From positions 354,082-418,081 of the forward strand of contig NZ_QBKB01000002.1 of assembly GCF_004137855.1 (NCBI RefSeq): 64,000 bases of DNA. Reading direction: 5' to 3'. The position numbers and the translations under genes were made by a program. A model generated the notes under the pieces. The model did not search any database, had not been told where the DNA came from, and was given only the letters and a program-made list of their open reading frames with translations. This DNA comes from Methanohalophilus profundi. GTDB taxonomy: Archaea > Halobacteriota > Methanosarcinia > Methanosarcinales > Methanosarcinaceae. Position 1 is the stretch's first letter. Every line of letters begins with the position of its first letter. Shown here one piece after another: positions 1-64,000 of the stretch.

Positions 1-110
1 GCTATGAACTTGCAGATATTTTCATAGGAGCAGATAAGCGGTCTGAACTTGTGGATAAATATGACAGGGTTATTGAAATGATAACTTTCAGTATAAAGAA
101 GGATTTCTAA
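1..110 (+). CDS. C-terminal end of an unidentified protein (partial)
   Basis: The frame that starts at base 3 is open from the window edge to a TAA at 108-110 and encodes 35 residues ending in KKDF. The stretch is charged and looks like a C-terminal helix. No motif lets me name the family, and the gene begins outside the window. It is on the same strand as sufC but separated by about 220 bp, so it is probably not in the same operon. Confidence 0.45.
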   Translation, partial: YELADIFIGADKRSELVDKYDRVIEMITFSIKKDF

Positions 111-149
111 TAATTTTAAAAATACATACTTATTAGTAAACCAGGAAGC

Positions 150-236
150 AGGGATTGATACACGACGGAACTGTTGGTGTGGAAAACAATCCTGAGAGAC
201 GGGGCATTGTATTCTGTTTAAGCTCCCAATCCAGCC
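150..236 (+). promoter_or_regulatory. candidate structured leader or small RNA upstream of sufC
   Basis: Between the partial gene and sufC is a non-coding stretch that can fold. CAGGGATTG near 151 pairs with CAATCCTG near 206 (one bulge), and ACAC/GTGT and CGAC/GTTG pairs stack inside. A second GC-rich block with GGGGC and GCTCCC follows up to about 236. It ends about 95 bp before the sufC start. It could be an independent RNA or a 5' leader controlling Fe-S assembly genes. I cannot match it to a known riboswitch. Confidence 0.3.
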
Positions 237-329
237 ATAACAAATAACTTTTTAAGCATCAGGATAATGTAAATACTTAGAGCATCATCTAGCTGAAATA
301 GTTATTATGAATAATAAGCGGAGGATTAC

Positions 330-1073
330 ATGTTAGAAGTAAAGGACCTTACTGTTGAGGTTGGTGGAAAAGAGCTGCTAAAAGATGTCAACTTCAAAGT
401 GGAAAAGGGTTATACGAATATCATTCTGGGGCCAAATGGTGCAGGAAAATCTGCTCTTTTGATGACATTGATGGGATTTAGTGGTTACAAGATAGTGAGC
501 GGGCAGATATTATTCAGAGGCGAGGACATAACCCATATGTCTATTGATGAAAGGGCAACAAGAGGCATCGGAATTATGACCCAGCGCCCCCCGAACATGA
601 CTGGTGTCAAACTGAAAAATCTCTTAAAACTGATAGCAGGGGACAAAGACATGGAGCAGATGGCTGAATCCCTTGATATGATGAGATTCATGGAAAGAGA
701 TATCAACGTGGGATTTTCAGGCGGGGAAATAAAAAGATCCGAATTATTGCAACTTGCTGCACAAAGTCCATGTATCTATTTGTTTGATGAGCCCGAGTCA
801 GGTGTAGACCTTATGAGTATTGACGTTATCGGAAGCACAATAAATGATCTGGTCCATGGTGATTCAACCTGCCCGGGTGACCGTAAAGGCCATGGCAAAT
901 CAGCTTTAATCATTACACATACAGGTAAGATTCTGGATTACATAGAAGCAGATCGTGCTTATGTCCTCTGCAACGGAACAATAATGTGCGAGGGTAATCC
1001 AAGGGAGATGCTTCAGGAAATCAAAGAAAACGGTTATGAGGAGTGTATTACATGCAAAATGAAGAAAGCCTGA
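330..1073 (+). CDS. sufC: SufC-like Fe-S cluster assembly ABC ATPase
   Basis: This is the cytosolic ATPase of the SUF Fe-S cluster assembly system, which drives cluster building on its SufB/D partner. The 247-residue protein has the Walker A motif GPNGAGKS at residues 34-41, the ABC signature FSGGE, a Walker B with YLFDEPESGVD (the Glu-Ser-Gly-Val-Asp form usual for SufC) and an H-loop in IITHTG. The start is supported by a GGAGG about 6 bases upstream. The next gene is a SufB/D homologue that overlaps its 3' end, giving the minimal two-gene sufCB arrangement found in many methanogens. A plain transporter ATPase is unlikely because no permease follows. Confidence 0.9.
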   Translation: MLEVKDLTVEVGGKELLKDVNFKVEKGYTNIILGPNGAGKSALLMTLMGFSGYKIVSGQILFRGEDITHMSIDERATRGIGIMTQRPPNMTGVKLKNLLKLIAGDKDMEQMAESLDMMRFMERDINVGFSGGEIKRSELLQLAAQSPCIYLFDEPESGVDLMSIDVIGSTINDLVHGDSTCPGDRKGHGKSALIITHTGKILDYIEADRAYVLCNGTIMCEGNPREMLQEIKENGYEECITCKMKKA

Positions 1074-2275
1074 AAAAAAGGGCTAAAGCAGCACTACGAA
1101 AGGAGGCTGCATACGGAGAGAGATTTGATCTGGATGAGTATTCGATTGCTCCAAAAGAAACTAAATACACTGATGACCTGAAAGAACTCGATGAAAAATC
1201 CCAGAGAACTCTGCTCAATGTAGGAGTTATTCCCAGCGGGGAAGGAAGAGGTGGCAGCCTTGTAATGGTTGATAATGCCATATCCCATTCTTCAGTTTCC
1301 GATAAAGAAATTGAATTGATGCCTCTTCACTTTGCAATGCAAAAACATGATTGGTTGAAAGATTATTCCTGGAATTTGGTGCCTGTGGATGCAGATAAAT
1401 ACACTGCGACCAGCTATCTGGAAAACGCCAATGGTTATTTTATAAGAGCTCCTAAGGGAGTTAAAACAAAATTACCCATACAAACCTGTCTGCTAATGGG
1501 TTCAAAAGACGTCTCTCAGACAGTCCATAACATTGTAATCGTAGAAGAAAATGCCAGATTGGATGTAATTACTGGTTGCTCTACAAGTAGCGATGTGGAC
1601 AAAGCTATGCATCTGGGCATTTCGGAAATGTATGTTAAGAAGGGAGGTACTCTAAATTTCACCATGATCCATAATTGGGCTGAACAAATTGGTGTACGTC
1701 CCAGGACAGTAATTCACCTGGAAGAAGGTGCTACCTTCATTAACAATTATATTACGCTCAAAGCGGTAAAATCCATTCAGAGCTATCCGACAGCTCGCCT
1801 TACAGGCAAGGGAGCTTTTGCCAGGTTTAATACCATTGCTGTGGCACATCCAGGTTCTGAATTGGATCTTGGTAGTCGTGTTATATTTGATGCACCCAAC
1901 ACAAAAGCAGAGCTTATCTCCAGAACGATCACAACCGGTGGGACTGTTATTGCAAGAGGAGAAATGATAGGGAATGAAGTCCAGTCAAAGGGTCATTTAG
2001 AATGCCACGGACTTGTCCTGAGCAATAAGGGAACACAGAGGGCAATCCCCATCCTTGAAGCAAACGTGGATGATATTGAACTGACACACGAAGCAGCTGT
2101 TGGCAGGATTGCAAGGGAACAGGTAGAATACCTTATGGCGCGTGGTCTTTCTGAAGAAGAGGCTGTAGGAATGATCGTGCGTGGTTTCCTTGACGTAGGT
2201 ATATCCGGAATCCCGGATGAGCTCCAGAAAGATATTGATGAAACAATCGCACAGATTGGCAAAAGTGCAATGTGA
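1052..2275 (+). CDS. sufB: SufB/SufD-family Fe-S scaffold protein
   Basis: This is the scaffold partner of SufC, belonging to the SufB/SufD beta-helix family, on which Fe-S clusters are assembled. The body carries the family's repetitive beta-helix segment, with runs such as ARFNTIAVAHPGSELDLGSR, and the C-terminal ANVDDIELTHEAAVGRI block with the conserved His. The reading frame is open from a GTG at 1043. I prefer the ATG at 1052 because it lies about 10 bases after GAGGAG. It overlaps the end of sufC, so the two are translationally coupled. At about 407 residues it is shorter than bacterial SufB, as usual for archaeal single SufB/D proteins. Confidence 0.88.
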   Translation: MQNEESLKKRAKAALRKEAAYGERFDLDEYSIAPKETKYTDDLKELDEKSQRTLLNVGVIPSGEGRGGSLVMVDNAISHSSVSDKEIELMPLHFAMQKHDWLKDYSWNLVPVDADKYTATSYLENANGYFIRAPKGVKTKLPIQTCLLMGSKDVSQTVHNIVIVEENARLDVITGCSTSSDVDKAMHLGISEMYVKKGGTLNFTMIHNWAEQIGVRPRTVIHLEEGATFINNYITLKAVKSIQSYPTARLTGKGAFARFNTIAVAHPGSELDLGSRVIFDAPNTKAELISRTITTGGTVIARGEMIGNEVQSKGHLECHGLVLSNKGTQRAIPILEANVDDIELTHEAAVGRIAREQVEYLMARGLSEEEAVGMIVRGFLDVGISGIPDELQKDIDETIAQIGKSAM

Positions 2276-2308
2276 TGCAATAGGCATCACATATTCTCTA
2301 TTTTCAGA

Positions 2309-2986
2309 TCAGTCACTTACCTTTTTTGCAGCTTCATCCAGTTCCTTGAGTTTTGTAGGGATGGGATTGTCCCTCAGAAGTTTTGCCATATAAGCAAGAT
2401 TGTTTACCATATACCTGACGGTCCTGTTTGTGTAGAGGTGCCTGTCCCCTCCTGCATCAATATAGCTTGGACCCGGACCTGCATCACCCACCCAGTAACA
2501 ATCAGCATTCGGTGGAATTGTACAACCAAGATGGGTCAGATTGAAAAGTGTATTTGCAGAAACATTGTGTGCTCCATCCTCATTCCCCGTCACAATAACT
2601 CCGGCTACCTTGCCATAAAGTGGATATTGCCCTGTTTCGGGGTCAGCATCTGCATAAGCTCCATCCAGTCTTTCCAGTACCATCTGTGCCACTGCAGATC
2701 TTACTCCAAACCATATGGGAGATCCTATTACAAGTATATCACAGGCTTTTATTTTTTCAAGAATCTGTGGCCACTCATCATCGCCTCCTTCATCCGAGGA
2801 AACCCCAAAAGCTATGTTGTGGTCTACAATGCGTACTACCTCACTATCTACATCAAGATCCTGAAACAGTTCAACTGCTTTATCAATAAGGGCTCTTGTA
2901 TGCGATACTTCAGGTGACTTCTTCAGTGTACAGTTTAAAAAGAGCGCTTTCAATGACATAATGAATATGTTGGTCAATTGTGACAT
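2309..2986 (-). CDS. NADPH-dependent FMN reductase / flavodoxin-fold protein
   Basis: The protein has a flavodoxin-like fold: an N-terminal LKALFLNCTLKKSPEVSHT strand-loop that would hold the FMN phosphate, GSPIWFGVRS around residue 100, and a VTGNEDGAHN segment that contacts the isoalloxazine in this family. It probably transfers electrons through bound FMN. The physiological partner is unknown. The ATG at 2986 follows a GGAAAAGG stretch. The second ATG at 2959 begins directly at the conserved strand and is the start most homologues would use. It is a single-gene unit convergent with sufB. Confidence 0.8.
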   Translation of the reverse strand: MSQLTNIFIMSLKALFLNCTLKKSPEVSHTRALIDKAVELFQDLDVDSEVVRIVDHNIAFGVSSDEGGDDEWPQILEKIKACDILVIGSPIWFGVRSAVAQMVLERLDGAYADADPETGQYPLYGKVAGVIVTGNEDGAHNVSANTLFNLTHLGCTIPPNADCYWVGDAGPGPSYIDAGGDRHLYTNRTVRYMVNNLAYMAKLLRDNPIPTKLKELDEAAKKVSD

Positions 2987-3020
2987 ATAACCTTTTCCTA
3001 AAATGAAATGAGTCTAAAAT

Positions 3021-3206
3021 ATGCTTGATGATGCCGGATATGATGTAGAGGTGAGAGAAGGCCTTGGAGGAACTTTTGTAAATTATGAAGCCCTTAAAAA
3101 AGGAGAAATAAATACTTATGTGGAGTATACTGGCACTGCTTATAGCCAAATTCTGAAAAAGCCTCCACTTAATGACTGGGATTCACAGCCCTTGAAAAAC
3201 GCCTGA
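3021..3206 (+). pseudogene. remnant of an osmoprotectant (glycine betaine) ABC transporter substrate-binding protein
   Basis: The 61 codons read as [16 protein letters not shown], then [10 protein letters not shown], then [10 protein letters not shown]. These are the signature pieces of the OpuAC/QAT-type glycine-betaine/choline-binding proteins. The remaining roughly 200 residues, the signal peptide and the permease and ATPase genes are absent, and the frame runs into unrelated sequence after PPLNDWD. This is a gene fragment, probably left by a deletion. In a halophilic methanogen a betaine transporter is expected elsewhere in the genome. Confidence 0.7.
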
Positions 3207-3231
3207 TGCCCTTTAAGTATAAAAATACAGA

Positions 3232-4131
3232 TTAAATTTCAAGCATCCGATCAAGGGCTTTTTTTGCCTTTTCCCTTAGACTTTCTTCTACAGTCACTTC
3301 ATATTGCATTTTTTCCATTGAATCCAGCAAAATGGAAGGCGTAACCATTTTCATGTTTGCACATGAGGCAAAGGCAGACGCAAAATAGAACGTTTTATCA
3401 GGATGTTGCTCCTTGAGCCTGCAAAGAATACCATTTTCCGTCCCGATAATAAACTCGTTTACATCTGGTTTGCCCGCCCTTTCAATAATTCCCGAGGTAC
3501 TGAGTACGGCATCTGCCATTTCAACAACTTCAGGCCTGCATTCCGGATGAGCCAGGAATTCAGCATCCGGGTGCTCCTGCTTTGCCAGTATAATTTCTTC
3601 CGGCATTATCTGATGATGAACCGGACAATAACCTTCCCAGGAAATAATCTGTTTTTCTGTGTGAAGGGACACATAATGTGCCAGGTTCTTATCCGGCACA
3701 AATATTACTTTATCTTCTTCAAGGGAATTTACCACATTGACAGCATTTGAAGAAGTACAACATATATCGCTTTCTGCCTTTACAGCCGCTGAGGAATTAA
3801 CATAACATACAACTGCAGCATCGGGGTTGTTTGCTTTTGCTTTTCTGAGGGTTGGCACATCAACCATTGCTGCCATGGGACAATGAGCATCCTTTGCAGG
3901 CAGTAGTACCTGCTTATCCGGGGAAAGGATGGCTGCACTTTCCGCCATGAAATCCACCCCGCAAAAGACAATGACATCACAATCATGTTCCACTGCCTGA
4001 CGGCTCAGTCCAAGTGAATCACCAGTATAATCTGCCAGTTGCTGTATTTCGCATCGCTGGTAATTATGGGCCAGAATAACAGCATTCATTTTTGTCTTCA
4101 GTTCTTCGATTTTAGCAATTATTTGATCCAT
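3232..4131 (-). CDS. nadA: quinolinate synthase NadA
   Basis: NadA condenses iminoaspartate with dihydroxyacetone phosphate to make quinolinate, the precursor of NAD, using a [4Fe-4S] cluster. The protein has [20 protein letters not shown] near the N terminus, [27 protein letters not shown] and FASCANMKM, including the three cluster cysteines expected in this family. I choose the ATG at 4131 ([11 protein letters not shown]) over the one at 4140. The length of 299 residues is typical. nadB and nadC are not adjacent. Confidence 0.93.
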
Positions 4132-4223
4132 ATAAATCATCTTAATCTCTACTTCACGGCGTTAACTATATTTGTGAGGCAAATATATTAAATTGTTGGA
4201 CGAAACCAAACAGGTGATATTTT

Positions 4224-4424
4224 ATGGAAAAGATAGATATTAAAGTCAAAGGAATGGCATGTGGGCATTGCAAGATGGCAGTTGAGAAGGCTTTACAAAA
4301 TATTACCTCTGTATCCAGAGCTGAAGTAGACCTTGAAAAAGGCGAAGTCCACGTGGAATATGAACCTGACATAAATATAGAAGAACTTAAAAAAGCTGTC
4401 AGGGATGCAGGTTACGAGGCATAA
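4224..4424 (+). CDS. copZ: copper chaperone CopZ-like HMA protein
   Basis: This 66-residue single heavy-metal-associated domain has the GMACGHC metal-binding loop (CxxC) near residues 12-18 and the usual beta-alpha-beta-beta-alpha-beta pattern ending in VRDAGYEA. It would carry Cu(I) to the P-type ATPase encoded immediately downstream, whose start lies 8 bases after this stop codon. The two genes are therefore probably co-transcribed. The start ATG at 4224 follows GGTGAT. Confidence 0.9.
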   Translation: MEKIDIKVKGMACGHCKMAVEKALQNITSVSRAEVDLEKGEVHVEYEPDINIEELKKAVRDAGYEA

Positions 4425-4431
4425 TACAACC

Positions 4432-7160
4432 ATGGCTGAGATTCATTTACATGTAAGCGGTATGAGTTGCGGACACTGCACAAAAAGTGTCCACGATGCG
4501 CTTGAAAGCCTTGAAGGAGTGAAATCTGTAGAGGTGGACCTTGAAAGTGGTATTGCTAAAGTGAATTATGATCCTTCATCCACCAGTATTGAAACCATGA
4601 AGGAGACTATTAGCCAGGCCGGATATTCTGTAAAAGGCCAGGAAGAAAATGCATGTGAAGGAACCTGTCCTGTAAACATTGAAGAAATATCAACCCGGGA
4701 TACTGAAAGGACCCTGACATTGAATATTTCAGGTATGTCCTGCACTGCCTGTGCCAAACGTATCGAAACAGGCCTTGCAAAAGTAGATGGAGTTGGAGAA
4801 GTCTCTGTTAATTTTGCATCGGAAAAGCCTCTATAACATATGATGTTAATAAGCTGGAATTAAATGACATACGTGAGCGGATCGAGTCCCTGGGGTACGG
4901 AATTCGCAGTGATCGTCTGACTCTGGATATTACCGGGATGAGCTGCACCTCCTGTGTATCCAATGTCGAAAAGGCGCTTAAAAACCAACCCGGCGTATTT
5001 GAAGCAAATGTAAACTTATCCCTGGAAAAAGCGGATATAATTTTCGATCGTTCCATAATCAATCAGGAAGATCTTATCAAAGTCATAGAAAACGCAGGTT
5101 ACGGCGCTTCAATACCGAAAGATACACAAAATAATTTAAAAGACAAACAAGAACAGGAAAGGATTGAACAACAAAAAAACGTTTTGATAGCCTTTGCTCT
5201 GACATTGCCCCTGACGCTTGGTGCCATGCAGGGACTGCTGAGGATTGACCCTTATGTGCCAGACATACTCGCCAACAATATTGTTCAATTCACCCTGGCA
5301 ACCCTCACTTTGATTTTTCCCGGCAGACAGTTTTTCACCGGAGCCTTCAGGGGATTGCAGCACGGATCTGCCGACATGAACTTACTGGTGGCCTCGGGTA
5401 CCGGAGCCGCTTTTATTGCAAGCACTGCAGCGGCCTTCCTGAATCTGGGTGCGGGATATGAACATACCTACTTCGATTCGGCTGCCATGCTTATTACATT
5501 CATCCTTTTCGGACGTTACTTAGAAGCTAAAAGCCGGGGTAAGACCTCAGAAGCAATACGTAAACTTATGGGGCTGCGAGCAAAGACTGCCCGGATAATC
5601 GTGGATGGGGAAGAAAAAGATATTCCTGTCGAAGAAGTAAAACCTGGGGACGTCATCGTAATAAAACCCGGGGAAAAGATACCGGTTGACGGTGAAGTCA
5701 TAGAAGGAGATTCTGCTGTTGATGAATCCATGATCACGGGAGAAAGCATCCCTGTTGAAAAAAGCACAGGAGATACAGTAATCGGTGCAACGATAAATAA
5801 GACCGGCTCATTCAGGTTCAAAGCTACAAAGGTCGGTGCTGATACCGCCCTGTCACAGATCATAAAAATGGTGGAGAGGGCCCAGACATCAAAGGCACCC
5901 ATTCAGCGCCTTGCAGATATTGTAGCAGGATATTTTATTGTCATTGTGATGTCTATTGCCCTGATGGCATTTGTATTCTGGTTTTTCATAGGCTACGGAA
6001 CATTTATTGTTGCTGAACTTACCGGTGTTGCCAGTCCTTTCCTCTTTGCACTTCTGGCTGCCATCACTGTGCTTGTAATTTCGTGTCCCTGTGCATTGGG
6101 GCTTGCTACACCGGTTGCCATAATTGTAGGTACCGGAATGGGTGCTGAAAATGGAATCCTCATACGGGATGGGGAAAGTCTGGAGACTACTCCAAAAATA
6201 GACACGATCGTGTTTGATAAAACCGGTACCCTGACAATCGGTAAACCTTTCCTTACAGATGTTGCAACAACAGGTAATTATGAAGAAAACTACCTGCTTC
6301 AGGCAGCAGCTTCGGTTGAAAAACTTTCCGAGCATCCACTGGCTGAAGCGATGGTAGAGGGAGCAAAATCCAGAAAAATCCAGTTAAAAAATATATCCGG
6401 TTTTGAATCATTATCCGGCAAAGGAGTTGCAGGAGAATGGGAAGACCATTCTGTAATTATCGGCACCAAACGTCTCATGGAAGAAAAAGGAATCGATGTG
6501 GAAGATGTATCCCGCTATTCGAATAAGTTTGAAGATGAAGGAAAAACAGCAATAATGGTTGCCCTAGATGGTACAATTGCCGGTGTCTTGGCTGTTGCCG
6601 ATGTATTGAAAGAGGAGGTACCATCGGTAATATCCCGACTGCAGAAAGATGGGCTTGAAGTTGCCATGATAACAGGTGATAACAGCAAAACTGCACACGC
6701 AATTGCAAGACAGGCAGGAATTGATACGGTCCTTGCAGAAGTGCTACCTGCAGACAAGGCTGCGGAGATTGAAAAACTGCAAAGCCAGGGTAAAAGAGTA
6801 GCAATGGTTGGGGACGGAATCAACGATGCACCTGCCCTTACTCAGGCTGATGTTGGAATTGCCATGGGTGCAGGAGTGGATGTAGCCATCGAGTCTGCGG
6901 ATATCGTCCTTATCAAGAATGACGTGAAGGATATTTTAAAGGCCCTGAATTTGAGTGAACTGACAATGAAAAAGATCAAACAAAACCTTTTCTGGGCTTT
7001 TGGTTACAATACACTTGGTATACCAATCGCTGCAGGTGTGCTATTCCCAGTATTTGGACAAACACTCATTACACCGGCAATGGCGGCAGCATTCATGGCC
7101 CTGAGTTCGGTATCTGTCATGACAAATTCTCTGTTGATGAAGAGAAAGAAGGTGGAATAA
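4432..7160 (+). pseudogene. copA: copper-translocating P-type ATPase CopA, interrupted by a one-base frameshift
   Basis: The gene encodes a P1B-type Cu(I) exporter. The first frame (4432-4836) holds one complete HMA domain (GMSCGHC) and most of a second (GMSCTAC). The rest lies in the frame shifted by one base: HMA3 (GMSCTSC), the transmembrane helices, the CPC metal site in [11 protein letters not shown], the phosphorylation motif DKTGTLT and the hinge [10 protein letters not shown]. Adding one G near 4827 (AAGGCC for AAGCC) restores a continuous reading through SITYDV into HMA3, so a single base has been lost. This is either a sequencing error or a true null mutation. Internal initiation at 4938 would give only the third HMA domain plus the pump. 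Confidence 0.85.
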
Positions 7161-7162
7161 TT

Positions 7163-7372
7163 ATGGACAGAGAAGATAAGAACAAGACCAGAATCCCGGC
7201 CCTTGCAAGTTCCATGATTACAACAGCACTTTTTGCGGGAGTTGCCATCTTTATCAATAATGGAAATCCGGGCAAATTTGCAGATGTTGATATTGTCGCA
7301 GGGTCGATTTTTGTATTTCTATTAAGTTTTATCATTTTCCTGCTCATCTGGCCGATACTGGCTGATAGATGA
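7163..7372 (+). CDS. small two-helix membrane protein next to copA
   Basis: The 69-residue product has a charged N terminus (MDREDKNKTR) followed by two hydrophobic helices, about residues 12-32 and 43-66. It starts 2 bases after the copA stop, so it probably belongs to the copper operon. I do not recognise the family. A role in the membrane beside the copper pump is inferred from position only. Confidence 0.65.
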   Translation: MDREDKNKTRIPALASSMITTALFAGVAIFINNGNPGKFADVDIVAGSIFVFLLSFIIFLLIWPILADR

Positions 7373-7544
7373 TCCTCATTTATTTTTAGTTTGTTGTATT
7401 TTGGATATGCAATAAATGCTTTTACTGTTACTTGTTAGCATGAATCACGTTTTCACAATTCACAAATATATTTAAAATATTGTTGTTAAATTGGTTAAAA
7501 CTTAAATAATGGATAAATATGACAGTTAAAAGGCAGGGCTTAAA

Positions 7545-8096
7545 ATGCAGGAAAAAATAAAAGAAATTTCATCACGTGTTAAAGAGTTGCGTGGGTTATC
7601 CGGTATAAGTGCAGAGGAAATAGCCTCCTCCCTTGATATCGCATTAGAAGAATATAATAAATATGAATCAGGGGAACTTGATATTCCTGCAAGTATCCTT
7701 TTTGAGATTGCACAATTACTCGAAGTTGATATGACGGTGCTGCTTACCGGCGAAGATCCAAGGATGCATATTTTCACTATTACCCGTAAAGATGAAGGAG
7801 TAAGTGTAGAAAGAAGAAAACAATACCAATACGAAGGACTGGCTCCAAATTTCATTCACAAAAAGGCAGAACCATTCGTAGTTACCGTTGAACCCCAATC
7901 CAACCAGGAATCTACTCCCAATTCCCATCCCGGCCAGGAATTTGATTATGTACTTGAAGGGTCCCTGAAAGTTATCATTCATGATAATGAAATAATTCTC
8001 AATGAAGGTGACTCAATATACTTCGATTCCAATTACAACCATTCAATGCAGGCAGTCGGAGACAAAACTGCAAAATTCCTCGCAATAATCTTCTAA
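7545..8096 (+). CDS. XRE-family regulator with C-terminal cupin domain
   Basis: Residues 6-62 form a helix-turn-helix of the XRE type ([21 protein letters not shown]). Residues about 105-180 form a cupin with [15 protein letters not shown] and [13 protein letters not shown], which probably binds a small ligand or metal. This layout is typical of regulators that sit beside metabolic genes. The gene ends 27 bp before an acyl-CoA synthetase start, so it most likely controls that gene. A TATA-like AT-rich promoter region lies in the 170 bp upstream. The ligand is unknown. Confidence 0.85.
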
Positions 8097-8123
8097 ATCC
8101 AAATAAACAAAATGGGTGCAAGA

Positions 8124-8636
8124 ATGACCTCACTTATAAATAATTTCCTGGAACAAACCGATTTTGAATCATACGATGACTTTTACACTAATTTCAAGAT
8201 CAACATCCCTGAAAATTTCAATTTCGTATATGATGTTGTTGACCGGTACGCTAGGGAACAGCCTGAAAAAAAGGCTATTGTCTGGTGTAACGATAATAGC
8301 GAAGAGAAAATATTCACCTTTGCTGATCTGAAATATTACAGTGAAAAAGCTGCCAACCTTTTCAGTGAATATGGAATAAAAAAGGGTGATGTGGTAAAAC
8401 TTACCTTAAAGGGAAGATATGAATTCTGGATATGTATATTGGGATTGCACAGAATTGGTGCCATCGCTCTTCCCGGAACCCACATGTTAACAACCAGGGA
8501 TCTCAAATACCGCATTGAAAGAGCAGACATACAAATGGTCGTCAGTGATGCTGATGAAGGGCTTTTGGATCACATAGATGAGGCACACAGGGATTTCAAA
8601 GATGTGCTCAAGCACAAATTTGTAACCCAAGTTTGA
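8124..8636 (+). pseudogene. acyl-CoA synthetase (AMP-forming), N-terminal fragment
   Basis: The frame encodes about 170 residues of an ANL-superfamily acyl-CoA synthetase: [20 protein letters not shown], then [20 protein letters not shown], then [20 protein letters not shown]. The family is about 550 residues long, and the AMP-binding motif, catalytic core and C-terminal lid are all missing. The frame stops just before an IS1634-like element, and the missing part does not resume on the other side of it. Loss through an IS-associated deletion is the simplest reading. I prefer the ATG at 8124 over 8112. Confidence 0.8.
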
Positions 8637-8710
8637 AGTATCCACTCCTTGCTGAAGAAACCGTCCTCTCTTTCAACCTAAAAATTTCACTTTTTTGTCA
8701 GGAAAACCCA

Positions 8711-10247
8711 TTTGACAGTCTTAATTATTTCACGTTAATTTCTACGATTTCATCCTTTTTTGCCTTAAAATCAGTGTATTTATGGCATCAAAGTTAGCGT
8801 AAATGTACCTTTTTGCCTTATTTTTCATGTAATCCACGGTAACTGTCAAATTCAATAAGCTATTTTTTATAGAGATTTATGGAATATATCTCGATGAATT
8901 TTGTAGACTTAGATTTGAGTTCATCGTACTCATATCGCATCAGCGATATGAACAATTGCGCAATGAACCCAACAATCACAGCTCCATAAACGCTAGCATC
9001 CGTCCACACTCGCAATGGTTTGATCTCAATCTCATTCTTCAGCGAGTTAATGATTTTCTCAATTGAATCCTTCTTCCTATATGTAGAAAGAGCCTCTTTT
9101 AGTGTCAAATTCCTGCTTGATTTGAGACAGAAAAATCCTTCTCTACCTGTAATCACCTTCTCCTCCAGTAGTTTGATACACTCTTTTTCATCCATATTCA
9201 CCAGTTTTGTCTGCAAAGAATAAGTCACATCAACAAGTGCATTGTTGATCCTGAATCTCTTGGGCAGTTTCTTATTCTTATCAATGGATTTCTGTATCTC
9301 CTTTGCCTGTTTTATCTGCCTCATAACCTTTCTTGCTCTGGAATCAAGTTGTTCCTTCTGCAATTTCTTTGAAAAATAGAAGTAGTTGACACTACCTGGT
9401 TTCACTATCTTGAGGCCGTATATTCCATCCTTTGCGTTAATCAGTTCAGGAGAAGATTCCCGGAACGTAGCTATTTTCTTATCATCACTTTTGTTCAGTT
9501 TCCTTGCAGTCAGATAATGCATCTCATCTTCTCTTATCAAGCAAGTGTTGTCTACACTATGAGCTCCTTTATCAAAAACTACAAGAGAACCCTCTTCCAG
9601 TCTTCTGTTAACCTGCTGATACGTTTTCTTGAAATGTTTCTGATCATTCACATTCCCCTCTTCCACTGTGATACCCACAGGAACATTGATGGGATCAGCA
9701 AGTTCACTTATACCCAGTGTAACCTGTTTCTTATCTGGCCTGTGGTCTCGACTGTATCCATGCTTACCCAGTAGTGATTTATTCCCATGTAATACGATAC
9801 TGGTCCAGTCCATGTTGATATTGGTATGTTCGAAATCGTATCTTGCAAACAGTTTGTCCTGGATATCGGAAATAATCGTTTCACGATTATTTCCCAGGGT
9901 TTCAAGAACCCTGTACAGAGTTCGTTCACTGAATTCAGGAAGAGTAAAAATATCAAGGACTTCCTCCCGATTGATCCATTCATGAGCTTTACTTATGCTG
10001 AAATTATCCGTCAGTTTGTAACTTACAAGGGCTTTGAGCAGGTTGTTGACGTCAATCCCATTCTTTTTGTGTTTACCAAAAACCGAAGGAAGATCGAGGA
10101 TTTCGTAAAGTTGGTTTACAGCCAGAACGGTTCCAATAGGAAAGCATATATTCTTGTTAGGAATAATCTCATATGTTCTTAGTTTTTGTTGCATTGTAAC
10201 CAAATACAGCAAAGCTAAGAACACTATTATTACTTTTGACTGTCAAA
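8711..10247 (-). mobile_element. IS1634-like insertion sequence
   Basis: The element contains one long transposase gene on the minus strand. The best inverted-repeat pair I can find flanking it is TTTGACAGTC at 8711-8720 and its complement GACTGTCAAA at 10238-10247, which gives about 1.54 kb. No clear target duplication is visible. The gene truncated on the left (acyl-CoA synthetase) differs from the gene truncated on the right (a surface protein), which suggests a deletion or recombination between two copies rather than a simple insertion. The exact ends are uncertain. Confidence 0.6.
8860..10194 (-). CDS. IS1634/IS4-type DDE transposase
   Basis: This is a transposase of about 444 residues with an N-terminal DNA-binding part (VFGKHKKNGIDVNNLLKALV) and an RNase-H-like DDE core. 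Candidate acidic residues are the Asp in NMDWTS, the Asp in VVFDKGAHS and the Glu in ITGREGFF. The open frame extends to 10224, but the ATG at 10194 (MQQKLRTYEII) fits the family better. The gene appears intact, so the element could still be active. Confidence 0.85.
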   Translation of the reverse strand: MQQKLRTYEIIPNKNICFPIGTVLAVNQLYEILDLPSVFGKHKKNGIDVNNLLKALVSYKLTDNFSISKAHEWINREEVLDIFTLPEFSERTLYRVLETLGNNRETIISDIQDKLFARYDFEHTNINMDWTSIVLHGNKSLLGKHGYSRDHRPDKKQVTLGISELADPINVPVGITVEEGNVNDQKHFKKTYQQVNRRLEEGSLVVFDKGAHSVDNTCLIREDEMHYLTARKLNKSDDKKIATFRESSPELINAKDGIYGLKIVKPGSVNYFYFSKKLQKEQLDSRARKVMRQIKQAKEIQKSIDKNKKLPKRFRINNALVDVTYSLQTKLVNMDEKECIKLLEEKVITGREGFFCLKSSRNLTLKEALSTYRKKDSIEKIINSLKNEIEIKPLRVWTDASVYGAVIVGFIAQLFISLMRYEYDELKSKSTKFIEIYSINLYKK

Positions 10248-10750
10248 GTCGGGCTTCAACACTAACAAATAAAGCACCAAATGGTACAGTATACATGAAT
10301 CTCAATATTTGGGCAGGTAGTAGTGGGTTTGAAAACCATATCCGGAATTCTTCAGTAACTTTCAAGGTGGAAAAAGATTGGGTCACACAAGAGGATATCG
10401 ACATAGAAAACGTTCGTATGGAAGTCTTTGAAGAAGGGGAATGGATTGCACTGCCAACAGAATATATCGATCCGCTTGGTAATCATGTACATTTCAAAAC
10501 TGCTACCGGTAATTATCTCAATTCACCATTTGTGATTACAGGAAGCAAAATAAAATCCAACATCAAAAATAAAAATGATATTGCTGAAACTAGTAATTCG
10601 AATACACAAAAAACAGACGTAAATGAAAGTGTCAATAATGTATCAGAAAAAACAGAGAAGAATGCATTGGGTCCAGAAAAAATAATGGACAAAATGCTTC
10701 CTGCATGGATTTTGATAATAGCTTTTATTATTAGAAGAAAATTGGGATAA
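10248..10750 (+). pseudogene. C-terminal fragment of a PGF-pre-PGF domain surface protein
   Basis: The frame entering from the IS element reads APNGTVYMNLNIWAG, then NSSVTFKVEKDWV, then LPTEYIDPLGNHVHFKT and SPFVITGSK. This is the PGF-pre-PGF domain found near the C terminus of methanogen surface proteins. It is followed by an Asn/Thr-rich linker and a hydrophobic helix ending RRKLG, which resembles an archaeosortase-type C-terminal anchor without a clear PGF motif. The N-terminal bulk has been removed at the IS boundary and no start codon belongs to it. Confidence 0.7.
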
Positions 10751-10776
10751 AGGATACAAACTTGTTATTTAGTAAA

Positions 10777-11601
10777 TCACATATCCTTCTGACTATTCTG
10801 ATAATAAATCATATTCTCGACACGTTTGCGATCAGAGATATCGTAGAACAAGACCAAAGTACCCAGTAGTTTACCTGCTTCATTACGAATGGGAGAGCCA
10901 ATTACATCTACAGGAATCTGGGTTTTGCTTTTAGTAACAAGCACTGTATGACTTCCAAGACCGTAAAACATACCTTCCTTCATGACTTTCTGGATAGGGT
11001 CATCTGCCTTTTCACCAGGAACTTCATTCTCAACCACAAAAACTTCTGACAAAGGCAAACCAATTGCTTCATCCTGATCCCAACCGGTTAGAGCTTCTGC
11101 AAATGGGTTAATGAATTTGACCAGGCCCTCTTCATCTGTTGCAATTACCGCATCCCCGATACTATTGAGCACAGCAGTAAGCCATTTCTTGCTCTCTTTG
11201 AGCCTGCGTTCCATTTCATATTTGTATAACGCAATTTCTATGTTGGTACGCAATCCGGACTCTTCAAATGGCTTGAGGATATAACCAAAGGGCTCCGTGA
11301 GTTTGGCCCTTCGCATTATATTATCATCGGCATAAGCCGTAATATAGACTAAAGGAATATCATAATTGAGTTTTATGAAATGAGCAGCTTCTACACCATC
11401 CATCCCATCTTTGAGCATTATGTCCATGAGTATAAGATCCGGTAGATCATCCTCACAGGATTTCAGTATGTCCAGTGCTTCACTACCACTGTAAGCAGGA
11501 ATAATGTCATAATCATTCAATAGATAAGCCGTAAGTAATTCAACATTATCAGGCTCATCGTCGACTACAAGAATTTTTGTCCTTATCCCCTCATCTGTCA
11601 T
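10777..11601 (-). CDS. response regulator with REC and PAS domains
   Basis: Residues 8-125 form a receiver domain with the acidic pair DDEPD, the phospho-acceptor Asp in LILMDIMLKDG and the conserved Lys in FGYILKPFEE. Residues about 140-260 form a PAS sensor domain (LNSIGDAVIATDEEGLVKFI). No histidine kinase or DNA-binding domain follows, and the protein ends shortly after the PAS tail (SDRKRVE). It is therefore either a stand-alone REC-PAS signalling protein or a truncated REC-PAS-kinase. The stop lies only 27 bp from the convergent surface-protein fragment in the rearranged IS region. Confidence 0.82.
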   Translation of the reverse strand: MTDEGIRTKILVVDDEPDNVELLTAYLLNDYDIIPAYSGSEALDILKSCEDDLPDLILMDIMLKDGMDGVEAAHFIKLNYDIPLVYITAYADDNIMRRAKLTEPFGYILKPFEESGLRTNIEIALYKYEMERRLKESKKWLTAVLNSIGDAVIATDEEGLVKFINPFAEALTGWDQDEAIGLPLSEVFVVENEVPGEKADDPIQKVMKEGMFYGLGSHTVLVTKSKTQIPVDVIGSPIRNEAGKLLGTLVLFYDISDRKRVENMIYYQNSQKDM

Positions 11602-11734
11602 ATTGACACCCGGTTATTATAGTTCCGTCTGAACAGTATTTATCAAGTAAGATTTGAAAAACCTTTGGTATTTGATTTTGTATATACATAGTTAGAGAGG
11701 GTAATATATAATGATTACTGATTAAAATCAGCAG

Positions 11735-13051
11735 TCAGCCTATTACATTCATATTAGACACCCATATTGAAGGGGTAATAATACTACCAACCATCCGGAC
11801 ATCATCTCCGGCACCTTTCACATTCCTGAGTAACTCAAAAATATTGCCAGACACCATAAGGGACTTGATAGGTTTTTCTATCTGGCCATCTTTAATCACA
11901 AAAGCATTGCGGCCTTCCACTGAAAAGTCCCCGGAGATCGGGTTTGCAGTGTGTGCACCGATTACATTTGTAACAAACACCCCATCTTTAATCTCAGAAA
12001 TTATGTCAGAAGCTGGATGATCAAAAACAACATTGCGGGTGCCAACACTTGGCGTGGAAGTATATGAACCTCTGACAGCATTGCCGGTACTGGATCTTTC
12101 TTCCTTACCAGCAGTATAGGAATCATAGATGTAAGACTTGAGTAAACCATCTTTGATTATTCCGGTGGACTGTGAAGGAGTACCCTCATCATCAGAAATC
12201 GAAGACGCAATCCCACCATCCAGGATACCGTTGTCAGTTATTGTAAGCTCCCTGGCTGCAATATCGGTATTCAGTTTTCCTGTCAGGCTGGATCTGCCTT
12301 TCTGTATATTATCCGCTTCTATTGAAGATAAGAATGAAGATTCCATTATGTCCGAAAAGGCAAAGGGATGAAATACAACATCCTTCTGTCCACTTTCCAC
12401 AGAAACACCATTTTTGCAGGAATTGGCCAGGTTTGCGGCTTCTTTCCCGATTCCATAGAAATCAATATCCAGATCCCGCGATATACGGAAATCGTATGCT
12501 GTTGATGGCAGACCGGAAGTTGTGATCACATCAACAAAACCCGATACTGCAGTGCTCTTCTCCTCAACTTCAACACCGTTAGTGTTCATGATAAGCTGGT
12601 TGGAAACCATACGAGAAAAGGAACCTGAAGGGGCTATTATATCGCTAAACGAACAAACGCCATCAATCATTTCCTTTGTCAGGGAGATGCAATCTTCAAG
12701 CGCAAGTTCATTGACCTTCTTGCTGAAAATGCCATTTACGGCAGGATATTTCCCATTTGAAGGCAGGTTTTTCCAATCTTCATCTGAATCGCGTACTTTT
12801 GCCATTGCAATCGCACTTTTCACAGTTTCTTCAAGCCGATTAAAAACATTAGTACTTGCAAATCCCACTGCACCATCTTTAACAACCCTTACCCCCAATC
12901 CATGACTTTGTTGATTCCTGGCACTTTCAATGAGGTTGCGACGGACACTTGCAGAAGTCAATTGATTTGCTGAGATGAAAACTTCAGCCTCATCTGCTCC
13001 ATATTTATTGGCAAATTCAAGGACTTTGTTGCCAATATCATAATTCTGCAT
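11735..13051 (-). CDS. pmbA: TldE/PmbA-type subunit of the TldD/E peptidase
   Basis: This 438-residue member of the modulator-of-DNA-gyrase (U62) family resembles TldE/PmbA, the non-metal subunit of a heterodimeric metalloprotease that digests unfolded peptides. Visible family features are the N-terminal LEFANKYGADEAEVF, the central SFSRMVSNQLIMNTNGVEVE and the C-terminal STPSVGTRNVVF, then ISGDFSVEGRNAFVI. It starts at ATG 13051 overlapping the tldD stop as TAATG, so translation is coupled to the partner subunit. Confidence 0.88.
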   Translation of the reverse strand: MQNYDIGNKVLEFANKYGADEAEVFISANQLTSASVRRNLIESARNQQSHGLGVRVVKDGAVGFASTNVFNRLEETVKSAIAMAKVRDSDEDWKNLPSNGKYPAVNGIFSKKVNELALEDCISLTKEMIDGVCSFSDIIAPSGSFSRMVSNQLIMNTNGVEVEEKSTAVSGFVDVITTSGLPSTAYDFRISRDLDIDFYGIGKEAANLANSCKNGVSVESGQKDVVFHPFAFSDIMESSFLSSIEADNIQKGRSSLTGKLNTDIAARELTITDNGILDGGIASSISDDEGTPSQSTGIIKDGLLKSYIYDSYTAGKEERSSTGNAVRGSYTSTPSVGTRNVVFDHPASDIISEIKDGVFVTNVIGAHTANPISGDFSVEGRNAFVIKDGQIEKPIKSLMVSGNIFELLRNVKGAGDDVRMVGSIITPSIWVSNMNVIG

Positions 13052-14385
13052 TACTGGACACCTCCTACAAGGGCATCAGAAATAAGAAGATGGGGAGAGC
13101 CGTCTGATACCGGAATTGCCTGACCGCTTTTACCACATCTACCCGAATGCATTTTAAGATCATTTCCTACCAGTACAACATTTTTCAGGATTTCCAGAGT
13201 ATTGCCAGATAGGGATACATCACGCACAAGGTATCCGATTTCCCCATTTTCCACAATATAACCTTTCTCCGCATTGAACTGGAAAATTCCTTCACCTGTA
13301 TTAACCTGTCCTCCACGAGTACCCGCAAGGTATATTCCGTCACCCAGTTCTTCCAGCATTTCATCAAGATTTGAATTTCCGTTGTCAACATATGTATTAC
13401 TCATTCTGACAACGGGTGCAGAGTATCCCTGACTGCGACTGTTACCTGATACGCCACCAAGTTTACCTGCAGTTTCTCTGGAATGCAGATAGGAGTTCAA
13501 TACTCCATCCGTGATAATATCTGTTTTATGAGATTGCATTCCTTCTGCATCAAAGGGATAGTAACCGAATTTATGAAGTGTAGGGTCATCTATGATATTG
13601 ACAAGTGGTGAAGCGATTTCTTCACCTATTCTATCTGCCAGAATTGAACTGCCTTCCAGCACAAGATCGGCTTCTGAAGCATGTCCAACGGCTTCATGGG
13701 CAAATACCCCGGCAAGTTCGGGGTCAAGAATTACAGGACCTTTTCCTCCTTTTGCCTGACGGGCATCCAGCAAATCCACAGCTGTCTTTCCGGCAGATTG
13801 TGCCTTTTCCAGAATTTCAGGGTCACGGAACATTTCATAACCGCATACGTCAAAGTTGCTTTCTCTTCCTATCTGATAGGCTGCACCGTCTGAAGCAATG
13901 GCTGAAATTGCAAATCCGACTCTGGTAAGTTCATATTCGCAATCCGCACCTTCAGAATTTGTATAATGAACCTTTAAGGTAGATTCAGAGTATGATGCAG
14001 ATGTACTGCTAATTCCCTTGCATGAAGCATTATTGGAAAGGTCTTTCAACAACTCAACTTTTTCTTCAACCGGAACATCCCGGGGGTTTTCCTTTACAGA
14101 CGGCAGAGTGTCAACATTGGGTTCACAGTAAGATGCAAGAGTTACTTTTTCCCTTGGACTGTGTTTATTCACATCAGAAGCCAACTCTATAGCTGCTTTT
14201 ATTGCAGCATCAATACCATCAACTCCTTCAGATGAAGTATAACCCCATGAACCGCCACAAAGAGCACGTACCCCACAACCATTCCCATAGTTGGTGTTTA
14301 TATCCTCTATTTTCCCGTTGTCGAGAAGGATAGAAGTTGATTCACCCTCTATCCACCTCACATCATGAAATTCTGATTCTCTCAT
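13051..14385 (-). CDS. tldD: TldD metallopeptidase subunit
   Basis: TldD is the catalytic zinc subunit of the TldD/E peptidase. The zinc motif is visible as FAHEAVGHASEADL (HExxxH), and the later block GQVNTGEGIFQFNAEKGY is also typical. The frame is open to 14445, but the ATG at 14385 (MRESEFHDV) gives the usual length and avoids overlapping lonB. The gene follows lonB by 25 bp and precedes tldE, forming a three-gene proteolysis operon. Confidence 0.9.
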   Translation of the reverse strand: MRESEFHDVRWIEGESTSILLDNGKIEDINTNYGNGCGVRALCGGSWGYTSSEGVDGIDAAIKAAIELASDVNKHSPREKVTLASYCEPNVDTLPSVKENPRDVPVEEKVELLKDLSNNASCKGISSTSASYSESTLKVHYTNSEGADCEYELTRVGFAISAIASDGAAYQIGRESNFDVCGYEMFRDPEILEKAQSAGKTAVDLLDARQAKGGKGPVILDPELAGVFAHEAVGHASEADLVLEGSSILADRIGEEIASPLVNIIDDPTLHKFGYYPFDAEGMQSHKTDIITDGVLNSYLHSRETAGKLGGVSGNSRSQGYSAPVVRMSNTYVDNGNSNLDEMLEELGDGIYLAGTRGGQVNTGEGIFQFNAEKGYIVENGEIGYLVRDVSLSGNTLEILKNVVLVGNDLKMHSGRCGKSGQAIPVSDGSPHLLISDALVGGVQ

Positions 14386-14410
14386 TTGCCGGATTCCCTG
14401 TAAGTATTGT

Positions 14411-16303
14411 TTAACCGGGCACGGATTCGGGAATTTCCAGATCAACTTTCATATCTGTCAACTCCTTGAGTTTTTCCCGGATTCCTTCCTTTTTGGTGCC
14501 CACAAGACTGTGCTCTATAACTTCGGATATTGTTTTGACAGGAATTATTTCAACCTGATCCTTGTAATCTTCTTCAATCAAGACATCATCCTTATTGGTC
14601 CAGGGTATAATAATTTTTTTAATTCCACTCTGGGCTGCGGCTTCAATCTTGTAGGTTACACCACCCACCGGTAATACATCACCTCTTACAGACAGGGAAC
14701 CTGTCATAGCAACACTCTGATCAATAGGTATGCCTTCAAGTGCCGAAATTACGGCCGTTGCAATGGACACAGAAGCACTGTCCCCCTCAACTCCTTCATA
14801 GGTACCGACAAACTGGATATGAATATCCCTTTTCATTATGTCCTGGCCTGTCACCTTTTTGATAACAGCAGACACATTGAGGACCGCTTCCTTGGCAATA
14901 TCCTTAAGCATGCCAGTGGCAATTACTTTGCCTTCAGCCTGTGACTGTGGAGGAGTTACTTCTGCCATTATAGGCAAAACGATTCCAGAATCTCCGCCCA
15001 TTACAGCAAGCCCATTGACTTTACCAACAGCAGCACCTTTCGTGGAAAACAACTGGTAATCTTTTCTCCTTTCCAGGTAACTGTCAGCAAGCTGTTGTTC
15101 TATGGAGCGTGCCATATCCTTGGCTGCAAGTACATGTTTTGCAGAGGTGATCTTTGAACCTTCAGCATGTGCAATATCTCCTGCAACTCTCACAAGTCCT
15201 CCAAGATCACGCAATTTCAAAGTTAGATGGCCTTTTCGTCCGGCCCGTCTGCGTGCTTCCTGAATGACTTCTTCAACAGCGGACTGATCGAAATCAGGTA
15301 TATGGCCGTCCCGCTTAACTTCCTGTGCCACGAACCGAATAAGATGCTTGCGGTTATCAGCAGTGTCTTCCATGGAATCACGCATGTAGAGCTCATATCC
15401 ATAACCCTTTATACGTGATCTGAGTGCAGGATGCATTTTTTCCACAGCATCCAGATTACCTGCAGATACCATTATAAAGTCACATGGAACCGGTTCGGTT
15501 TTCACAAGGGCACCGGAACTGCGCTCTGACTGGCCTGTGATCGGATATTCTTTCTCCTGGATTGCCGTAAGCAGGCTCTGCTGGGATTCAATCCTGAGGG
15601 TATTGATCTCATCAATGAAGAGTACGCCTTTGTGGGACTTGTGAATGTCTCCACTCTCTACCCTGTCATGAGATGGGGTTTCCAGTCCACCAGACTGGAA
15701 TGGGTCATGCCTGACATCTCCGAGAAGGGCACCGGCATGGGTACCGGTGGCATCGATATACGGAGCATTGTCCTGTTCATAATTTGAAACCAGCATCTTT
15801 GGGATCATCATTTCTTCTTTTGGCATAAATTGCCTGCTAAGAATCAGCATCATTATAGCTGCAATGATACCCCAGAGAAGTTGACCCACATAGAAAGAAT
15901 ACATAACAATACCAAAAATAAGGAACATCATCAACATGTTCCTTGATTGGGATTTCTTTCTGGCCTCCATTTTATGAGCCATAACAATCTCCCTGCCTTT
16001 TCCGGCAGGAACGGTACGAATACGTGGATTGTTGTTGTCTTCAACGTTGGGATATGCAAGGATATCCTGCAGTTCCTCCTTTGGAAGCAATTCAGCCATT
16101 GCCTTTGCAAGCAGGGATTTACCGGTACCAGGAGTACCGATCATCATCACATGTCTCCTCTGACTTGCAGCTTTCTTGACAACCTCCACCGCATGATCCT
16201 GACCAATGATCTGGTCGATCAATAGTTTAGGCACTTCGATGGAACTGGTGGTGTCAAATGATTCTTCCAATTCCTCATCTTTAGAAGCCATTTCTTCCGC
16301 CAT
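14411..16303 (-). CDS. lonB: archaeal membrane-anchored Lon protease (LonB)
   Basis: LonB is the ATP-dependent, membrane-bound AAA+ protease of archaea. The 630-residue protein has Walker A GTPGTGKS near residue 57, then the two-helix membrane anchor inserted in the ATPase domain (about residues 125-160, MLMMFLIFGIVMYSFY and the following hydrophobic helix), Walker B GVLFIDEIN, and the C-terminal Ser-Lys protease domain with EGDSASVSIA and VTYKIEAAAQSG. It heads an operon with tldD and pmbA, linking membrane proteolysis with peptide clean-up. It is divergent from the KaiC-like gene. Confidence 0.96.
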   Translation of the reverse strand: MAEEMASKDEELEESFDTTSSIEVPKLLIDQIIGQDHAVEVVKKAASQRRHVMMIGTPGTGKSLLAKAMAELLPKEELQDILAYPNVEDNNNPRIRTVPAGKGREIVMAHKMEARKKSQSRNMLMMFLIFGIVMYSFYVGQLLWGIIAAIMMLILSRQFMPKEEMMIPKMLVSNYEQDNAPYIDATGTHAGALLGDVRHDPFQSGGLETPSHDRVESGDIHKSHKGVLFIDEINTLRIESQQSLLTAIQEKEYPITGQSERSSGALVKTEPVPCDFIMVSAGNLDAVEKMHPALRSRIKGYGYELYMRDSMEDTADNRKHLIRFVAQEVKRDGHIPDFDQSAVEEVIQEARRRAGRKGHLTLKLRDLGGLVRVAGDIAHAEGSKITSAKHVLAAKDMARSIEQQLADSYLERRKDYQLFSTKGAAVGKVNGLAVMGGDSGIVLPIMAEVTPPQSQAEGKVIATGMLKDIAKEAVLNVSAVIKKVTGQDIMKRDIHIQFVGTYEGVEGDSASVSIATAVISALEGIPIDQSVAMTGSLSVRGDVLPVGGVTYKIEAAAQSGIKKIIIPWTNKDDVLIEEDYKDQVEIIPVKTISEVIEHSLVGTKKEGIREKLKELTDMKVDLEIPESVPG

Positions 16304-16590
16304 AGTTTACTCACGTTTAAATCAATATTAAAAGTTCACAATCTCCAGAGTCTATCAAAAGTATATAATCAATGGATGGTATAATGCATGAACTAAACTC
16401 ATTCCTGATAAATATATTTAACCGTTCAACCTGTCCTTTTCGGGAAAAAATGTCTGACATATTGTGACAATTATATTTGTTCATTTCCAGACACATAACA
16501 TAATTATAATAAACATAACGTGAAATAAATTTGTTAAAAGGAAGAAACATTCTATATATAAAGACTTGCATATTAATCAACGGTGTACCA
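16304..16590. promoter_or_regulatory. divergent intergenic region between lonB and the KaiC-like gene
   Basis: This AT-rich 287-bp gap must carry promoters for both genes. Just before the KaiC-like start is CTATATATAAAG at about 16552-16563, a good archaeal TATA box about 30 bp upstream of ATG 16591. On the lonB side there are several TTTAAA/TATA-like stretches without one clear winner. I see no gene or strong hairpin here. Confidence 0.5.
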
Positions 16591-17305
16591 ATGGAAAGGC
16601 TATCTACAGGGATTCAGGGTCTTGACAAAAAAAATTGGAGAGGGATATCCGGGGAAAAAAGGGATTCTTATCACCGGTGCCACGGGATCGGGTAAAACAA
16701 TTTTTGCAATGCACGCAATAAACCAGGCATGTGCAGATGGAAAAAAATCTGTAATAATGGCAACAGAAGAGACCGAAGAAGATATTACTGAACAGGCAAA
16801 GATGTTTGGTTTTGCTTTCAAGGAATACATAAAAAGTGGTTTACTTGAAGTTGTAAAAATACTGGAAATGAGAAGTCGGAGCGTAACTAAGGCTGCTGAA
16901 ATGATAGATGGATTGAGTTTTAAGCAGGTTGACCTCATAAACATGCCTGAACTGATACCTTATGATGCCGAAGTAATAGTAATGGACAATATCGGAGTTT
17001 TCGCAATTGGTTTAACACCGCGTGAATTTCGTGACCAGTTTGACACATTGAATCTTTTACTTTCACAAAAGGATGTTACAACGCTTTTTGTAATGGATGA
17101 AGCTGCCCATCAGATGACCCATGAGGTTGCAGATTACTCGACTTTTGGAAACATCAAGTTACTGGTTAAGGAAAATCCCTACACAGGGAAAATGGAGCGT
17201 TTTATTTTCATACCAAAGATGAGAAATACAGCCATTTCCCTTGACCCCGTTCCGTTTGATATTACATCAAAAGGCATAGACATAAAAGGCAAGAAAGACA
17301 ATTGA
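16591..17305 (+). pseudogene. KaiC/GvpD/RAD55-type RecA-like ATPase, frameshifted near its start
   Basis: This single-domain KaiC-like ATPase has Walker A GATGSGKT, an EETEEDI segment after the first strand and Walker B VIVMDNIGVFAI. The natural N terminus reads MERLSTGIQGLD from ATG 16591. The rest (KKIGEGYPG onward) is in the next frame, and the shift lies in a run of eight A at 16627-16634; seven would keep one frame. An uninterrupted frame also exists from a GTG at 16583 but gives an N terminus unlike the family. The gene is followed 58 bp later by a response regulator, and such ATPases often act in signalling, so they may work together. It could be intact if the run is a sequencing error. 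Confidence 0.75.
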
Positions 17306-17363
17306 TAGCACTTTTTATTAAAAAGACTTATTAATCAAGCATCCCCACCATAACACAGGAAAC

Positions 17364-18221
17364 ATGGAAAACGAAATCACACCCCAAATACTCATAGTGG
17401 ATGACGAACCACAGAATCTGGATTTAATGGAAGCATACCTCTCCCACTTATACGAACTTACCCTGGTCGAAAGTGGAGAAGAATGCCTCCAAAAAGTGGA
17501 AGAAAAAGACATAGATCTTATTCTTCTGGACATTATGATGCCGGGAATGAGTGGCTATGATGTTGCTGAAACCTTAAAAGAATCGGAAAGTACACGCCAT
17601 ATACCGATTATTATGGTAACTGCACTATCTGAGAAAGAGGACCGGATTAAAGGTATTGAAGTTGGTGCAGATGATTTTCTTACAAAACCTGTGAACCGTG
17701 TGGAACTTCTAACCCGTGTAAAGTCATTGTTGCGTATCAAAAGCCTCCATGATGAACTGGTGGCTGAAAAAGAGCATCTTAAAATGCAAAACCGCATTCG
17801 CAAGGTTTTGACCTCAATTATCCCCTCACTACTAAGTAATGCCCCACCCGAACAGAAGAAAATAATCATTCGTCAAATGGTTGATATGGTGGAAGATATT
17901 GTACGTAGTTCATACACTGGTTGTGAGAAGGAAACTACAGATTCACAAGATGTAGCCCAAATTTGCTGTGAGGCCATGAATCAACTGGGAGCCAGTTATT
18001 TTGTGGATGGTTACAGTGATAAAAATGGATGTGCAATCATAAAAGCACACAAGTGCCCCTGGGGAGAAGAAAGTAAAATAAACCCCATAATGTGCAACCT
18101 CACTTCCGGCGTATTCTCAAAAATGGTTAACGGAGTCACCGACGGCGAAGTAATCGTAAATAAAACAATGGGTAATGGGGACGACTACTGTTGTTTTGAT
18201 ATTTGTATAGAAGAAGAATGA
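17364..18221 (+). CDS. response regulator with methanogen output domain (MetOD1-like)
   Basis: Residues 8-125 are a receiver domain with DDEPQN, the phospho-Asp in LILLDIMMPGMSG and the Lys in DDFLTKPVNR. After a helical linker (residues 130-160) comes a C-terminal domain of about 120 residues rich in Cys: QICCEAMNQLGA, then GCAIIKAHKCPWGEE and DYCCFDI. This matches the methanogen output domain 1 found after REC in Methanosarcinales, whose chemistry is unknown; the conserved Cys suggest metal or redox sensing. It follows the KaiC-like ATPase. Its stop codon lies inside a palindrome shared with the convergent purE stop. Confidence 0.85.
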   Translation: MENEITPQILIVDDEPQNLDLMEAYLSHLYELTLVESGEECLQKVEEKDIDLILLDIMMPGMSGYDVAETLKESESTRHIPIIMVTALSEKEDRIKGIEVGADDFLTKPVNRVELLTRVKSLLRIKSLHDELVAEKEHLKMQNRIRKVLTSIIPSLLSNAPPEQKKIIIRQMVDMVEDIVRSSYTGCEKETTDSQDVAQICCEAMNQLGASYFVDGYSDKNGCAIIKAHKCPWGEESKINPIMCNLTSGVFSKMVNGVTDGEVIVNKTMGNGDDYCCFDICIEEE

Positions 18222-18231
18222 AAATTCATTC
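18216..18231. terminator. palindrome between convergent stop codons
   Basis: GAATGAA at 18216-18222 and TTCATTC at 18225-18231 form a short perfect palindrome that contains the TGA of the response regulator and the TGA of purE. With only 4 bp between convergent genes, it probably serves both as a transcript end, although the stem is AT-rich and weak. Confidence 0.35.
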
Positions 18232-18618
18232 TCCTTTGAGTTTCAGGATACGGATTGCCATATGAGCAGCATTTGCCCCATTATCAATACCGACAGTTGC
18301 AACCGGTACACCCGGTGGCATCTGTGCTGTGGACAATAATGCATCCAGTCCCCCAAGTTTGGCACCCACAGGCACCCCGATAACAGGCTTGCCAGTCTTT
18401 GATGCTATCACGCCGGGAAGTGCGGCGGAAAGTCCGGCTATCGCAATGTAAACGAGAGCATCGTCCTGACCTACATATTCATCCAGTTCATCGGGATTGC
18501 GGTGGGCGGAAATTACCTGTACATCATAACTGTAATCTGTGTTGTCCAATACATTGGTTACACGATTCGAAATTGACCGGTCCGATTCAGATCCCATTAC
18601 TATTGCAATATCTACCAT
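18226..18618 (-). CDS. purE: PurE, N5-carboxyaminoimidazole ribonucleotide mutase
   Basis: PurE makes 4-carboxy-5-aminoimidazole ribonucleotide in purine synthesis. The 130-residue protein has the family motifs MGSESDRSI at the N terminus, [15 protein letters not shown] with the substrate-binding [19 protein letters not shown] and PVIGVPVG. It is slightly shorter than bacterial PurE (about 160), as in many archaea. It is last in a minus-strand operon after shikimate kinase and chorismate mutase, with a 14-bp gap from the latter. Confidence 0.93.
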
Positions 18619-18632
18619 TTTTGTACCTCTTT

Positions 18633-18917
18633 TTAGGGAAGATTACCTTCACCGCTTAATTCATGTTGCCTTTCTATATTCATCTGTATAAGAAGATTGA
18701 AAATCTGTTTTACCACAGTGGAGTCTAAACCTTTTTCAGTAGCACTAGAAACAGCTCTAGCTATTACCACATCATTTTGCGTGTCGTCATTGATAGGAAG
18801 ATTGGCCTGGTGTTTGTATTTTAGGATATCATCTGCAAATTCAACTCTTTTTGCAATGAGTTCCACCAGTTCCCTATCAATATTCTCGATCTCCTGCCTT
18901 ACATTTTCGATTGTCAT
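18633..18917 (-). CDS. chorismate mutase (AroQ type)
   Basis: This small all-helical AroQ-class enzyme converts chorismate to prephenate in phenylalanine and tyrosine synthesis. The N-terminal helix reads [22 protein letters not shown], with the conserved Arg and the Leu-Ile-Ala-Lys-Arg segment. [14 protein letters not shown] supplies the second active-site Lys. About 94 residues from the ATG at 18917, the usual length for a monofunctional enzyme. It lies 12 bp after the shikimate kinase stop, placing two shikimate-pathway enzymes together. Confidence 0.9.
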
Positions 18918-18929
18918 AAAAACCAACAG

Positions 18930-19796
18930 TTACCTGGTTTTAATTGCCCCTTCATTATTGATCTTCGTCCTTATGACATTTCCGCCCGTACTACCCTTTT
19001 CCCAGGCCTTTGCAAGTTTGTCCAGATCGGAGCTATCTCCCATTGCTACATATGCAGGTCCGGTACCAGAAAGGGTGACACCTTCAATACCACTTTCAAG
19101 GGCTACCATCATTGGTTTGGTATCAAAACCCAAAGCACCACAATAAAGAAAACCATTTAATGTCATTGCCTTCTCAAATTCCCGGTGGATTACAAGGTCA
19201 TAAGCCATGTCTATCCAGGGTCCAATTAATTTTGATCCTGTTACGTCGGTCTCCGAACTATATGCCTTTTGGGGAGGAACAAAAACAAGTACTTCACTGT
19301 TTTTGTTGATGCGGTTGAAAAGAATATCTTCTCTGTTATCAGTTACTACCACACCACCAAAAAAAGATGCACAGGCATCATCGAAAGCCCCTGTGATTGT
19401 CACTCCGGATTTTTTAGCTGCCTGGACCCCTAATTTTACCATATCCAGAGGTTCCATTGATTCTTTTATGGCATCCAGAGTAGCAATAATAACAGCATTC
19501 GCCGCAGCACTGCTACTTTTTAGTCCGCTAGCATGGGGAATCTCACTTCTTGTTTGCACCGTGCCCTGCATTTTCAAATTAAACAGGTCAAGAGTTATAC
19601 CAACTGCATTCTCGATCAGAGTGGTATCCATATCTCTATTTTCTTCAATGATGCCTTCTATAGGACCATCACCCTGTGATAATTCAACCCTAGCAAATGT
19701 CTTGAGGTCCAATCCAAAAGCTGCACCTTTCCAGGTAGAAATTGCATTGAGGATGGTGCCTGCACCCAACGCTTGCCCATATCCTGTTACAGTCAT
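18930..19796 (-). CDS. aroK: archaeal (GHMP-type) shikimate kinase
   Basis: Archaeal shikimate kinase belongs to the GHMP kinase family and is unrelated to bacterial AroK. It phosphorylates shikimate at O3. The ATP-binding motif is visible as IPHASGLKSSSAAANA around residues 88-103. The N terminus MTVTGYGQALGAGTILNAIS and the C-terminal GVTLSGTGPAYVAMG complete the family pattern. The length of 288 is typical. It heads the aroK, chorismate mutase, purE run, and an uncharacterised gene ends 18 bp upstream. Confidence 0.92.
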   Translation of the reverse strand: MTVTGYGQALGAGTILNAISTWKGAAFGLDLKTFARVELSQGDGPIEGIIEENRDMDTTLIENAVGITLDLFNLKMQGTVQTRSEIPHASGLKSSSAAANAVIIATLDAIKESMEPLDMVKLGVQAAKKSGVTITGAFDDACASFFGGVVVTDNREDILFNRINKNSEVLVFVPPQKAYSSETDVTGSKLIGPWIDMAYDLVIHREFEKAMTLNGFLYCGALGFDTKPMMVALESGIEGVTLSGTGPAYVAMGDSSDLDKLAKAWEKGSTGGNVIRTKINNEGAIKTR

Positions 19797-19814
19797 GAAA
19801 AATCTCTCCTTCTA

Positions 19815-20360
19815 TCAGAGTTGCTGTTCAAACATTTCTTTAAGTTTACTTATATCAGCAATAATTGTATCCCGCTCTAATTCGACGGGATTTTGCTCCC
19901 TGCTGTATTTATCCGTCAACTTGTCAATAAAATCCAGTTCAATATGAGCAGAAATAAATTCCGGACTGTATGAAGACAAATCTCCAAGAGGTATTACTGC
20001 AACACTTCCCTTTGTAGTCTTTGCCTCCAGTCCTTTAACTACAAGTGAATAATTGAATTCCAGGAAACCATATGTACGAGCCAGGTTCCTGGATGTATCC
20101 TGAACCTGTTGTGCCCTTTTTGCATTCATACGCCGATAAGCAGCAGTTGAATCTTTATATTCCAGAAAACAGACCCTGTTTTCCCTCCACCAGACTGCAT
20201 CATATTCTGCAAGAGTGGATGAATTGCGGGAAGCCAGAACATTGAACAATATACCATTTATATCCGAAATGTCCAGGTTTTGTCGAAAATCATATTCAGA
20301 TTCTACAATATCGGGCCGGGTACGCAGACTGTAAGGCTCTTGTTTTCTGAATTCCAGCAT
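19815..20360 (-). CDS. conserved hypothetical protein, possible nuclease-like fold
   Basis: I do not recognise a named family. The 181-residue protein contains AEYDAVWWRENRVCFLEYKD (residues about 53-72), which looks like the E...D...ExK pattern of the PD-(D/E)XK nuclease superfamily. It is followed by basic helices (YRRMNAKRAQQVQDTSRNLA) and a C-terminal helical segment. It could be a nuclease-related or structural protein. It has no membrane segment and lies 18 bp upstream of aroK in the same orientation. Confidence 0.6.
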   Translation of the reverse strand: MLEFRKQEPYSLRTRPDIVESEYDFRQNLDISDINGILFNVLASRNSSTLAEYDAVWWRENRVCFLEYKDSTAAYRRMNAKRAQQVQDTSRNLARTYGFLEFNYSLVVKGLEAKTTKGSVAVIPLGDLSSYSPEFISAHIELDFIDKLTDKYSREQNPVELERDTIIADISKLKEMFEQQL

Positions 20361-20416
20361 AGATGGAAATAAAGCTACCTTTTATTTAAAATTGATCAAG
20401 GAAAGAAAAAAGGAAA

Positions 20417-20719
20417 TTATTTCCTTATATCCTTTTCACCCATTTTGATGTCCCCGACACCCAGGAAAGTAAACCTGGTTTCCATTGGAATTCCCACTCC
20501 ATGCACCTGAACATCCTTGCGGTTAACATCTATAGTTATTTCACCTTCGTCCAGTTCGGCTTCATGCATGTATTCCATTACCAATCTATGACCAATCTCA
20601 CGGGCAGCCTGTACAGCTTCTTCATGTGACTTGAAAGTTTCATTCCCGCCGGGATAGAACAATGATACTGAAGACGGACGCAGGTTATATTTTGATTCAC
20701 CGAAATTCGGACGAATCAA
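20417..20719 (-). CDS. conserved archaeal hypothetical protein, 100 aa
   Basis: This small soluble alpha/beta protein has no recognised motif. Its sequence (HEEAVQAAREIGHRLVMEYM, then ELDEGEITIDVNRKDVQV and GVGIPMETRFTFLGVGDI) suggests one long helix and several strands. It starts 13 bp after the HyuA-like gene in the same direction, so it is probably co-transcribed with it. The function is unknown. Confidence 0.65.
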   Translation of the reverse strand: MIRPNFGESKYNLRPSSVSLFYPGGNETFKSHEEAVQAAREIGHRLVMEYMHEAELDEGEITIDVNRKDVQVHGVGIPMETRFTFLGVGDIKMGEKDIRK

Positions 20720-20732
20720 ACTTCGATACGCT

Positions 20733-22363
20733 TTATTCCCTTGCCTGCAAGGCCCCTACAGCATTGCCAACCTCGGCATATTCAGGCAGAATTATTTCCG
20801 CATCTACTAATTTTTGCATATCATTTACATAGGCCTGTACAGGACCCCCGAGCAGTACCACGGGAACATCTACATGAAATCCGCCATAATGATTGCCACG
20901 GACAACTTTATTGATCTGTGAATCCTCGAGGTCATTAAAGACATAGGAAAGAAGGTTCTGTGCCATATTCTTTGCAACTTCATCTTTAACTTTACCGGCA
21001 ATTTCATCAGCATCCATATCTGCAAAGTACCCAAGTATTTCTGCGCCGACTCTGGAAGCTTCACTATCCCACTCATCATATTCCCCAAGAACATGAAGGG
21101 CGTCCGTTGAAGTAAAACCTATGGCCTGCACCAGACGTTTCTGGATCAGGCTTGCCATGACCATAGGCGATGGCAATGCTTTACTGTCCCAGTAGATGTC
21201 ACTCACTGTCAGGGGTTCATCCTTTATGCGGGAAAGAAGATCTTCTTCGCGCTCTGTAAGTTCAATGGGTTCCTGTTTGGTTCTGATGAAGAATTTTGTG
21301 GGCTGGATATTTTCCCCTAGCTGGCTTTTCAGTATACTCTGCCCTTTCTTGAGTTTCGTAACAATTTCCGGATATTTACTGGCAGCCACACAGAGAGGAA
21401 CTACCCTGCGTGGGCCTATGAAAACATTATGATTCTTAACCCACACATGACTGTCCCCACCCATTGCAGAGGTTTCCATTCTAATGGCTTCCACCTTGGT
21501 TGGCCAACCCCCAACAGTTGCCCCTTCATCTGTAATTTCAGGGAGATTATCAATAACCATCGCTACATCGGTACTTGTACCACCGACATCAATGACCAGG
21601 CAATCTTTGCTTTTGGCAAGATATGAAGCACCAACAAGGCTTGCTGCAGGACCGGTAAATATTGATTCGATCGGGTGTTTGAGAGCTTCTTTCATACCCA
21701 CTATGGAACCATCACATTTGAGCATCATAAGTTTTGCATCTATTCCTCTTCGATCTATCTCAGATGCAACTGTTTCCATAAACCGGGTCGATATGGGCAA
21801 AAGCTGGGCGTTTAGATAGGCTGTAACACCTCTTTCATATGCCCCCAGGGACTGGGAAAGTTCATGGCCACAGATCACAGGCAAACCGGTCATTTCATCT
21901 ATAACTTCCCTTGCCTTCAATTCATGATCCGGGTTTCTTACACTAAAATAGGATGAAACTGCAAATGCCGAGACCTTATCCTGAACTTTTTCTACAAATT
22001 CTTTTATAGAATCCAGGTCAAGGGAATATTTTTCGTTGCCTCCGGAAGAATGGCCGCCCTGTACAGATATTGAATACTTTATGGATGAATCGTTTGGAAC
22101 CTCTTCCCCTATCATGATAAGAGCTACCGGATAACCTGTACCTTCCAGAATAGTGTTGGTTGCAAGAGTGGTAGAGACCGATACCAGAGATACTTTTCCA
22201 GAAATGACTGATCCAGGCCGTCAAGTACTTCCTGAATTCCATCCAGCAAATCAGGATAGGTCGTGCGGGCCTTTCCATGATCAATAATCTTCCCATCCGA
22301 ATCCCGCAGGATTACGGCATCTGTATATGTTCCACCGGCATCTATACCAAGACTGTATTTCAT
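20733..22363 (-). pseudogene. hydantoinase/oxoprolinase (HyuA)-family protein, one-base frameshift
   Basis: The protein has the actin-like ATPase fold of HyuA/oxoprolinase enzymes. The N terminus MKYSLGIDAGGTYTDAVIL is the phosphate-1 loop, CLVIDVGGTSTDVAMVIDN the phosphate-2 loop, and ETSAMGGDSHVWV follows. Residues 1-57 are in the frame 22363-22124 and the rest in the frame ending at 20733. The switch is in a run of T at 22193-22196 (plus strand); one more T restores LEKVSLVSVSTTLATNTIL. It is either a sequencing error or a mutation. Methanogen members of this family are uncharacterised, and a C1-carrier or amide-cleaving role would be a guess. Confidence 0.8.
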
Positions 22364-22547
22364 TTGTAACCCTCTGGCAATTTTTAATTAGAAAAACATT
22401 ATATTCAATTTAGAATTAATTTTTTAATTTCTCTTACGCAACAATACCGTCAACCTGCACAACGATAAACCTTTCGTTTTGCTTTCAAGTAACAAAAGGT
22501 GGTTTTTCCTTTTAAGCATGATGAAATACTGAAAATACACCTGTATT

Positions 22548-23141
22548 TCAGCGGTTGTGTGTACATTCAATAACCATCAATTTTTCAAAAAACGAACGTG
22601 TCTCAGCTACCACACAAGCACTGAAATTCTCTCGCTCTATGAGATCAAATACTTCCCCTTTACCTGTAAGGGAAGAAATAAATAACAGAACACTCCCACC
22701 GGGTTTGAGATAGCCAGATACTTCAGCAAAAAAGGTTGCTATAGTATCCCTTCCCTCAACTCCTCCATCAAAAGCATAATTGAGCCAGCCCTCTAACTTT
22801 TCGTCTTCGGAGGTCGGGAGATAGGGAGGATTGAACAGTATGACATCAAAATATGCTTTTTTCCTGAGCCCTGCGAAAAGGTTACTGCGAAAAACCTGAA
22901 TTCCGTTCTTATATGCGCATTCAAGAGCATCAGGATTTATGTCACAACCCAGGGGTTCTACATTCTTATTAGCGGCAACCCCTGCAGAAACAAAGCCATT
23001 CCCCACACCCATTTCCAGAACATTCATACCGTCACTAATACGATCTACCGCAACATCTGCAAGCAGGAAAGAATCTTCCGCAGGTTCGTACACTTCTTTT
23101 TCAATGCTAACATAAGCATTGCGATATGAAATGGGAGCCAT
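22548..23141 (-). CDS. HemK2/PrmC-like protein methyltransferase
   Basis: This is a class I SAM-dependent methyltransferase. Motif I is VLEMGVGNGFVSAGV and the catalytic NPPY appears in VILFNPPYLPTSEDE, the signature for methylation of a Gln or Asn side chain or of a base nitrogen. Archaeal members act on release factor aRF1 or Lys/Gln of other proteins, as the eukaryotic HemK2/Mtq2 does. The ATG at 23141 overlaps the ksgA stop in a TAATG junction, so this is an operon with ksgA. At 197 residues it is a stand-alone catalytic domain. Confidence 0.85.
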   Translation of the reverse strand: MAPISYRNAYVSIEKEVYEPAEDSFLLADVAVDRISDGMNVLEMGVGNGFVSAGVAANKNVEPLGCDINPDALECAYKNGIQVFRSNLFAGLRKKAYFDVILFNPPYLPTSEDEKLEGWLNYAFDGGVEGRDTIATFFAEVSGYLKPGGSVLLFISSLTGKGEVFDLIERENFSACVVAETRSFFEKLMVIECTHNR

Positions 23142-23943
23142 TAGTTATCCCTTGCTTCATAGATAATATTGGATATTGTTGCAAAATCTTCAGGAAAAAG
23201 CTGCTCGGCCCGTTTTCCCAGGAAATCTTCAGGAATTAAACGAAGAATGTCTTCCTGGTTTGCCAGAGGTGGATTGTATTTCGTAAGAGCATTTTTCATT
23301 TTCTTGCGCCTCTGGCCAAAGGCAGCCTCAACAACCCTGAAAAAGATTTGCTCATTCTTCACCTCAAAAGGCGGTGGCCGGGGTACCACTTCGACTACTG
23401 CGGACCAGACTTTTGGAGCAGGAGTGAAAGCAGAGGGAGAAATTTGCGAAGGAGTCTGACATCAGCAAAATACTGTGTGTCCACTGAAAGGCGACCATAA
23501 TTCTTAGAGCCAGGCACTTCTACCATTCTTCTGGCAAACTCGTACTGATACATTAAAATTCCTTTTTCAAAACCGTGGTTAAGAAGGCGGAAAGTTATGG
23601 GAGAGGAGATTGAATAAGGTAAATTTGCTACCACTTTATTGAAGGCAGGCAGTTCAACTTTCATTGCATCCCCTTCAATTATATCAATATTGGATACTTC
23701 GTGGAACCTGTCCTGCAGCACTGCCACCAACCGGGGATCCCGTTCTATAACAATAACCCTGCCTGCCCTGGAGACAAGACGCTCTGTCAGATTTCCGATA
23801 CCCCCGCCTATCTCAAGAACAATATCATCAATTTGCAGGTCTGCAGCTTCTGCTATTGAGTCCAGTATTGGTTCATTTACCAAAAAATGTTGGTCAAGGG
23901 AACCACCCCTGATCCCATATTTCCTAAGAATCGAGTATACCAC
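23141..23943 (-). pseudogene. ksgA: KsgA/Dim1 16S rRNA dimethyladenosine transferase, one-base frameshift
   Basis: KsgA dimethylates two adjacent adenines near the 3' end of 16S rRNA. Motif I is VLEIGGGIGNLTERL and the catalytic motif is VANLPYSISSP. The C-terminal domain (PRPPPFEVKNEQIFFRVV, then AAFGQRRKKMKNAL) is in another frame. The shift lies in AAATTT at 23440-23445: one extra T there (an extra A in the gene's own strand) restores RKISPSAFTPAPKVWSAV. The gene starts at a GTG at 23943. Because ksgA is conserved and the break falls at a homopolymer, a sequencing error is likely. Confidence 0.88.
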
Positions 23944-23954
23944 ACCTACACCCT

Positions 23955-24563
23955 TTATTCATTGAGGGGGCGGCGATGTGGCCTTGTGAAAAGTCTGTAC
24001 TTGATATTATCGTCTTTCAGTTCTTCCATGATACGATTGACAATAGCCTTTTGGGGCGTATGTACTCCACCCACACGTTCATGCAGTTCTTCAAGACTTT
24101 TGAACTCACCCTTCTTACGTTCATCGATTATTGCCCACATGAGTTTTTTGCCAATACCGGGTAAAAGCTCTAGCATGTGCTGGCGAGTAGTTATTGGATG
24201 AGCTTCATTAAAGAACTTTACAAAACGCTCCTTATGATGTTTTACCGATTGCTCCAGTACATATGGAAGCTCAAGCTGTGCACCACTTGTAAGATCATTG
24301 TAATGGATCCGATGCTTGACATGATCAATTTCTTCCCTGTCACCCTCTCCAATATAAACTCTGGACTGTATCTGAGGAGTGACTTTTTCCTTGGGGACAA
24401 GTTCCATGAGTACGAATTTAGAATCACCCACTGCCTGGACTAAGGGTATTTTCTGGTATGTGGGACGTGGATCATTAGGATTTCCATAAGGAAGATAATC
24501 CAGAACCCATGCGTACTCTTCTCTTTCAGTTTTTTTCCCCTTTGTATTCATTATATCCTCCAC
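23955..24563 (-). CDS. DUF655 family protein (predicted nucleic-acid binding)
   Basis: This archaeal DUF655 protein of about 200 residues combines an OB-like N-terminal part (YAWVLDYLPYGNPNDPRP) with a C-terminal helix-hairpin-helix region (LELLPGIGKKLMWAIIDERK, then FKSLEELHERVGG) that should bind RNA or DNA without sequence specificity. It sits in the conserved archaeal run rpl21e, rpoF, DUF655, ksgA, which points to a role in ribosome or RNA biology. The gap to ksgA is 11 bp. Confidence 0.88.
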   Translation of the reverse strand: MEDIMNTKGKKTEREEYAWVLDYLPYGNPNDPRPTYQKIPLVQAVGDSKFVLMELVPKEKVTPQIQSRVYIGEGDREEIDHVKHRIHYNDLTSGAQLELPYVLEQSVKHHKERFVKFFNEAHPITTRQHMLELLPGIGKKLMWAIIDERKKGEFKSLEELHERVGGVHTPQKAIVNRIMEELKDDNIKYRLFTRPHRRPLNE

Positions 24564-24620
24564 GGTGCAAGTAAGACTATTGATCTTATCTAAAAGAAAA
24601 GTCGTATATGGAATATAAAT

Positions 24621-24974
24621 TTATTCCATATAATCCATTACGAGTTCAAGGATGGTATCAAGCTCTTCATCTGTAAGAGTGTATCTCTCTTTGGCATAAA
24701 GTGTACGGAGTTCATCCCTGGAAAGTGGCATTGTGTCCACTATCCGAATTGCAATCTCCGGTTTCATTTTCTCCACTTCAAGCAATTTGTTGACAAACTC
24801 GCGTGCCTTTTCAGCACTTGTCCTTGAGAACATGTCTGCATGGTTTATGGCTTTACGCAGCTCATATCCAAGCTCTTCTTCGTTATTGACACGTTCTTCC
24901 AGAATCTGGTGGAGAATTCCCCTGACCTCGGGTAACGTAAGTAATTCTTCATCAAGAACTTTTTTAACTATCAT
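24621..24974 (-). CDS. rpoF: DNA-directed RNA polymerase subunit F (Rpo4)
   Basis: Subunit F (Rpo4, the Rpb4 homologue) pairs with subunit E to form the polymerase stalk. The helical protein reads MIVKKVLDEELLTLPEVRGI, then TSAEKAREFVNKLLEVEKM and MPLSRDELRTLYAKERYTL. I prefer the ATG at 24974 (MIVKK), matching the family start; an ATG six codons upstream at 24992 is also open. It lies in the ribosomal/transcription operon downstream of rpl21e. Confidence 0.9.
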   Translation of the reverse strand: MIVKKVLDEELLTLPEVRGILHQILEERVNNEEELGYELRKAINHADMFSRTSAEKAREFVNKLLEVEKMKPEIAIRIVDTMPLSRDELRTLYAKERYTLTDEELDTILELVMDYME

Positions 24975-25007
24975 TGGAAAGCACTCATCCATTCTGCCTT
25001 AAGTTGA

Positions 25008-25024
25008 CCTGCCTTAAAGGCAGG
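25008..25024. terminator. small GC-rich hairpin between rpl21e and rpoF
   Basis: CCTGCCT at 25008-25014 and AGGCAGG at 25018-25024 form a perfect 7-bp stem with a 3-base loop. It lies between the stop of rpl21e and the start of rpoF. No U-tract follows on the minus strand, so it is more likely an attenuator or RNA-stability hairpin than a full terminator. Confidence 0.4.
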
Positions 25025-25109
25025 AATAATGCAACAGACTAAACTATCAGAGGCAAAGCAGATATAGCTATTTCTGCAAGCCTTTGATATTTATATTTCT
25101 AACCGGAAA

Positions 25110-25403
25110 TCAGTATTTCTGGGGTTTAAGGTGCTGTGGCAGGACGATTACCTGCTTATTTGCATTTCCTTCACGTACCTCAAGGATGTAGGCACGCCCG
25201 CGCTGAGAGAGTACCTTACCAGTTTTACCCTGATATCTGGGATTTGGCATTCCTTTCTGGACACTGGGATCAATATCGATATGAACTCTCTGTCCTTCAC
25301 TGAAACTCTGGATGGCCTTGCTCACAGGAGAGAGACCTCTTTCCCTGATTGACTTTTTAAGTTTGTATCTTGTACAGCATCTTTCACCATTTGATTTTGG
25401 CAT
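25110..25403 (-). CDS. rpl21e: 50S ribosomal protein L21e
   Basis: This archaeal/eukaryotic large-subunit protein has 97 residues and is rich in basic residues. It contains the L21e core ([23 protein letters not shown], split here as [15 protein letters not shown] and [13 protein letters not shown]) and the KOW-like [19 protein letters not shown]. The start at 25403 is backed by a GGAGG upstream. It is the first gene of the rpl21e, rpoF, DUF655, ksgA, hemK run, and pus10 lies upstream. Confidence 0.95.
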
Positions 25404-25445
25404 AATGTTCCTCCGTTGATGATATATAAATTATAATCCGGTTAG

Positions 25446-26738
25446 TTAGATCTTCACATCGACCACATCAAGTTCTTCAACCACTGCATCAATTCCAAGC
25501 AGACCGGTGAGGCTCGGGGTCGTGCGTCCCTCGTCACTGGATATAAGCTCTTTCACATAAAGCCCGCCTTCACAGTCAACCCTGATTATTGCATGATCCT
25601 GATGATATTCGAGGAGTTCTATCGAATGCACCTGACGTTTCCTTACAAGATCGGCCCGTCGATGCGACACCCTTTGAGGTGTGCGCTGTTCGATTAGATT
25701 ACCCTTAAGGTCCTCAAGAGCAGACCTGATGGCGTCTTCCGTAACAGGGGCACTGAATGTAACTTTAAGCTTATAAACTTTATCCGCCGTAGAGTTCTTA
25801 AGGGTCTGAATTCTGGCCTTGTCCGCAAATTTGAGACCTTCAACTTCAATTTTCCCGTCAGATTTGCTGTTTATTTGTTCTTCCAGGTCAGAAAGATTGT
25901 AGTCACGCCTGCCAGGATTAAGAGCTTCGATTACAAAGGGGCGACCTGCACCAAGCATTAAGGCGTCGATGTCTTCCCTTCCTGCACCGTGGAATTTAGT
26001 ATCATCACTGTCAAATGCCTCAATTACAGGTTCACTAACCAATTCATCCACGGATTCAGGATATTGTTTTCCTGTATCATCACAGCTCTGACAACCCCTG
26101 CCTTTGCATTTGCGGCAGGGCCATCGGGTCTGGGGTATGCCACGCACAAGTTTGCGATAGCGCCCTTCCACGTAAACCGAGCGGATTTCCAGTATAATAT
26201 TTTCTTCTGCTATGTCAAGCATAACAACAACATCGGGCATTTTGATGTTTACTTCCTTGCCGCTGCGGGCTGCCAGGCGCTTTCCGATCTCCCTGTTAAG
26301 TTCGGTTTTTAACTGCTCGGCATAATCTGCCCCGCATTCGGCCCAGAGGATCTCTTCATTCTCAGCCAGCAGTCCACTAACTTTTGTACCCACGACAAAA
26401 GTGGAATACTCGATTCCTTCAAGAGCCTTTATAGCTCTGTCCACCCATTCATCCAGATTATCAAAAAGCCCAATGCATACCCAGCATTCCTCTTCTTCGC
26501 AGGAGGCATTCAGTGACTTACATGCGTAGGAGTTGGAAGGGGCGAGTTTTTCAAGTAAATCCTTATAGCCTTCTTCTTTCATCAGGCGTGCAGCTTCTAA
26601 AGAGAGGGAGAGTTTGATAGCCTCTCCTCTTTCAGCATTTGTCAGGCCAGTAAGCAAGCGGGCAAATTGCCTGCCCATACAATTATCGCATATTGGGCCT
26701 TCCTCAATGATTCGGGCTGCTGTTTGCATTATGGTCAT
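25446..26738 (-). CDS. pus10: tRNA pseudouridine(54/55) synthase Pus10
   Basis: Pus10 makes pseudouridine at positions 54 and 55 of archaeal tRNAs. The N-terminal part has the zinc-binding cysteines CDNCMGRQF and CEEEECWVC. The catalytic domain has GREDIDALMLGAGRPF with the active-site Asp, followed by EALNPGRRDYNLSDLEE. The frame is open to 26789, but ATG 26738 (MTIMQTAARIIEEG) has a GGAAGTGA upstream and clears the trmY stop. It follows trmY, whose product methylates the pseudouridine that Pus10 makes. Confidence 0.93.
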   Translation of the reverse strand: MTIMQTAARIIEEGPICDNCMGRQFARLLTGLTNAERGEAIKLSLSLEAARLMKEEGYKDLLEKLAPSNSYACKSLNASCEEEECWVCIGLFDNLDEWVDRAIKALEGIEYSTFVVGTKVSGLLAENEEILWAECGADYAEQLKTELNREIGKRLAARSGKEVNIKMPDVVVMLDIAEENIILEIRSVYVEGRYRKLVRGIPQTRWPCRKCKGRGCQSCDDTGKQYPESVDELVSEPVIEAFDSDDTKFHGAGREDIDALMLGAGRPFVIEALNPGRRDYNLSDLEEQINSKSDGKIEVEGLKFADKARIQTLKNSTADKVYKLKVTFSAPVTEDAIRSALEDLKGNLIEQRTPQRVSHRRADLVRKRQVHSIELLEYHQDHAIIRVDCEGGLYVKELISSDEGRTTPSLTGLLGIDAVVEELDVVDVKI

Positions 26739-26763
26739 GTATTCACTTCCAATAGCAAAAAGG

Positions 26764-27366
26764 TTAATATTCTTTTTCCCTGCGGTCAAGTTCGTTGTGT
26801 AAAATTGTAATACAATGGTCCGAATGGAGCGATATCGGGCCTATATTAAGTTTTATTGCACCGGCTTTTTCGATCTCTGCCTCTTCTTCTTCAGTAACAC
26901 CGTTGTGATCACCCAGAATAAAGACCATATCCCCCCCGGGAAGAGTTTCTTCCCGGATTTCCTTGCCGTCTTCAAGTAGATAATACAGGGAACAACCCTG
27001 CTGTTTGAATTCGGAAAGGAGAGTGGACAGGTTTGCATCACGCACGGTCACCCCGGGAGTTGAACGGATCTCAAAGTCAGAGGAATCCTTATCGAGGGCT
27101 TTTTTGATAAGGGAGCCACTGCTTCGTTCATCCGGATTCAGATACCGTACGGTCTCGCCGTCAAATTTGACAACCCTGCCTGGATCGGGTTCTCCGAGAA
27201 GCAGCAGGTGGATCTGTACGTCCCGGCGCAGGTCATGGGAGAGAAAGAGGGCTGAATTTACGCACCTGCACAGTATATCCATCCTGCCAGCAGAACCAGG
27301 CAGGTCATTCAGGGAAAAATCATCGGCGGTATGCGCCTTATGGGCAATAATGAGAAAATGTTTCAT
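26764..27366 (-). CDS. trmY: tRNA (pseudouridine(54)-N1)-methyltransferase TrmY
   Basis: TrmY is a SPOUT-fold SAM methyltransferase that turns pseudouridine-54 into N1-methylpseudouridine in archaeal tRNA. The N terminus MKHFLIIAHKAHTADDFSL and the C-terminal SAM-knot segment (MVFILGDHNGVTEEEEAEIE, then KLNIGPISLHSDHCITILHN) are characteristic. The length of 200 residues fits. It is directly upstream of pus10, so the two successive enzymes on tRNA position 54 are made together. Confidence 0.93.
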   Translation of the reverse strand: MKHFLIIAHKAHTADDFSLNDLPGSAGRMDILCRCVNSALFLSHDLRRDVQIHLLLLGEPDPGRVVKFDGETVRYLNPDERSSGSLIKKALDKDSSDFEIRSTPGVTVRDANLSTLLSEFKQQGCSLYYLLEDGKEIREETLPGGDMVFILGDHNGVTEEEEAEIEKAGAIKLNIGPISLHSDHCITILHNELDRREKEY

Positions 27367-27504
27367 GATATGTTATCCTTTCAATTTCTGATGCCGATAA
27401 AATGTAAGGTACTATTTAAAGTTGATTATGTATTTTGCTAATTCAGCAGGTTTATAAATTCAAAAGGTTATTAATTTATTGTAAATTCAACAGGAATCGC
27501 ACAA

Positions 27505-28263
27505 ATGGCAGACGAAATCGATTATGATATCATTGGGAATGACATGCAGCTTGTGGAGATCGAACTTGACCCTTCCGAAAGTGTGAGGGCTGAGGCCGGT
27601 GCCATGATGTATATGGGTCAGGACATCAAGATGCAGACCTCAACAGGCGGCGGGCTTTTCAAGGGACTCAAGAGAATGGTTACAGGTGAGAGTTTTTTCA
27701 TCACTTCCTTTACCAATGACGGGGACGGTAAGGAAAGGGTCGCATTTGGTGCACCATACCCGGGCAAGATCATTCCTATAGACCTGTCAGAAGTAGGTGG
27801 AAGTTTCCTGTGCCAGAAAGATGCTTTCCTGTGTGCTGCCAAAGGTATAGAGGTGGGTATCGCTTTTTCCAAGAGGATAGGTGCAGGCCTGTTCGGGGGA
27901 GAGGGTTTCATCCTCCAAAGACTTGAAGGAGATGGTCTGGCTTTTGTGCATGCCGGTGGAACGATAATCAAAAAAGAACTGGATGCAGGAGAGACCATGC
28001 GTGTGGATACCGGCTGTCTTGTGGCTTTTTCTGAATCTGTGAACTATGACATAAAATTGATAGGCGGATTTAAGAATGCACTGTTTGGCGGAGAGGGAGT
28101 GGTCCTTGCTACAGTATCAGGTCCCGGTACGGTGTACCTGCAGAGCCTGCCATTCTCCAGACTGGCTGACAGGATATCGGCTGCAACCGGCCTTGGTTCC
28201 CAGAGTAACAGGGGCGAAGGCGGCGGTTTGAGCGGCATCCTCGGCGGCGATAAGAACTTCTAA
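27505..28263 (+). CDS. AIM24 / TIGR00266-family protein
   Basis: This is a 252-residue beta-rich protein of the AIM24 family (double-stranded beta-helix). Family features are [21 protein letters not shown] near the N terminus (given here as the segment around residues 13-33), a glycine-rich [18 protein letters not shown], and a glycine-rich tail ending LSGILGG. The biochemical role is not established; bacterial and archaeal members are often linked to envelope or stress functions. It starts about 140 bp from the divergent trmY and is followed 9 bp later by a phosphoesterase. Confidence 0.85.
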
Positions 28264-28272
28264 GGAGCATAA

Positions 28273-28925
28273 ATGATGCGTATACTTGCAATGTCCGATG
28301 CACACGGAAATTTTACACGCATCCCTGCAATACTTGAGAGGGCAGGGGATGTGGATTTGATAATGGTTGCAGGAGATATTACCAACTTCGGGCCGGATGA
28401 GAAGGCCCTGGAGATGATGGGGATGTTTGACAAACCAACCCTGGCCGTTCCGGGCAACTGTGACCTGCAAAGTATCTGCAATCTTCTGGATGAGTCAAAG
28501 GCCATAAATCTCCACGAGCGTTTGTGGACCATGGAAAATGTGGCTTTCATAGGGATGGGCGGGTCCAACCCCACACCCTTCAAAACTCCCTACGAAATCG
28601 AGGAGGAGGAAATTGCAGCAACCCTGGACAAATTGGCTGCTGAAGGAAGACAGAAGGGTGATTACCTGGTGCTGCTGTCCCACTCACCCCCTTACTGCAC
28701 ACTGGATCGCATCGAAGCCGGCAATGTGGGCTGTAAGGCTGTAGCCGATATGCTGGGCAAGGTGTGGACCTGATAGTCTGTGGCCATATCCATGAGGATA
28801 AGGGAGTCATGGAAGTGGCAGGTACAACTGTCGTGAACACCGGTATGGCTTCGGAAGGCTCGGCTGCCCTTATCGAACTGGATGAGAAATCTGGCAAACT
28901 GGATATCGAGATGCTGCAGGTCTGA
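28273..28925 (+). pseudogene. calcineurin-like metallophosphoesterase, one-base frameshift
   Basis: The protein has the metal-binding motifs SDAHGN (DxH), AGDITNFG (GD), GNCD and SHSPPY. The final GHIHEDKG motif and the tail lie in a different frame from about 28763 to the TGA at 28923. The break is at AAGGTGTGG around 28759-28766; one additional G gives KGVDLIVCGHIHEDKG. It would be a two-metal phosphoesterase of about 216 residues with unknown substrate. It is probably functional if this is a sequencing error. Confidence 0.8.
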
Positions 28926-28927
28926 TC

Positions 28928-29689
28928 TCAGGGGTCGATTTCCAGCAGGTCCGAAGCGATGTGCACCTCACCTTTGAATCGGCTGCGCAGGTATTCCAGT
29001 GATTCCTGTTCATGGCCCTGCATTTGCGGGTAGAGATGGGTCAGGTAGAGTTTGCCTACATCAAGTTTTTCGAGATAGGGGCCCAGCATATCCGGTGTTG
29101 TGTGGCAGTCAACGCCAAAGCCCGGGGGAAACGAACATTCGTGGATGAGAACATCAGCCCCCTGTGCCAGTTCCATGAGGGAGTCACAGGGTTCGGTGTC
29201 CCCGGCATATACCATTATTTTCCCTCCCTCCTCGAGTCGGTAACCCAGGGAGGGGACACTGTGCACGCCTGCGGCACAGCTGAGCCGGCAGTCACTGCCG
29301 TCAAGTGCGATTTGCCGGCCGGGTTCGAGTTCGGTGACGGAGAGGTCAAACCTGCCCTGTAAATAGGGATACAGCCCGAACAGGCCGTCCAGCCAGTCCC
29401 GGGTGCCCTGTGGCCCGTAGATGAAACAATCGCTTTTCTCGCACAACCAGCGGCTCTTGAGCAGGGGCAGGACATCAGCCACATGATCCAGGTGGAGATG
29501 GGTCAGGATTATTGCATCAACATCCCGGGGATCACGCCCGCTCTCAAAGAGGCGCTGCAGCACCCCGGCCCCGCAGTCAAAAAGTAATAAACGGTCGTTC
29601 TTAGTCTCAACTGCAATCCCGGACTGCACCCTGCCGGGCTGGGGGATTGCCACACCGCTACCAAGGAATTGTATTTTCATGCTTACCAT
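28928..29689 (-). CDS. MBL-fold metallohydrolase (RNase Z-like)
   Basis: This metallo-beta-lactamase-fold enzyme has THLHLDHVAD (HxHxDH), AGDTEPCDSL, and LTHLYPQM with the late His. The N terminus MKIQFLGSGVAIPQPGRVQSG is that of the RNase Z/phosphodiesterase branch, but at 253 residues it lacks the long tRNA-binding exosite of true RNase Z. A phosphodiesterase or related hydrolase role is inferred. It is convergent with the phosphoesterase gene. Confidence 0.82.
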   Translation of the reverse strand: MVSMKIQFLGSGVAIPQPGRVQSGIAVETKNDRLLLFDCGAGVLQRLFESGRDPRDVDAIILTHLHLDHVADVLPLLKSRWLCEKSDCFIYGPQGTRDWLDGLFGLYPYLQGRFDLSVTELEPGRQIALDGSDCRLSCAAGVHSVPSLGYRLEEGGKIMVYAGDTEPCDSLMELAQGADVLIHECSFPPGFGVDCHTTPDMLGPYLEKLDVGKLYLTHLYPQMQGHEQESLEYLRSRFKGEVHIASDLLEIDP

Positions 29690-29790
29690 AATAAGGTTTA
29701 AGTAACTTAACTCTAATTATGGATTCCGAATAGCCTTATAAAGCTCATTCATCCAACCAACCGGCAAAGGCTAATTCTACACATCTTCCT

Positions 29791-29875
29791 GCGAGGGTTG
29801 CCCAGCCCGGTCAAAGGCGCCGGACTTAAGATCCGGTTTCGAAGGAATTCGAGGGTTCGAATCCCTCCCCTCGCA
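29791..29875 (+). tRNA. tRNA-Leu (anticodon TAA)
   Basis: The 85-nt cloverleaf has acceptor arms GCGAGGG and CCCTCGC with discriminator A at 29875. The anticodon stem CCGGA/TCCGG has loop CTTAAGA (anticodon TAA), there is a long variable arm as in class II tRNAs, and the T-arm is GAGGG-TTCGAAT-CCCTC. CCA is not encoded. A TATA-like TTATAAAG lies about 55 bp upstream at about 29734-29741. Confidence 0.95.
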
Positions 29876-30028
29876 CTTGTTTTTTTGGGTTATAGGTAGG
29901 GTAGAAAAATGCAACCCTTAAGATAAATACTGGAAGTAATTCCGTTTTTAAGAAAATAAATAATTTTATTAAAAGATAATTGCTTTTGATTTAGAAAAAT
30001 GGGAGAAAAAATAATTTTACTTCTCCAA

Positions 30029-30127
30029 TTACTTCTCTTCTCTTTTCAAGAACATCGCAACCGCAAAACCCAGCATTCCTATAATTAACATTGGATTGGC
30101 AGTTGGAACATCGAAGTTTGGTTTTGA
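30029..30127 (-). pseudogene. remnant of a VPxxxP-CTERM (archaeosortase-sorted) surface protein
   Basis: On the minus strand a 32-codon frame reads KPNFDVPTANPMLIIGMLGF, then AVAMFLKREEK and TAA. It has all three parts of an archaeosortase sorting signal: the VPxxxP motif, a single transmembrane helix and a basic tail. An in-frame stop lies just upstream and there is no start, so only the C-terminal signal is left. The rest of the 29876-30287 gap is AT-rich with no gene that I can support. Confidence 0.55.
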
Positions 30128-30287
30128 TTAAATTAGACTGCAGGTATAAAGTAGGTTAAAATGATAACTTTTTACTAATTTACTGTAATGTTAATAAATA
30201 ATGGTTATGTTAGGAATTGTATTATTCTAAACTTGTTTAAAATAAGAACAATATAATTTAAATTATATGTCTAGGCGTATAGCATCT

Positions 30288-30830
30288 TTATTCTATAAAT
30301 ACCATGGCGGCCACTACTGTTGTCCATAGACCATGCTTATCCACTTTTGCAGTCTGGCATGTATGGTCCGTATAGATATTATGGCCTTTTGCCTGGTAGA
30401 TATTTTTCCTTTTAAGCCAAGTCGAATCTACATCTAATTCAATATTTAGAGTTGTTGTCAGCATAGTAACAGCCATATATTCTGCATACATGCCTGCAGT
30501 GTTCTCGTCTTCTCCGAAAGAATAGTATTTGTAAATACGGCCGTAATTTTCTTCATCATCTAAGATAGCGCTACCTACAGATGCAGCAATCCATCTGTGA
30601 GGTTCATTTGTTTGATTTTTGGTGAGAGCACAAAATACAATTTCACCTGGGTTTAGATTGAATAAAATTTCGTTTTTTGAAACGGTTCTACATTTTGAAG
30701 GTATTATACTCGATACTTTTACTAGATTTAATTTTTCAATTCCCGCGTCTCTTAAAGCAAGTTCAAAAGAGGTTAGTTTATCTTTACTTATCCCGGTGCC
30801 TTTTGTAAAAAAAACTTTTGTTGGAATCAT
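30288..30830 (-). CDS. pdaD: pyruvoyl-dependent arginine decarboxylase homologue (PdaD family)
   Basis: PdaD decarboxylates arginine to agmatine with a pyruvoyl group generated by self-cleavage. The self-processing site is visible as VKVSSIIPSKC near residue 40 (cleavage between the two Ser in the family), and the C-terminal half has PHRWIAASVGSA and GLWTTVVAAMV. The length of 180 residues fits the family (about 165). It starts 18 bp after the stop of a pyrrolysine-free MtmB paralogue, so the two should be co-transcribed. Whether this copy is the housekeeping enzyme or a paralogue with another amino-acid substrate cannot be told from the window. Confidence 0.85.
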   Translation of the reverse strand: MIPTKVFFTKGTGISKDKLTSFELALRDAGIEKLNLVKVSSIIPSKCRTVSKNEILFNLNPGEIVFCALTKNQTNEPHRWIAASVGSAILDDEENYGRIYKYYSFGEDENTAGMYAEYMAVTMLTTTLNIELDVDSTWLKRKNIYQAKGHNIYTDHTCQTAKVDKHGLWTTVVAAMVFIE

Positions 30831-30848
30831 ATTGAAAATTAAAAAATA

Positions 30849-32225
30849 TTACTGTCCTGCAAAATTGTATACTTTGTCTAATATTTTGTGGTACATCTCA
30901 TTGTATTCGGGAATCGGCTTAATTTTTTCTACATCATAACATTCATTAAAATGTTTACCAAGCACTTGTTTGGTAAAATGTTTGTTATACTTCTTGTATA
31001 AATTATTACAAATACGGTTTGCATCATCAAAAGAGAGTGTTGTTGCGAGCTCAGCCATTTTGCTCATGAACAATGCATCCAATCCTCCTGCATGATCGAT
31101 CATTTGTAATGAATTTGGTACTGGTCCTGCCAGCATATCTGCCCCGCAGACAGTAGATGAAATTGTTTGAACTGCAGTTTCATAAAACATCATTTCAGTG
31201 CATGGTCCCGCAAAATTTGTAACATCCACTCCATGCAATAATTTGGAATTTCTGGTTAGTGCTAAGAATGCAATGGAGGAGGCCCAAATGGATTCCGCAG
31301 TTGAAGATGAGCCTGTTTTTCCATCGAGTGCAGCATGGAAATACATCATTGTGTCATTTATTGTTCTACTTTTTATAGCTTCGGCAACAATGATAATTGC
31401 CATTTGTTCGGGAGACGATATTGTGTTTCCGCCAAGCATTACAAATTGATCACTATCATAGGGGATACCAAATTTTTCATAATGAATAGTTTGTGTTATA
31501 GAATCAATATTAAAGGTCATGTCCGTAGCATTGTATATTTCATGAATTGTATTTTGACTAGTCAATTTGCAATTAGTAATAGAAAGAGATGCTCTTATGT
31601 CTCCTATTGATGGAGGTATATTATAGCACATGTTTGGTCTGTTTTCTAATTTTAAAGCTTCATTGAGCATATGGATTGATTTATAGGCTGTATTAAGCTC
31701 AAGTGGTGTGTGCAATGTACTTTTTTCAGATGTAATCAGTGATGCTGGTGTGAGGTTATCTATATCTCTAATTTTTGCATATGATTGATGGATTGGTATA
31801 AAATATTTTTCTGATGCAGGTGCAGCGCAAGGCCCTCCCCATATTGAGGGGAGACGTTCATCTAGTACTTTTCTGAAGTTTATACATATATTGTCAAATC
31901 CTTTGCCTATAGTTAATGAACGACCGATATTTTCCATATTATCTAGAATTTCATCTCTTTTTGGTTTATATATTCTTTTAGTTCCTGTTGCAAAAAAACC
32001 TGTAGTTTCAACTAGATCAAGAGCAGCTAAGTAAACACGATCTGCCATATTAAAATCCAAAGGCAACAAGTTATTGTTATCAAAAATAATGTTATACTTG
32101 TTAATTAGTATCATACTTGTTTCATGAACTAGCTCTTCATAATTTTTTTGTGATACTTTTTTCCCATTAAAAATCTGCTTCACAATTTCATTCATTTCGA
32201 TTTCGTTCATTTTTATCAATTCCAT
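30849..32225 (-). CDS. MtmB-family methyltransferase paralogue without pyrrolysine
   Basis: This protein resembles monomethylamine methyltransferase MtmB along its whole length: SIWGGPCAAPASEKYFIPIH, FAGPCTEMMFYETAVQTIS, and HFNECYDVEKIKPIPEY near the C terminus. From ATG 32225 it has 458 residues, the canonical MtmB length. MtmB enzymes carry pyrrolysine at position 202, encoded by TAG. Here the aligned segment RPNMCYNIPPS has Asn at 202 and the gene has no in-frame TAG. The frame is open to 32348, but that extension has no counterpart. ATG 32210 is an alternative start, and a TATA-like GTATATAC at 32241-32248 lies close upstream. It is AT-richer than its neighbours, diverges from mttB and leads into pdaD. 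It is probably a corrinoid methyltransferase for another substrate. Confidence 0.8.
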   Translation of the reverse strand: MELIKMNEIEMNEIVKQIFNGKKVSQKNYEELVHETSMILINKYNIIFDNNNLLPLDFNMADRVYLAALDLVETTGFFATGTKRIYKPKRDEILDNMENIGRSLTIGKGFDNICINFRKVLDERLPSIWGGPCAAPASEKYFIPIHQSYAKIRDIDNLTPASLITSEKSTLHTPLELNTAYKSIHMLNEALKLENRPNMCYNIPPSIGDIRASLSITNCKLTSQNTIHEIYNATDMTFNIDSITQTIHYEKFGIPYDSDQFVMLGGNTISSPEQMAIIIVAEAIKSRTINDTMMYFHAALDGKTGSSSTAESIWASSIAFLALTRNSKLLHGVDVTNFAGPCTEMMFYETAVQTISSTVCGADMLAGPVPNSLQMIDHAGGLDALFMSKMAELATTLSFDDANRICNNLYKKYNKHFTKQVLGKHFNECYDVEKIKPIPEYNEMYHKILDKVYNFAGQ

Positions 32226-32240
32226 TATTCTTTTCTTTTG

Positions 32241-32379
32241 GTATATACTTTGTTTCACTTTCCACATATTGATTTCTGGTAACGAATTGGAGAATGCATA
32301 AATTTTATATAACATAAATAATCGCATTGCGCAAACTTTAAGTAACATTAATATTATGTTTTATATAGAGGTATAAGTT
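32241..32379. promoter_or_regulatory. divergent promoter region between the MtmB paralogue and mttB
   Basis: The AT-rich gap has a TATA-like GTATATAC at 32241-32248 (read on the minus strand) for the MtmB paralogue. On the plus strand TTTTATATAG at 32359-32368 is followed by AGAGGT, which is the likely ribosome-binding site for mttB ATG 32380. The two genes could share regulators. Confidence 0.4.
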
Positions 32380-33870
32380 ATGATAAATTTTGATAAGAGT
32401 GGAAAGAATATACTGAATGGTATAAAATTGGAAATGTTTTCTCCTGATGAAATTGAAGACATCCATTATGCAACACTCGAAGTGTTTGCAGACGTTGGAA
32501 TTATGGTGACTGATCCGGAAGCGAGAAATATTTTCAAGGAAGGTGGTTGCGACGTTGACGACAATACACAAATGGTGAAAATACCCGAAACTGTAGTGAC
32601 TGAAGCTCTTCGAACTGTGCCTTCTCGATTCAAGCTTTATGGTCGTGAAAAGAAGAACACTCTTATTCAGGAAGTGGGTGGTAAAGTTCACTGGACAAAT
32701 TTCAGTACTGGCGTCAAGATGAGCGTTTACGATGAAGTAACGGGAAAATATGTCCCCCGGGATAGTACTGAACAAGATGTTGCAGATACTGCAAAAATTT
32801 GTGATTGGGCAGACGGCATTGATTATTATGGAATGGCAGTTTCAGCAATGGATTGGGCTGGTAAAGGTGCAACGGATCTTCATGAAACATTTGCTGCCTT
32901 TACAAACACCTCAAAACACGTTATGTTAGACCCTGTGGCTGAAAACTTCGAACGCTATGTGGACATGATGACAGCATACTATGGCGGGGATGAGGAAGAA
33001 GTGCGCAAAAAGCCGATTGGGTGTATGGCCATGTGTCCAACAAGTCCTCTTGAAATTGGGAATAATGCATGTCAAATGACAATTAAAAGTGCACGCATGG
33101 GGATACCTAATTCAATAATTAGCATGGCTATGGCGGGAGCATCTTCTCCTGTTTATCTTGCAGGTACTCTTGTCACTCATAATGCAGAGGTTCTTGCATC
33201 TGTTGTTCTTTCCCAGCTCGCGGAGCCCGGTGCTCCTGTGTGGTATGCCTGCTCAACAACGTCATTTGACCTTAAAACCGGAACTGCTCCTGTTGGTTCG
33301 CCAGAACTTGGCCAGATCAATGCCGCTGTTGCAAAACTTGGTCAGTATTACAACATTCCTACATTTGTTGCTGGAGCTTAGTCTGACTCAAAGGTTGCGG
33401 ATGCACAAGCAGGCCATGAAAAGACCCTCACAAACCTTCTGCCTGCTCTTGCTGGTGCAAACTCTATCTATGGTGCAGGTATGCTTGAGCTTGGGATGAC
33501 ATTTTCTATGGAACAACTTTTGATTGATAGTGAGATTATCAATATGACAAAGATGGCTATGAGGGGTATTCCTGTTTCAGAAGAAACTCTTGCTATAGAT
33601 GCCATCAAAAAAGTAGGTCCAGGAAAGAATTTCCTATCTCATAAGACGACACTGAATAACATTGACCTCCCCTCACACCCAATGCTTTTCGACAGGACTA
33701 TGTATGGCGATTGGGAACGTGCAGGTGAAAAGAACGCTCTAACTCGAGCACACGAAAAAGTCGAGTCTGTGATGAAGAGCCATGAAGTTCTCCCCATTGA
33801 TGCTGACATATTGAAAGACATGAAGGCTATTGTGGAAGAGGGCGATAAGGCATTCATAGCAAGCCGCTGA
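32380..33870 (+). CDS. mttB: trimethylamine methyltransferase MttB, read through an in-frame TAG (pyrrolysine)
   Basis: MttB transfers a methyl group from trimethylamine to its corrinoid protein. The frame from ATG 32380 meets TAG at 33379-33381, codon 334, and continues open to TGA 33868-33870. The flanking residues (TFVAGA before, [11 protein letters not shown] after) match the known MttB site, and Pyl334 is the established position in this family. The full product has 496 residues against about 495 in homologues, so the TAG is a pyrrolysine codon and not a mutation. It is first in the methylamine gene run, with an AGAGGT upstream of the start. Confidence 0.96.
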
Positions 33871-33878
33871 AAAGATAT

Positions 33879-33932
33879 ATCTTTTGTTGCTGATTTTACC
33901 TTTTTTTTGATTCTCTTTTTATCATTTTTTTC
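33879..33932 (+). terminator. T-rich transcript end after mttB
   Basis: Three T-runs (8, 5 and 7 bases) occur within about 45 bp after the mttB stop. Archaeal RNA polymerase terminates on such oligo-T stretches without a strong hairpin. The downstream mtbC has its own TATA-like TTATATATG stretch near 34009-34020, so mttB and mtbC are probably separate transcripts. Confidence 0.45.
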
Positions 33933-34148
33933 AAAAAGTTTACACAAAATAGTCTCACGAATGTTTTCTTTTTGCCTCAGTCTGTTTTTGTAATAGTTAT
34001 ATTTATATATGTATCTTTTTTGAACAGCAATGCTTATATATTAGTAATTTTGCTTAACCAAAATTATTAAATAATAGTAAATCAAATTACTATTTGAAGG
34101 AAAACTTGAATAATCGGTTTCCTTATAAAAAAAAAGGAGATACAAAAT

Positions 34149-34793
34149 ATGAAAGATGAACTGATACTTCAAAACATCAAGGAATCCTTGATTAATATTG
34201 AAGAGGAAAAGTGTATGAATTTAATGCAAGATGCTCTTGATGATGGTTTTCTACCTGTTGAGATTATTGAAGAAGGCCTGTCACCAGGAATGTTGAGTGT
34301 TGGAGAACAATTTGAAGATGGCGCTGTTTTTCTTCCTCAAGTAATGATGGTTGCAGCATTGATGGAAAAATGTGTGGCCTTCTTAAACGACAACATGCCT
34401 GAAAGTGAAGCATCTAAAATACATGGAATTGTTGTCATCGGAACTGTCGAAGGTGATGTGCATGACATTGGGAAGAATATCGTAAAAGTACTTCTTAATG
34501 TTAATGGATTTGAAGTTCATGATGTTGGGAGAGATGCTCTTCTCAGCAAGTTCATTGAAAAAGCAAAAGAAGTGGATGCTGATATCATAGCTTCTTCCGC
34601 ATTGATGACCGGAACCATGGAAGCAATGGGAGATCTGGAATCAGAGATCAAAGCAGCTGGAATCCACGATCGTGTTAAAACCATGGTTGGAGGGGCTCCT
34701 GTTACTCAGTACTGGGCCGATAAGATTGGTGCCGATGCTTATGCAGAAAATGCAGGTGAAGCAGTAAAGTTAGTTAGTGATATGGTGAAATGA
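34149..34793 (+). CDS. mtbC: dimethylamine corrinoid protein MtbC
   Basis: This 214-residue corrinoid protein has an N-terminal helical cap (LSPGMLSVGEQFEDGAVFLP) and a C-terminal Rossmann B12 domain with the cobalt-ligating DxHxxG motif in EGDVHDIGKNIV. SALMTGT and TMVGGAPVTQYWADKIGAD are also typical. It receives the methyl group from the methyltransferase and passes it to MtbA. I assign it to dimethylamine because mtbB begins 67 bp downstream, and the more MttC-like corrinoid gene is at 39.3 kb. GGAG precedes the start. Confidence 0.82.
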   Translation: MKDELILQNIKESLINIEEEKCMNLMQDALDDGFLPVEIIEEGLSPGMLSVGEQFEDGAVFLPQVMMVAALMEKCVAFLNDNMPESEASKIHGIVVIGTVEGDVHDIGKNIVKVLLNVNGFEVHDVGRDALLSKFIEKAKEVDADIIASSALMTGTMEAMGDLESEIKAAGIHDRVKTMVGGAPVTQYWADKIGADAYAENAGEAVKLVSDMVK

Positions 34794-34860
34794 TAGGTAT
34801 TAATGTTCATCTAAAAAAGTAAGTTAATTTATTAATATACTAAATATATTGGGCGATATT

Positions 34861-36249
34861 ATGGAATATGAACAAAGAATGGGCGATGGACGAAGAATAA
34901 TGATGGCCAAAGAAGACATCATTACGGATATTGAAAACGGGTCAAATGAAGCTGCTGAGAAAGGAAAAATTCCTGCCCTCACGGATGACGACATGGATCA
35001 TCTTTTGAATATTTTTTTAGACCCTTCAAGAATGGCCACAGTTGATGTGGGTGATGAGGTAGTAATGAGTACCGATGAAGGATATGCAGTTTTCAGTGGA
35101 AACTACAGTGAAATGGGTGGTGCAGGTATCCCAATGGATGCCACCAGTGCCAACATTGCTATGGAACGTGTCATGGGTGCAGATTGTGTGACTTATGCAT
35201 GGGTGGATTATAACTTTAAACCATCCAAAGCAGTGATCACCCAGCTTCAACAGGAAATAGAGTCCATTCTTCTGAATACCATCAGTCCCTGCTCTTATGG
35301 AGCCATGCCAAATCTTGGATCCTATTACAAACCGGATGGTCCATTTGACAATGTCGGTGATCTAATGGCAGAAGGCAAAATTATGGAGGCCTTGGAAGTC
35401 TATAAACAAGTAGCTGAAGATGCAACTGAAGATATGGTGTGGGTCACCGGCAAACTTGCAAAGATGGGATTGGACAATCTCAACATCGACACTGCTGGAG
35501 CGGCTGGAGATGGTGACTTCCTTGCAGCCCTTAAAGCAACGGAAATTTTGAAGAAAACAATTCCTAATTTTTCGGTCGAAGTAGGTATGGCAAACGAATT
35601 TGTATTGGGAATTGATGGCACAATGGAATATGATAGTATGCGTCTGGCAGGTATGTATCCTCATGACCAGGTAGTAGCATGTGAAAAGGCTGGAGTGGAT
35701 ATTTACGGACCGGTGTGTAATACAAACACTCGTAAATCCACACCATGGAATGTTGCACGAGCTATTGCCTTCACAAAAGAATGCAGTAACGTCGCAAATA
35801 TCCCTGTACACCCTAACATGGGGATGGGTGTAGGGGGTGTCCCGATGGTTGAAAATCCGACTCTCGATGCAGTGACAAAAGCATCAAAGGCTATGGTAGA
35901 GATTGCTAATGTGGATGGCATATAGGTGGGAGTTGGTGACGGAATAGGTGTAACTCTGGGACATCACATGGCTTCCGGGATGAATGGTATTCGTACTGCT
36001 GGAGATCTTGTTCTCAGGATGCAAATGACTGGGATGAGATTGGATGAAGCAAAAGAGTATGTTGCTAAAAAACTTGGTGTCAATGTTTCTGACCTTGCAG
36101 ATCCGTATCTTATGAAAGAAGTGAGGGGGGAATTGGATATTGGTACTGTACTCGGAGTACCGGGTCATGCCAAGGGCCTCAAAGCAAAAGCTAATATTGC
36201 AGAAGTTTTGGGAATTGAAATTCCTTCTGTAAACATGCTTGGAAATTGA
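34861..36249 (+). CDS. mtbB: dimethylamine methyltransferase MtbB, read through an in-frame TAG (pyrrolysine)
   Basis: MtbB demethylates dimethylamine to monomethylamine, methylating MtbC. The frame from ATG 34861 meets TAG at 35923-35925 (codon 355) and then runs to TGA 36247-36249. The site context KAMVEIANVDGI, then TAG, then VGVGDGIG equals the known MtbB pyrrolysine site (Pyl356 in characterised enzymes). The product has 462 residues. Other family features are NIDTAGAAGDGDF and GPVCNTNTRKSTPWN. An upstream ATG at 34849 is also in frame. It follows mtbC. Confidence 0.95.
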
Positions 36250-36271
36250 TCGGAATGTAAGGTTAAATTAT

Positions 36272-36323
36272 GTTTTGGTTTGTAAGTATTTACTTTTATA
36301 ATATGCATCTTGCAAACCAAAAC
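36272..36323 (+). terminator. strong hairpin between mtbB and the first permease
   Basis: GTTTTGGTTTG at 36272-36282 pairs perfectly with CAAACCAAAAC at 36313-36323 (11 bp), around an AT-rich 30-base loop. It lies 23 bp after the mtbB stop and 27 bp before the permease start, so it may end or process the mtbCB message and separate its level from that of the permease. Confidence 0.55.
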
Positions 36324-36350
36324 TATATGAATGTTTTGGAGGTCTAAAAT

Positions 36351-37730
36351 ATGGATAATGAGATAGTAAGCGATGTGAAGTCGCATCTAGAAAGAACAGT
36401 AACATGGAAAGTTGGCCTTTATCTGGCTATAGCTAGTATACTTGATTGGGTATATCTCAGTGGTCCAGCGATTGCTGCAGTTGGTAAGTGGGCACCACTC
36501 GCATGGCTGGCTGTAGTAGTATTACAAATAATAGCTCTTCTTTCAATACTCGAAGTGGCTGTGATGTATAAAGATTCAGCCGGTGGTATATCAACTTACG
36601 TAATTAAAGCTTATGAACACCGAAGTCCCCTAATAGGTCCTTTAGCTATGTGGGGTTATTTCATGGGATGGGGGCTTGCTATTGGCGCAGTTGCACTCTT
36701 TGCAGGATTTTTTATACAATATTTCATCCCTGATTTTAATATTGTAGTGGGTGCATTGTTAACAATGCTTGTTTGTCTTGTGGTCAATCTTCGTGGGATT
36801 GAAGCTAGTGGCCGTATGCAATCTCTTATAACACTGGTATTCGTAGCAACTATTATAACCATAATTGCTTCTGTTGTGCAACTACCTGTAATTCCATATT
36901 CAGGGGTCCCTGATATGTTATTACCAGAAAATAATCCATTTGTAGCAATTGCTGGTATCCTTTTCCTGCTTGCTTGGTCTGGATATGCAATAGAAGCGGT
37001 TTTGACCATAGTACCGGAATATCTCGACCCTATAGGTGATACCAAAAAAGCTACTATTGCATGTGGAATGGTATATGCTGTGATGACAACTTTGATATGT
37101 TTGGCACTTATTTTATACTTGCCATTGGAAGTGACACTCAATGATCCTTTTACGCCACTTCTCCCACTGGCTGAAATGGCTTTAGGATCTGCTTTTGCTT
37201 ATGGATTCGGAGTTATTCTAATAATAGGCCTAATACTCAATACTAACCTGTGTTTTGTAGCCACTTCAAGAGTGCTTTATGAAGCAGCAAATACAGGATA
37301 TCTACCCAGAATATTTGGTAAGTTGAATAAGAATAAAGCACCAGCTGCAGCTCTGGTATTCCTGTTTTTAGTGAATGCTATCCTAGTAATAGCTGTTGGA
37401 GAGGCGCCTTTATTCCTATTGGTTGCAGGAAACATTGGGTACTTTGTTGTGATAATTCTTTCAAATTTCACCCCTTATGTCATGAGACACGACTTCCCAG
37501 ACATTACACGTGAGTATCGTGTATCTGACTATTGGATTTATGCTGGTGTGGGTGTTGGAATTATTAACATAATCCTGTTGATAGTTGGTGCTTTGTCATA
37601 TGGATTGACAAACCTTGCTGTAGGATGTGCATTGTTATTAACAGTATATCCATTGTATTTCTATAGAACAAAAGTGGAAGATAAAAAGATGCAGGCCAGT
37701 GCGACAGATATCAAAGGAGATGAAAATTAA
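36351..37730 (+). CDS. mttP: methylamine permease, APC family (MttP-like)
   Basis: This 459-residue membrane protein of the amino acid-polyamine-organocation family has about 12 hydrophobic helices. The first helix region reads WKVGLYLAIASILDWVYLSG, and the conserved loop is DSAGGISTYVIKAYE. Its position between mtbB and mttC matches the methylamine permeases of Methanosarcina, which import tri-, di- or monomethylamine. Which amine this copy prefers is not visible; the neighbour mtbB suggests dimethylamine. The start has GGAGG 8 bases upstream. It ends at an intrinsic-type terminator. Confidence 0.85.
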   Translation: MDNEIVSDVKSHLERTVTWKVGLYLAIASILDWVYLSGPAIAAVGKWAPLAWLAVVVLQIIALLSILEVAVMYKDSAGGISTYVIKAYEHRSPLIGPLAMWGYFMGWGLAIGAVALFAGFFIQYFIPDFNIVVGALLTMLVCLVVNLRGIEASGRMQSLITLVFVATIITIIASVVQLPVIPYSGVPDMLLPENNPFVAIAGILFLLAWSGYAIEAVLTIVPEYLDPIGDTKKATIACGMVYAVMTTLICLALILYLPLEVTLNDPFTPLLPLAEMALGSAFAYGFGVILIIGLILNTNLCFVATSRVLYEAANTGYLPRIFGKLNKNKAPAAALVFLFLVNAILVIAVGEAPLFLLVAGNIGYFVVIILSNFTPYVMRHDFPDITREYRVSDYWIYAGVGVGIINIILLIVGALSYGLTNLAVGCALLLTVYPLYFYRTKVEDKKMQASATDIKGDEN

Positions 37731-37753
37731 GGAGATTAGTCTCCTTTTTTTTT
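37731..37753 (+). terminator. hairpin plus T-run terminator
   Basis: GGAGA and TCTCC pair around TTAG at 37731-37744, followed by nine T. It starts right after the permease stop codon and so separates the first permease from the second. Confidence 0.8.
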
Positions 37754-37795
37754 GTTTGAAACACGGAGGATTGATCATTTTTGAGAGGTTAAATT

Positions 37796-39151
37796 ATGGT
37801 TGAATACAGAAAATTAGAACGAGCAATCACATGGAAAACCGGGGTATTCGTGGCTTTAACCTGCGTTCTAGATTGGTTCTGGCTAACAGGGACTGCTATT
37901 GATATGTCAGGTAAATGGGCAATTGCTGCTTGGGCTACAGCAGTACTTCTTCAAGGAGTGGCATGTATTGGCTATCTTGAAATGGCGACCATGTTCAGGG
38001 ATTCATCCGGGGGTCTTCCCACATATGTCCATGAAGCATTCAAAAAATATAGTCCTCTGCCCGGGACAATATCTTCATGGGGATATGTCGTCGGTTGGGG
38101 TGCAGCTCCGATCGCAGTTGTTTTATTCGCAGGTTTTTTTGTCAGAGAAACGTTGCTTCCTTCTATGAACCCAACGGTTTTTGCGGTAATTATACTGTTA
38201 TCTGTTTGTCTTCTGAATTACTTTGGAGTCAAGGTTTGGAGTAACGCAAGCACTTTCATTGTTATTACTGCTTTGATTTGTCTTTCTATTTGCGTTGGCA
38301 ATTGGTTATTCCCCATTCCGGAATCCGTGAATCCGGTTGGGTTTGGGTACGTGGGCGAGAATCCAGGGGTTCCAACTTTTATAGCTACAGTCTTTATTTT
38401 AGCATGGAGTGCATATTCATCTGAAGTTGTAATAACCTTAACGGCTGAATACAAAAATCCGGTGGAAGATACTAAAAAAGCATTATTTTGGACGATCTTG
38501 CTTTTCCTTTTCGGGACGACGTTCGTAGCTGCCACATATCTGAAAGCACTACCTCTTGATACAATTCTTAACCATCCTTATACTCCCCTTTTACCTCTCG
38601 CTGAACATCTGATAGGTTATGCCGGAAAGGTAATCGTCACAATTGCAATGGTCGTTGGTCTTTTCCTGAGCACGAATGCATGTTTAATTGCAGCATCTCG
38701 TGTTCTTTTCCAGATGGGAAGATCAGGAACGACGCTCAAACAATTTGGGCACTTGAATAGGTACGGATCCCCTGCTGGTGCAATATTTGGTTTAGCATTG
38801 CTCAATATAGCTATGATCACCATTTTTGGCGACCAACCAATAGCAATCCTACGTGCCGGAGATATCGGATATTTTGGAACTATTATCCTTGCTAATATAT
38901 CCTTCATAATGTTAAGACGCGACAGGCCGAATGCAGAAAGGGGATTCCGTGCACCTAATTTCTATGTGTATATATGTGCATTGCTTGCGATAACCAACCT
39001 TGTGATTGTAACGGTTGGCTCGTGGGAGTGGGGATTACTCCGTTCTTTGATTGGTGCTTCACTGTTATTGACATGCCTGCCTTTCTATTTCTACAGGACG
39101 AAAGTACAGGATCGAAGAGAAATCAAAGGGGATAACATCAATGAAACTTAA
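37796..39151 (+). CDS. mttP: second methylamine permease, APC family (MttP-like)
   Basis: This 451-residue paralogue of the preceding permease has the same architecture of about 12 helices. Matching landmarks are WKTGVFVALTCVLDWFWLTG, DSSGGLPTYVHEAFK and the C-terminal FYFYRTKVQD. It is followed 111 bp later by the trimethylamine corrinoid gene mttC, so trimethylamine is the more likely cargo. The two permeases have clearly diverged, which suggests different substrate preference rather than a recent duplication. Confidence 0.85.
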   Translation: MVEYRKLERAITWKTGVFVALTCVLDWFWLTGTAIDMSGKWAIAAWATAVLLQGVACIGYLEMATMFRDSSGGLPTYVHEAFKKYSPLPGTISSWGYVVGWGAAPIAVVLFAGFFVRETLLPSMNPTVFAVIILLSVCLLNYFGVKVWSNASTFIVITALICLSICVGNWLFPIPESVNPVGFGYVGENPGVPTFIATVFILAWSAYSSEVVITLTAEYKNPVEDTKKALFWTILLFLFGTTFVAATYLKALPLDTILNHPYTPLLPLAEHLIGYAGKVIVTIAMVVGLFLSTNACLIAASRVLFQMGRSGTTLKQFGHLNRYGSPAGAIFGLALLNIAMITIFGDQPIAILRAGDIGYFGTIILANISFIMLRRDRPNAERGFRAPNFYVYICALLAITNLVIVTVGSWEWGLLRSLIGASLLLTCLPFYFYRTKVQDRREIKGDNINET

Positions 39152-39262
39152 TTTATGTAAAGTGTCAAATGATGAATTTTTGATAGGAAATATATCATCC
39201 TTTACTAATGCTTTTGCTACTGGATGGTTATAAGACATTAATTGTTAGGAGGAAGATTAAGA

Positions 39263-39913
39263 ATGGCTACACAGGAAGAGTTACAAGAGAAAGGAAAAGC
39301 TGCAGTCATGGACTTTGATGACGAAGCAGTTGTAGAAGTTGCAGAAGAATGTATCTCTGAAGGACTTGACCCGGTTGCACTCATTCAGGACGGTTTCACA
39401 ATCGGAATGAACGAGATTGGGGACCAGTTCGAGCAGGGAACACTTTTCCTTCCACACGTTATTGCTGCATCCGAAGCGATGAGCGCAGGCGTTGAGGTTC
39501 TCACTCCCGAACTTGAGAAACTCAGCTCAAAAATGGAAGACAAAGGTACAATCGCAATCGGTACCATTGAAGGTGACATTCACACCATCGGTAAGGATAT
39601 CGTTGCAACCATGCTCAAGATCGCTGGCTTCAATGTCATCGATCTCGGAAGAGATGTACCAATCGCTGACTACGTCACCGCTGTAAAAGAACAGAAACCA
39701 GCTATCGTTGGTTCCTCTGCCCTGATGACCACCACAATGGTCCTTCAGACCCAGATAGAAGAACAGCTCAAGGAAGCTGGTGTACGTGACAGCGTCAAGA
39801 CAATGGTCGGTGGAGCACCTGTTACCCAGGACTGGGCTGACAAAATTGGTGCAGACATCTATGGAGAGAACGCATCCGACGTAGTCGTCAAATGCAAGGC
39901 AGCAATAGAATAA
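39263..39913 (+). CDS. mttC: trimethylamine corrinoid protein MttC
   Basis: MttC accepts the methyl group from trimethylamine via MttB. The 216-residue protein has the cap domain (FTIGMNEIGDQFEQGTLFLP) and the B12-binding motif DxHxxG in EGDIHTIGKDIV, then SALMTTTM and TMVGGAPVTQDWADKIGAD. The N terminus MATQEELQEKGKAAVMDFDDE resembles characterised MttC proteins more than MtbC. The ATG at 39263 has GGAGG upstream; 39242 is an in-frame TTG-type alternative that is less likely. It lies 5.4 kb from mttB with the permeases and mtbCB between. Confidence 0.85.
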   Translation: MATQEELQEKGKAAVMDFDDEAVVEVAEECISEGLDPVALIQDGFTIGMNEIGDQFEQGTLFLPHVIAASEAMSAGVEVLTPELEKLSSKMEDKGTIAIGTIEGDIHTIGKDIVATMLKIAGFNVIDLGRDVPIADYVTAVKEQKPAIVGSSALMTTTMVLQTQIEEQLKEAGVRDSVKTMVGGAPVTQDWADKIGADIYGENASDVVVKCKAAIE

Positions 39914-39972
39914 GAACGAAGAATGAAGATGCGTCTATTGGATGTATCTTTCATTTCCTTGCACTCCCATTA

Positions 39973-40055
39973 ATAACAATCCCCCTCATTACGGTATCTT
40001 ACAACCTCCCATATCACCAACACATCAAAAAATACAGAATGAGGGAGATTGTTAT
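39973..40055. repeat. long inverted repeat after mttC
   Basis: The arm at 39973-39990 (ATAACAATCCCCCTCATT) is the reverse complement of 40038-40055 with 17 of 18 matches and a 47-base spacer. It starts 59 bp after the mttC stop and ends 80 bp before the next gene. As RNA it would be a very stable hairpin, possibly terminating or protecting the mttC message. It could also be a small non-autonomous mobile element. Confidence 0.6.
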
Positions 40056-40135
40056 AAAAAAGTAACAAAAACAATTACTTTTTTTATTTAATTTTGCTAA
40101 ATGATTTTATTAAGCAATTTTTAGAGCACAGCGGG

Positions 40136-40594
40136 ATGAATATGAAAACAAAAAGTGTACTCATTGTTGAAGATGAAATAATAATTGCAATGGGCCTTAA
40201 ATTGAAATTAGAGAATCAAGGTTACATCGTACGTGGAATTGTGTCAGATGGCCAAACTGCAATCAAAACTGCTTCATGTACAGGACCTGATATAATCTTG
40301 ATGGATATTATTCTGAAAGGAGATATGGATGGTATTGAAGTTGCTGGCAAAATAAAGCAAAATAGTTCAATTCCTATCATATTCATTACAGGTATTTCAG
40401 ATAAAGAGACTTTAAGACGAGCTCATAAAATAAAACCTGTTGGCTTGTTAACAAAACCTTACTCTGACAGACATTTATTTAAAAAAATAGAACTTGCTTT
40501 GTCCAAAGACGGCTCTTTTTCAAACGATGCTCAATATACAATTTTCAACACTTTTGGCAAACCAAATAGCCAGATGAATATGTTCGAGGTTTAA
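40136..40594 (+). CDS. single-domain response regulator (REC)
   Basis: This receiver domain has VEDEII at the N terminus, the phospho-Asp in IILMDIILKGDMDG and the Lys in GLLTKPYSD. After residue 125 there are about 25 residues and no output domain, so it would act as a phosphorelay intermediate or work through a protein partner. ATG 40136 (MNMKTKSVLIV) is preferred over 40094. It stands alone downstream of the methylamine genes, and a link to them is only positional. Confidence 0.82.
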   Translation: MNMKTKSVLIVEDEIIIAMGLKLKLENQGYIVRGIVSDGQTAIKTASCTGPDIILMDIILKGDMDGIEVAGKIKQNSSIPIIFITGISDKETLRRAHKIKPVGLLTKPYSDRHLFKKIELALSKDGSFSNDAQYTIFNTFGKPNSQMNMFEV

Positions 40595-40605
40595 ATGGAA
40601 CAAAA

Positions 40606-40648
40606 AAACAGTTATGATGTCTTTCAATCTTTGCATCATATCTGTTTT
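40606..40648 (+). terminator. hairpin with T-run after the response regulator
   Basis: AAACAG-T-TATGATG at 40606-40619 pairs with CATCATA-T-CTGTTT at 40634-40647, with one T-T mismatch, and the 3' arm ends in a run of five T. It begins 12 bp after the stop codon and also precedes the IS5-family element. Confidence 0.6.
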
Positions 40649-40698
40649 TGCAATTGTTATCTTAGTTTGTACACATATGTTGTATTTACCATTGAACC

Positions 40699-41567
40699 TA
40701 TTTCAAAACTCCGGTTGAAACTTTTTCCAGCACATTAGAAAACATGCTATATCCAGTAATCCTTTGAAAACAACATTTAGTCTTTCATATCTGCTTGCTA
40801 TTTTCCTGAATCCCATTTTCAACCATGCAAAGAATCGTTCTATTGTCCCCCTTTTCCTATATGACTCATATTCAAGTCTTGTAGGTCTTCCTCTTTTAGG
40901 ATATTTCCGATTCCTGATATTAATAGGAATGTTACTTTTTATCGCTCTGCGCCTCAGATATTTTCTGATGGTAATCTCATCATAAGCAGAATCTGCAAGT
41001 ACTTCTAACGGTCTGGTTCTTGGTCTCCTTTCAGTTTTGATCTTTATATTTTCCATGACCTCAATAAAATGGTTTCTGTCATGTTCTTTCCCCGAAGTTA
41101 TATGGATCGCTAAAGGAAAGCCTTCACAACTTACACAAACATGTATCTTTATTCCATTCCTTTTTTTGTGGCCGTTGTATTCGGAATTCTCTCCCCTTTT
41201 TTTGTTTCGATGAAACTGCTATCAACAGATACAACATCCATAGAGAACTTATCTTTCTGGTAAGCAGAATCCCGAAGGGATTCCATTATCTCTTCCCATA
41301 CTCCTTCTTCTGACCATCTTTTAAGCCTTCTCCAGGCTGTGGCTGGAGAACCATAGCTAGCTGGCATATCTCCCCATCTGCAACCAGTTATCAGAACGAA
41401 GAGAATACCATTGATGACCTTACGGTCATCAGCTCTCTTTCTTCCAGTTATTGGTTGTGGTGGTAAATGCAGTCGAATAAACTTCCATTGCTCATCAGAG
41501 AGTTCACTGAATTCCATTCATATCCCCATAATAATATCATAGGAAATAGTATTTATAGTTTTGATAT
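40699..41567 (-). mobile_element. IS5-family insertion sequence
   Basis: The element of about 0.87 kb carries a two-frame transposase on the minus strand. TCAAAACT at 40703-40710 (overlapping the transposase stop) and AGTTTTGA at 41557-41564 are the inner part of its terminal inverted repeats. The outermost bases diverge, so the ends are approximate, and I cannot define a target duplication with certainty. Confidence 0.65.
40703..41517 (-). CDS. IS5-family transposase, two frames joined by a probable -1 frameshift
   Basis: Frame A (41517-41149) gives the N-terminal part: LSDEQWKFIRLHLPPQPITG, then CRWGDMPASYGSPATAWRRL and the first catalytic Asp in VVSVDSSFIET. Frame B, ending at 40703, gives ADSAYDEITIRKYLRRR and the Glu region RKRGTIERFFAWLKMGFRKI. 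The frames are offset by -1 and overlap at a run of seven A (ACA AAA AAA GGA in frame A), a classical slippery site used by related IS5-family elements to make the full transposase. The full-length product would be about 270 residues. A pseudogene is possible, but the A7 site argues for programmed frameshifting. Confidence 0.75.
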
Positions 41568-41926
41568 GAATTCATTATTTAATTTATTGTGATGGGTAAG
41601 TCCAAAAAACAATTTTGGCATGGTAAACCGATTTGGGTGGTAAGTGGGCGACACATGTCTTTTCTATCTGCATACAGATACCTTACCCATCACTATATTA
41701 TAATAGATGTTTTATACGGGATATAATGAAAAGAACGAATGGTTCTGAATTTTATTATCCCTTTTCAGTCTTAACAATCAGCAGAACTTATTTTTTCCGA
41801 GTTTACTTATCCTGCTTGCAAGTGTCGAGTTCATGTCTGACCGTTGCCAGCTTCATCATTAAAGGCTGCGTTTTTACAATCTACCTATAACTTCCGCACT
41901 GAACTTCAGATTATAATGCTCAAAAA
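41568..41926. other. intergenic stretch between the IS5 element and the peroxiredoxin gene
   Basis: It contains the folded element at 41589-41693 and otherwise no gene that I can support. An 85-codon open frame on the plus strand at 41633-41890 has no ribosome-binding site and an unnatural composition. Confidence 0.5.
41589..41693 (+). ncRNA. candidate structured RNA or small repeat, copy 1
   Basis: The 105-base element is closed by a perfect 12-bp stem: GTGATGGGTAAG at 41589-41600 and CTTACCCATCAC at 41682-41693. Inside are the hairpins CCAAAA/TTTTGG, GACA/TGTC and TATCTG/CAGATA. A second element of nearly the same size and closing-stem sequence is at 51083-51185. It is either a multi-branched small RNA or a MITE-like repeat whose ends are inverted; the strand is not known. 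Confidence 0.45.
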
Positions 41927-42673
41927 TCAGCTTTTATCTTCCTTAAGGCAAATGTACCATTCGGAACATTTCAATTCCTTATCTTCCATGCGCTTCTTTG
42001 CATCTTCATAGGAAAGAGGAGTTCTTACTATAACATCATCGCCAGGATTCCAGTTAACAGGAGTATCTACATTCTGTGAATCTGTTTTCTGGATCGCCTG
42101 CAGGATACGTTTTATTTCATCAAGGTTTCTGCCATTGGAAAGTGGATAAAAGGCTATATAACGGATGCGTGACTGCGGGTCGATTATGAATATTCCCCTC
42201 ACAGGTTGGGTATTTATGATTTCGTTCTCATCAGTTGCCTTATCTGCCTGAATATACTGGATATCGCGCATATATCTTTTGTTCTCAGAAGGCTGGAGCA
42301 TCCCATATTTTTTAACTATTGACAACCCCTTATCTTCAACTATAGGAAATTCCACATCTACGCCCGAGATGCCGTTGAACTCCACCTTTTCCTTTATAGA
42401 GCACAACCAGGAAATGTGTGATTGGACACTGTCAACTGACAGGCCAAGAAGTTCTGTATTTAGCTGCCTGAATTCTGCATGCATCTTTGCAAACACCATG
42501 AACTCGGTGGTACATACAGGTGTAAAGTCTCCAGGATGACTGAAAAAAATTACCCATTTACCTTCATAATCTTTTGGAAAATTCACTTCCCCATGTGTGG
42601 TACGGGCCCAGAAAGAAGGAGCAATTTCCCCCATCATTGGAATTCTGATAGTCATATATTCATTTTGTTCCAC
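41927..42673 (-). CDS. peroxiredoxin (AhpC/Prx6-like)
   Basis: This thiol peroxidase reduces peroxides. The peroxidatic Cys lies in HPGDFTPVCTTEF near residue 53. The long C-terminal extension reads NWNPGDDVIVRTPLSYEDA, then KKRMEDKELKCSEWYICLKE, with two further Cys that could act as resolving residues. At about 248 residues it is of the archaeal decameric Prx6-like type. It is a single-gene unit, and its upstream region contains the 317-bp gap shared with a divergent membrane reductase. Confidence 0.92.
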   Translation of the reverse strand: MEQNEYMTIRIPMMGEIAPSFWARTTHGEVNFPKDYEGKWVIFFSHPGDFTPVCTTEFMVFAKMHAEFRQLNTELLGLSVDSVQSHISWLCSIKEKVEFNGISGVDVEFPIVEDKGLSIVKKYGMLQPSENKRYMRDIQYIQADKATDENEIINTQPVRGIFIIDPQSRIRYIAFYPLSNGRNLDEIKRILQAIQKTDSQNVDTPVNWNPGDDVIVRTPLSYEDAKKRMEDKELKCSEWYICLKEDKS

Positions 42674-42990
42674 AATAATACCCCATTTGTCTTATCATTC
42701 TTATATTCAGTTTGTAGCTGTATATTTAGGTTTTTACAATTGTTACTTCGTCCATTTATAACAAGGGTTGTATTTTTTAACGCAAAGTACCCTTAGAGGA
42801 TCTTACTTTCTATCATTGCAGAATTGTAAGCAAACAATAAATCAGGTTTTTTGCAAAAACCTACATGAACATCAGCACCATCAGTATTTCATGTCTCTCA
42901 GTTATTCCACCTCAGGTAAAACATACTCATAATTGAGTATAACATTAACTTTATACAAAATAAGGTGTAAAACTATATGAGGAATCTTTA
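42674..42990. promoter_or_regulatory. divergent regulatory region with a palindrome
   Basis: This gap between the peroxiredoxin and the ferric reductase-like gene holds ATACTCA-TAAT-TGAGTAT (42923-42940), a perfect 7-bp inverted repeat placed just upstream of a TATA-like ACTTTATAC near 42948. That geometry suits an operator for the gene at 42991. I see no gene in the rest. Confidence 0.45.
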
Positions 42991-43575
42991 ATGGAAAAAC
43001 GCTGGCATTTAATATTCCTGGTAACCTTCATTGCGGCAATAATTGCATACATTTTGTTACAGGCAATTGATACACCTCTCGAAATGATTGACAGAGCAGC
43101 AGGGCTTTTTGCCTATTATTTCATCTTTCTGGCAATCCTGTCCTCTGAATACATGAAACAGATGAAAAAGGTGTTCGGGCAGGGTTTTATCAGGATTCAC
43201 CATTATCTTGCACGTCTTGGGATTTCACTTATGCTGCTTCATCCCATCGCATTTGCATTTGAAAAACAAAGCATATCGGTCTTTTTTCCTGTTTTCTATC
43301 CGTTCATAGAGTTTCTGGAACTTGCGGGCAGGCCGGCTTTCTATCTAATTATAATAGCAGTGGCAGCAGGGGTTTACAGGAAACATTTTATCCGTAAATG
43401 GAAAAAAATCCACTACCTGAACTATCCGGCCTTTTTGCTAATCTTTATTCATTCATGGTTAATTGGAACTGACCTGAATTCCGCTATAATGCAGTTACTC
43501 TGGGTTTGCATGGCCCTGGTAATCACAGCAATATTTGTACATAAGCACATCATACCTCTTAGAAAGAGTATGTGA
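42991..43575 (+). CDS. ferric reductase-like transmembrane protein
   Basis: This 194-residue protein with about six hydrophobic helices has heme-ligand style His pairs: RIHHYLARLGISLMLLHPIA in helix 3 and KIHYLNYPAFLLIFIHSWL in helix 5. That pattern matches the ferric reductase-like transmembrane domain (also YedZ-like), which carries electrons across the membrane through bis-His hemes. No flavin domain is attached. Proximity to a peroxiredoxin suggests a redox-stress role, which is inference. Confidence 0.75.
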   Translation: MEKRWHLIFLVTFIAAIIAYILLQAIDTPLEMIDRAAGLFAYYFIFLAILSSEYMKQMKKVFGQGFIRIHHYLARLGISLMLLHPIAFAFEKQSISVFFPVFYPFIEFLELAGRPAFYLIIIAVAAGVYRKHFIRKWKKIHYLNYPAFLLIFIHSWLIGTDLNSAIMQLLWVCMALVITAIFVHKHIIPLRKSM

Positions 43576-44279
43576 ATTGTAACATAGTACAAACAATAAC
43601 ATATTCAAATTAAAAGGCTTAACAGCCTTTGCATTTTGTTTTGTCTAATGATAAATGTTAAAACCAGATTTCTCCCTTAACTCCCTGATCGCACTTAAAA
43701 GAAGGGATTTATAGTCGATAAATCTCCGTTACTTTATTCACCTCACACCATGCATATATCGAGGACAGGATTATCCCGGGAATTGCAGCGGATTGTGCAT
43801 ACAAGATCTTCATATTTGTCCGGTGAAATTATTTCTTGAAAATAGCAAATCAGCGTATATTATCCGGATATTGCCTTAATACAAAGCATGAAATTTTAAA
43901 GCCGGTTTAACATTTCGAAACAAAGAGTATATATGTAATACTCAACTACATCAGTATTAATCAGAACTGCTTAATAATGGGGTGGTATGAGCGGGCTGGG
44001 GAGTGGGGGTACTAAAAAAGGTAATTACCCCCTCATCAATTAAGAATGGGTTTTCGCTGTATATACATGTTTTACCCGGATTTCTAACCTTAATAATGAT
44101 TAAAGGCATCTAGCTAAAGCATTGTACATAAATACATACAAAGATAGCATAAAACCAGCAATAATATTGCATACATATTTAAACTAATTTATAATGAGCT
44201 GAACATTAAATTATTATTTTGAATAAACATAACGTCATTATTCATGATCGCATTTCTGAAATATTAAAGGAACATAGAA
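43576..44279. other. 704-bp non-coding stretch
   Basis: No credible gene lies here. Visible items are a small hairpin AAAGGC-TTAACA-GCCTTT near 43614-43632 after the reductase, and a G-rich block at 43998-44032 (GGGGGTACT and TTACCCCC), which resembles a block at 51603-51635. An AT-rich promoter zone for the next gene ends the stretch. It may carry an unrecognised small RNA. Confidence 0.4.
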
Positions 44280-44690
44280 ATGTCTGAAGAAAACAAGCGC
44301 AAGACAGCATTCATAATGGCTATAATAGTAGGGTTTCTTGATATCCTTGTACTTTACCTAGGGACGATCAGGCCTGCCCATATTGGCTGGGCGGTAGCCA
44401 GTACAGGAATAATAACTTTCCTGGGAACACTGATGTTGATCAACCACCTTTCCAAATCCACAGACTTCGATAAAGGAGAAGTCAGAAAAGCAATGACAGG
44501 ATCTTTCATTGTGGTCTATTTTTCACTTGTATCACTGCTTACATTAACAGATATTGGTATCTCGGATACAGAGTTAGCCAAAACCATTATCTCTCATTTC
44601 ACCTACCTTGTAGGAATTGTTGTTGTATTCTACTTTGGGTCCCGGGCAGTTGAAAACTATTTGAACGCCCCTCAGAAACCGGGAAAATAA
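44280..44690 (+). CDS. four-helix membrane protein of unknown function
   Basis: The 136-residue product has a charged N terminus (MSEENKRK) and four predicted helices, at about residues 10-28, 35-55, 72-92 and 105-124, with a cytoplasmic C-terminal tail PQKPGK. AAAGGAACA precedes the ATG. I cannot assign a family. It is a single gene, convergent with the downstream methyltransferase. Confidence 0.7.
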   Translation: MSEENKRKTAFIMAIIVGFLDILVLYLGTIRPAHIGWAVASTGIITFLGTLMLINHLSKSTDFDKGEVRKAMTGSFIVVYFSLVSLLTLTDIGISDTELAKTIISHFTYLVGIVVVFYFGSRAVENYLNAPQKPGK

Positions 44691-44764
44691 GGGCCATTTA
44701 AGACATGTAAATAAAAGAGGAAAAGTACCGTCCCTTCCTCTACACTTATGCTAAAAATAGACAT

Positions 44765-45230
44765 TTAGTAATATTCACTTTTGGAGGGAATTATCCTGTG
44801 GACCCGTTGTTGATACTCCCTGTATTCCTCACCAAACTGTGCCACCAGCCTGGTTTCCCAGTGCAGTGACCCCAAGTAAAGGTATATGCTCGCCAGCTGG
44901 GCACCAATCTTGAACCTGTGAGGAACATCCCGCAAAGCCCTCGGTGCAACCAGAGTGGCAGCCAATTGTACCCCTACCATAATCCACCTCCAGGGAGAAG
45001 GTACGATGTACAAAAAGGGACCCGGGTTTGTGTAGAGCAGGTAGACAAGCGGCAAAATCGTAATAACTGCAATAAGGCTGTATGCCGGCATATACAGCAT
45101 TTCTGCCCGGGAACCCAGAACTCTCATGAGTCGGCGTTTGAATGGCAGGCTGGCCAAAAAAACTGTGAATGGCTGCAAATGCCACAAGACAAAATATAAG
45201 GATAATAGTAGATGAAACCAATTCCAGCAC
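44765..45230 (-). pseudogene. isoprenylcysteine carboxyl methyltransferase-like membrane protein, one-base frameshift
   Basis: The N terminus (MLELVSSTIILIFCLVAF, then AAIHSF) lies in one frame and the rest (LASLPFKRRLMRVLGSRAEM and four further helices) in another. The C-terminal motif FGEEYREYQQRVHRIIP is typical of the ICMT/PEMT-like membrane methyltransferases. The shift is at a run of seven A on the plus strand, 45156-45162; six restore a single frame of about 155 residues. The substrate is unknown. It is probably intact if the run is a sequencing error. Confidence 0.65.
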
Positions 45231-45654
45231 TCTCCTTTTTGTTGAATAAAACTTATTTATTATTTTTTATCTAACAGTAACCTGTAGTATCTTTGTATAA
45301 ACCAACCATCTAAATGTCACGAGAAATATTGTGGTTGTGTTCTGAATGCAATGACTACATGAAACCGCTACTATTTATTTCTGTATTTACTTCTACATGG
45401 CAAAAATATATTAATTTAGCCTTAGTGCATAACAAATCCATTTATCAGGAAAAAATACCACATTGAATATCAGATATTATATACCATACACTCAAAGTTA
45501 TCTGATATTTTGATTTAATCGTTTGGATTGTAAGCCAAAACTTGCAGAGAAAACTATCTAAAAAATAGGACGTACTAATACAATCAAATTAAAGGAAAAG
45601 AAAATAATTTATTCACCAGTAAAATGGTGAATGATCAAATAGCCAAGACAGCAG
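45231..45654. other. 424-bp AT-rich intergenic stretch with two hairpins
   Basis: AATATCAGATA at 45466-45476 pairs perfectly with TATCTGATATT at 45499-45509 (11 bp, 22-base loop). ATTCACC/GGTGAAT near 45612-45633 forms a hairpin just downstream of the minus-strand gene ending at 45655 and may be its transcript end. I see no gene. Confidence 0.4.
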
Positions 45655-45996
45655 TTATTTATCGCCTTTCCTCAGGCTTTTCATTTTTTCAAGTTCCCCC
45701 TCAAGTTCCCGAATCTTCATTTCATCGATAGAATCCGCATAATTAGTAAGATCCTTATCGGCTGTCTGAAGCGTGTTGTGCAGCCTTTCCACTACATTCT
45801 TCTCCAGATCCAACCTCTGTTTCCTGGTCTCGCTAACAAGGTCCTCGACAAGTACCTTACCTTCTTCCTTGCTGATGGCACCTTCCTTGACCCTTGTATT
45901 TACAAATTCCCTTATTCGCTCTTCGGACATAGCTGCCAATCCTGCACCAATCAATGCAGTTGCGCCTAAAAGACCCATCTTCTTTATCTTTTCCAT
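45655..45996 (-). CDS. phasin-like coiled-coil protein
   Basis: From ATG 45996 (MEKIKKMGLLGATALIGAGL) this 113-residue protein has a short hydrophobic N-terminal helix, then SEERIREFVNTRVKEGAISK and a long amphipathic helix ending ELEGELEKMKSLRKGDK. This resembles small phasin-superfamily or regulatory coiled-coil proteins with a KEGxxSKEEG loop. The function is unknown. The open frame extends to 46065, but GGGGTATT before 45996 supports the later start. Confidence 0.7.
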   Translation of the reverse strand: MEKIKKMGLLGATALIGAGLAAMSEERIREFVNTRVKEGAISKEEGKVLVEDLVSETRKQRLDLEKNVVERLHNTLQTADKDLTNYADSIDEMKIRELEGELEKMKSLRKGDK

Positions 45997-46263
45997 GTAT
46001 AATACCCCATTACTGATCAGATAGGATTCACAATCGGCATGAATTAAAGTCAACCAGTAAGTCAATCAACTATATTTGAAAACAGGGAAAACCTTCCATC
46101 TGTTTTTATAATAACAACGGGTGACCGAATGCCGATCCAAAAATTCACAACTCCCCGATTTGTGTTTCCCATCCAGATAATAATAGGTACAACTAAATAT
46201 ATATTTGTTGGGCCTCAAAGAAGAGGCTACAGTTTAATTTTATAAGTATTTATTATGTTTATC

Positions 46264-46404
46264 TCAGGAAGAAGATTCTTCCTGATTATTGAATACCTGA
46301 TTACCCAGTTCAGTTACATCGTAGGTATCCGTTTCAGGATTGTATTTTAACAAACCATCCTTTGCCATTTTATCCAACATAGACTTCATTATATCGTCTG
46401 TCAT
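46264..46404 (-). CDS. small conserved-looking protein, 46 aa
   Basis: A short frame, MTDDIMKSMLDKMAKDGLLK followed by YNPETDTYDVTELGNQVF and an acidic-serine tail, looks like a helix plus a wing. It may be a truncated winged-helix or a small regulatory protein. It has plausible coding composition and its own intergenic spaces. No family is recognised, and because of its length there is a real chance that it is not translated. Confidence 0.5.
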   Translation of the reverse strand: MTDDIMKSMLDKMAKDGLLKYNPETDTYDVTELGNQVFNNQEESSS

Positions 46405-46528
46405 TGTTTTAACCTTTCACTCATTTTTATATAATATCCACAAACCCCGCATAGCGACCATAGACATTAAGGCAAAATTAATACATGTTGTTAGAGTATC
46501 TTTAATACATTATTAAAGGGGGAACTAA

Positions 46529-46648
46529 ATGAACGGAATCGGTTACTATGGTTATGGTTACCATACTGTGGTGGGTATGTTTGTATTTGTCCTGATTATA
46601 ATAGGTATCGGTTTATTGATCAAATGGTACCTTGAGAAAGGTCAATGA
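46529..46648 (+). CDS. small single-helix membrane protein, 39 aa
   Basis: ATG 46529 follows AAAGGGGGAAC, a strong ribosome-binding site. The product begins with a Gly/Tyr-rich head (MNGIGYYGYGYHTVVG) followed by one transmembrane helix (about residues 15-32) and KWYLEKGQ. Such short membrane proteins are often stress-induced. The function is unknown. Confidence 0.6.
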   Translation: MNGIGYYGYGYHTVVGMFVFVLIIIGIGLLIKWYLEKGQ

Positions 46649-46780
46649 ATATACCAAAATAAATAATGATGGAAGAATGCGGATATGAAATCGTGAAATG
46701 ACTGTATTATTATTACATTAAATTGGAATAGCGCCGGAATCTGAAAACGGTTAAATAATTGAATTGGTTAACAGGTAACA

Positions 46781-47164
46781 ATGAAATTCATAAAATCAAT
46801 TGTTGCTATTTTTTTCCTTTCTGCAATACTACTTACCAGTGGATGTGCAGACGACACAAATCGATCTATAGTCCAATCCGGTGTTGTAGAAATTGAAGGG
46901 GAAAATATCAAGGAAACCGTCCAGTATGACGAGGAAAACATCGATCTGTACATAAATGGTGACTCCATCAACGTTGTGGTGGAATGGGGTACCCGGGTTG
47001 ATAATGCCACTATTACCGGCAATAATATAGAAGTTCTATTCAAAGATGGATCAAGTATTGAGGAAATTTACCTGAGTGGGTCACGCATAACCGTTATGAT
47101 ACCAAAGGCCCAGTATCCGTCTATACAAAAGGAAGGCAATGATGTGGGACCGATATATTACTAA
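46781..47164 (+). CDS. secreted lipoprotein, DUF3060-like
   Basis: This 127-residue product has a lipoprotein signal: basic start MKFIKS, hydrophobic IVAIFFLSAILL and lipobox LTSGC with Cys near residue 23. The mature part is a repeat of short beta strands (IEGENIKETVQYDEENIDLY, then INGDSINVVVEWGTRVDNAT) as in DUF3060 proteins, which form small beta solenoids. It would be anchored outside the cytoplasmic membrane. It is convergent with cysS. Confidence 0.75.
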   Translation: MKFIKSIVAIFFLSAILLTSGCADDTNRSIVQSGVVEIEGENIKETVQYDEENIDLYINGDSINVVVEWGTRVDNATITGNNIEVLFKDGSSIEEIYLSGSRITVMIPKAQYPSIQKEGNDVGPIYY

Positions 47165-47201
47165 TCCACTTTCCCACCTCTAGACAGAAGTGCAAATAAT
47201 C

Positions 47202-48623
47202 TTAGTATAAGCACTTTTGTCTCTTCACATTAGGCCCTTCACAGGTATCCTGCACAACAAATCCCGCTTGCGCAATTTTATCCCTTAAAGCATCTGCTGT
47301 TTCCCAATCCCTGTTATTTCGGGCCTGCTCACGGATCCTTACAAGCTCCATGATCTCTTCTGGAACTTCCTCACCTTCTTGTCCAAAAAGGCCAAGGGTA
47401 TCTGCAAACTTCCTGTAGAGGGAATGAAGTTTTTCAAGTACATCCTTATTCCTGCCGGCTTCAAGATACTGGTTGGAAATACGGGATAATTCATGGTAAA
47501 CTGCAATGGCTTTCGGAATGTTCATATCATCTTCCAGAGCGTTCCTGAAGTCATCTTCAAGATTGCCAGTCAGATCTATCATTTCCTGATCAGTAGGATG
47601 TTCATTATCATCTGCACTCTTCATAGCGAACTCCAGATTTTCCAGTGTTTCTCTGAGCTTGAAATAGCTATTTTGTGCATTCCGGGCAAAGGAGTCGGAA
47701 AAATCCAGTTTCTTCCTGTAATGCACGGACATAAAAATGAAGCGCACAACCTCCCCTCCATATTTTTCAACCAGTTCGGGAAGAGTGAAAACATTACCCT
47801 TTGACTTACTCATTTTTTCGCCGTCAACTATCAGGTGTTCCCCGTGTATCCAGTACCTTACAAAGGGTTTACCTGTAGCACCTTCAGCCTGGGCAATTTC
47901 ATTTTCATGATGGGGAAATATCAGGTCCACTCCACCTGTATGAATATCAAGGGAAGGCCCAAAATGATTCATTGACATTACCGAGCATTCCGTATGCCAT
48001 CCGGGCCTGATCTTACCCCAGGGACTTTCATAGTAAATACCCCTTTCAATCTCATCCTGTGTGGATGCTTTCAGCAAAACAAAATCACGGGGATTGTCCT
48101 TATCGTATTCATCGACATCAACCGATGCTCCCATCTTAATTGAATTGAAATCCAGTTTTGAAAGCTTACCATACGCCGGGAAAGCCGAAATCCTGTAATA
48201 CACCGAACCGTCCTTTTCATAGGCGAGCCCTTTTTCCATCAGTGTTTGAGCCAGCTCTATCATTCCATCCACATTTTCAGTGGCCCGGGGATAATAAGAG
48301 GCATGTTTTATGTTTAGCATATCAAGTCCGCAGAAAAATTCTTCCGTATATTTTTCTGTAAATTCCTTCAGGGACATGCCCGCTTTCTTTGAATCCCGGA
48401 TAGTCTTATCGTCGATATCTGTTATGTTCATTACAAGATTCACTGTGTAGCCCAAATACTCCAGGATACGGACCAGATTATCGGTCATCAAAAAGGTTCG
48501 GTAATTGCCTATATGCGGAATATTGTACACAGTAGGACCACATGCATATATTGTAACTTCATCTTCTTTTAAAGGCTTGAAATCTTCCTTTTTCCTTGTT
48601 AAAGTATTATACAATTGTAACAT
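47202..48623 (-). CDS. cysS: cysteinyl-tRNA synthetase
   Basis: This class I synthetase charges tRNA-Cys. Conserved features are [15 protein letters not shown] (the HIGH-type motif and the first zinc Cys), WHTECSVM and [11 protein letters not shown] for the remaining zinc ligands, and [10 protein letters not shown] (KMSKS). The length of 473 residues is normal. Many methanogens make Cys-tRNA by the SepRS/SepCysS route, and a direct CysRS is also common in Methanosarcinales. It is a single-gene unit; its start lies 61 bp from the rtcA stop on the same strand. Confidence 0.96.
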
Positions 48624-48684
48624 TCAAACAACCACCTGTTTACACTAATTTACGCCTTTCTATTTTAATCAATACATTTTACAT

Positions 48685-49740
48685 TCAACTATTTGATGGC
48701 TGCACCAGCACTGCCCATAAATTTTGCTCTTTTAATACCGAAAATTTGACCTTCAGGAATCTGTTCACAATATCCATGTTTGTTCTGGCATGACTGGTTA
48801 CAGATGTTGCCTTAAAGCGCGATTGATCATTGGCCAGTGCCATATAGGGGATCACTTGATCGCACATAAATTCATCAACTGTTGCACCTGCTTTAATGCA
48901 CCTTGAAAGATTTTCTGCAGCATCAAGTCCTACGTCCTCAGCCCTGACACCACGCTCCCCGAGACTATCCATCCCGACAATGGAATTTTCAAAAACAGCC
49001 CAGAGGGTGACTCCTGACCCGGTGGAATAAGAGGGTGAATATTGGGCATCAATATTTATTGGTACATCATATCTCTGCACAAGATAATCCTGTATTGCAT
49101 CAACTTCCCTTGCAGATACATCTGCCCTTTCGAGATCCGATGATGAATGGGCAACTCCTTTTATCTCCAGCAGTTTTCCTCTTTCATAAAGATCAATGGC
49201 TTTAATACCATCTATCGGTGATGCTACCTTGACCAAAACCTGAGCTCCTCCACGAGGATAGTAACCCTCCCTGAGAATCCGGATATTCACATTAAAACCC
49301 ATCCTTGAAAGAAAGGGACAGAGAACATGCTGTATGTAAGCAAGAGGGGGACTCCATTTCCCATAGGTCGCACCGCCATGAATAGAGACCTGTATATCTT
49401 GGTCTGCCATGGTCATCGGAATCAGAAGGGCCTGCAGGACAAGGCCGATTGATCCTGCTGTAGGAATTTCTATTTTTATATGATCGGATATTATTGGACC
49501 CGGCACAAACTCAATTTCCTTTGAACTTACCGATACTCCCCTCACTTCTGCGTTACACAACTGTGCAACCGCCATAATTGCGGCCACATGCTGGGCTCGC
49601 AAACCCGGGACTTTCCTTTGTGCACGGATATTGATGATTTTCACAGGTATCCCTGTGACCGCAGAAAGAGCTACGGTTGTCCTTATTATCTGTCCACCCC
49701 CTTCTCCAGTGGAACCATCTACTAAAATACGATCAGACAT
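48685..49740 (-). CDS. rtcA: RNA 3'-terminal phosphate cyclase
   Basis: RtcA converts RNA 3'-phosphate ends to 2',3'-cyclic phosphates using ATP. The N terminus DGSTGEGGGQIIRTTVALSA carries the family's GEGGGQ motif, followed by RGGAQVLVKV (residues about 190-200) and the C-terminal VTSHARTNMDIVNRFL. The length of 351 residues is normal. No RtcB is adjacent. It is upstream of cysS on the same strand. Confidence 0.93.
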   Translation of the reverse strand: MSDRILVDGSTGEGGGQIIRTTVALSAVTGIPVKIINIRAQRKVPGLRAQHVAAIMAVAQLCNAEVRGVSVSSKEIEFVPGPIISDHIKIEIPTAGSIGLVLQALLIPMTMADQDIQVSIHGGATYGKWSPPLAYIQHVLCPFLSRMGFNVNIRILREGYYPRGGAQVLVKVASPIDGIKAIDLYERGKLLEIKGVAHSSSDLERADVSAREVDAIQDYLVQRYDVPINIDAQYSPSYSTGSGVTLWAVFENSIVGMDSLGERGVRAEDVGLDAAENLSRCIKAGATVDEFMCDQVIPYMALANDQSRFKATSVTSHARTNMDIVNRFLKVKFSVLKEQNLWAVLVQPSNS

Positions 49741-49830
49741 AGAAATTAATCATACTTCTTTATTTAATATTTTACCTGAATGCTCCTATAATTATCTTCA
49801 GGATTCTTTATAAGGACCCAATGTATGTTG

Positions 49831-50046
49831 TTAGACATAACCTACTACTCCTATTCCCTTTGCCTGCTTTGTCCTCAACTCACATCTGATATATTCATAG
49901 TATCTGGTGGTGACGGGGAGAAATTGAGAGGTTTTTCTTCCAGAACTTTCAAGAATTAATACAAAAAATATAGAAATACACAGGAGAAATGAGAGCAAGG
50001 ATTTCAATCCATTACTCTCATCGTACCACCACTCCATATCAGCCAA
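49831..50046 (-). CDS. small membrane protein, 71 aa (tentative)
   Basis: The frame MADMEWWYDESNGLKSLLSF continues into a hydrophobic helix (about residues 15-33, LLSFLLCISIFFVLI) and a basic tail. Only the helix and basic tail are suggestive; there is no family and the ribosome-binding site is weak. It lies in the 470-bp space between rtcA and the VTT-domain gene, which otherwise holds nothing I can name. Confidence 0.35.
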   Translation of the reverse strand: MADMEWWYDESNGLKSLLSFLLCISIFFVLILESSGRKTSQFLPVTTRYYEYIRCELRTKQAKGIGVVGYV

Positions 50047-50209
50047 ACCCCCGTTTCAGGCTGAATACAAGGTGAGAGTCATGCTGCTAAACTCCCCCTT
50101 ACCAAAAACTGATTGATAAATTCCTATATATAACAAATGGATAAAAATAGTATGGAGTGGATTAAAAAACATGTGGTATTAAAAATTTCAACCATATATA
50201 ATACAGAAG

Positions 50210-50875
50210 TTACAGTATACCATTACCCAATCTGGAAAATTCTACAAGTAACAATATAAGCACGAAATTACCCACAAAAAGAGGTGGAATCAATTTTTTC
50301 ACCGGGAATCCACCAAATGCCAGGCCTATAGATAAAATGTCACTGGGCAGAGGGGTCAATGAATATAAAAATATAATAAGAACAACCAGTTTATCATTTA
50401 TTTGTTCCAGTTTTGCAGTCAGTTTAATTACTTTTGCCTCATATTTTCCCGGTATACATTGTTTCCCTTTCCTGCCCATGTAATAGAATAGCAGGTCACC
50501 CAGAGTGAGACCCAGACTTGCAATCAGCCCCAACCAGACTGGATTTACTTCAGACAAAGCTATTGTTATAAGAACAGTATAAAATGTAGTAGAAGTAAAT
50601 GTGGAGACTCCGCCAATTAAAGACAACAGGAAAATAGCCAGATACGTATTGTTAATACCCAAAGTTGATACTATCAATTTTGGAGGATAGTAATGAAGTA
50701 AAATTGACCACGTAATAATAAAAAGAGCTATTAAAGCAAAAATAATAATATTATTATGTCGACTGGATGTATTATTCATCCGCTTTTTGCATAACCCTAC
50801 CAGATAAGCTGAATAATCTGCTTTTTTTCCTGTCTTTTTTGTCGACATTGGTCCCTGCGAAATATTAGATAACAA
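50210..50875 (-). CDS. VTT/SNARE-associated-like (YqaA-type) membrane protein
   Basis: This 221-residue membrane protein has about five or six helices. The central region TFYTVLITIALSEVNPVWLG, followed by GLTLGDLLFYYMGRKGKQ, and then YSLTPLPSDILSIGLAFGGF fit the VTT (DedA/YqaA) family, including the conserved Gly-Arg and the Pro-rich re-entrant loop. Members are lipid scramblases or transporters; the archaeal substrate is unknown. It may start at an ATG downstream of the first one. Confidence 0.72.
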   Translation of the reverse strand: MLSNISQGPMSTKKTGKKADYSAYLVGLCKKRMNNTSSRHNNIIIFALIALFIITWSILLHYYPPKLIVSTLGINNTYLAIFLLSLIGGVSTFTSTTFYTVLITIALSEVNPVWLGLIASLGLTLGDLLFYYMGRKGKQCIPGKYEAKVIKLTAKLEQINDKLVVLIIFLYSLTPLPSDILSIGLAFGGFPVKKLIPPLFVGNFVLILLLVEFSRLGNGIL

Positions 50876-51232
50876 TTAAAATTTGATTTCAGAAATTAAA
50901 AAGACAACATAGAACATTCAATTACTTAATGCCTGTGTATGACTACAATCATGATTAACTAAATTGTCTAACTTTTTAAAGCAATATTAAAGCAAGGAAC
51001 CTTCAACTATCTCTGGAATAGATAAGAATGTTCAGAACTCCTCGTTCCGCTACTTATATCCCCAAAAAATCATATAGATATAGTGATGGGCAGGGTATAA
51101 TGCAGGATAAAATTGTTTTATCCACCACCAGACCACAATGAAAGGAGTTTATAACACCTGATGTAGTTTATTCCCTTGCCCATCAATATACAATAATATT
51201 ATATGTAATCTTTTCAAAGTACTATTATCTTT
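50876..51232. other. 357-bp intergenic stretch
   Basis: This gap between the VTT gene and the amphi-Trp gene holds the folded element at 51083-51185 and AT-rich flanks. No coding frame is convincing. Confidence 0.5.
51083..51185 (+). ncRNA. candidate structured RNA or small repeat, copy 2
   Basis: The 103-base element is closed by TGATGGGCA paired with TGCCCATCA (ends 51084 and 51185) plus GGG/CCC with one bulged T. Inside are a perfect hairpin GGATAAAA-TTG-TTTTATCC and AGGAGTT-TAT-AACACCT (one mismatch). Size, position of the first hairpin and the GTGATGGG terminus match the element at 41589-41693, while the internal sequence differs. That suggests conserved structure rather than a recent copy. 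Confidence 0.45.
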
Positions 51233-51451
51233 TTATTTTTTCCATTTTATTTCTATTTCAATCTCTTTTTGGCCTTTTTCAATTTTGAAACCGTATTCTA
51301 CGTCCATGTTGCCATCGGGTATCTCAACATGTTCTTGTCCGATCTCTATTTTTCCAGCCTCAATCTGGGTCTTAAACTCATCCAAAAATCCAATAAGTTC
51401 CTGTTTATTGTATGAATAATTCTTTTCAATTTCCTTTTCTGGTTCTGTCAT
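51233..51451 (-). CDS. amphi-Trp domain protein
   Basis: This 72-residue protein matches the amphi-Trp domain: YNKQELIGFLDEFKTQIEAG, EIGQEHVEIPDG and a C-terminal amphipathic strand EIEIEIKWKK with the late Trp. The domain is common in halophiles, and its function is unknown. ATG 51451 is preceded by GGAGTGGG. It is a stand-alone gene. Confidence 0.8.
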   Translation of the reverse strand: MTEPEKEIEKNYSYNKQELIGFLDEFKTQIEAGKIEIGQEHVEIPDGNMDVEYGFKIEKGQKEIEIEIKWKK

Positions 51452-52052
51452 ATTCCCACTCCATGTTTGAAGGATCAGTATATATATTTAACGTAACCTG
51501 ATATATTATAGTTGGTAAGAAGAGTCAGGAAATCAATCTTCGATGATACCACTTAAAAGATAAAACATAAAAACTGATATATTGAAAAATGTGAGATTTA
51601 TTGGGGATGGGGTACAAGAAAAAGGAATTACCGCCACAAGCCGCGTTAACCACCATCGAAGACATGTATTTTACATGCATTTTCTATTCTCAATTTTAAT
51701 TAAAGTTTAAACATAAATAAAAATCAATTAAAATATCATTGAAAATTCAAAGTACATACAATATTTCATACCATTTTGTATTTATATTAAGGCCACATTT
51801 ATCTATTTGGAGTGAGAGGAAAGGGAACTCTCACCAAAACCAGTCGTAATAGGGTTGCGACTGAAAAGAGGAGTGGGGTATGAGTTGAGAGCATTGGGTA
51901 AGGGCCCCTTTGCTCTCAAATCCTCTTTACACTTTGACTGATAGAAGGACTTGAAATGTATTTTTATCATTGCCTGCTTTGACAATAATTCTAATATCTA
52001 TGTCTAATATCCTTGCCCGGTAAAATGGGCATTTGGAAAGGTTTTGGAACTT
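51452..52052. other. 601-bp non-coding stretch with hairpin cluster
   Basis: It contains the three-hairpin cluster at 51812-51919 and the G-rich block at 51603-51635 that resembles 43998-44032. A 60-codon minus-strand open frame at 51803-51985 runs through the hairpins and has no homology that I recognise, so I leave it out. Confidence 0.5.
51812..51919. ncRNA. candidate structured RNA with three consecutive hairpins
   Basis: Three stems follow one another: GTGAGAG/CTCTCAC at 51812-51834, CAGTCG/CGACTG at 51841-51863, and TTGAGAGCA/TGCTCTCAA at 51885-51919. The last has an inner GGG/CCC pair. Three perfect stems in 108 bp are unlikely to arise by chance in AT-rich spacer DNA. The nearest downstream gene on the plus strand is far, so this is more likely an independent small RNA than a leader. 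The strand is unknown. Confidence 0.45.
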
Positions 52053-53765
52053 TCAGCCAATCAATCGTTTCAGTTCTTTCAGTGAATAAGTGTTCGCAAT
52101 ATCATCCTTTGTAAGCCAACCTCTGCGTGCTTGTCCGATACCGTATTTCATGAAATCCAGTTGTGAACAGGAATGACTGTCGCTGCTGATACAAAACTTA
52201 AGGTCATATTCTTTGGCGTGTAAAATCAGGTTGTCGTTAAGGTCAAGCCTTTCCGGCTGGCTGTTTATTTCCATAAGTTTACCGTTTTCTGCCGCTGTTT
52301 CGAAGATTTTGTCAATGTCAACATCATAAGCCTCCCGAATACCGATCTTGCGGCTTGTAGGATGTCCCAGCACATGCAGGAATTCATTTTGCAGGGCCGT
52401 AGTTATCCTTTCAGTCATTTTCTTTTTGGAAGACTTATAACCGGAATGAATAGATCCCACGACAATATCCATTTCCTCAAGAATGTCATCCGGACAATCC
52501 AAACTTCCATCAGGAAGGATATCCACTTCAATACCTTTCAGGATTTCTATATCAAAATCCTCGCGGAGACCATCTATTTCCTTCCACTGATCTTTTACCT
52601 TATCGGTCCCTAAACCACCGGCGATCTTGCGGGATCTGGAATGATCAGTGATACCAATATACTCATATCCCAATTTATCGGCCTGTGCGATCATAGAATT
52701 GAGGCTATCCGTTCCGTCACTGTAAGAGGTATGGACATGCAGATCGCCCCTGATATCTTCTAATTTCACCAGTGAAGGAAGTGTATTTTTTGCACGTTCC
52801 AACTCTCCCCTGTTTTCCCGCAGTTGTGGCGGAATGAAACTTAGACCTAATTTTTCGTAGATTCTATCTTCTTTTCTTCCTTCAATCTTTTTTTTTGAAT
52901 CCTCTTTAAACAATCCATATTCCGAAAGCTTATAGCCTTTCGAGAGGGCAAGATTTCTCAGTTCGATGTTATGATCCTTTGAGCCTGTAAAATACTGTAA
53001 TGCTGCTCCATAACTACTTTCAGGAACCACTCTCAAATCTACATGACCGCCGTTTTGCAATATTATTGTACTGCGTGTCTTACCCCGGGATTCAACCTCG
53101 TCCACACTTTCAAAATTAACAAAGGCATCCATGACTTCTTCAGGATCCAAAGCAACAACCAGTATATCAATATCCCCGATCGTTTCCTTCATCCGCCGCA
53201 GAGATCCAGCGTAATCTATTTTCTTCAGGGTAGTGTTTTCTTCCATATAGGATATAATTTCTTCAGCCAAATCCATTGCTTTTGGTAAAAGCATGCGTTC
53301 ATGGCTTTTTTCGTATTGGGAAATTGCTTTATCCAGATCTTCTTCAGTCTTTTTCCCAAACCCTTCAAGTTTGCGGATCTCCTGATTTTTAATTGCCTCT
53401 TTCAGATCGGGTATTGATTGTATGTCAAGTTCATCCATGAGTTTTTTTGCCTTTTTAGGACCAAGCCCTCTAATCTTTATTATCTTACTAGCACCCCTGG
53501 GAGTTTGCTTTCTTATCTTTCTAAATTCTTCCACAGACCCGGTTTCAATATATTCAACAATGTGGTCTGCAATACGGCTCCCAATACCGGGAATGTTTTC
53601 CAATCCTTCCCTGCCCTTTTTTGAGTAGAGCCCTGAGATGTCTTCCCTCATATCCCCTATTTTTCTGGCTGCTTTGCGGTATGCACGAGGTTTCCACTCT
53701 ACTTCTTTATATTCAAATATATCCGCAATCTCATAGAGTAGTTTGGCTATATCCCGATTGATCAT
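52053..53765 (-). CDS. polX: PolX-type DNA polymerase beta with PHP domain
   Basis: PolX is a repair polymerase with 3'-5' exonuclease activity. The domains are an N-terminal HhH-containing 8-kDa part (EYKEVEWKPRAYRKAARK in part, NIPGIGSRIADHI), the palm with YAGSLRRMKETIGDIDILV giving the catalytic Asp pair, and a C-terminal PHP phosphoesterase from about residue 335 (GDLHVHTSYSDGTDSL, then SDSHS). The length of 570 residues is as expected. Its ATG overlaps the stop of the DNA ligase gene as ATGA, so the two are co-translated and likely act in the same gap-filling and sealing pathway. Confidence 0.95.
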   Translation of the reverse strand: MINRDIAKLLYEIADIFEYKEVEWKPRAYRKAARKIGDMREDISGLYSKKGREGLENIPGIGSRIADHIVEYIETGSVEEFRKIRKQTPRGASKIIKIRGLGPKKAKKLMDELDIQSIPDLKEAIKNQEIRKLEGFGKKTEEDLDKAISQYEKSHERMLLPKAMDLAEEIISYMEENTTLKKIDYAGSLRRMKETIGDIDILVVALDPEEVMDAFVNFESVDEVESRGKTRSTIILQNGGHVDLRVVPESSYGAALQYFTGSKDHNIELRNLALSKGYKLSEYGLFKEDSKKKIEGRKEDRIYEKLGLSFIPPQLRENRGELERAKNTLPSLVKLEDIRGDLHVHTSYSDGTDSLNSMIAQADKLGYEYIGITDHSRSRKIAGGLGTDKVKDQWKEIDGLREDFDIEILKGIEVDILPDGSLDCPDDILEEMDIVVGSIHSGYKSSKKKMTERITTALQNEFLHVLGHPTSRKIGIREAYDVDIDKIFETAAENGKLMEINSQPERLDLNDNLILHAKEYDLKFCISSDSHSCSQLDFMKYGIGQARRGWLTKDDIANTYSLKELKRLIG

Positions 53766-55471
53766 TTCAGATGTTTCACCTCTTCAACTGTAGTTGCATC
53801 CTCTGGGCCTTTGTCATACCTTATCCTAAGTAAACGTGGAAAACGTAGCGCATATCCATTCCCTGAATTTTCCTGACCTGATGTATGTGAGGGACTTGAA
53901 GTAATCTCCGATCCAATTACTTCGATAACAACAGCTGGTTCAATGTATTTATCTGGTTGCATATCACTATCTACCAGAATGTTGACAGGTTGTTTTTCAA
54001 CGGCGTATTTTTTTAGAAGATCGTTGATTTCCGCAAAGTCTTCATCTTTGAAACCCGTACCTACTTTAGCCAGAGTTTCATACCTTTTTTCGCTTTCATT
54101 GAGCACAGCACATAACAATGCCCCAAATGAACCTTTGCGCCTCCCTTTACCATGATAAGTTCCGACAATCACCAGATCAAAGGTTTCTCTTACGTCTTCA
54201 ATATATTCCTTTTTCCACTTAACCCACAACCAACCTCTTTTTCCCGGCCTGTAAGTGGATTTAGCCTTTACTGACTTAATAATTATACCTTCCATTCCCT
54301 TTTCCACACAAGAATCGAAAAAACGCTGTATCCGGGAGAAATCTGCACTCACAACCCGACCTGCAAGTTTTACTTTTTCTGTCTCTACGAGATTTTCTTC
54401 CAAAATTTGTCTCCTTTCAGGATAAGACCTGTTCATCAGGGATTTACCATCGAGATATATAACATCAAAGAAAAAAACGGTTACAGGGATTTTTTCCACA
54501 TATTCCTTGACATGATACTTTCGCCTGCGCTGCATAAGCTCCTGAAAAGGAAGGAACTCCCCTTGCCTATAAGCAACGATTTCTCCATCTAAGACAATTT
54601 TTTCAGCTTTTACACTTTCACGAACAGCCTCGATGACATCAGGAAACTGTGCAGAAATATCAGTTAGCCGCCTTGAGAATGCCTTTATATTATCTCCGTC
54701 CACATGTACCTGAACCCTTTCTCCATCATATTTTTCCTCGGCTGCCATGGTCCCGGAGAATTTCTCATTCAGCTCCTCCATAGTATCTACCCTGCTGGCT
54801 AGCATCATCTGGACAGGCCTGCCAATTTTAATGGAAAACTTTCCCAGTGAACTCATCCCGTGCTTTGCCAGAGACTCGCCAAGCTGACCGATATCAGTAC
54901 ATATATTGTATGTATCTTCCACTTTAGCTGTATTATTCCGGCTACCTGTAAAAGCCAGAGCCAAAGCTTCCAGAAGAAATTTCTCACCAAAACCCAGCCT
55001 CAGATTTCCCTGTGCAATACGCATAAGATACCTGGATTCCAAAGGCATGGCCTGTGCCAGTACTTCGGCGAGTAGATTTATCTTTCTTTTTTGACTACCC
55101 TTTCCCGAAACGTCCCTTATCTGCACAAAATGCTGAAAGACATACTTGAGTGAAAGTGAACTTCGCTGTCTATCATTAAAAACAGAAGCCACATCCCCCA
55201 GATCTCCTTGATTCTCAAATGCAACCTCTACTTTTTCCATATCCACATCATAGGCCTGGGAGATGGCTTGTATACCATATTTATCTCCAATTCCCAAATC
55301 AATTTTTTCAAAACGGGGACCGATTGTACCCAGTGCAAGATATGCGGTTATTTTCACCTCTGCCGGCTCAAGTTTTTGAAAATGCTCTGCCAGCAATTCA
55401 ATTATTTTCTTATGAGATGTAGAATTATCTAATTTTTCATAAAGTTCTACAAGTTTCCGAAATGACTCCAT
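53762..55471 (-). CDS. lig: ATP-dependent DNA ligase
   Basis: This archaeal replicative/repair ligase seals nicks via a Lys-AMP intermediate. The adenylation motif is EKYDGERVQVH around residue 250. The N-terminal all-helical DNA-binding domain (residues 1-210) has PLESRYLMRIAQGNLRLGFG, and the OB-fold part has GWLWVKWKKEYIEDV and FGALLCAVLNE. The length of 569 residues is usual. It forms a two-gene operon with polX through a 4-bp overlap. Confidence 0.96.
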   Translation of the reverse strand: MESFRKLVELYEKLDNSTSHKKIIELLAEHFQKLEPAEVKITAYLALGTIGPRFEKIDLGIGDKYGIQAISQAYDVDMEKVEVAFENQGDLGDVASVFNDRQRSSLSLKYVFQHFVQIRDVSGKGSQKRKINLLAEVLAQAMPLESRYLMRIAQGNLRLGFGEKFLLEALALAFTGSRNNTAKVEDTYNICTDIGQLGESLAKHGMSSLGKFSIKIGRPVQMMLASRVDTMEELNEKFSGTMAAEEKYDGERVQVHVDGDNIKAFSRRLTDISAQFPDVIEAVRESVKAEKIVLDGEIVAYRQGEFLPFQELMQRRRKYHVKEYVEKIPVTVFFFDVIYLDGKSLMNRSYPERRQILEENLVETEKVKLAGRVVSADFSRIQRFFDSCVEKGMEGIIIKSVKAKSTYRPGKRGWLWVKWKKEYIEDVRETFDLVIVGTYHGKGRRKGSFGALLCAVLNESEKRYETLAKVGTGFKDEDFAEINDLLKKYAVEKQPVNILVDSDMQPDKYIEPAVVIEVIGSEITSSPSHTSGQENSGNGYALRFPRLLRIRYDKGPEDATTVEEVKHLK

Positions 55472-55704
55472 GGCCCCCCCACCTTAAAATATCCTGTATA
55501 AATTTGTGTTTACTACCAGAAATAGCTTTAGATGGTCCATATAGGCGATACTTTTAACAACCATCAAAAAAGAAGACAGTATGGAAGGTATGGGGGATGA
55601 TTTGTAGCTGCGGTGAAAGAATTTGTTTCATTATGGTTTAACCGCAGGTATAAGAAATCAGAATATTCTGCTGACATGCCTTTCATTTAATAGGAGTGGG
55701 AAAT

Positions 55705-56049
55705 ATGGATGGAAATGCACCTAAATTTTTGTCAGCAAGTACAATCGAAAAAGACAAAGTAGAAGATTTAAACGGTGAAGACATTGGCCATATAGAAGAA
55801 CTGATGATTGATCTGGACTTTGGTACGGTTGCCTATGCAGCCCTTTCCTTCAAAGACAAGTTATTTGCAGTTCCCTGGGAAGCATTGTCTTTGAAAGAAG
55901 GAGAGCATAGGTTTGTATTTCATCACGACAGGTCTCTGCTTGAAGAATCGGAAGGATTTGATAAAGATAATTGGCCTTTGTCCAATGAGCGCAAATGGCT
56001 GACGGATGTCTATGCAAAATATGGATTTGCTCCTTACTGGGAGAAATAA
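55705..56049 (+). CDS. PRC-barrel domain protein
   Basis: This is a PRC-barrel protein of about 114 residues: LSASTIEKDKVEDLNGEDIG, then HIEELMIDLDFGTVAYAALS and LFAVPWEALSLKEGEHRFV. The fold is shared with RimM and photosynthetic reaction-centre H subunits, and single-domain versions are abundant in halophilic archaea without an assigned role. ATG 55705 follows TAGGAGTGGG, so I prefer it to 55696. It is a stand-alone gene. Confidence 0.8.
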   Translation: MDGNAPKFLSASTIEKDKVEDLNGEDIGHIEELMIDLDFGTVAYAALSFKDKLFAVPWEALSLKEGEHRFVFHHDRSLLEESEGFDKDNWPLSNERKWLTDVYAKYGFAPYWEK

Positions 56050-56530
56050 TCTCCCAGTTAAGTTTTTGTATTGGATAGTGCTTCTCATACTACACTTTGT
56101 TTTCCTATCAAAAATCCAGTGTACCAATAATACGTGCAATACTGTAATTTTCTTACAAACAAAACACAAAAACAGCGTAAGCTCTGACATTTAGAAGAGT
56201 ATTAACTGAATTGTTAGTATATAGTTAAAGTGGAATATAAAGTAGTGGGAACATCGCTGCTATAATGTTCCCACTTTCGTACCACCACTCCTTTCAACCG
56301 TTCCTTCTCAATGGTTGGCTTTGACATACAGGAGAGTTTCATACCCAAAACTCTCCTCAATAGAGGAGTTTGTTCCATAATTAAATAAATCACGGGCCAA
56401 TTTTATTAGAATGTTTTTGGGCAGTGGAGGGGGTTATTCCATACCTACAATTTTCCTATATCAAAATGTGTAAAGGAAAGTTGCAGGCCAAGCAAAAATA
56501 TTCTCATACCTGCAAAAGAAGGACATTTAA
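56050..56530. other. 481-bp non-coding stretch with a strong hairpin
   Basis: AGTGGGAACAT at 56244-56254 is a perfect inverted repeat of ATGTTCCCACT at 56265-56275 (11 bp, 10-base loop). I see no gene. The hairpin is about 200 bp after the PRC-barrel stop and about 255 bp beyond the end of the convergent hydrolase gene, so it is not an obvious terminator of either. Confidence 0.5.
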
Positions 56531-57193
56531 TTAGTCTGTGACTAAATATTCAAGAAACCAATTTCCTGCGATCTTTGCTACCTCTTCCAGTGCTCCTTGT
56601 TCCTCGAAAAGATGAGTGGCACCAGGGATGATCTGGAGTTCTTTCTTGCAGTTTAACATTTTTAATGCCTCACGATTCATGTCTATAACCTGATAATCTT
56701 TCCCTCCAACTATCAGAAGGGTAGGTGCTTTTACACCCGGAAGGGCCTGTTCTGCTAGATCAGGTCTGCCTCCCCTGGAAACCACTGCACCAATTTTATC
56801 TGAACGTTTACTGGCTGCACTAAGGGCAGCTGCAGCACCTGTACTGGCTCCAAAATAACCGATATTCAAATTTTTGGTAGCCGGGTTTTGGAGGACCCAA
56901 TCAGTGGTTCCTATAAGACGTTCAGAAAGAAGATCTATATCGAATCTCAAGTGTGCAGTAACATTGTCGATTTCTTCTTCTTCTGGAGATAATAGATCAA
57001 AGAGAAGAGTAGCCATTTTATTCTGCCGCAGTATTTCTGCAACGGTTTTGTTACGTATACTATGTCGACTACTTCCACTGCCATGAGCAAATATAACTAA
57101 TCCCTGGGCATCTTCAGGAATTTCTAAATCACCCTCAAGAATTATAGAATCCATCTGGATACGTACAGTTTCCTGAATTTCAGTAACAACCAT
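56531..57193 (-). CDS. alpha/beta hydrolase (dienelactone hydrolase-like)
   Basis: This alpha/beta hydrolase has the oxyanion HGSGSSRHS, the nucleophile elbow GYFGASTGAAAAL (GxSxG), Asp in IVGGKDYQVID and His in PGATHLFEE. The start ATG 57193 (MVVTEIQETVRI) overlaps the end of the phosphoribosyltransferase gene by 14 bp. In many bacteria and archaea these two domains occur as one fused protein, so they probably act on the same, still unknown substrate. Confidence 0.85.
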   Translation of the reverse strand: MVVTEIQETVRIQMDSIILEGDLEIPEDAQGLVIFAHGSGSSRHSIRNKTVAEILRQNKMATLLFDLLSPEEEEIDNVTAHLRFDIDLLSERLIGTTDWVLQNPATKNLNIGYFGASTGAAAALSAASKRSDKIGAVVSRGGRPDLAEQALPGVKAPTLLIVGGKDYQVIDMNREALKMLNCKKELQIIPGATHLFEEQGALEEVAKIAGNWFLEYLVTD

Positions 57194-57857
57194 ATTCAGC
57201 CCTCCTCTGTTTTTTGTAGTGACATACTTTTTCCAGCATATCACAGACTTCCTCATCGGTTATCTGCCTAAAGTCCTCATACCAGGCACCTACACCATAG
57301 AAAGGTTCCGGAGTGGCGCCACAGATTATATTGTCAACTTCCTTTTCAAAAGCCCTGCATGTATCAAAGGAGGCAACAGGGACAGCAATTATTATATTTG
57401 ATGGATTTTTGGAACGCAATGCTTTAACTGCAGCTAGCATAGTGGCACCCGTAGCCAAACCATCATCTATCAGAATCACAGTACGACCCTTTATTTCTGG
57501 ACGTTTGCGATCTCCCCGGTATAGCCGTTCTCTTCTATGTAATTCTCTACGTTCATCAGCCGCAACTTTGGCAATCATTCTGTCTGAGATACCAAAAGAC
57601 CTGATTATATCTTGATTCAGTACACGGACATCCTCGGAATCGATAGCTCCCATTGCCAGTTCTTCATTCCCGGGAACACCCAGTTTCCGGATCAGAAAAA
57701 TGTCCATCGGTATTTTCAGTTGTTTTGCAATTTCATATGCAACCGGCACTCCACCCCTGGGCAGGGCAAGCAAAATAACGTCCTTTCTGTTTGCATACTC
57801 ACTTAATTCGCCAGCCAGCTTGCGCCCGGCATCCACCCTATTTTTGTATATCTGCAT
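57180..57857 (-). CDS. phosphoribosyltransferase-family protein
   Basis: This is a type I PRTase fold of 225 residues. The PRPP-binding loop is VILIDDGLATGATMLAAV. The N terminus VILLALPRGGVPVAYEIAKQ and the long hood (EELAMGAIDSEDVRVLNQDI) mark the group usually fused or linked to a dienelactone hydrolase-like domain. The substrate is not known. The hydrolase gene follows in a 14-bp overlap. A palindromic CCCATATATGGG lies just upstream at about 57876-57887 and may be an operator or promoter element. Confidence 0.85.
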   Translation of the reverse strand: MQIYKNRVDAGRKLAGELSEYANRKDVILLALPRGGVPVAYEIAKQLKIPMDIFLIRKLGVPGNEELAMGAIDSEDVRVLNQDIIRSFGISDRMIAKVAADERRELHRRERLYRGDRKRPEIKGRTVILIDDGLATGATMLAAVKALRSKNPSNIIIAVPVASFDTCRAFEKEVDNIICGATPEPFYGVGAWYEDFRQITDEEVCDMLEKVCHYKKQRRAEYGCY

Positions 57858-58278
57858 AATCTACCTCAACTCCCATATATGGGTGGGTTTAGCATCTATT
57901 TAGGAATTTTCCGTCATATAGAGAACCTGCAATAATTACACTACAAAAATGTTGAAATTAGAATCGGACCATATGGTTAGCCTCAATTATTATTAATGAT
58001 TCACATTGACACACTCTATATTTATGGAATGGAAAACATAATTTTTTCGTCTTATGACTTGCAATGTAGTTTATGATGAAAGAAGGGAGCAGTACAATCA
58101 ATTCAAACAACTAGTATTTTAATTTATATCTGAACTGATAAATAACAACAATAACAAGAGATATATTGTTATTTTACTAAATTGTTCATGAATAATATTG
58201 TTCATAATTAATAAATCCGGATTTTTTTATATAGATGCGAATCCTAGTGTATAATATAGGAAGTATCTGTGGAAAATC
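57858..58278. promoter_or_regulatory. 421-bp intergenic stretch with palindrome and tandem repeat
   Basis: CCCATATATGGG lies near the phosphoribosyltransferase start. Near the other end the 16-bp unit ATTGTTCATGAATAAT at 58181-58196 is followed immediately by ATTGTTCATAATTAAT (14 of 16 identical), about 70 bp before the next gene, where an activator or repressor could bind twice. No gene is seen. Confidence 0.4.
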
Positions 58279-58614
58279 ATGATCCAAAAAAGCAAAATCT
58301 CCGGAAAGGGCACGTTTAAAAGCCATCCAGCATTTTATCTTACATCAAAAACGGGAATATTGTCAGCAGCATCTATATTCTTCTGGCACATATTTACAAA
58401 TACAGGTCTAAAAATGGTTCAGGCCCTGGGATCTGCTGGTATCATGATCGAGTCGACAATGTTCGGTGAAATGTTCCAGTATCCGATATACGCAGCAATA
58501 GGACTCTGCACATGGGCATTGATAATAATTGCACTGGCAGCCACACCTATAATTCTTAACAGTCGGCTTTTCTCATACTGGAAAAATATTCCTGCCATTC
58601 ATCCCGGAAATTAA
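58279..58614 (+). CDS. small membrane protein, 111 aa
   Basis: There are two clear hydrophobic helices (residues about 25-45 and 73-98) with a basic N terminus (MIQKSKISGKGTFKSH) and a short tail. No family is recognised. GGAAAATC lies just upstream of ATG 58279. It is a single gene with a candidate operator upstream. Confidence 0.6.
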   Translation: MIQKSKISGKGTFKSHPAFYLTSKTGILSAASIFFWHIFTNTGLKMVQALGSAGIMIESTMFGEMFQYPIYAAIGLCTWALIIIALAATPIILNSRLFSYWKNIPAIHPGN

Positions 58615-58932
58615 GTCAATCTCCGGGAAAATTTTGAAAATCAGATTTTTGATAAAATTTTCCATTAGCCTTCTTTTGCATGATTTAAATCAACTTCAGT
58701 AAATTCTGAAAATAGATGATTTATTGTCCTGTTTCCTGTTTTTTGAAGAATACATTGTTATAATAAATTGAGCGTTAAATAAACCCAAGCAAAGTTCCCA
58801 CTAACTTTTCGAGGAAACCTATAGAACATAATTAAAGTTAACTTAATAGGTATTCAAATACCAAACTACAAAATAGAAATAAAAATAGGGATTTGGGAAA
58901 TTCCCAAATCGTTTTTTTCAGAATCAGAAGAT
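58615..58932. other. 318-bp intergenic stretch
   Basis: It contains the bidirectional hairpin at 58890-58910 and AT-rich sequence, with no gene that I can support. Confidence 0.5.
58890..58918. terminator. bidirectional hairpin terminator
   Basis: GATTTGGGAA at 58890-58899 and TTCCCAAATC at 58901-58910 form a perfect 10-bp stem. A T7 run follows on the plus strand, and a CCTATTTTTATTTC tract follows on the minus strand. It lies 22 bp from the TRAM gene stop and can terminate that minus-strand transcript. Confidence 0.7.
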
Positions 58933-59136
58933 TTAAACTACTTCACCGAATGCGAATTTACGCATTACTTTGGTGACTTTAACAGTGACTTCATCGCCGA
59001 CTTCGGTGTTTGGAACAAAGATGACAAAGCCGCTAACTCTTGCAATGCCGTCTCCTTCTCTTGCGATATCTTCGATGGTCACTTCATAACTTTCGCCAGC
59101 TTCTACTGGTGCACTTGAATCCATATTGTTAAACAA
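58933..59136 (-). CDS. TRAM-domain protein
   Basis: This 67-residue single TRAM domain reads YEVTIEDIAREGDGIARVSG, then FVIFVPNTEVGDEVTVKVTK and FAFGEVV. Stand-alone TRAM proteins in methanogens bind RNA and act as cold-responsive RNA chaperones (TRAM0076-type). The DEAD-box helicase gene upstream on the same strand fits a common role in RNA unfolding. Confidence 0.9.
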   Translation of the reverse strand: MFNNMDSSAPVEAGESYEVTIEDIAREGDGIARVSGFVIFVPNTEVGDEVTVKVTKVMRKFAFGEVV

Positions 59137-59310
59137 ATATTACACGTCCTTTCTAATGAAGCTTAAAACAGATAATTAACTAGTTGGAAAACATAGGAGA
59201 ATAGTAAATACGGTACAGTAAAAACGTATAAACCTAATATTTATCGCAGTAGCCTTAATCTCTTGAAAGCAATCTTACTACGAGGTTATGGTATATATAC
59301 CTTTTGAATA

Positions 59311-59335
59311 GGGAGGTGTGAAAATAAGACCTCCC
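59311..59335. terminator. hairpin downstream of the helicase gene
   Basis: GGGAGGT at 59311-59317 pairs with ACCTCCC at 59329-59335. It is about 10 bp after the helicase stop on the minus strand and is followed there by an A/T-rich tract, so it probably ends that transcript. Confidence 0.6.
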
Positions 59336-59345
59336 TGTGGCAGGA

Positions 59346-60641
59346 TTACTTCTTCTCTTCCGCTAACAGAATTTTTACAAGGGCAGCTGCAACATCCACT
59401 GAAGCATAATCTTCTTCCAGTAAATTTTCAACCCAGTGCTCATATTTGCCAATATGCCCATCATCGATTATCTTCTTGACGTTTTGTGACAGCATTTCCG
59501 CCCTGATATCTTCAACATCACTCTGGGAAGGAACATTTTTCCTTATGATCTTTGCCTTTGTGTGTTTCTGTATATCTTTGATCTTACGGATGTCCTTACC
59601 GGAAGCAAAGGTTATTGCAACTCCTTCTTTGCCTGCCCTACCGGTTCTGCCTATCCTGTGGACATATGATTCCTCATCCTGGGGAATGTCATAGTTGAAA
59701 ACAGCCTCAATGTTCTCCACATCGATACCACGGGCAGCAACATCGGTTGCAACGAGTGTCTCAATTTCCCCTTTCCTGAAATTGGACATGACACGTTCCC
59801 TTTGTGCTTGCCTCATATCACCATGCATCCCATCTACAAGATAACCTCGTGCCTTGAGAGTTTCAACCTGTTTATCGACATTTTTCTTGGTATTACAGAA
59901 AACAAGAGAGGATTTGAAATTGTAAATATCTATCAAACGGCACAAAACTTCGGTCTTTGCATTATTTTTGACTTCGAAATAGTATTGTTCAACCTGGGGG
60001 ACTGTTAGTTTCTTATGAACCGTCTTTACCATCTGGGGGTTTTGCTGGTATTTCTTTGTGAGTTTAATAATTGGTTTGGGCATTGTGGCAGAAAATAGAA
60101 CTGTCTGTTTCTGGCCGGGCACGCGACTGAGAATAAATTCAATATCCTCCCTGAAACCCATATCAAGCATTTCATCGGCTTCATCGAGCACCAGCATTTT
60201 CACACCATCAAGTTTCAGTGTCTTTCTCTGTATATGGTCCATAATCCGCCCGGGAGTACCAATTACAATGTGTACACCTCTTCTCAAAGCCTTAATCTGC
60301 CTGTCTATTGGTTGACCACCGTAAACAGGTAACATTTTGGTATTCTGGTACTTGGCAAGTTTGCTCATCTCCTCGGCAACCTGATTTGCCAGCTCCCTGG
60401 TTGGACAGAGGACCACTACCTGAACCTTCTTACTTTTGACATCCAGCATTTCAAGAGCAGGTATACCGAAGGCAGCAGTTTTACCGGTACCGGTCTGCGC
60501 CTGTCCTATTACATCCTTACCTTCCATAAGATAGGGAATAGATTGAGACTGAATAGGGGTGGGTTCCTCAAAACCCATGTCTTCAACTGCACGTTCAATA
60601 TTTTTCGATAAATTCAAATCTTTAAAAGTTAATGATTCCAT
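59346..60641 (-). CDS. DEAD-box ATP-dependent RNA helicase
   Basis: The domain order is the Q motif (FEEPTPIQSQSIPYL), motif I AQTGTGKTAAF, motif II VLDEADEML, motif III FSATMP, then the second RecA domain with TDVAARGID and HRIGRTGRAG (motif VI). The C-terminal tail of about 70 residues is acidic and short. ATG 60641 (MESLTFKDLNL) is preferred over 60719, giving about 431 residues. It is likely a cold- or stress-response helicase, fitting the nearby TRAM gene. Confidence 0.93.
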   Translation of the reverse strand: MESLTFKDLNLSKNIERAVEDMGFEEPTPIQSQSIPYLMEGKDVIGQAQTGTGKTAAFGIPALEMLDVKSKKVQVVVLCPTRELANQVAEEMSKLAKYQNTKMLPVYGGQPIDRQIKALRRGVHIVIGTPGRIMDHIQRKTLKLDGVKMLVLDEADEMLDMGFREDIEFILSRVPGQKQTVLFSATMPKPIIKLTKKYQQNPQMVKTVHKKLTVPQVEQYYFEVKNNAKTEVLCRLIDIYNFKSSLVFCNTKKNVDKQVETLKARGYLVDGMHGDMRQAQRERVMSNFRKGEIETLVATDVAARGIDVENIEAVFNYDIPQDEESYVHRIGRTGRAGKEGVAITFASGKDIRKIKDIQKHTKAKIIRKNVPSQSDVEDIRAEMLSQNVKKIIDDGHIGKYEHWVENLLEEDYASVDVAAALVKILLAEEKK

Positions 60642-61306
60642 GGTAAAATTCCTTTTATATTCTGCTATCACAGTATCCTGAAAAATTGCCTGACACAGAA
60701 TAGGTGCCTGTATAGGCATCTTTGGGGATAATGATGATCAATTAAATGTACTTGTTCTAAATGTTTCTTTAAACAAAAAGAGGCATGATCCATAACAACG
60801 GCAAGTATATAAAGGTTGTCGGTAAGCAAAGCAATCCCATAAATTAATTTAATTAAAAATATTATATATTTCATCTTGTTTAACAAGGACTTTATATTTA
60901 ACAGTCAAACACCCGGTCTAAAAGCAAAATAAAAGGTAAACTGACCGATATAAAATATTCTAACATTTTATAGTGAGATTTTTATCTTCTTGCCATAATA
61001 TCCTTACAGAATGGAAGATAGTCCCATCCTAACACTGCAATTTTTGGTACCATAACCCTCCCACCGGTAGATTTGATTCTTTTTACATAATCATTGATAG
61101 AATCCACACTTGTGTAAACAGTAATCTTCTGGAAAGGAACCCGGGTGAACTATCAAATTTCCAGCCGAACGTTATTCATAAAAATTCTTTGCCCCATCTA
61201 CATCATCCGAAGCCACATCTGAATGTACTTATTGTAGATATTTTTTACCCCAATCAAAATCGAGTATTATCGTATATAATACAGATGACACACAATTGGA
61301 CAAAAT
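60642..61306. other. intergenic stretch of about 660 bp with a gene remnant
   Basis: The AT-rich upstream region of the helicase gene is followed by the glyoxalase-like remnant at 60982-61155. Nothing else in the stretch is convincing as a gene or hairpin. Confidence 0.45.
60982..61155 (-). pseudogene. remnant of a VOC (glyoxalase-like) family protein
   Basis: A minus-strand frame reads VPFQKITVYTSVDSINDYVK, then RIKSTGGRVMVPKIAVLGWD and a stop. This matches the middle of VOC/glyoxalase-like proteins (a strand, an amphipathic helix, then a GG..V..PK turn). An in-frame TAG lies just upstream and there is no start. Only about 58 codons of a roughly 120-codon gene remain. Confidence 0.5.
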
Positions 61307-62356
61307 TCATTTCAAAACAACGGGAACAAGACCCTTGTATTCAGCGGCCGTCATTATACTGACATCCATTTCCACTGCAATATCCCACACTTTTTCAGTC
61401 CGTTCCCTGTAAAGAGGATCCCTGAGTAGGTGATGGTCGTATATAATAAGGTTCGGAACACTTTCCTTAATAATCCGGATGATATTATTTATGCTGCGGT
61501 CAAGGTTTGTCCTGTTGAGAAGGTAGCCCAAAAGATAAGTTGGGGGGCCATCAAGTATCAAAATATCTGGATTTTCATCAATAATCCACTGAGCATGGTC
61601 TTCGATGACAGGGCCCTGCAGATCCGATGTATGAAGTAACTTTTTACCTCCATATTCTATAATAGTAGCAATCACCCATCCTGTAGCAGAATACTCGATT
61701 CCATGGAAAAGTGGACGGCTAAAGCGCACCTTGGTATTGCCAGTTTTAAATTCACAGCCGTCTGAAAAATATATTCCAGTAGATACAGGTACTACCCATT
61801 TCTCAGATGACCAGCGTTTTTGCATTTTCAAAAATCTTTTTCGCCATCTTGAAATTAATTCTTCTCTTCGTTGTTGGTAATCACCAAAATCCATGGAAAA
61901 AGCCAGAGGTAAGCATTCCACCGGATCTTTGTAATGGCATTGCATCGGAGGAGAGTATTTGAGAGTGGTCCCTTTAAGCCGGCTCAGCGATTGCAGGAAC
62001 TTCCGGGACCTCTCCCACTGTGAATGGTTTATCCACCTGTTAGGATCCTTAATCCACATATTGCTATTGAGATATGTTTTACAGGAATCTTCATCCACCA
62101 TATAATGATCAAAGTGATAATGACTGATTATGATATGTTCGGCTTCTTTCATTTCTTCTTTGATTTTATGTATAGCACTGAGCAAGTAGAACTGCTTTTG
62201 AGAATCCGAAAGCGGAAAACTTTTTTGCAGAATTGCAGCTCCGGGATCTATGAGTATGCTTGTATCAGGAGTTTTCACAAAAATACATGATGATTTAGCT
62301 CCCATTGAATCAAAAGACACAAGCCGAAATTCCAGTTTCCCCACCACATTCATCAT
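61307..62356 (-). CDS. UPF0282 family MBL-fold hydrolase
   Basis: This archaeal protein of about 349 residues with a metallo-beta-lactamase fold has SHYHFDHYMVDED (HxHxDH variant), FHGIEYSATGWVIATIIEY, LLHTSDLQGPV and the late YDHHLLRD. It matches UPF0282, whose substrate is unknown. The protein begins MMNVVGKLEFRLVSFDSMGA (the start may be the second Met). It is on its own, upstream of nothing obviously related. Confidence 0.83.
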   Translation of the reverse strand: MMNVVGKLEFRLVSFDSMGAKSSCIFVKTPDTSILIDPGAAILQKSFPLSDSQKQFYLLSAIHKIKEEMKEAEHIIISHYHFDHYMVDEDSCKTYLNSNMWIKDPNRWINHSQWERSRKFLQSLSRLKGTTLKYSPPMQCHYKDPVECLPLAFSMDFGDYQQRREELISRWRKRFLKMQKRWSSEKWVVPVSTGIYFSDGCEFKTGNTKVRFSRPLFHGIEYSATGWVIATIIEYGGKKLLHTSDLQGPVIEDHAQWIIDENPDILILDGPPTYLLGYLLNRTNLDRSINNIIRIIKESVPNLIIYDHHLLRDPLYRERTEKVWDIAVEMDVSIMTAAEYKGLVPVVLK

Positions 62357-62446
62357 ATGACATTCCTAGATATATGAAATAACCGGTTATTGTTATACTA
62401 TTAAGTTCAAAATCGATTTAAAGTGGATTGAATCACTGAAAAATAA

Positions 62447-63229
62447 TCAAATATCTGCAGACTCACTTTGTTTACTGCCTGTTTCCTGTTCTTCCACCAC
62501 GTCCCTCTGCTGTGCCACTGCTTCGGCGTGTGCAACCGCTCCGCGAAGTCCTTTACGTCTTCTGTCCAGGGAGCGCAAAGATTCGCCTCTGCCGTATAGA
62601 AGGAGTACATCATTAACTTCAATACGTGTGGATGCTGCCGGGGCTCCAATGTATTTACCCCCGGGTTTCTGTATCCCAAGAATCAACACTCCCTCATCCA
62701 CAAGGTTCAACTCATTCAGGACTTTACCTGCTAGCCAATCTTCAGAGCCAACTTCCAGTTCTGAAACCTGATAATCCCCACCCAGGTAGATCAGGCTTGC
62801 AGAATCCGATGTCTGGATATCAGTCCATCTGGTAAGAGAAAAAGTGATAACACGGCTGAGAAATCTATCGACTTTTTTGCTACGGGTAATGATTAAAATC
62901 GATAGAACACCAAGTGTAATGACAATAACATAACTTAGCAATGTAGCAGAAGCAGGATTCAGGAAAACAAGGACTACAGAGGCCATCAGGGTTATTATTC
63001 CGGCATTTCCCACAAGCATAAGCAACATCAGTATCCTGCGCCTTACAGGATGATTCATCATTTTTTCAGATTCCGTGGTAGTAAATCCTGCACCTGTAAG
63101 TGCAGATCTTGCCTGGAAGCGTGCGACTTCACGGGAAAGACCGGTTAGGGTTAGCGCAATCGTGGCTATACGATTGATTAAAAGAGATAAAATAATTACT
63201 GCAAAAACCGTAATAAATGCCGCTATCCT
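62447..63229 (-). CDS. membrane protein with TrkA-C (RCK-C) domain, start uncertain
   Basis: The C-terminal part (residues about 100-190 of the 63061 frame) is a TrkA-C domain: YQVSELEVGSEDWLAGKVLN, GVLILGIQKPGGKYIGAPA and INDVLLL-type strands that bind nucleotides or ions. The N-terminal part has two helices (LMLLMLVGNAGIITLMA and YVIVITLGVLSILII). The coding frame continues upstream of ATG 63061 as INRIATIALTLTGLSREVAR, then ALTGAGFTTTESE, to a stop at 63232 without a canonical start, so the true N terminus is cut off by a frameshift or a non-ATG start. A GGAG precedes by about 16 bases. Confidence 0.65.
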   Translation of the reverse strand, partial: RIAAFITVFAVIILSLLINRIATIALTLTGLSREVARFQARSALTGAGFTTTESEKMMNHPVRRRILMLLMLVGNAGIITLMASVVLVFLNPASATLLSYVIVITLGVLSILIITRSKKVDRFLSRVITFSLTRWTDIQTSDSASLIYLGGDYQVSELEVGSEDWLAGKVLNELNLVDEGVLILGIQKPGGKYIGAPAASTRIEVNDVLLLYGRGESLRSLDRRRKGLRGAVAHAEAVAQQRDVVEEQETGSKQSESADI

Positions 63230-63363
63230 TTAGAAGTTTGCTCCTTGTGTCCTATTGGACCTGAAACCATTTATCATTTTCTGAGTTAAATGGAATGACA
63301 AAATAAACAAAAACAATAGGAGAGGAGGAAAATTAGGCAATTCGGTGAATTGCCCTTTAATGA

Positions 63364-63525
63364 TCAGCCGATAAGGTTGGCATAAGCGGTCAACCTGTAC
63401 AGAGAAAACAATCCAAATGCCAGAATAACCATCATGAAAACCATTTCATTAATGGTCATGGTATGGTTTGCTTGTCTGGTAAGATCCCCGCTCTCATGTA
63501 TAGATCCATTTTGGTAAATTTCCAT
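63364..63525 (-). CDS. small single-helix membrane protein, 53 aa
   Basis: ATG 63523-63525 follows a strong GGAGGT. The product is MEIYQNGSIHESGDLTRQAN, then HTMTINEMVFMMVILAFGLF and SLYRLTAYANLIG: a polar head of about 27 residues and one transmembrane helix. I do not recognise the family. It lies between the TrkA-C gene and the right-edge gene. Confidence 0.6.
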   Translation of the reverse strand: MEIYQNGSIHESGDLTRQANHTMTINEMVFMMVILAFGLFSLYRLTAYANLIG

Positions 63526-63881
63526 TTACTAACCTCCGTTTATTTATTATCACACATATTGTGATGTTTAATCATTACAAATATCTATAATGATTTATCA
63601 TTAATAAACCTTTCTACCTATTATAAACCACACCCAAAATTTGCCGACATCCTCAAGTAAATAATGTGAAAAACTCGCATCTATGCTATTTTCATATAAT
63701 CTAATTCTTCTGTACTCCAGCATAGAATATACATTATGTACAAGCCTCATCAATTCGACAAAGGGTTAAGAAAAGACAGCAGCAAGCAAATTTTTGTGTC
63801 GAGTATGTATATGTGGTATAAATAAAAACAGTTCTTCATGGAAAAATGTGAAAAATATCGGATCAATGATGCACATTGCCA
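63526..63881. other. intergenic stretch near the right edge
   Basis: This is an AT-rich 356-bp gap with promoter-like TATA stretches (for example TTATAAACC near 63622). I see no gene or strong hairpin. Confidence 0.45.
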
Positions 63882-64000
63882 TTACGGAACAAATTCAATC
63901 TTTATGACAATGGCGCTGAGGCCCACCACCAGGATCAGTAATAACATACAGAGGCTGCAGGAGAACATGGATCGGAATAATGTTGAAAACTGTGTTCTGT
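63882..64000 (-). CDS. C-terminal end of a membrane protein (partial)
   Basis: A minus-strand frame is open from the window edge to TAA at 63882-63884. It ends in a hydrophobic helix CSLCMLLLILVVGLSAIVI followed by KIEFVP. It may be the last helix of a membrane protein whose body lies beyond the window. Too little is visible for a family call. Confidence 0.4.
   Translation of the reverse strand, partial: RTQFSTLFRSMFSCSLCMLLLILVVGLSAIVIKIEFVP

Follow-up and report, generated by a model that had tools for sequence, protein, structure and literature searches.

The window analysed here, a 64,000-nucleotide stretch of the Methanohalophilus profundi genome, contains a gene, mtmB', that is genuine and intact and belongs to a clade of MtmB homologues free of pyrrolysine (Pyl). 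We propose that MtmB' is probably a Pyl-free, corrinoid-dependent N-methyltransferase whose substrate is most likely a quaternary amine resembling choline or tetramethylammonium. This reading rests on homology, the missing Pyl codon, the clade, the gene neighbourhood and the position of the gene in an island. In the part of the report by Kashyap et al. 2026 that we draw on (PMC13044021), the Pyl-free MtmB homologue MtqB methylates cob(I)alamin, with activities of 37 nmol/min/mg for tetramethylammonium and 42 nmol/min/mg for choline; it is weak on MMA (11 nmol/min/mg), inactive on TMA and glycine betaine, and is called the first Pyl-free MtmB with demonstrated function. An MtmB tree of 1,061 sequences in the same part includes further Pyl-free members of unknown function. 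The initial annotation, which had spoken of a little-explored branch, is superseded on this point: Pyl-free MtmB as a general kind is already published, and what is new here is clade A, to which mtmB' belongs, its pocket residues and the island. The features concerned are listed in window coordinates.

29791..29876, (+): tRNA-Leu, anticodon TAA; synteny with five relatives stops 22-61 bases beyond the 3' end
30288..30830, (-): pyruvoyl-dependent arginine decarboxylase, second copy; 18 bp downstream of mtmB', same strand
30849..32225, (-): mtmB', Pyl-free MtmB homologue of clade A, 458 aa; Asn202, Glu229, Asp259, Asp334
32380..33870, (+): MttB homologue, Pyl-containing, TAG at codon 334; divergent from mtmB'
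34149..34793, (+): corrinoid protein; groups with the mtbB-adjacent ones of the clade-A clusters in G008 (C9), G112 and G033
34849..36249, (+): diverged Pyl-containing MtbB homologue, TAG at codon 359
36351..37730, (+): APC-family permease 1
37796..39151, (+): APC-family permease 2
39242..39913, (+): corrinoid protein, second of the island; 95% identical to the one after the genome's other mttB

MtmB' is an intact MtmB homologue with Asn in place of Pyl202

The frame at 30849-32225(-) is intact, with no stop across 458 codons. It extends upstream to an ATG at 32348, giving a 499-aa form; we took the shorter start since 458 aa is also the length of the MtmB crystal sequences and the 499-aa form nearly touches the divergent gene that begins at 32380. 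The protein matches positions 3-446 of 450 in the Pfam MtmB profile (PF05369; 3.1e-87, 293.7 bits against a curated cut-off of 25), its sole family match, with none to PF06253 (MttB family). Residues 21-449 align with the crystal sequences 1tv2 and 1l2q (5.6e-51 and 7.1e-51, ~177 bits). Codon 202 is AAT (Asn, 31620-31622) and falls on the Pyl/TAG column in the phmmer alignment as well as in one of 109 rows, and TAG occurs nowhere in the frame. The gene is therefore what had been read from its letters, a full-length homologue of MtmB rather than of another family, with Asn at the Pyl202 position and no in-frame TAG.

We take the PDB entries 1l2q and 1tv2 to be MtmB1 of Methanosarcina barkeri. 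MtmB1 and MtmB' have the same length and share Glu229 and the AGPCTEM stretch, but differ by Pyl202 to Asn, Glu259 to Asp and Gln333 to Asp, the last residue being Asp334 in the numbering of MtmB'. Of the MtmB-typical trio at 229, 259 and 333, MtmB' hence has Glu229, with Asp instead of Glu and Gln in the other two columns. An AlphaFold model built from 8 sequences was set aside for its poor scores (mean pLDDT 43.7, pTM 0.45).

The closest relative that we found is at most 44% identical to MtmB'. Decay of the gene nevertheless appears unlikely, since the frame is whole despite this divergence and the protein keeps 35 of 47 family-wide conserved residues (27-38 in the ten other clade-A rows) and 61 of the 73 residues that are invariant across those ten rows.

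The missing TAG is specific to mtmB', since the host assembly (1.83 Mb, four contigs) encodes PylS (370.3 bits, cut-off 178) and has two other mtmB loci that carry TAG, one of them full-length. TAG-bearing mttB and mtbB genes are also present, and mtmB' is thus a Pyl-free paralogue in a Pyl-using organism. At L002 (G000:C2:441852-442670), a TAG-bearing mtmB, only profile positions 178-450 are matched, the first part being missing or in another frame; at L163 (G000:C2:637688-638989), the second usual mtbB, positions 1-434 are matched and 441-462 are matched separately.

Three Pyl-free clades differ in their pocket residues

We searched 111 genomes of Methanosarcinaceae for homologues (E up to 1e-20) and obtained matches in 93, while a scan of named genomes with the window protein returned six loci in Methanosarcinales or Methanosarcinaceae, four of them in Methanolobus. 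Of the 109 aligned rows, 53 carry TAG at the column, three Pyl-free clades account for 54 and two are distant outliers; 16 matches with fewer than 330 aligned residues were excluded from the tree. In the careful tree of 45 of these rows, clades A, B and C are each supported at 100/100 (bootstrap/SH-aLRT). Across the whole alignment, clade A has 11 rows including the window protein, clade B 36 and clade C seven; two pairs of clade-B rows are at least 99.5% identical, so clade B contains fewer genes than rows. Identity to the window protein is 24-27% for the clade-C proteins among the matches listed, and 24 and 26% for two Pyl-MtmB proteins of Methanolobus.

Membership of a distinct Pyl-free clade agrees with the earlier view that mtmB' is no recently mutated descendant of a TAG copy. 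Position 202 is Val in four, Thr in three, Phe in two, Ile in one and Asn in one of the clade-A rows; in clade B it is Met (28), Val (3), Phe (3), Leu (1) or Ile (1), and in clade C Thr (3), Val, Gln, Ile or Leu (one each). Within this set, then, only the window gene has Asn202. On the question raised initially, whether Asn is conserved in a distinct clade, the clade is confirmed but the residue is found in 1/11 rows and is ruled out as a clade-A signature.

Two further clade-A sequences deserve mention. L065:3-725(-) (G019:C28), 241 aa and cut by a contig end, has eight best matches that are all clade A; it probably represents a twelfth gene of clade A, from another genus, and is kept outside all clade-A counts. 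The clade-A gene of G062:C23 (L126:6587-7951(+)) has an in-frame TGA near codon 99, reflecting either a broken gene or an assembly error.

Residues 229, 259 and 333 (numbering set by Pyl202) presumably surround Pyl in the MtmB structure. Glu229, Glu259 and Gln333 occur together in 51/51 Methanosarcinaceae Pyl rows. Clade A keeps Glu229 throughout (11/11), with Ser (4), Asp (3), Thr (3) or Ala (1) at 259 and Val (7), Asp (3) or Thr (1) at 333, and none of its 11 rows has Glu259 or Gln333. The corresponding residues are Glu229 (34/36), Gly259 (33/36) and Tyr333 (35/36) in clade B, and in clade C Leu (6) or Thr (1) at 229, Cys259 (7/7), and Tyr (6) or His (1) at 333. Asp occupies both 259 and 333 in three rows only, those of the window, G008:C9 and G112; this trio is absent as a clade from the best tree, and such a grouping is compatible with the data (p-AU 0.238).

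The gene lies in an island at tRNA-Leu

The island, of ~11 kb, abuts the 3' end of tRNA-Leu and carries diverged second copies of mttB, mtbB and the arginine decarboxylase gene, whose product is 63% identical to the genome's other copy. We compared the site with five of the seven other genomes of the genus (G001, G003, G004, G006 and G007). Their DNA matches the left flank at 93.0-95.4% up to 29898-29937, and the match resumes on the right at 40694 (G004) or 41574-41910 (G001, G003, G006, G007). None of seven island proteins was found at the same site in these relatives (tblastn, 1e-10). Copies of the ~29870-30135 stretch (77-80%) occur elsewhere in the G006 stretches examined, so the gene-bearing part of the island begins past ~30135.

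Of the eight genus genomes, only that of the window has two matches each for mttB and for the arginine decarboxylase; in the other seven the decarboxylase is matched once. The diverged mtbB is absent from the full-length copies of the five other genus genomes that have such copies; G002 and G004 have partial mtbB copies only, which stand outside the MtbB tree. We saw no direct repeats of at least 20 bases within 29700-46000 that could mark attachment, and within the window the tRNA-Leu end recurs nowhere over more than 15 bases. Gain by transfer is the simplest reading of the island, and its second corrinoid gene is, by its sequence, a recent copy.

At the right edge, in 40703-41517(-) and 40136-40594(+), two short ORFs look by eye like the halves of an IS transposase, and an ORF looks response-regulator-like. 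The arginine decarboxylase gene as a conserved partner of mtmB' is unsupported: in the three relatives' loci in which the following gene was identified on the same strand, it encodes lysyl-tRNA synthetase (G008:C9), asparagine synthase (G112) or a YcaO protein (G065).

Most clade-A genes accompany Pyl-containing MttB or MtbB homologues

The surroundings of mtmB', a tRNA-linked island with diverged Pyl-MttB and Pyl-MtbB that the initial annotation of the gene leaves out, carry much information on function. A Pyl-mttB or Pyl-mtbB lies nearby in eight of the 11 clade-A loci (window, L040, L041, L042, L043, L122, L123, L126). L124, L125 and L034/L127 have neither on the stretch examined, and the contig ends near the gene in L125 and L127. 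The divergent layout, with mtmB' facing away from mttB - mtxC - (second mttB - mtxC) - mtbB - permease, recurs in G008:C9 and G112, the two loci that share Asp259 and Asp333 with the window.

The window MttB shares 63.1% identity with the other MttB of the genome, and the window MtbB 50-51% with the two other MtbB. Both pass the NCBIfam cut-offs, for TMA methyltransferase (683 vs 525 bits) and DMA methyltransferase (518 vs 369 bits), respectively; the genome's other MttB and MtbB copies tested score 702 and 877 bits. The MtbB proteins of the window, L122, L040 and L041 form one clade (support 100), and the first island corrinoid protein groups with those of the same three other loci (support 95), so the clade-A gene, the diverged MtbB gene and the corrinoid gene appear to travel as a set. 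MttB rows linked to clade A fall outside the 12-member clade of the genus's usual copies, and the MtbB proteins of L042, L043, L123 and L126 make up another group, of weak support (85), that lies closer to the usual copies.

In the corrinoid protein tree clade A has no clade of its own, and in the window the next gene upstream of mtmB' is the divergent mttB, the nearest corrinoid gene lying beyond it. In contrast, clade-C corrinoid proteins are a clade of their own (support 99), and a corrinoid gene adjoins the clade-C methyltransferase gene in L061, L062, L128, L063, L064 and L124. The part of the MtqB report that we draw on describes one Pyl-free mtmB in strain Q3c, downstream of a corrinoid gene annotated mtbC, and gives neighbouring locus tags for MtqC and MtqB (PMC13044021). 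As a corrinoid gene lies beside the methyltransferase gene in clade C, as it does for mtqB, clade C is probably the MtqB clade, on the evidence of gene order and not of sequence; the window gene falls outside clade C (100/100). MtqB of Methanococcoides methylutens Q3c (ACT9XH_RS04775) is likewise a full-length Pyl-free MtmB homologue of a Methanosarcinaceae methylotroph, but its gene follows its corrinoid gene, whereas mtmB' has no private corrinoid gene and, unlike mtqB, lies beside diverged Pyl-mttB and Pyl-mtbB.

BCCT transporter genes adjoin several Pyl-free mtmB genes

BCCT (betaine/choline/carnitine) transporters gave 41 matches in 27 of the 111 genomes. We tallied at least 69 Pyl-free mtmB loci (11 A, 51 B, at least 7 C), assigning genes outside the tree to clade B by identity (~31-34%) and omitting the partial clade-B L039. 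A BCCT gene lies 320-550 bp from seven of them, where a rough calculation with random placement within 2 kb would give ~0.08. Six of the seven neighbour clade-B genes, all divergent at 454-550 bp (G003, G006, G007, G074, G083, G089; three of these genomes belong to the window's genus), and the seventh neighbours a clade-A gene (G008:C115; convergent, 320 bp, BCCT 450 bits). The five BCCT-adjacent clade-B genes present in the tree share one 7-row subclade, so the independent linkage events are few; the other two genomes of that subclade have no BCCT neighbour. Clade-B mtmB and the BCCT gene are likely a quaternary-amine pair of their own. The window island has two APC permeases and no BCCT gene, the genome's one BCCT match lying elsewhere. 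The BCCT link thus supports quaternary amines for Pyl-free MtmBs generally more than for the window gene.

Predicted function of MtmB'

Because a quaternary nitrogen carries a positive charge of its own and lacks a lone pair, a covalent Pyl adduct is neither possible nor needed. We hypothesize that losing Pyl would free space for the cationic head of the substrate, which would fill the position of the Pyl-amine adduct and be held by Glu229 together with acidic residues at columns 259 and 333; in clade A, Glu229, plus the two Asp in three members, could hold the cation. Cob(I)alamin on a corrinoid protein would accept one methyl group, an MtbA-type enzyme would then transfer it to coenzyme M, and the tertiary and secondary amines left over would become substrates of the neighbouring Pyl-MttB and Pyl-MtbB. 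The quaternary substrate, the corrinoid partner and the serial demethylation with the neighbours are what we infer.

We favour a quaternary amine because of the MtmB homology, the intact frame, Glu229 and AGPCTEM, the BCCT link and the Pyl-mttB and Pyl-mtbB neighbours, and because the characterised Pyl-free MtmB uses tetramethylammonium and choline and not TMA, according to the same part of its report (PMC13044021). That part also names glycine betaine, carnitine, proline betaine and related demethylases in the Pyl-free MttB family, in which the same principle of no Pyl and quaternary amines applies in another family (PF06253) than that of MtmB' (PF05369). The mechanism fits MtqB; the substrates of MtqB need not carry over to clade A, since columns 229, 259 and 333 differ and clade A has no private corrinoid gene. 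Against a quaternary substrate count the APC rather than BCCT genes in the island, MtqB's activity on MMA and the TGA-interrupted gene of G062. Another methylated substrate, as the initial annotation had suggested, is likely.

As a possible but speculative extension, the island could be a full stripping line for one N-trimethyl compound, R-N(CH3)3+, with choline the simplest guess: MtmB' would act first, on the quaternary amine, after which the diverged Pyl-MttB' would demethylate the tertiary amine and the diverged Pyl-MtbB' the secondary one, each removing a single methyl. Methanococcoides strains are stated to convert choline to ethanolamine via demethylated intermediates (PMC7374477). In the parts of the open-licence literature covered (including PMC9723798, PMC5748143, PMC7374477 and PMC6498239), we found no named enzyme for DMEA or MMEA and no second Pyl-free MtmB function. 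If such a line operated, it would supply candidate dimethylethanolamine and monomethylethanolamine demethylases of choline-using methanogens, and Pyl would be kept or dropped stepwise within one pathway according to the nitrogen lone pair.

The preferred reading also has a narrower form, in which MtmB' is simply a tetramethylammonium/choline methyltransferase equivalent to MtqB and its substrate nothing new. The shared family, the absence of Pyl and the occurrence in Methanosarcinaceae agree with this, as do the standing of MtqB as the first such enzyme of demonstrated function in the source cited above and an arrangement in G122 (L124), where a clade-A gene lies divergent beside a clade-C gene and its corrinoid gene. 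We regard it as unlikely, however: clades A and C are separate at 100/100, the clade-C proteins among the matches listed are 24-27% identical to that of the window, all three pocket columns differ (Glu vs Leu/Thr, Ser/Asp/Thr/Ala vs Cys, Val/Asp/Thr vs Tyr/His), a corrinoid clade accompanies C and not A, and the equation of clade C with MtqB is itself inferred.

Rather improbable is a last-step role, with MttB' and MtbB' removing two methyls and MtmB' the last, from a monomethylated amine and without Pyl. The Pyl-mttB or Pyl-mtbB near most clade-A genes would suit this, as would the weak Pyl-independent MMA activity of MtqB reported in the part of the paper noted above (PMC13044021), but the genome retains a full-length TAG-bearing mtmB, and of the Glu229/Glu259/Gln333 trio, present in all 51 Methanosarcinaceae Pyl rows, neither Glu259 nor Gln333 occurs in any clade-A row. 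That MtmB' is non-catalytic or decaying, carried along by a mobile island, is very improbable: its end branch is the longest in clade A (0.98 and 0.86 in two trees), its amino-acid composition is unlike that of the alignment, its GC is 0.338 vs 0.406 for the whole window, its site is variable and the G062 gene is interrupted, yet the frame is whole at a divergence of at least 56%, most clade-A invariant residues are present and codon adaptation (0.746) lies within the 0.727-0.768 of six nearby reference genes.

Pyl-free MtmBs thus split by pocket residues and neighbourhoods into three clades, probably one with tested function, and the tie of clade A to diverged Pyl enzymes points to specific candidates for steps of choline-type methanogenesis that lack an enzyme. 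The preferred quaternary-amine reading also bears on the purpose of pyrrolysine, as the neighbours keep Pyl and the enzyme predicted to face a quaternary nitrogen is without it.

The clade-A clusters of G112 and G008 each contain a pair of closely related MttB genes, of which one carries TAG and the other TGG (Trp) at the Pyl334 codon (L122:4917-6575(-) and L040:6144-7703(-), respectively), a pattern present in both genera. Through a one-base change of TAG into TGG, a Pyl-MttB may have become a Pyl-free enzyme that was then retained.
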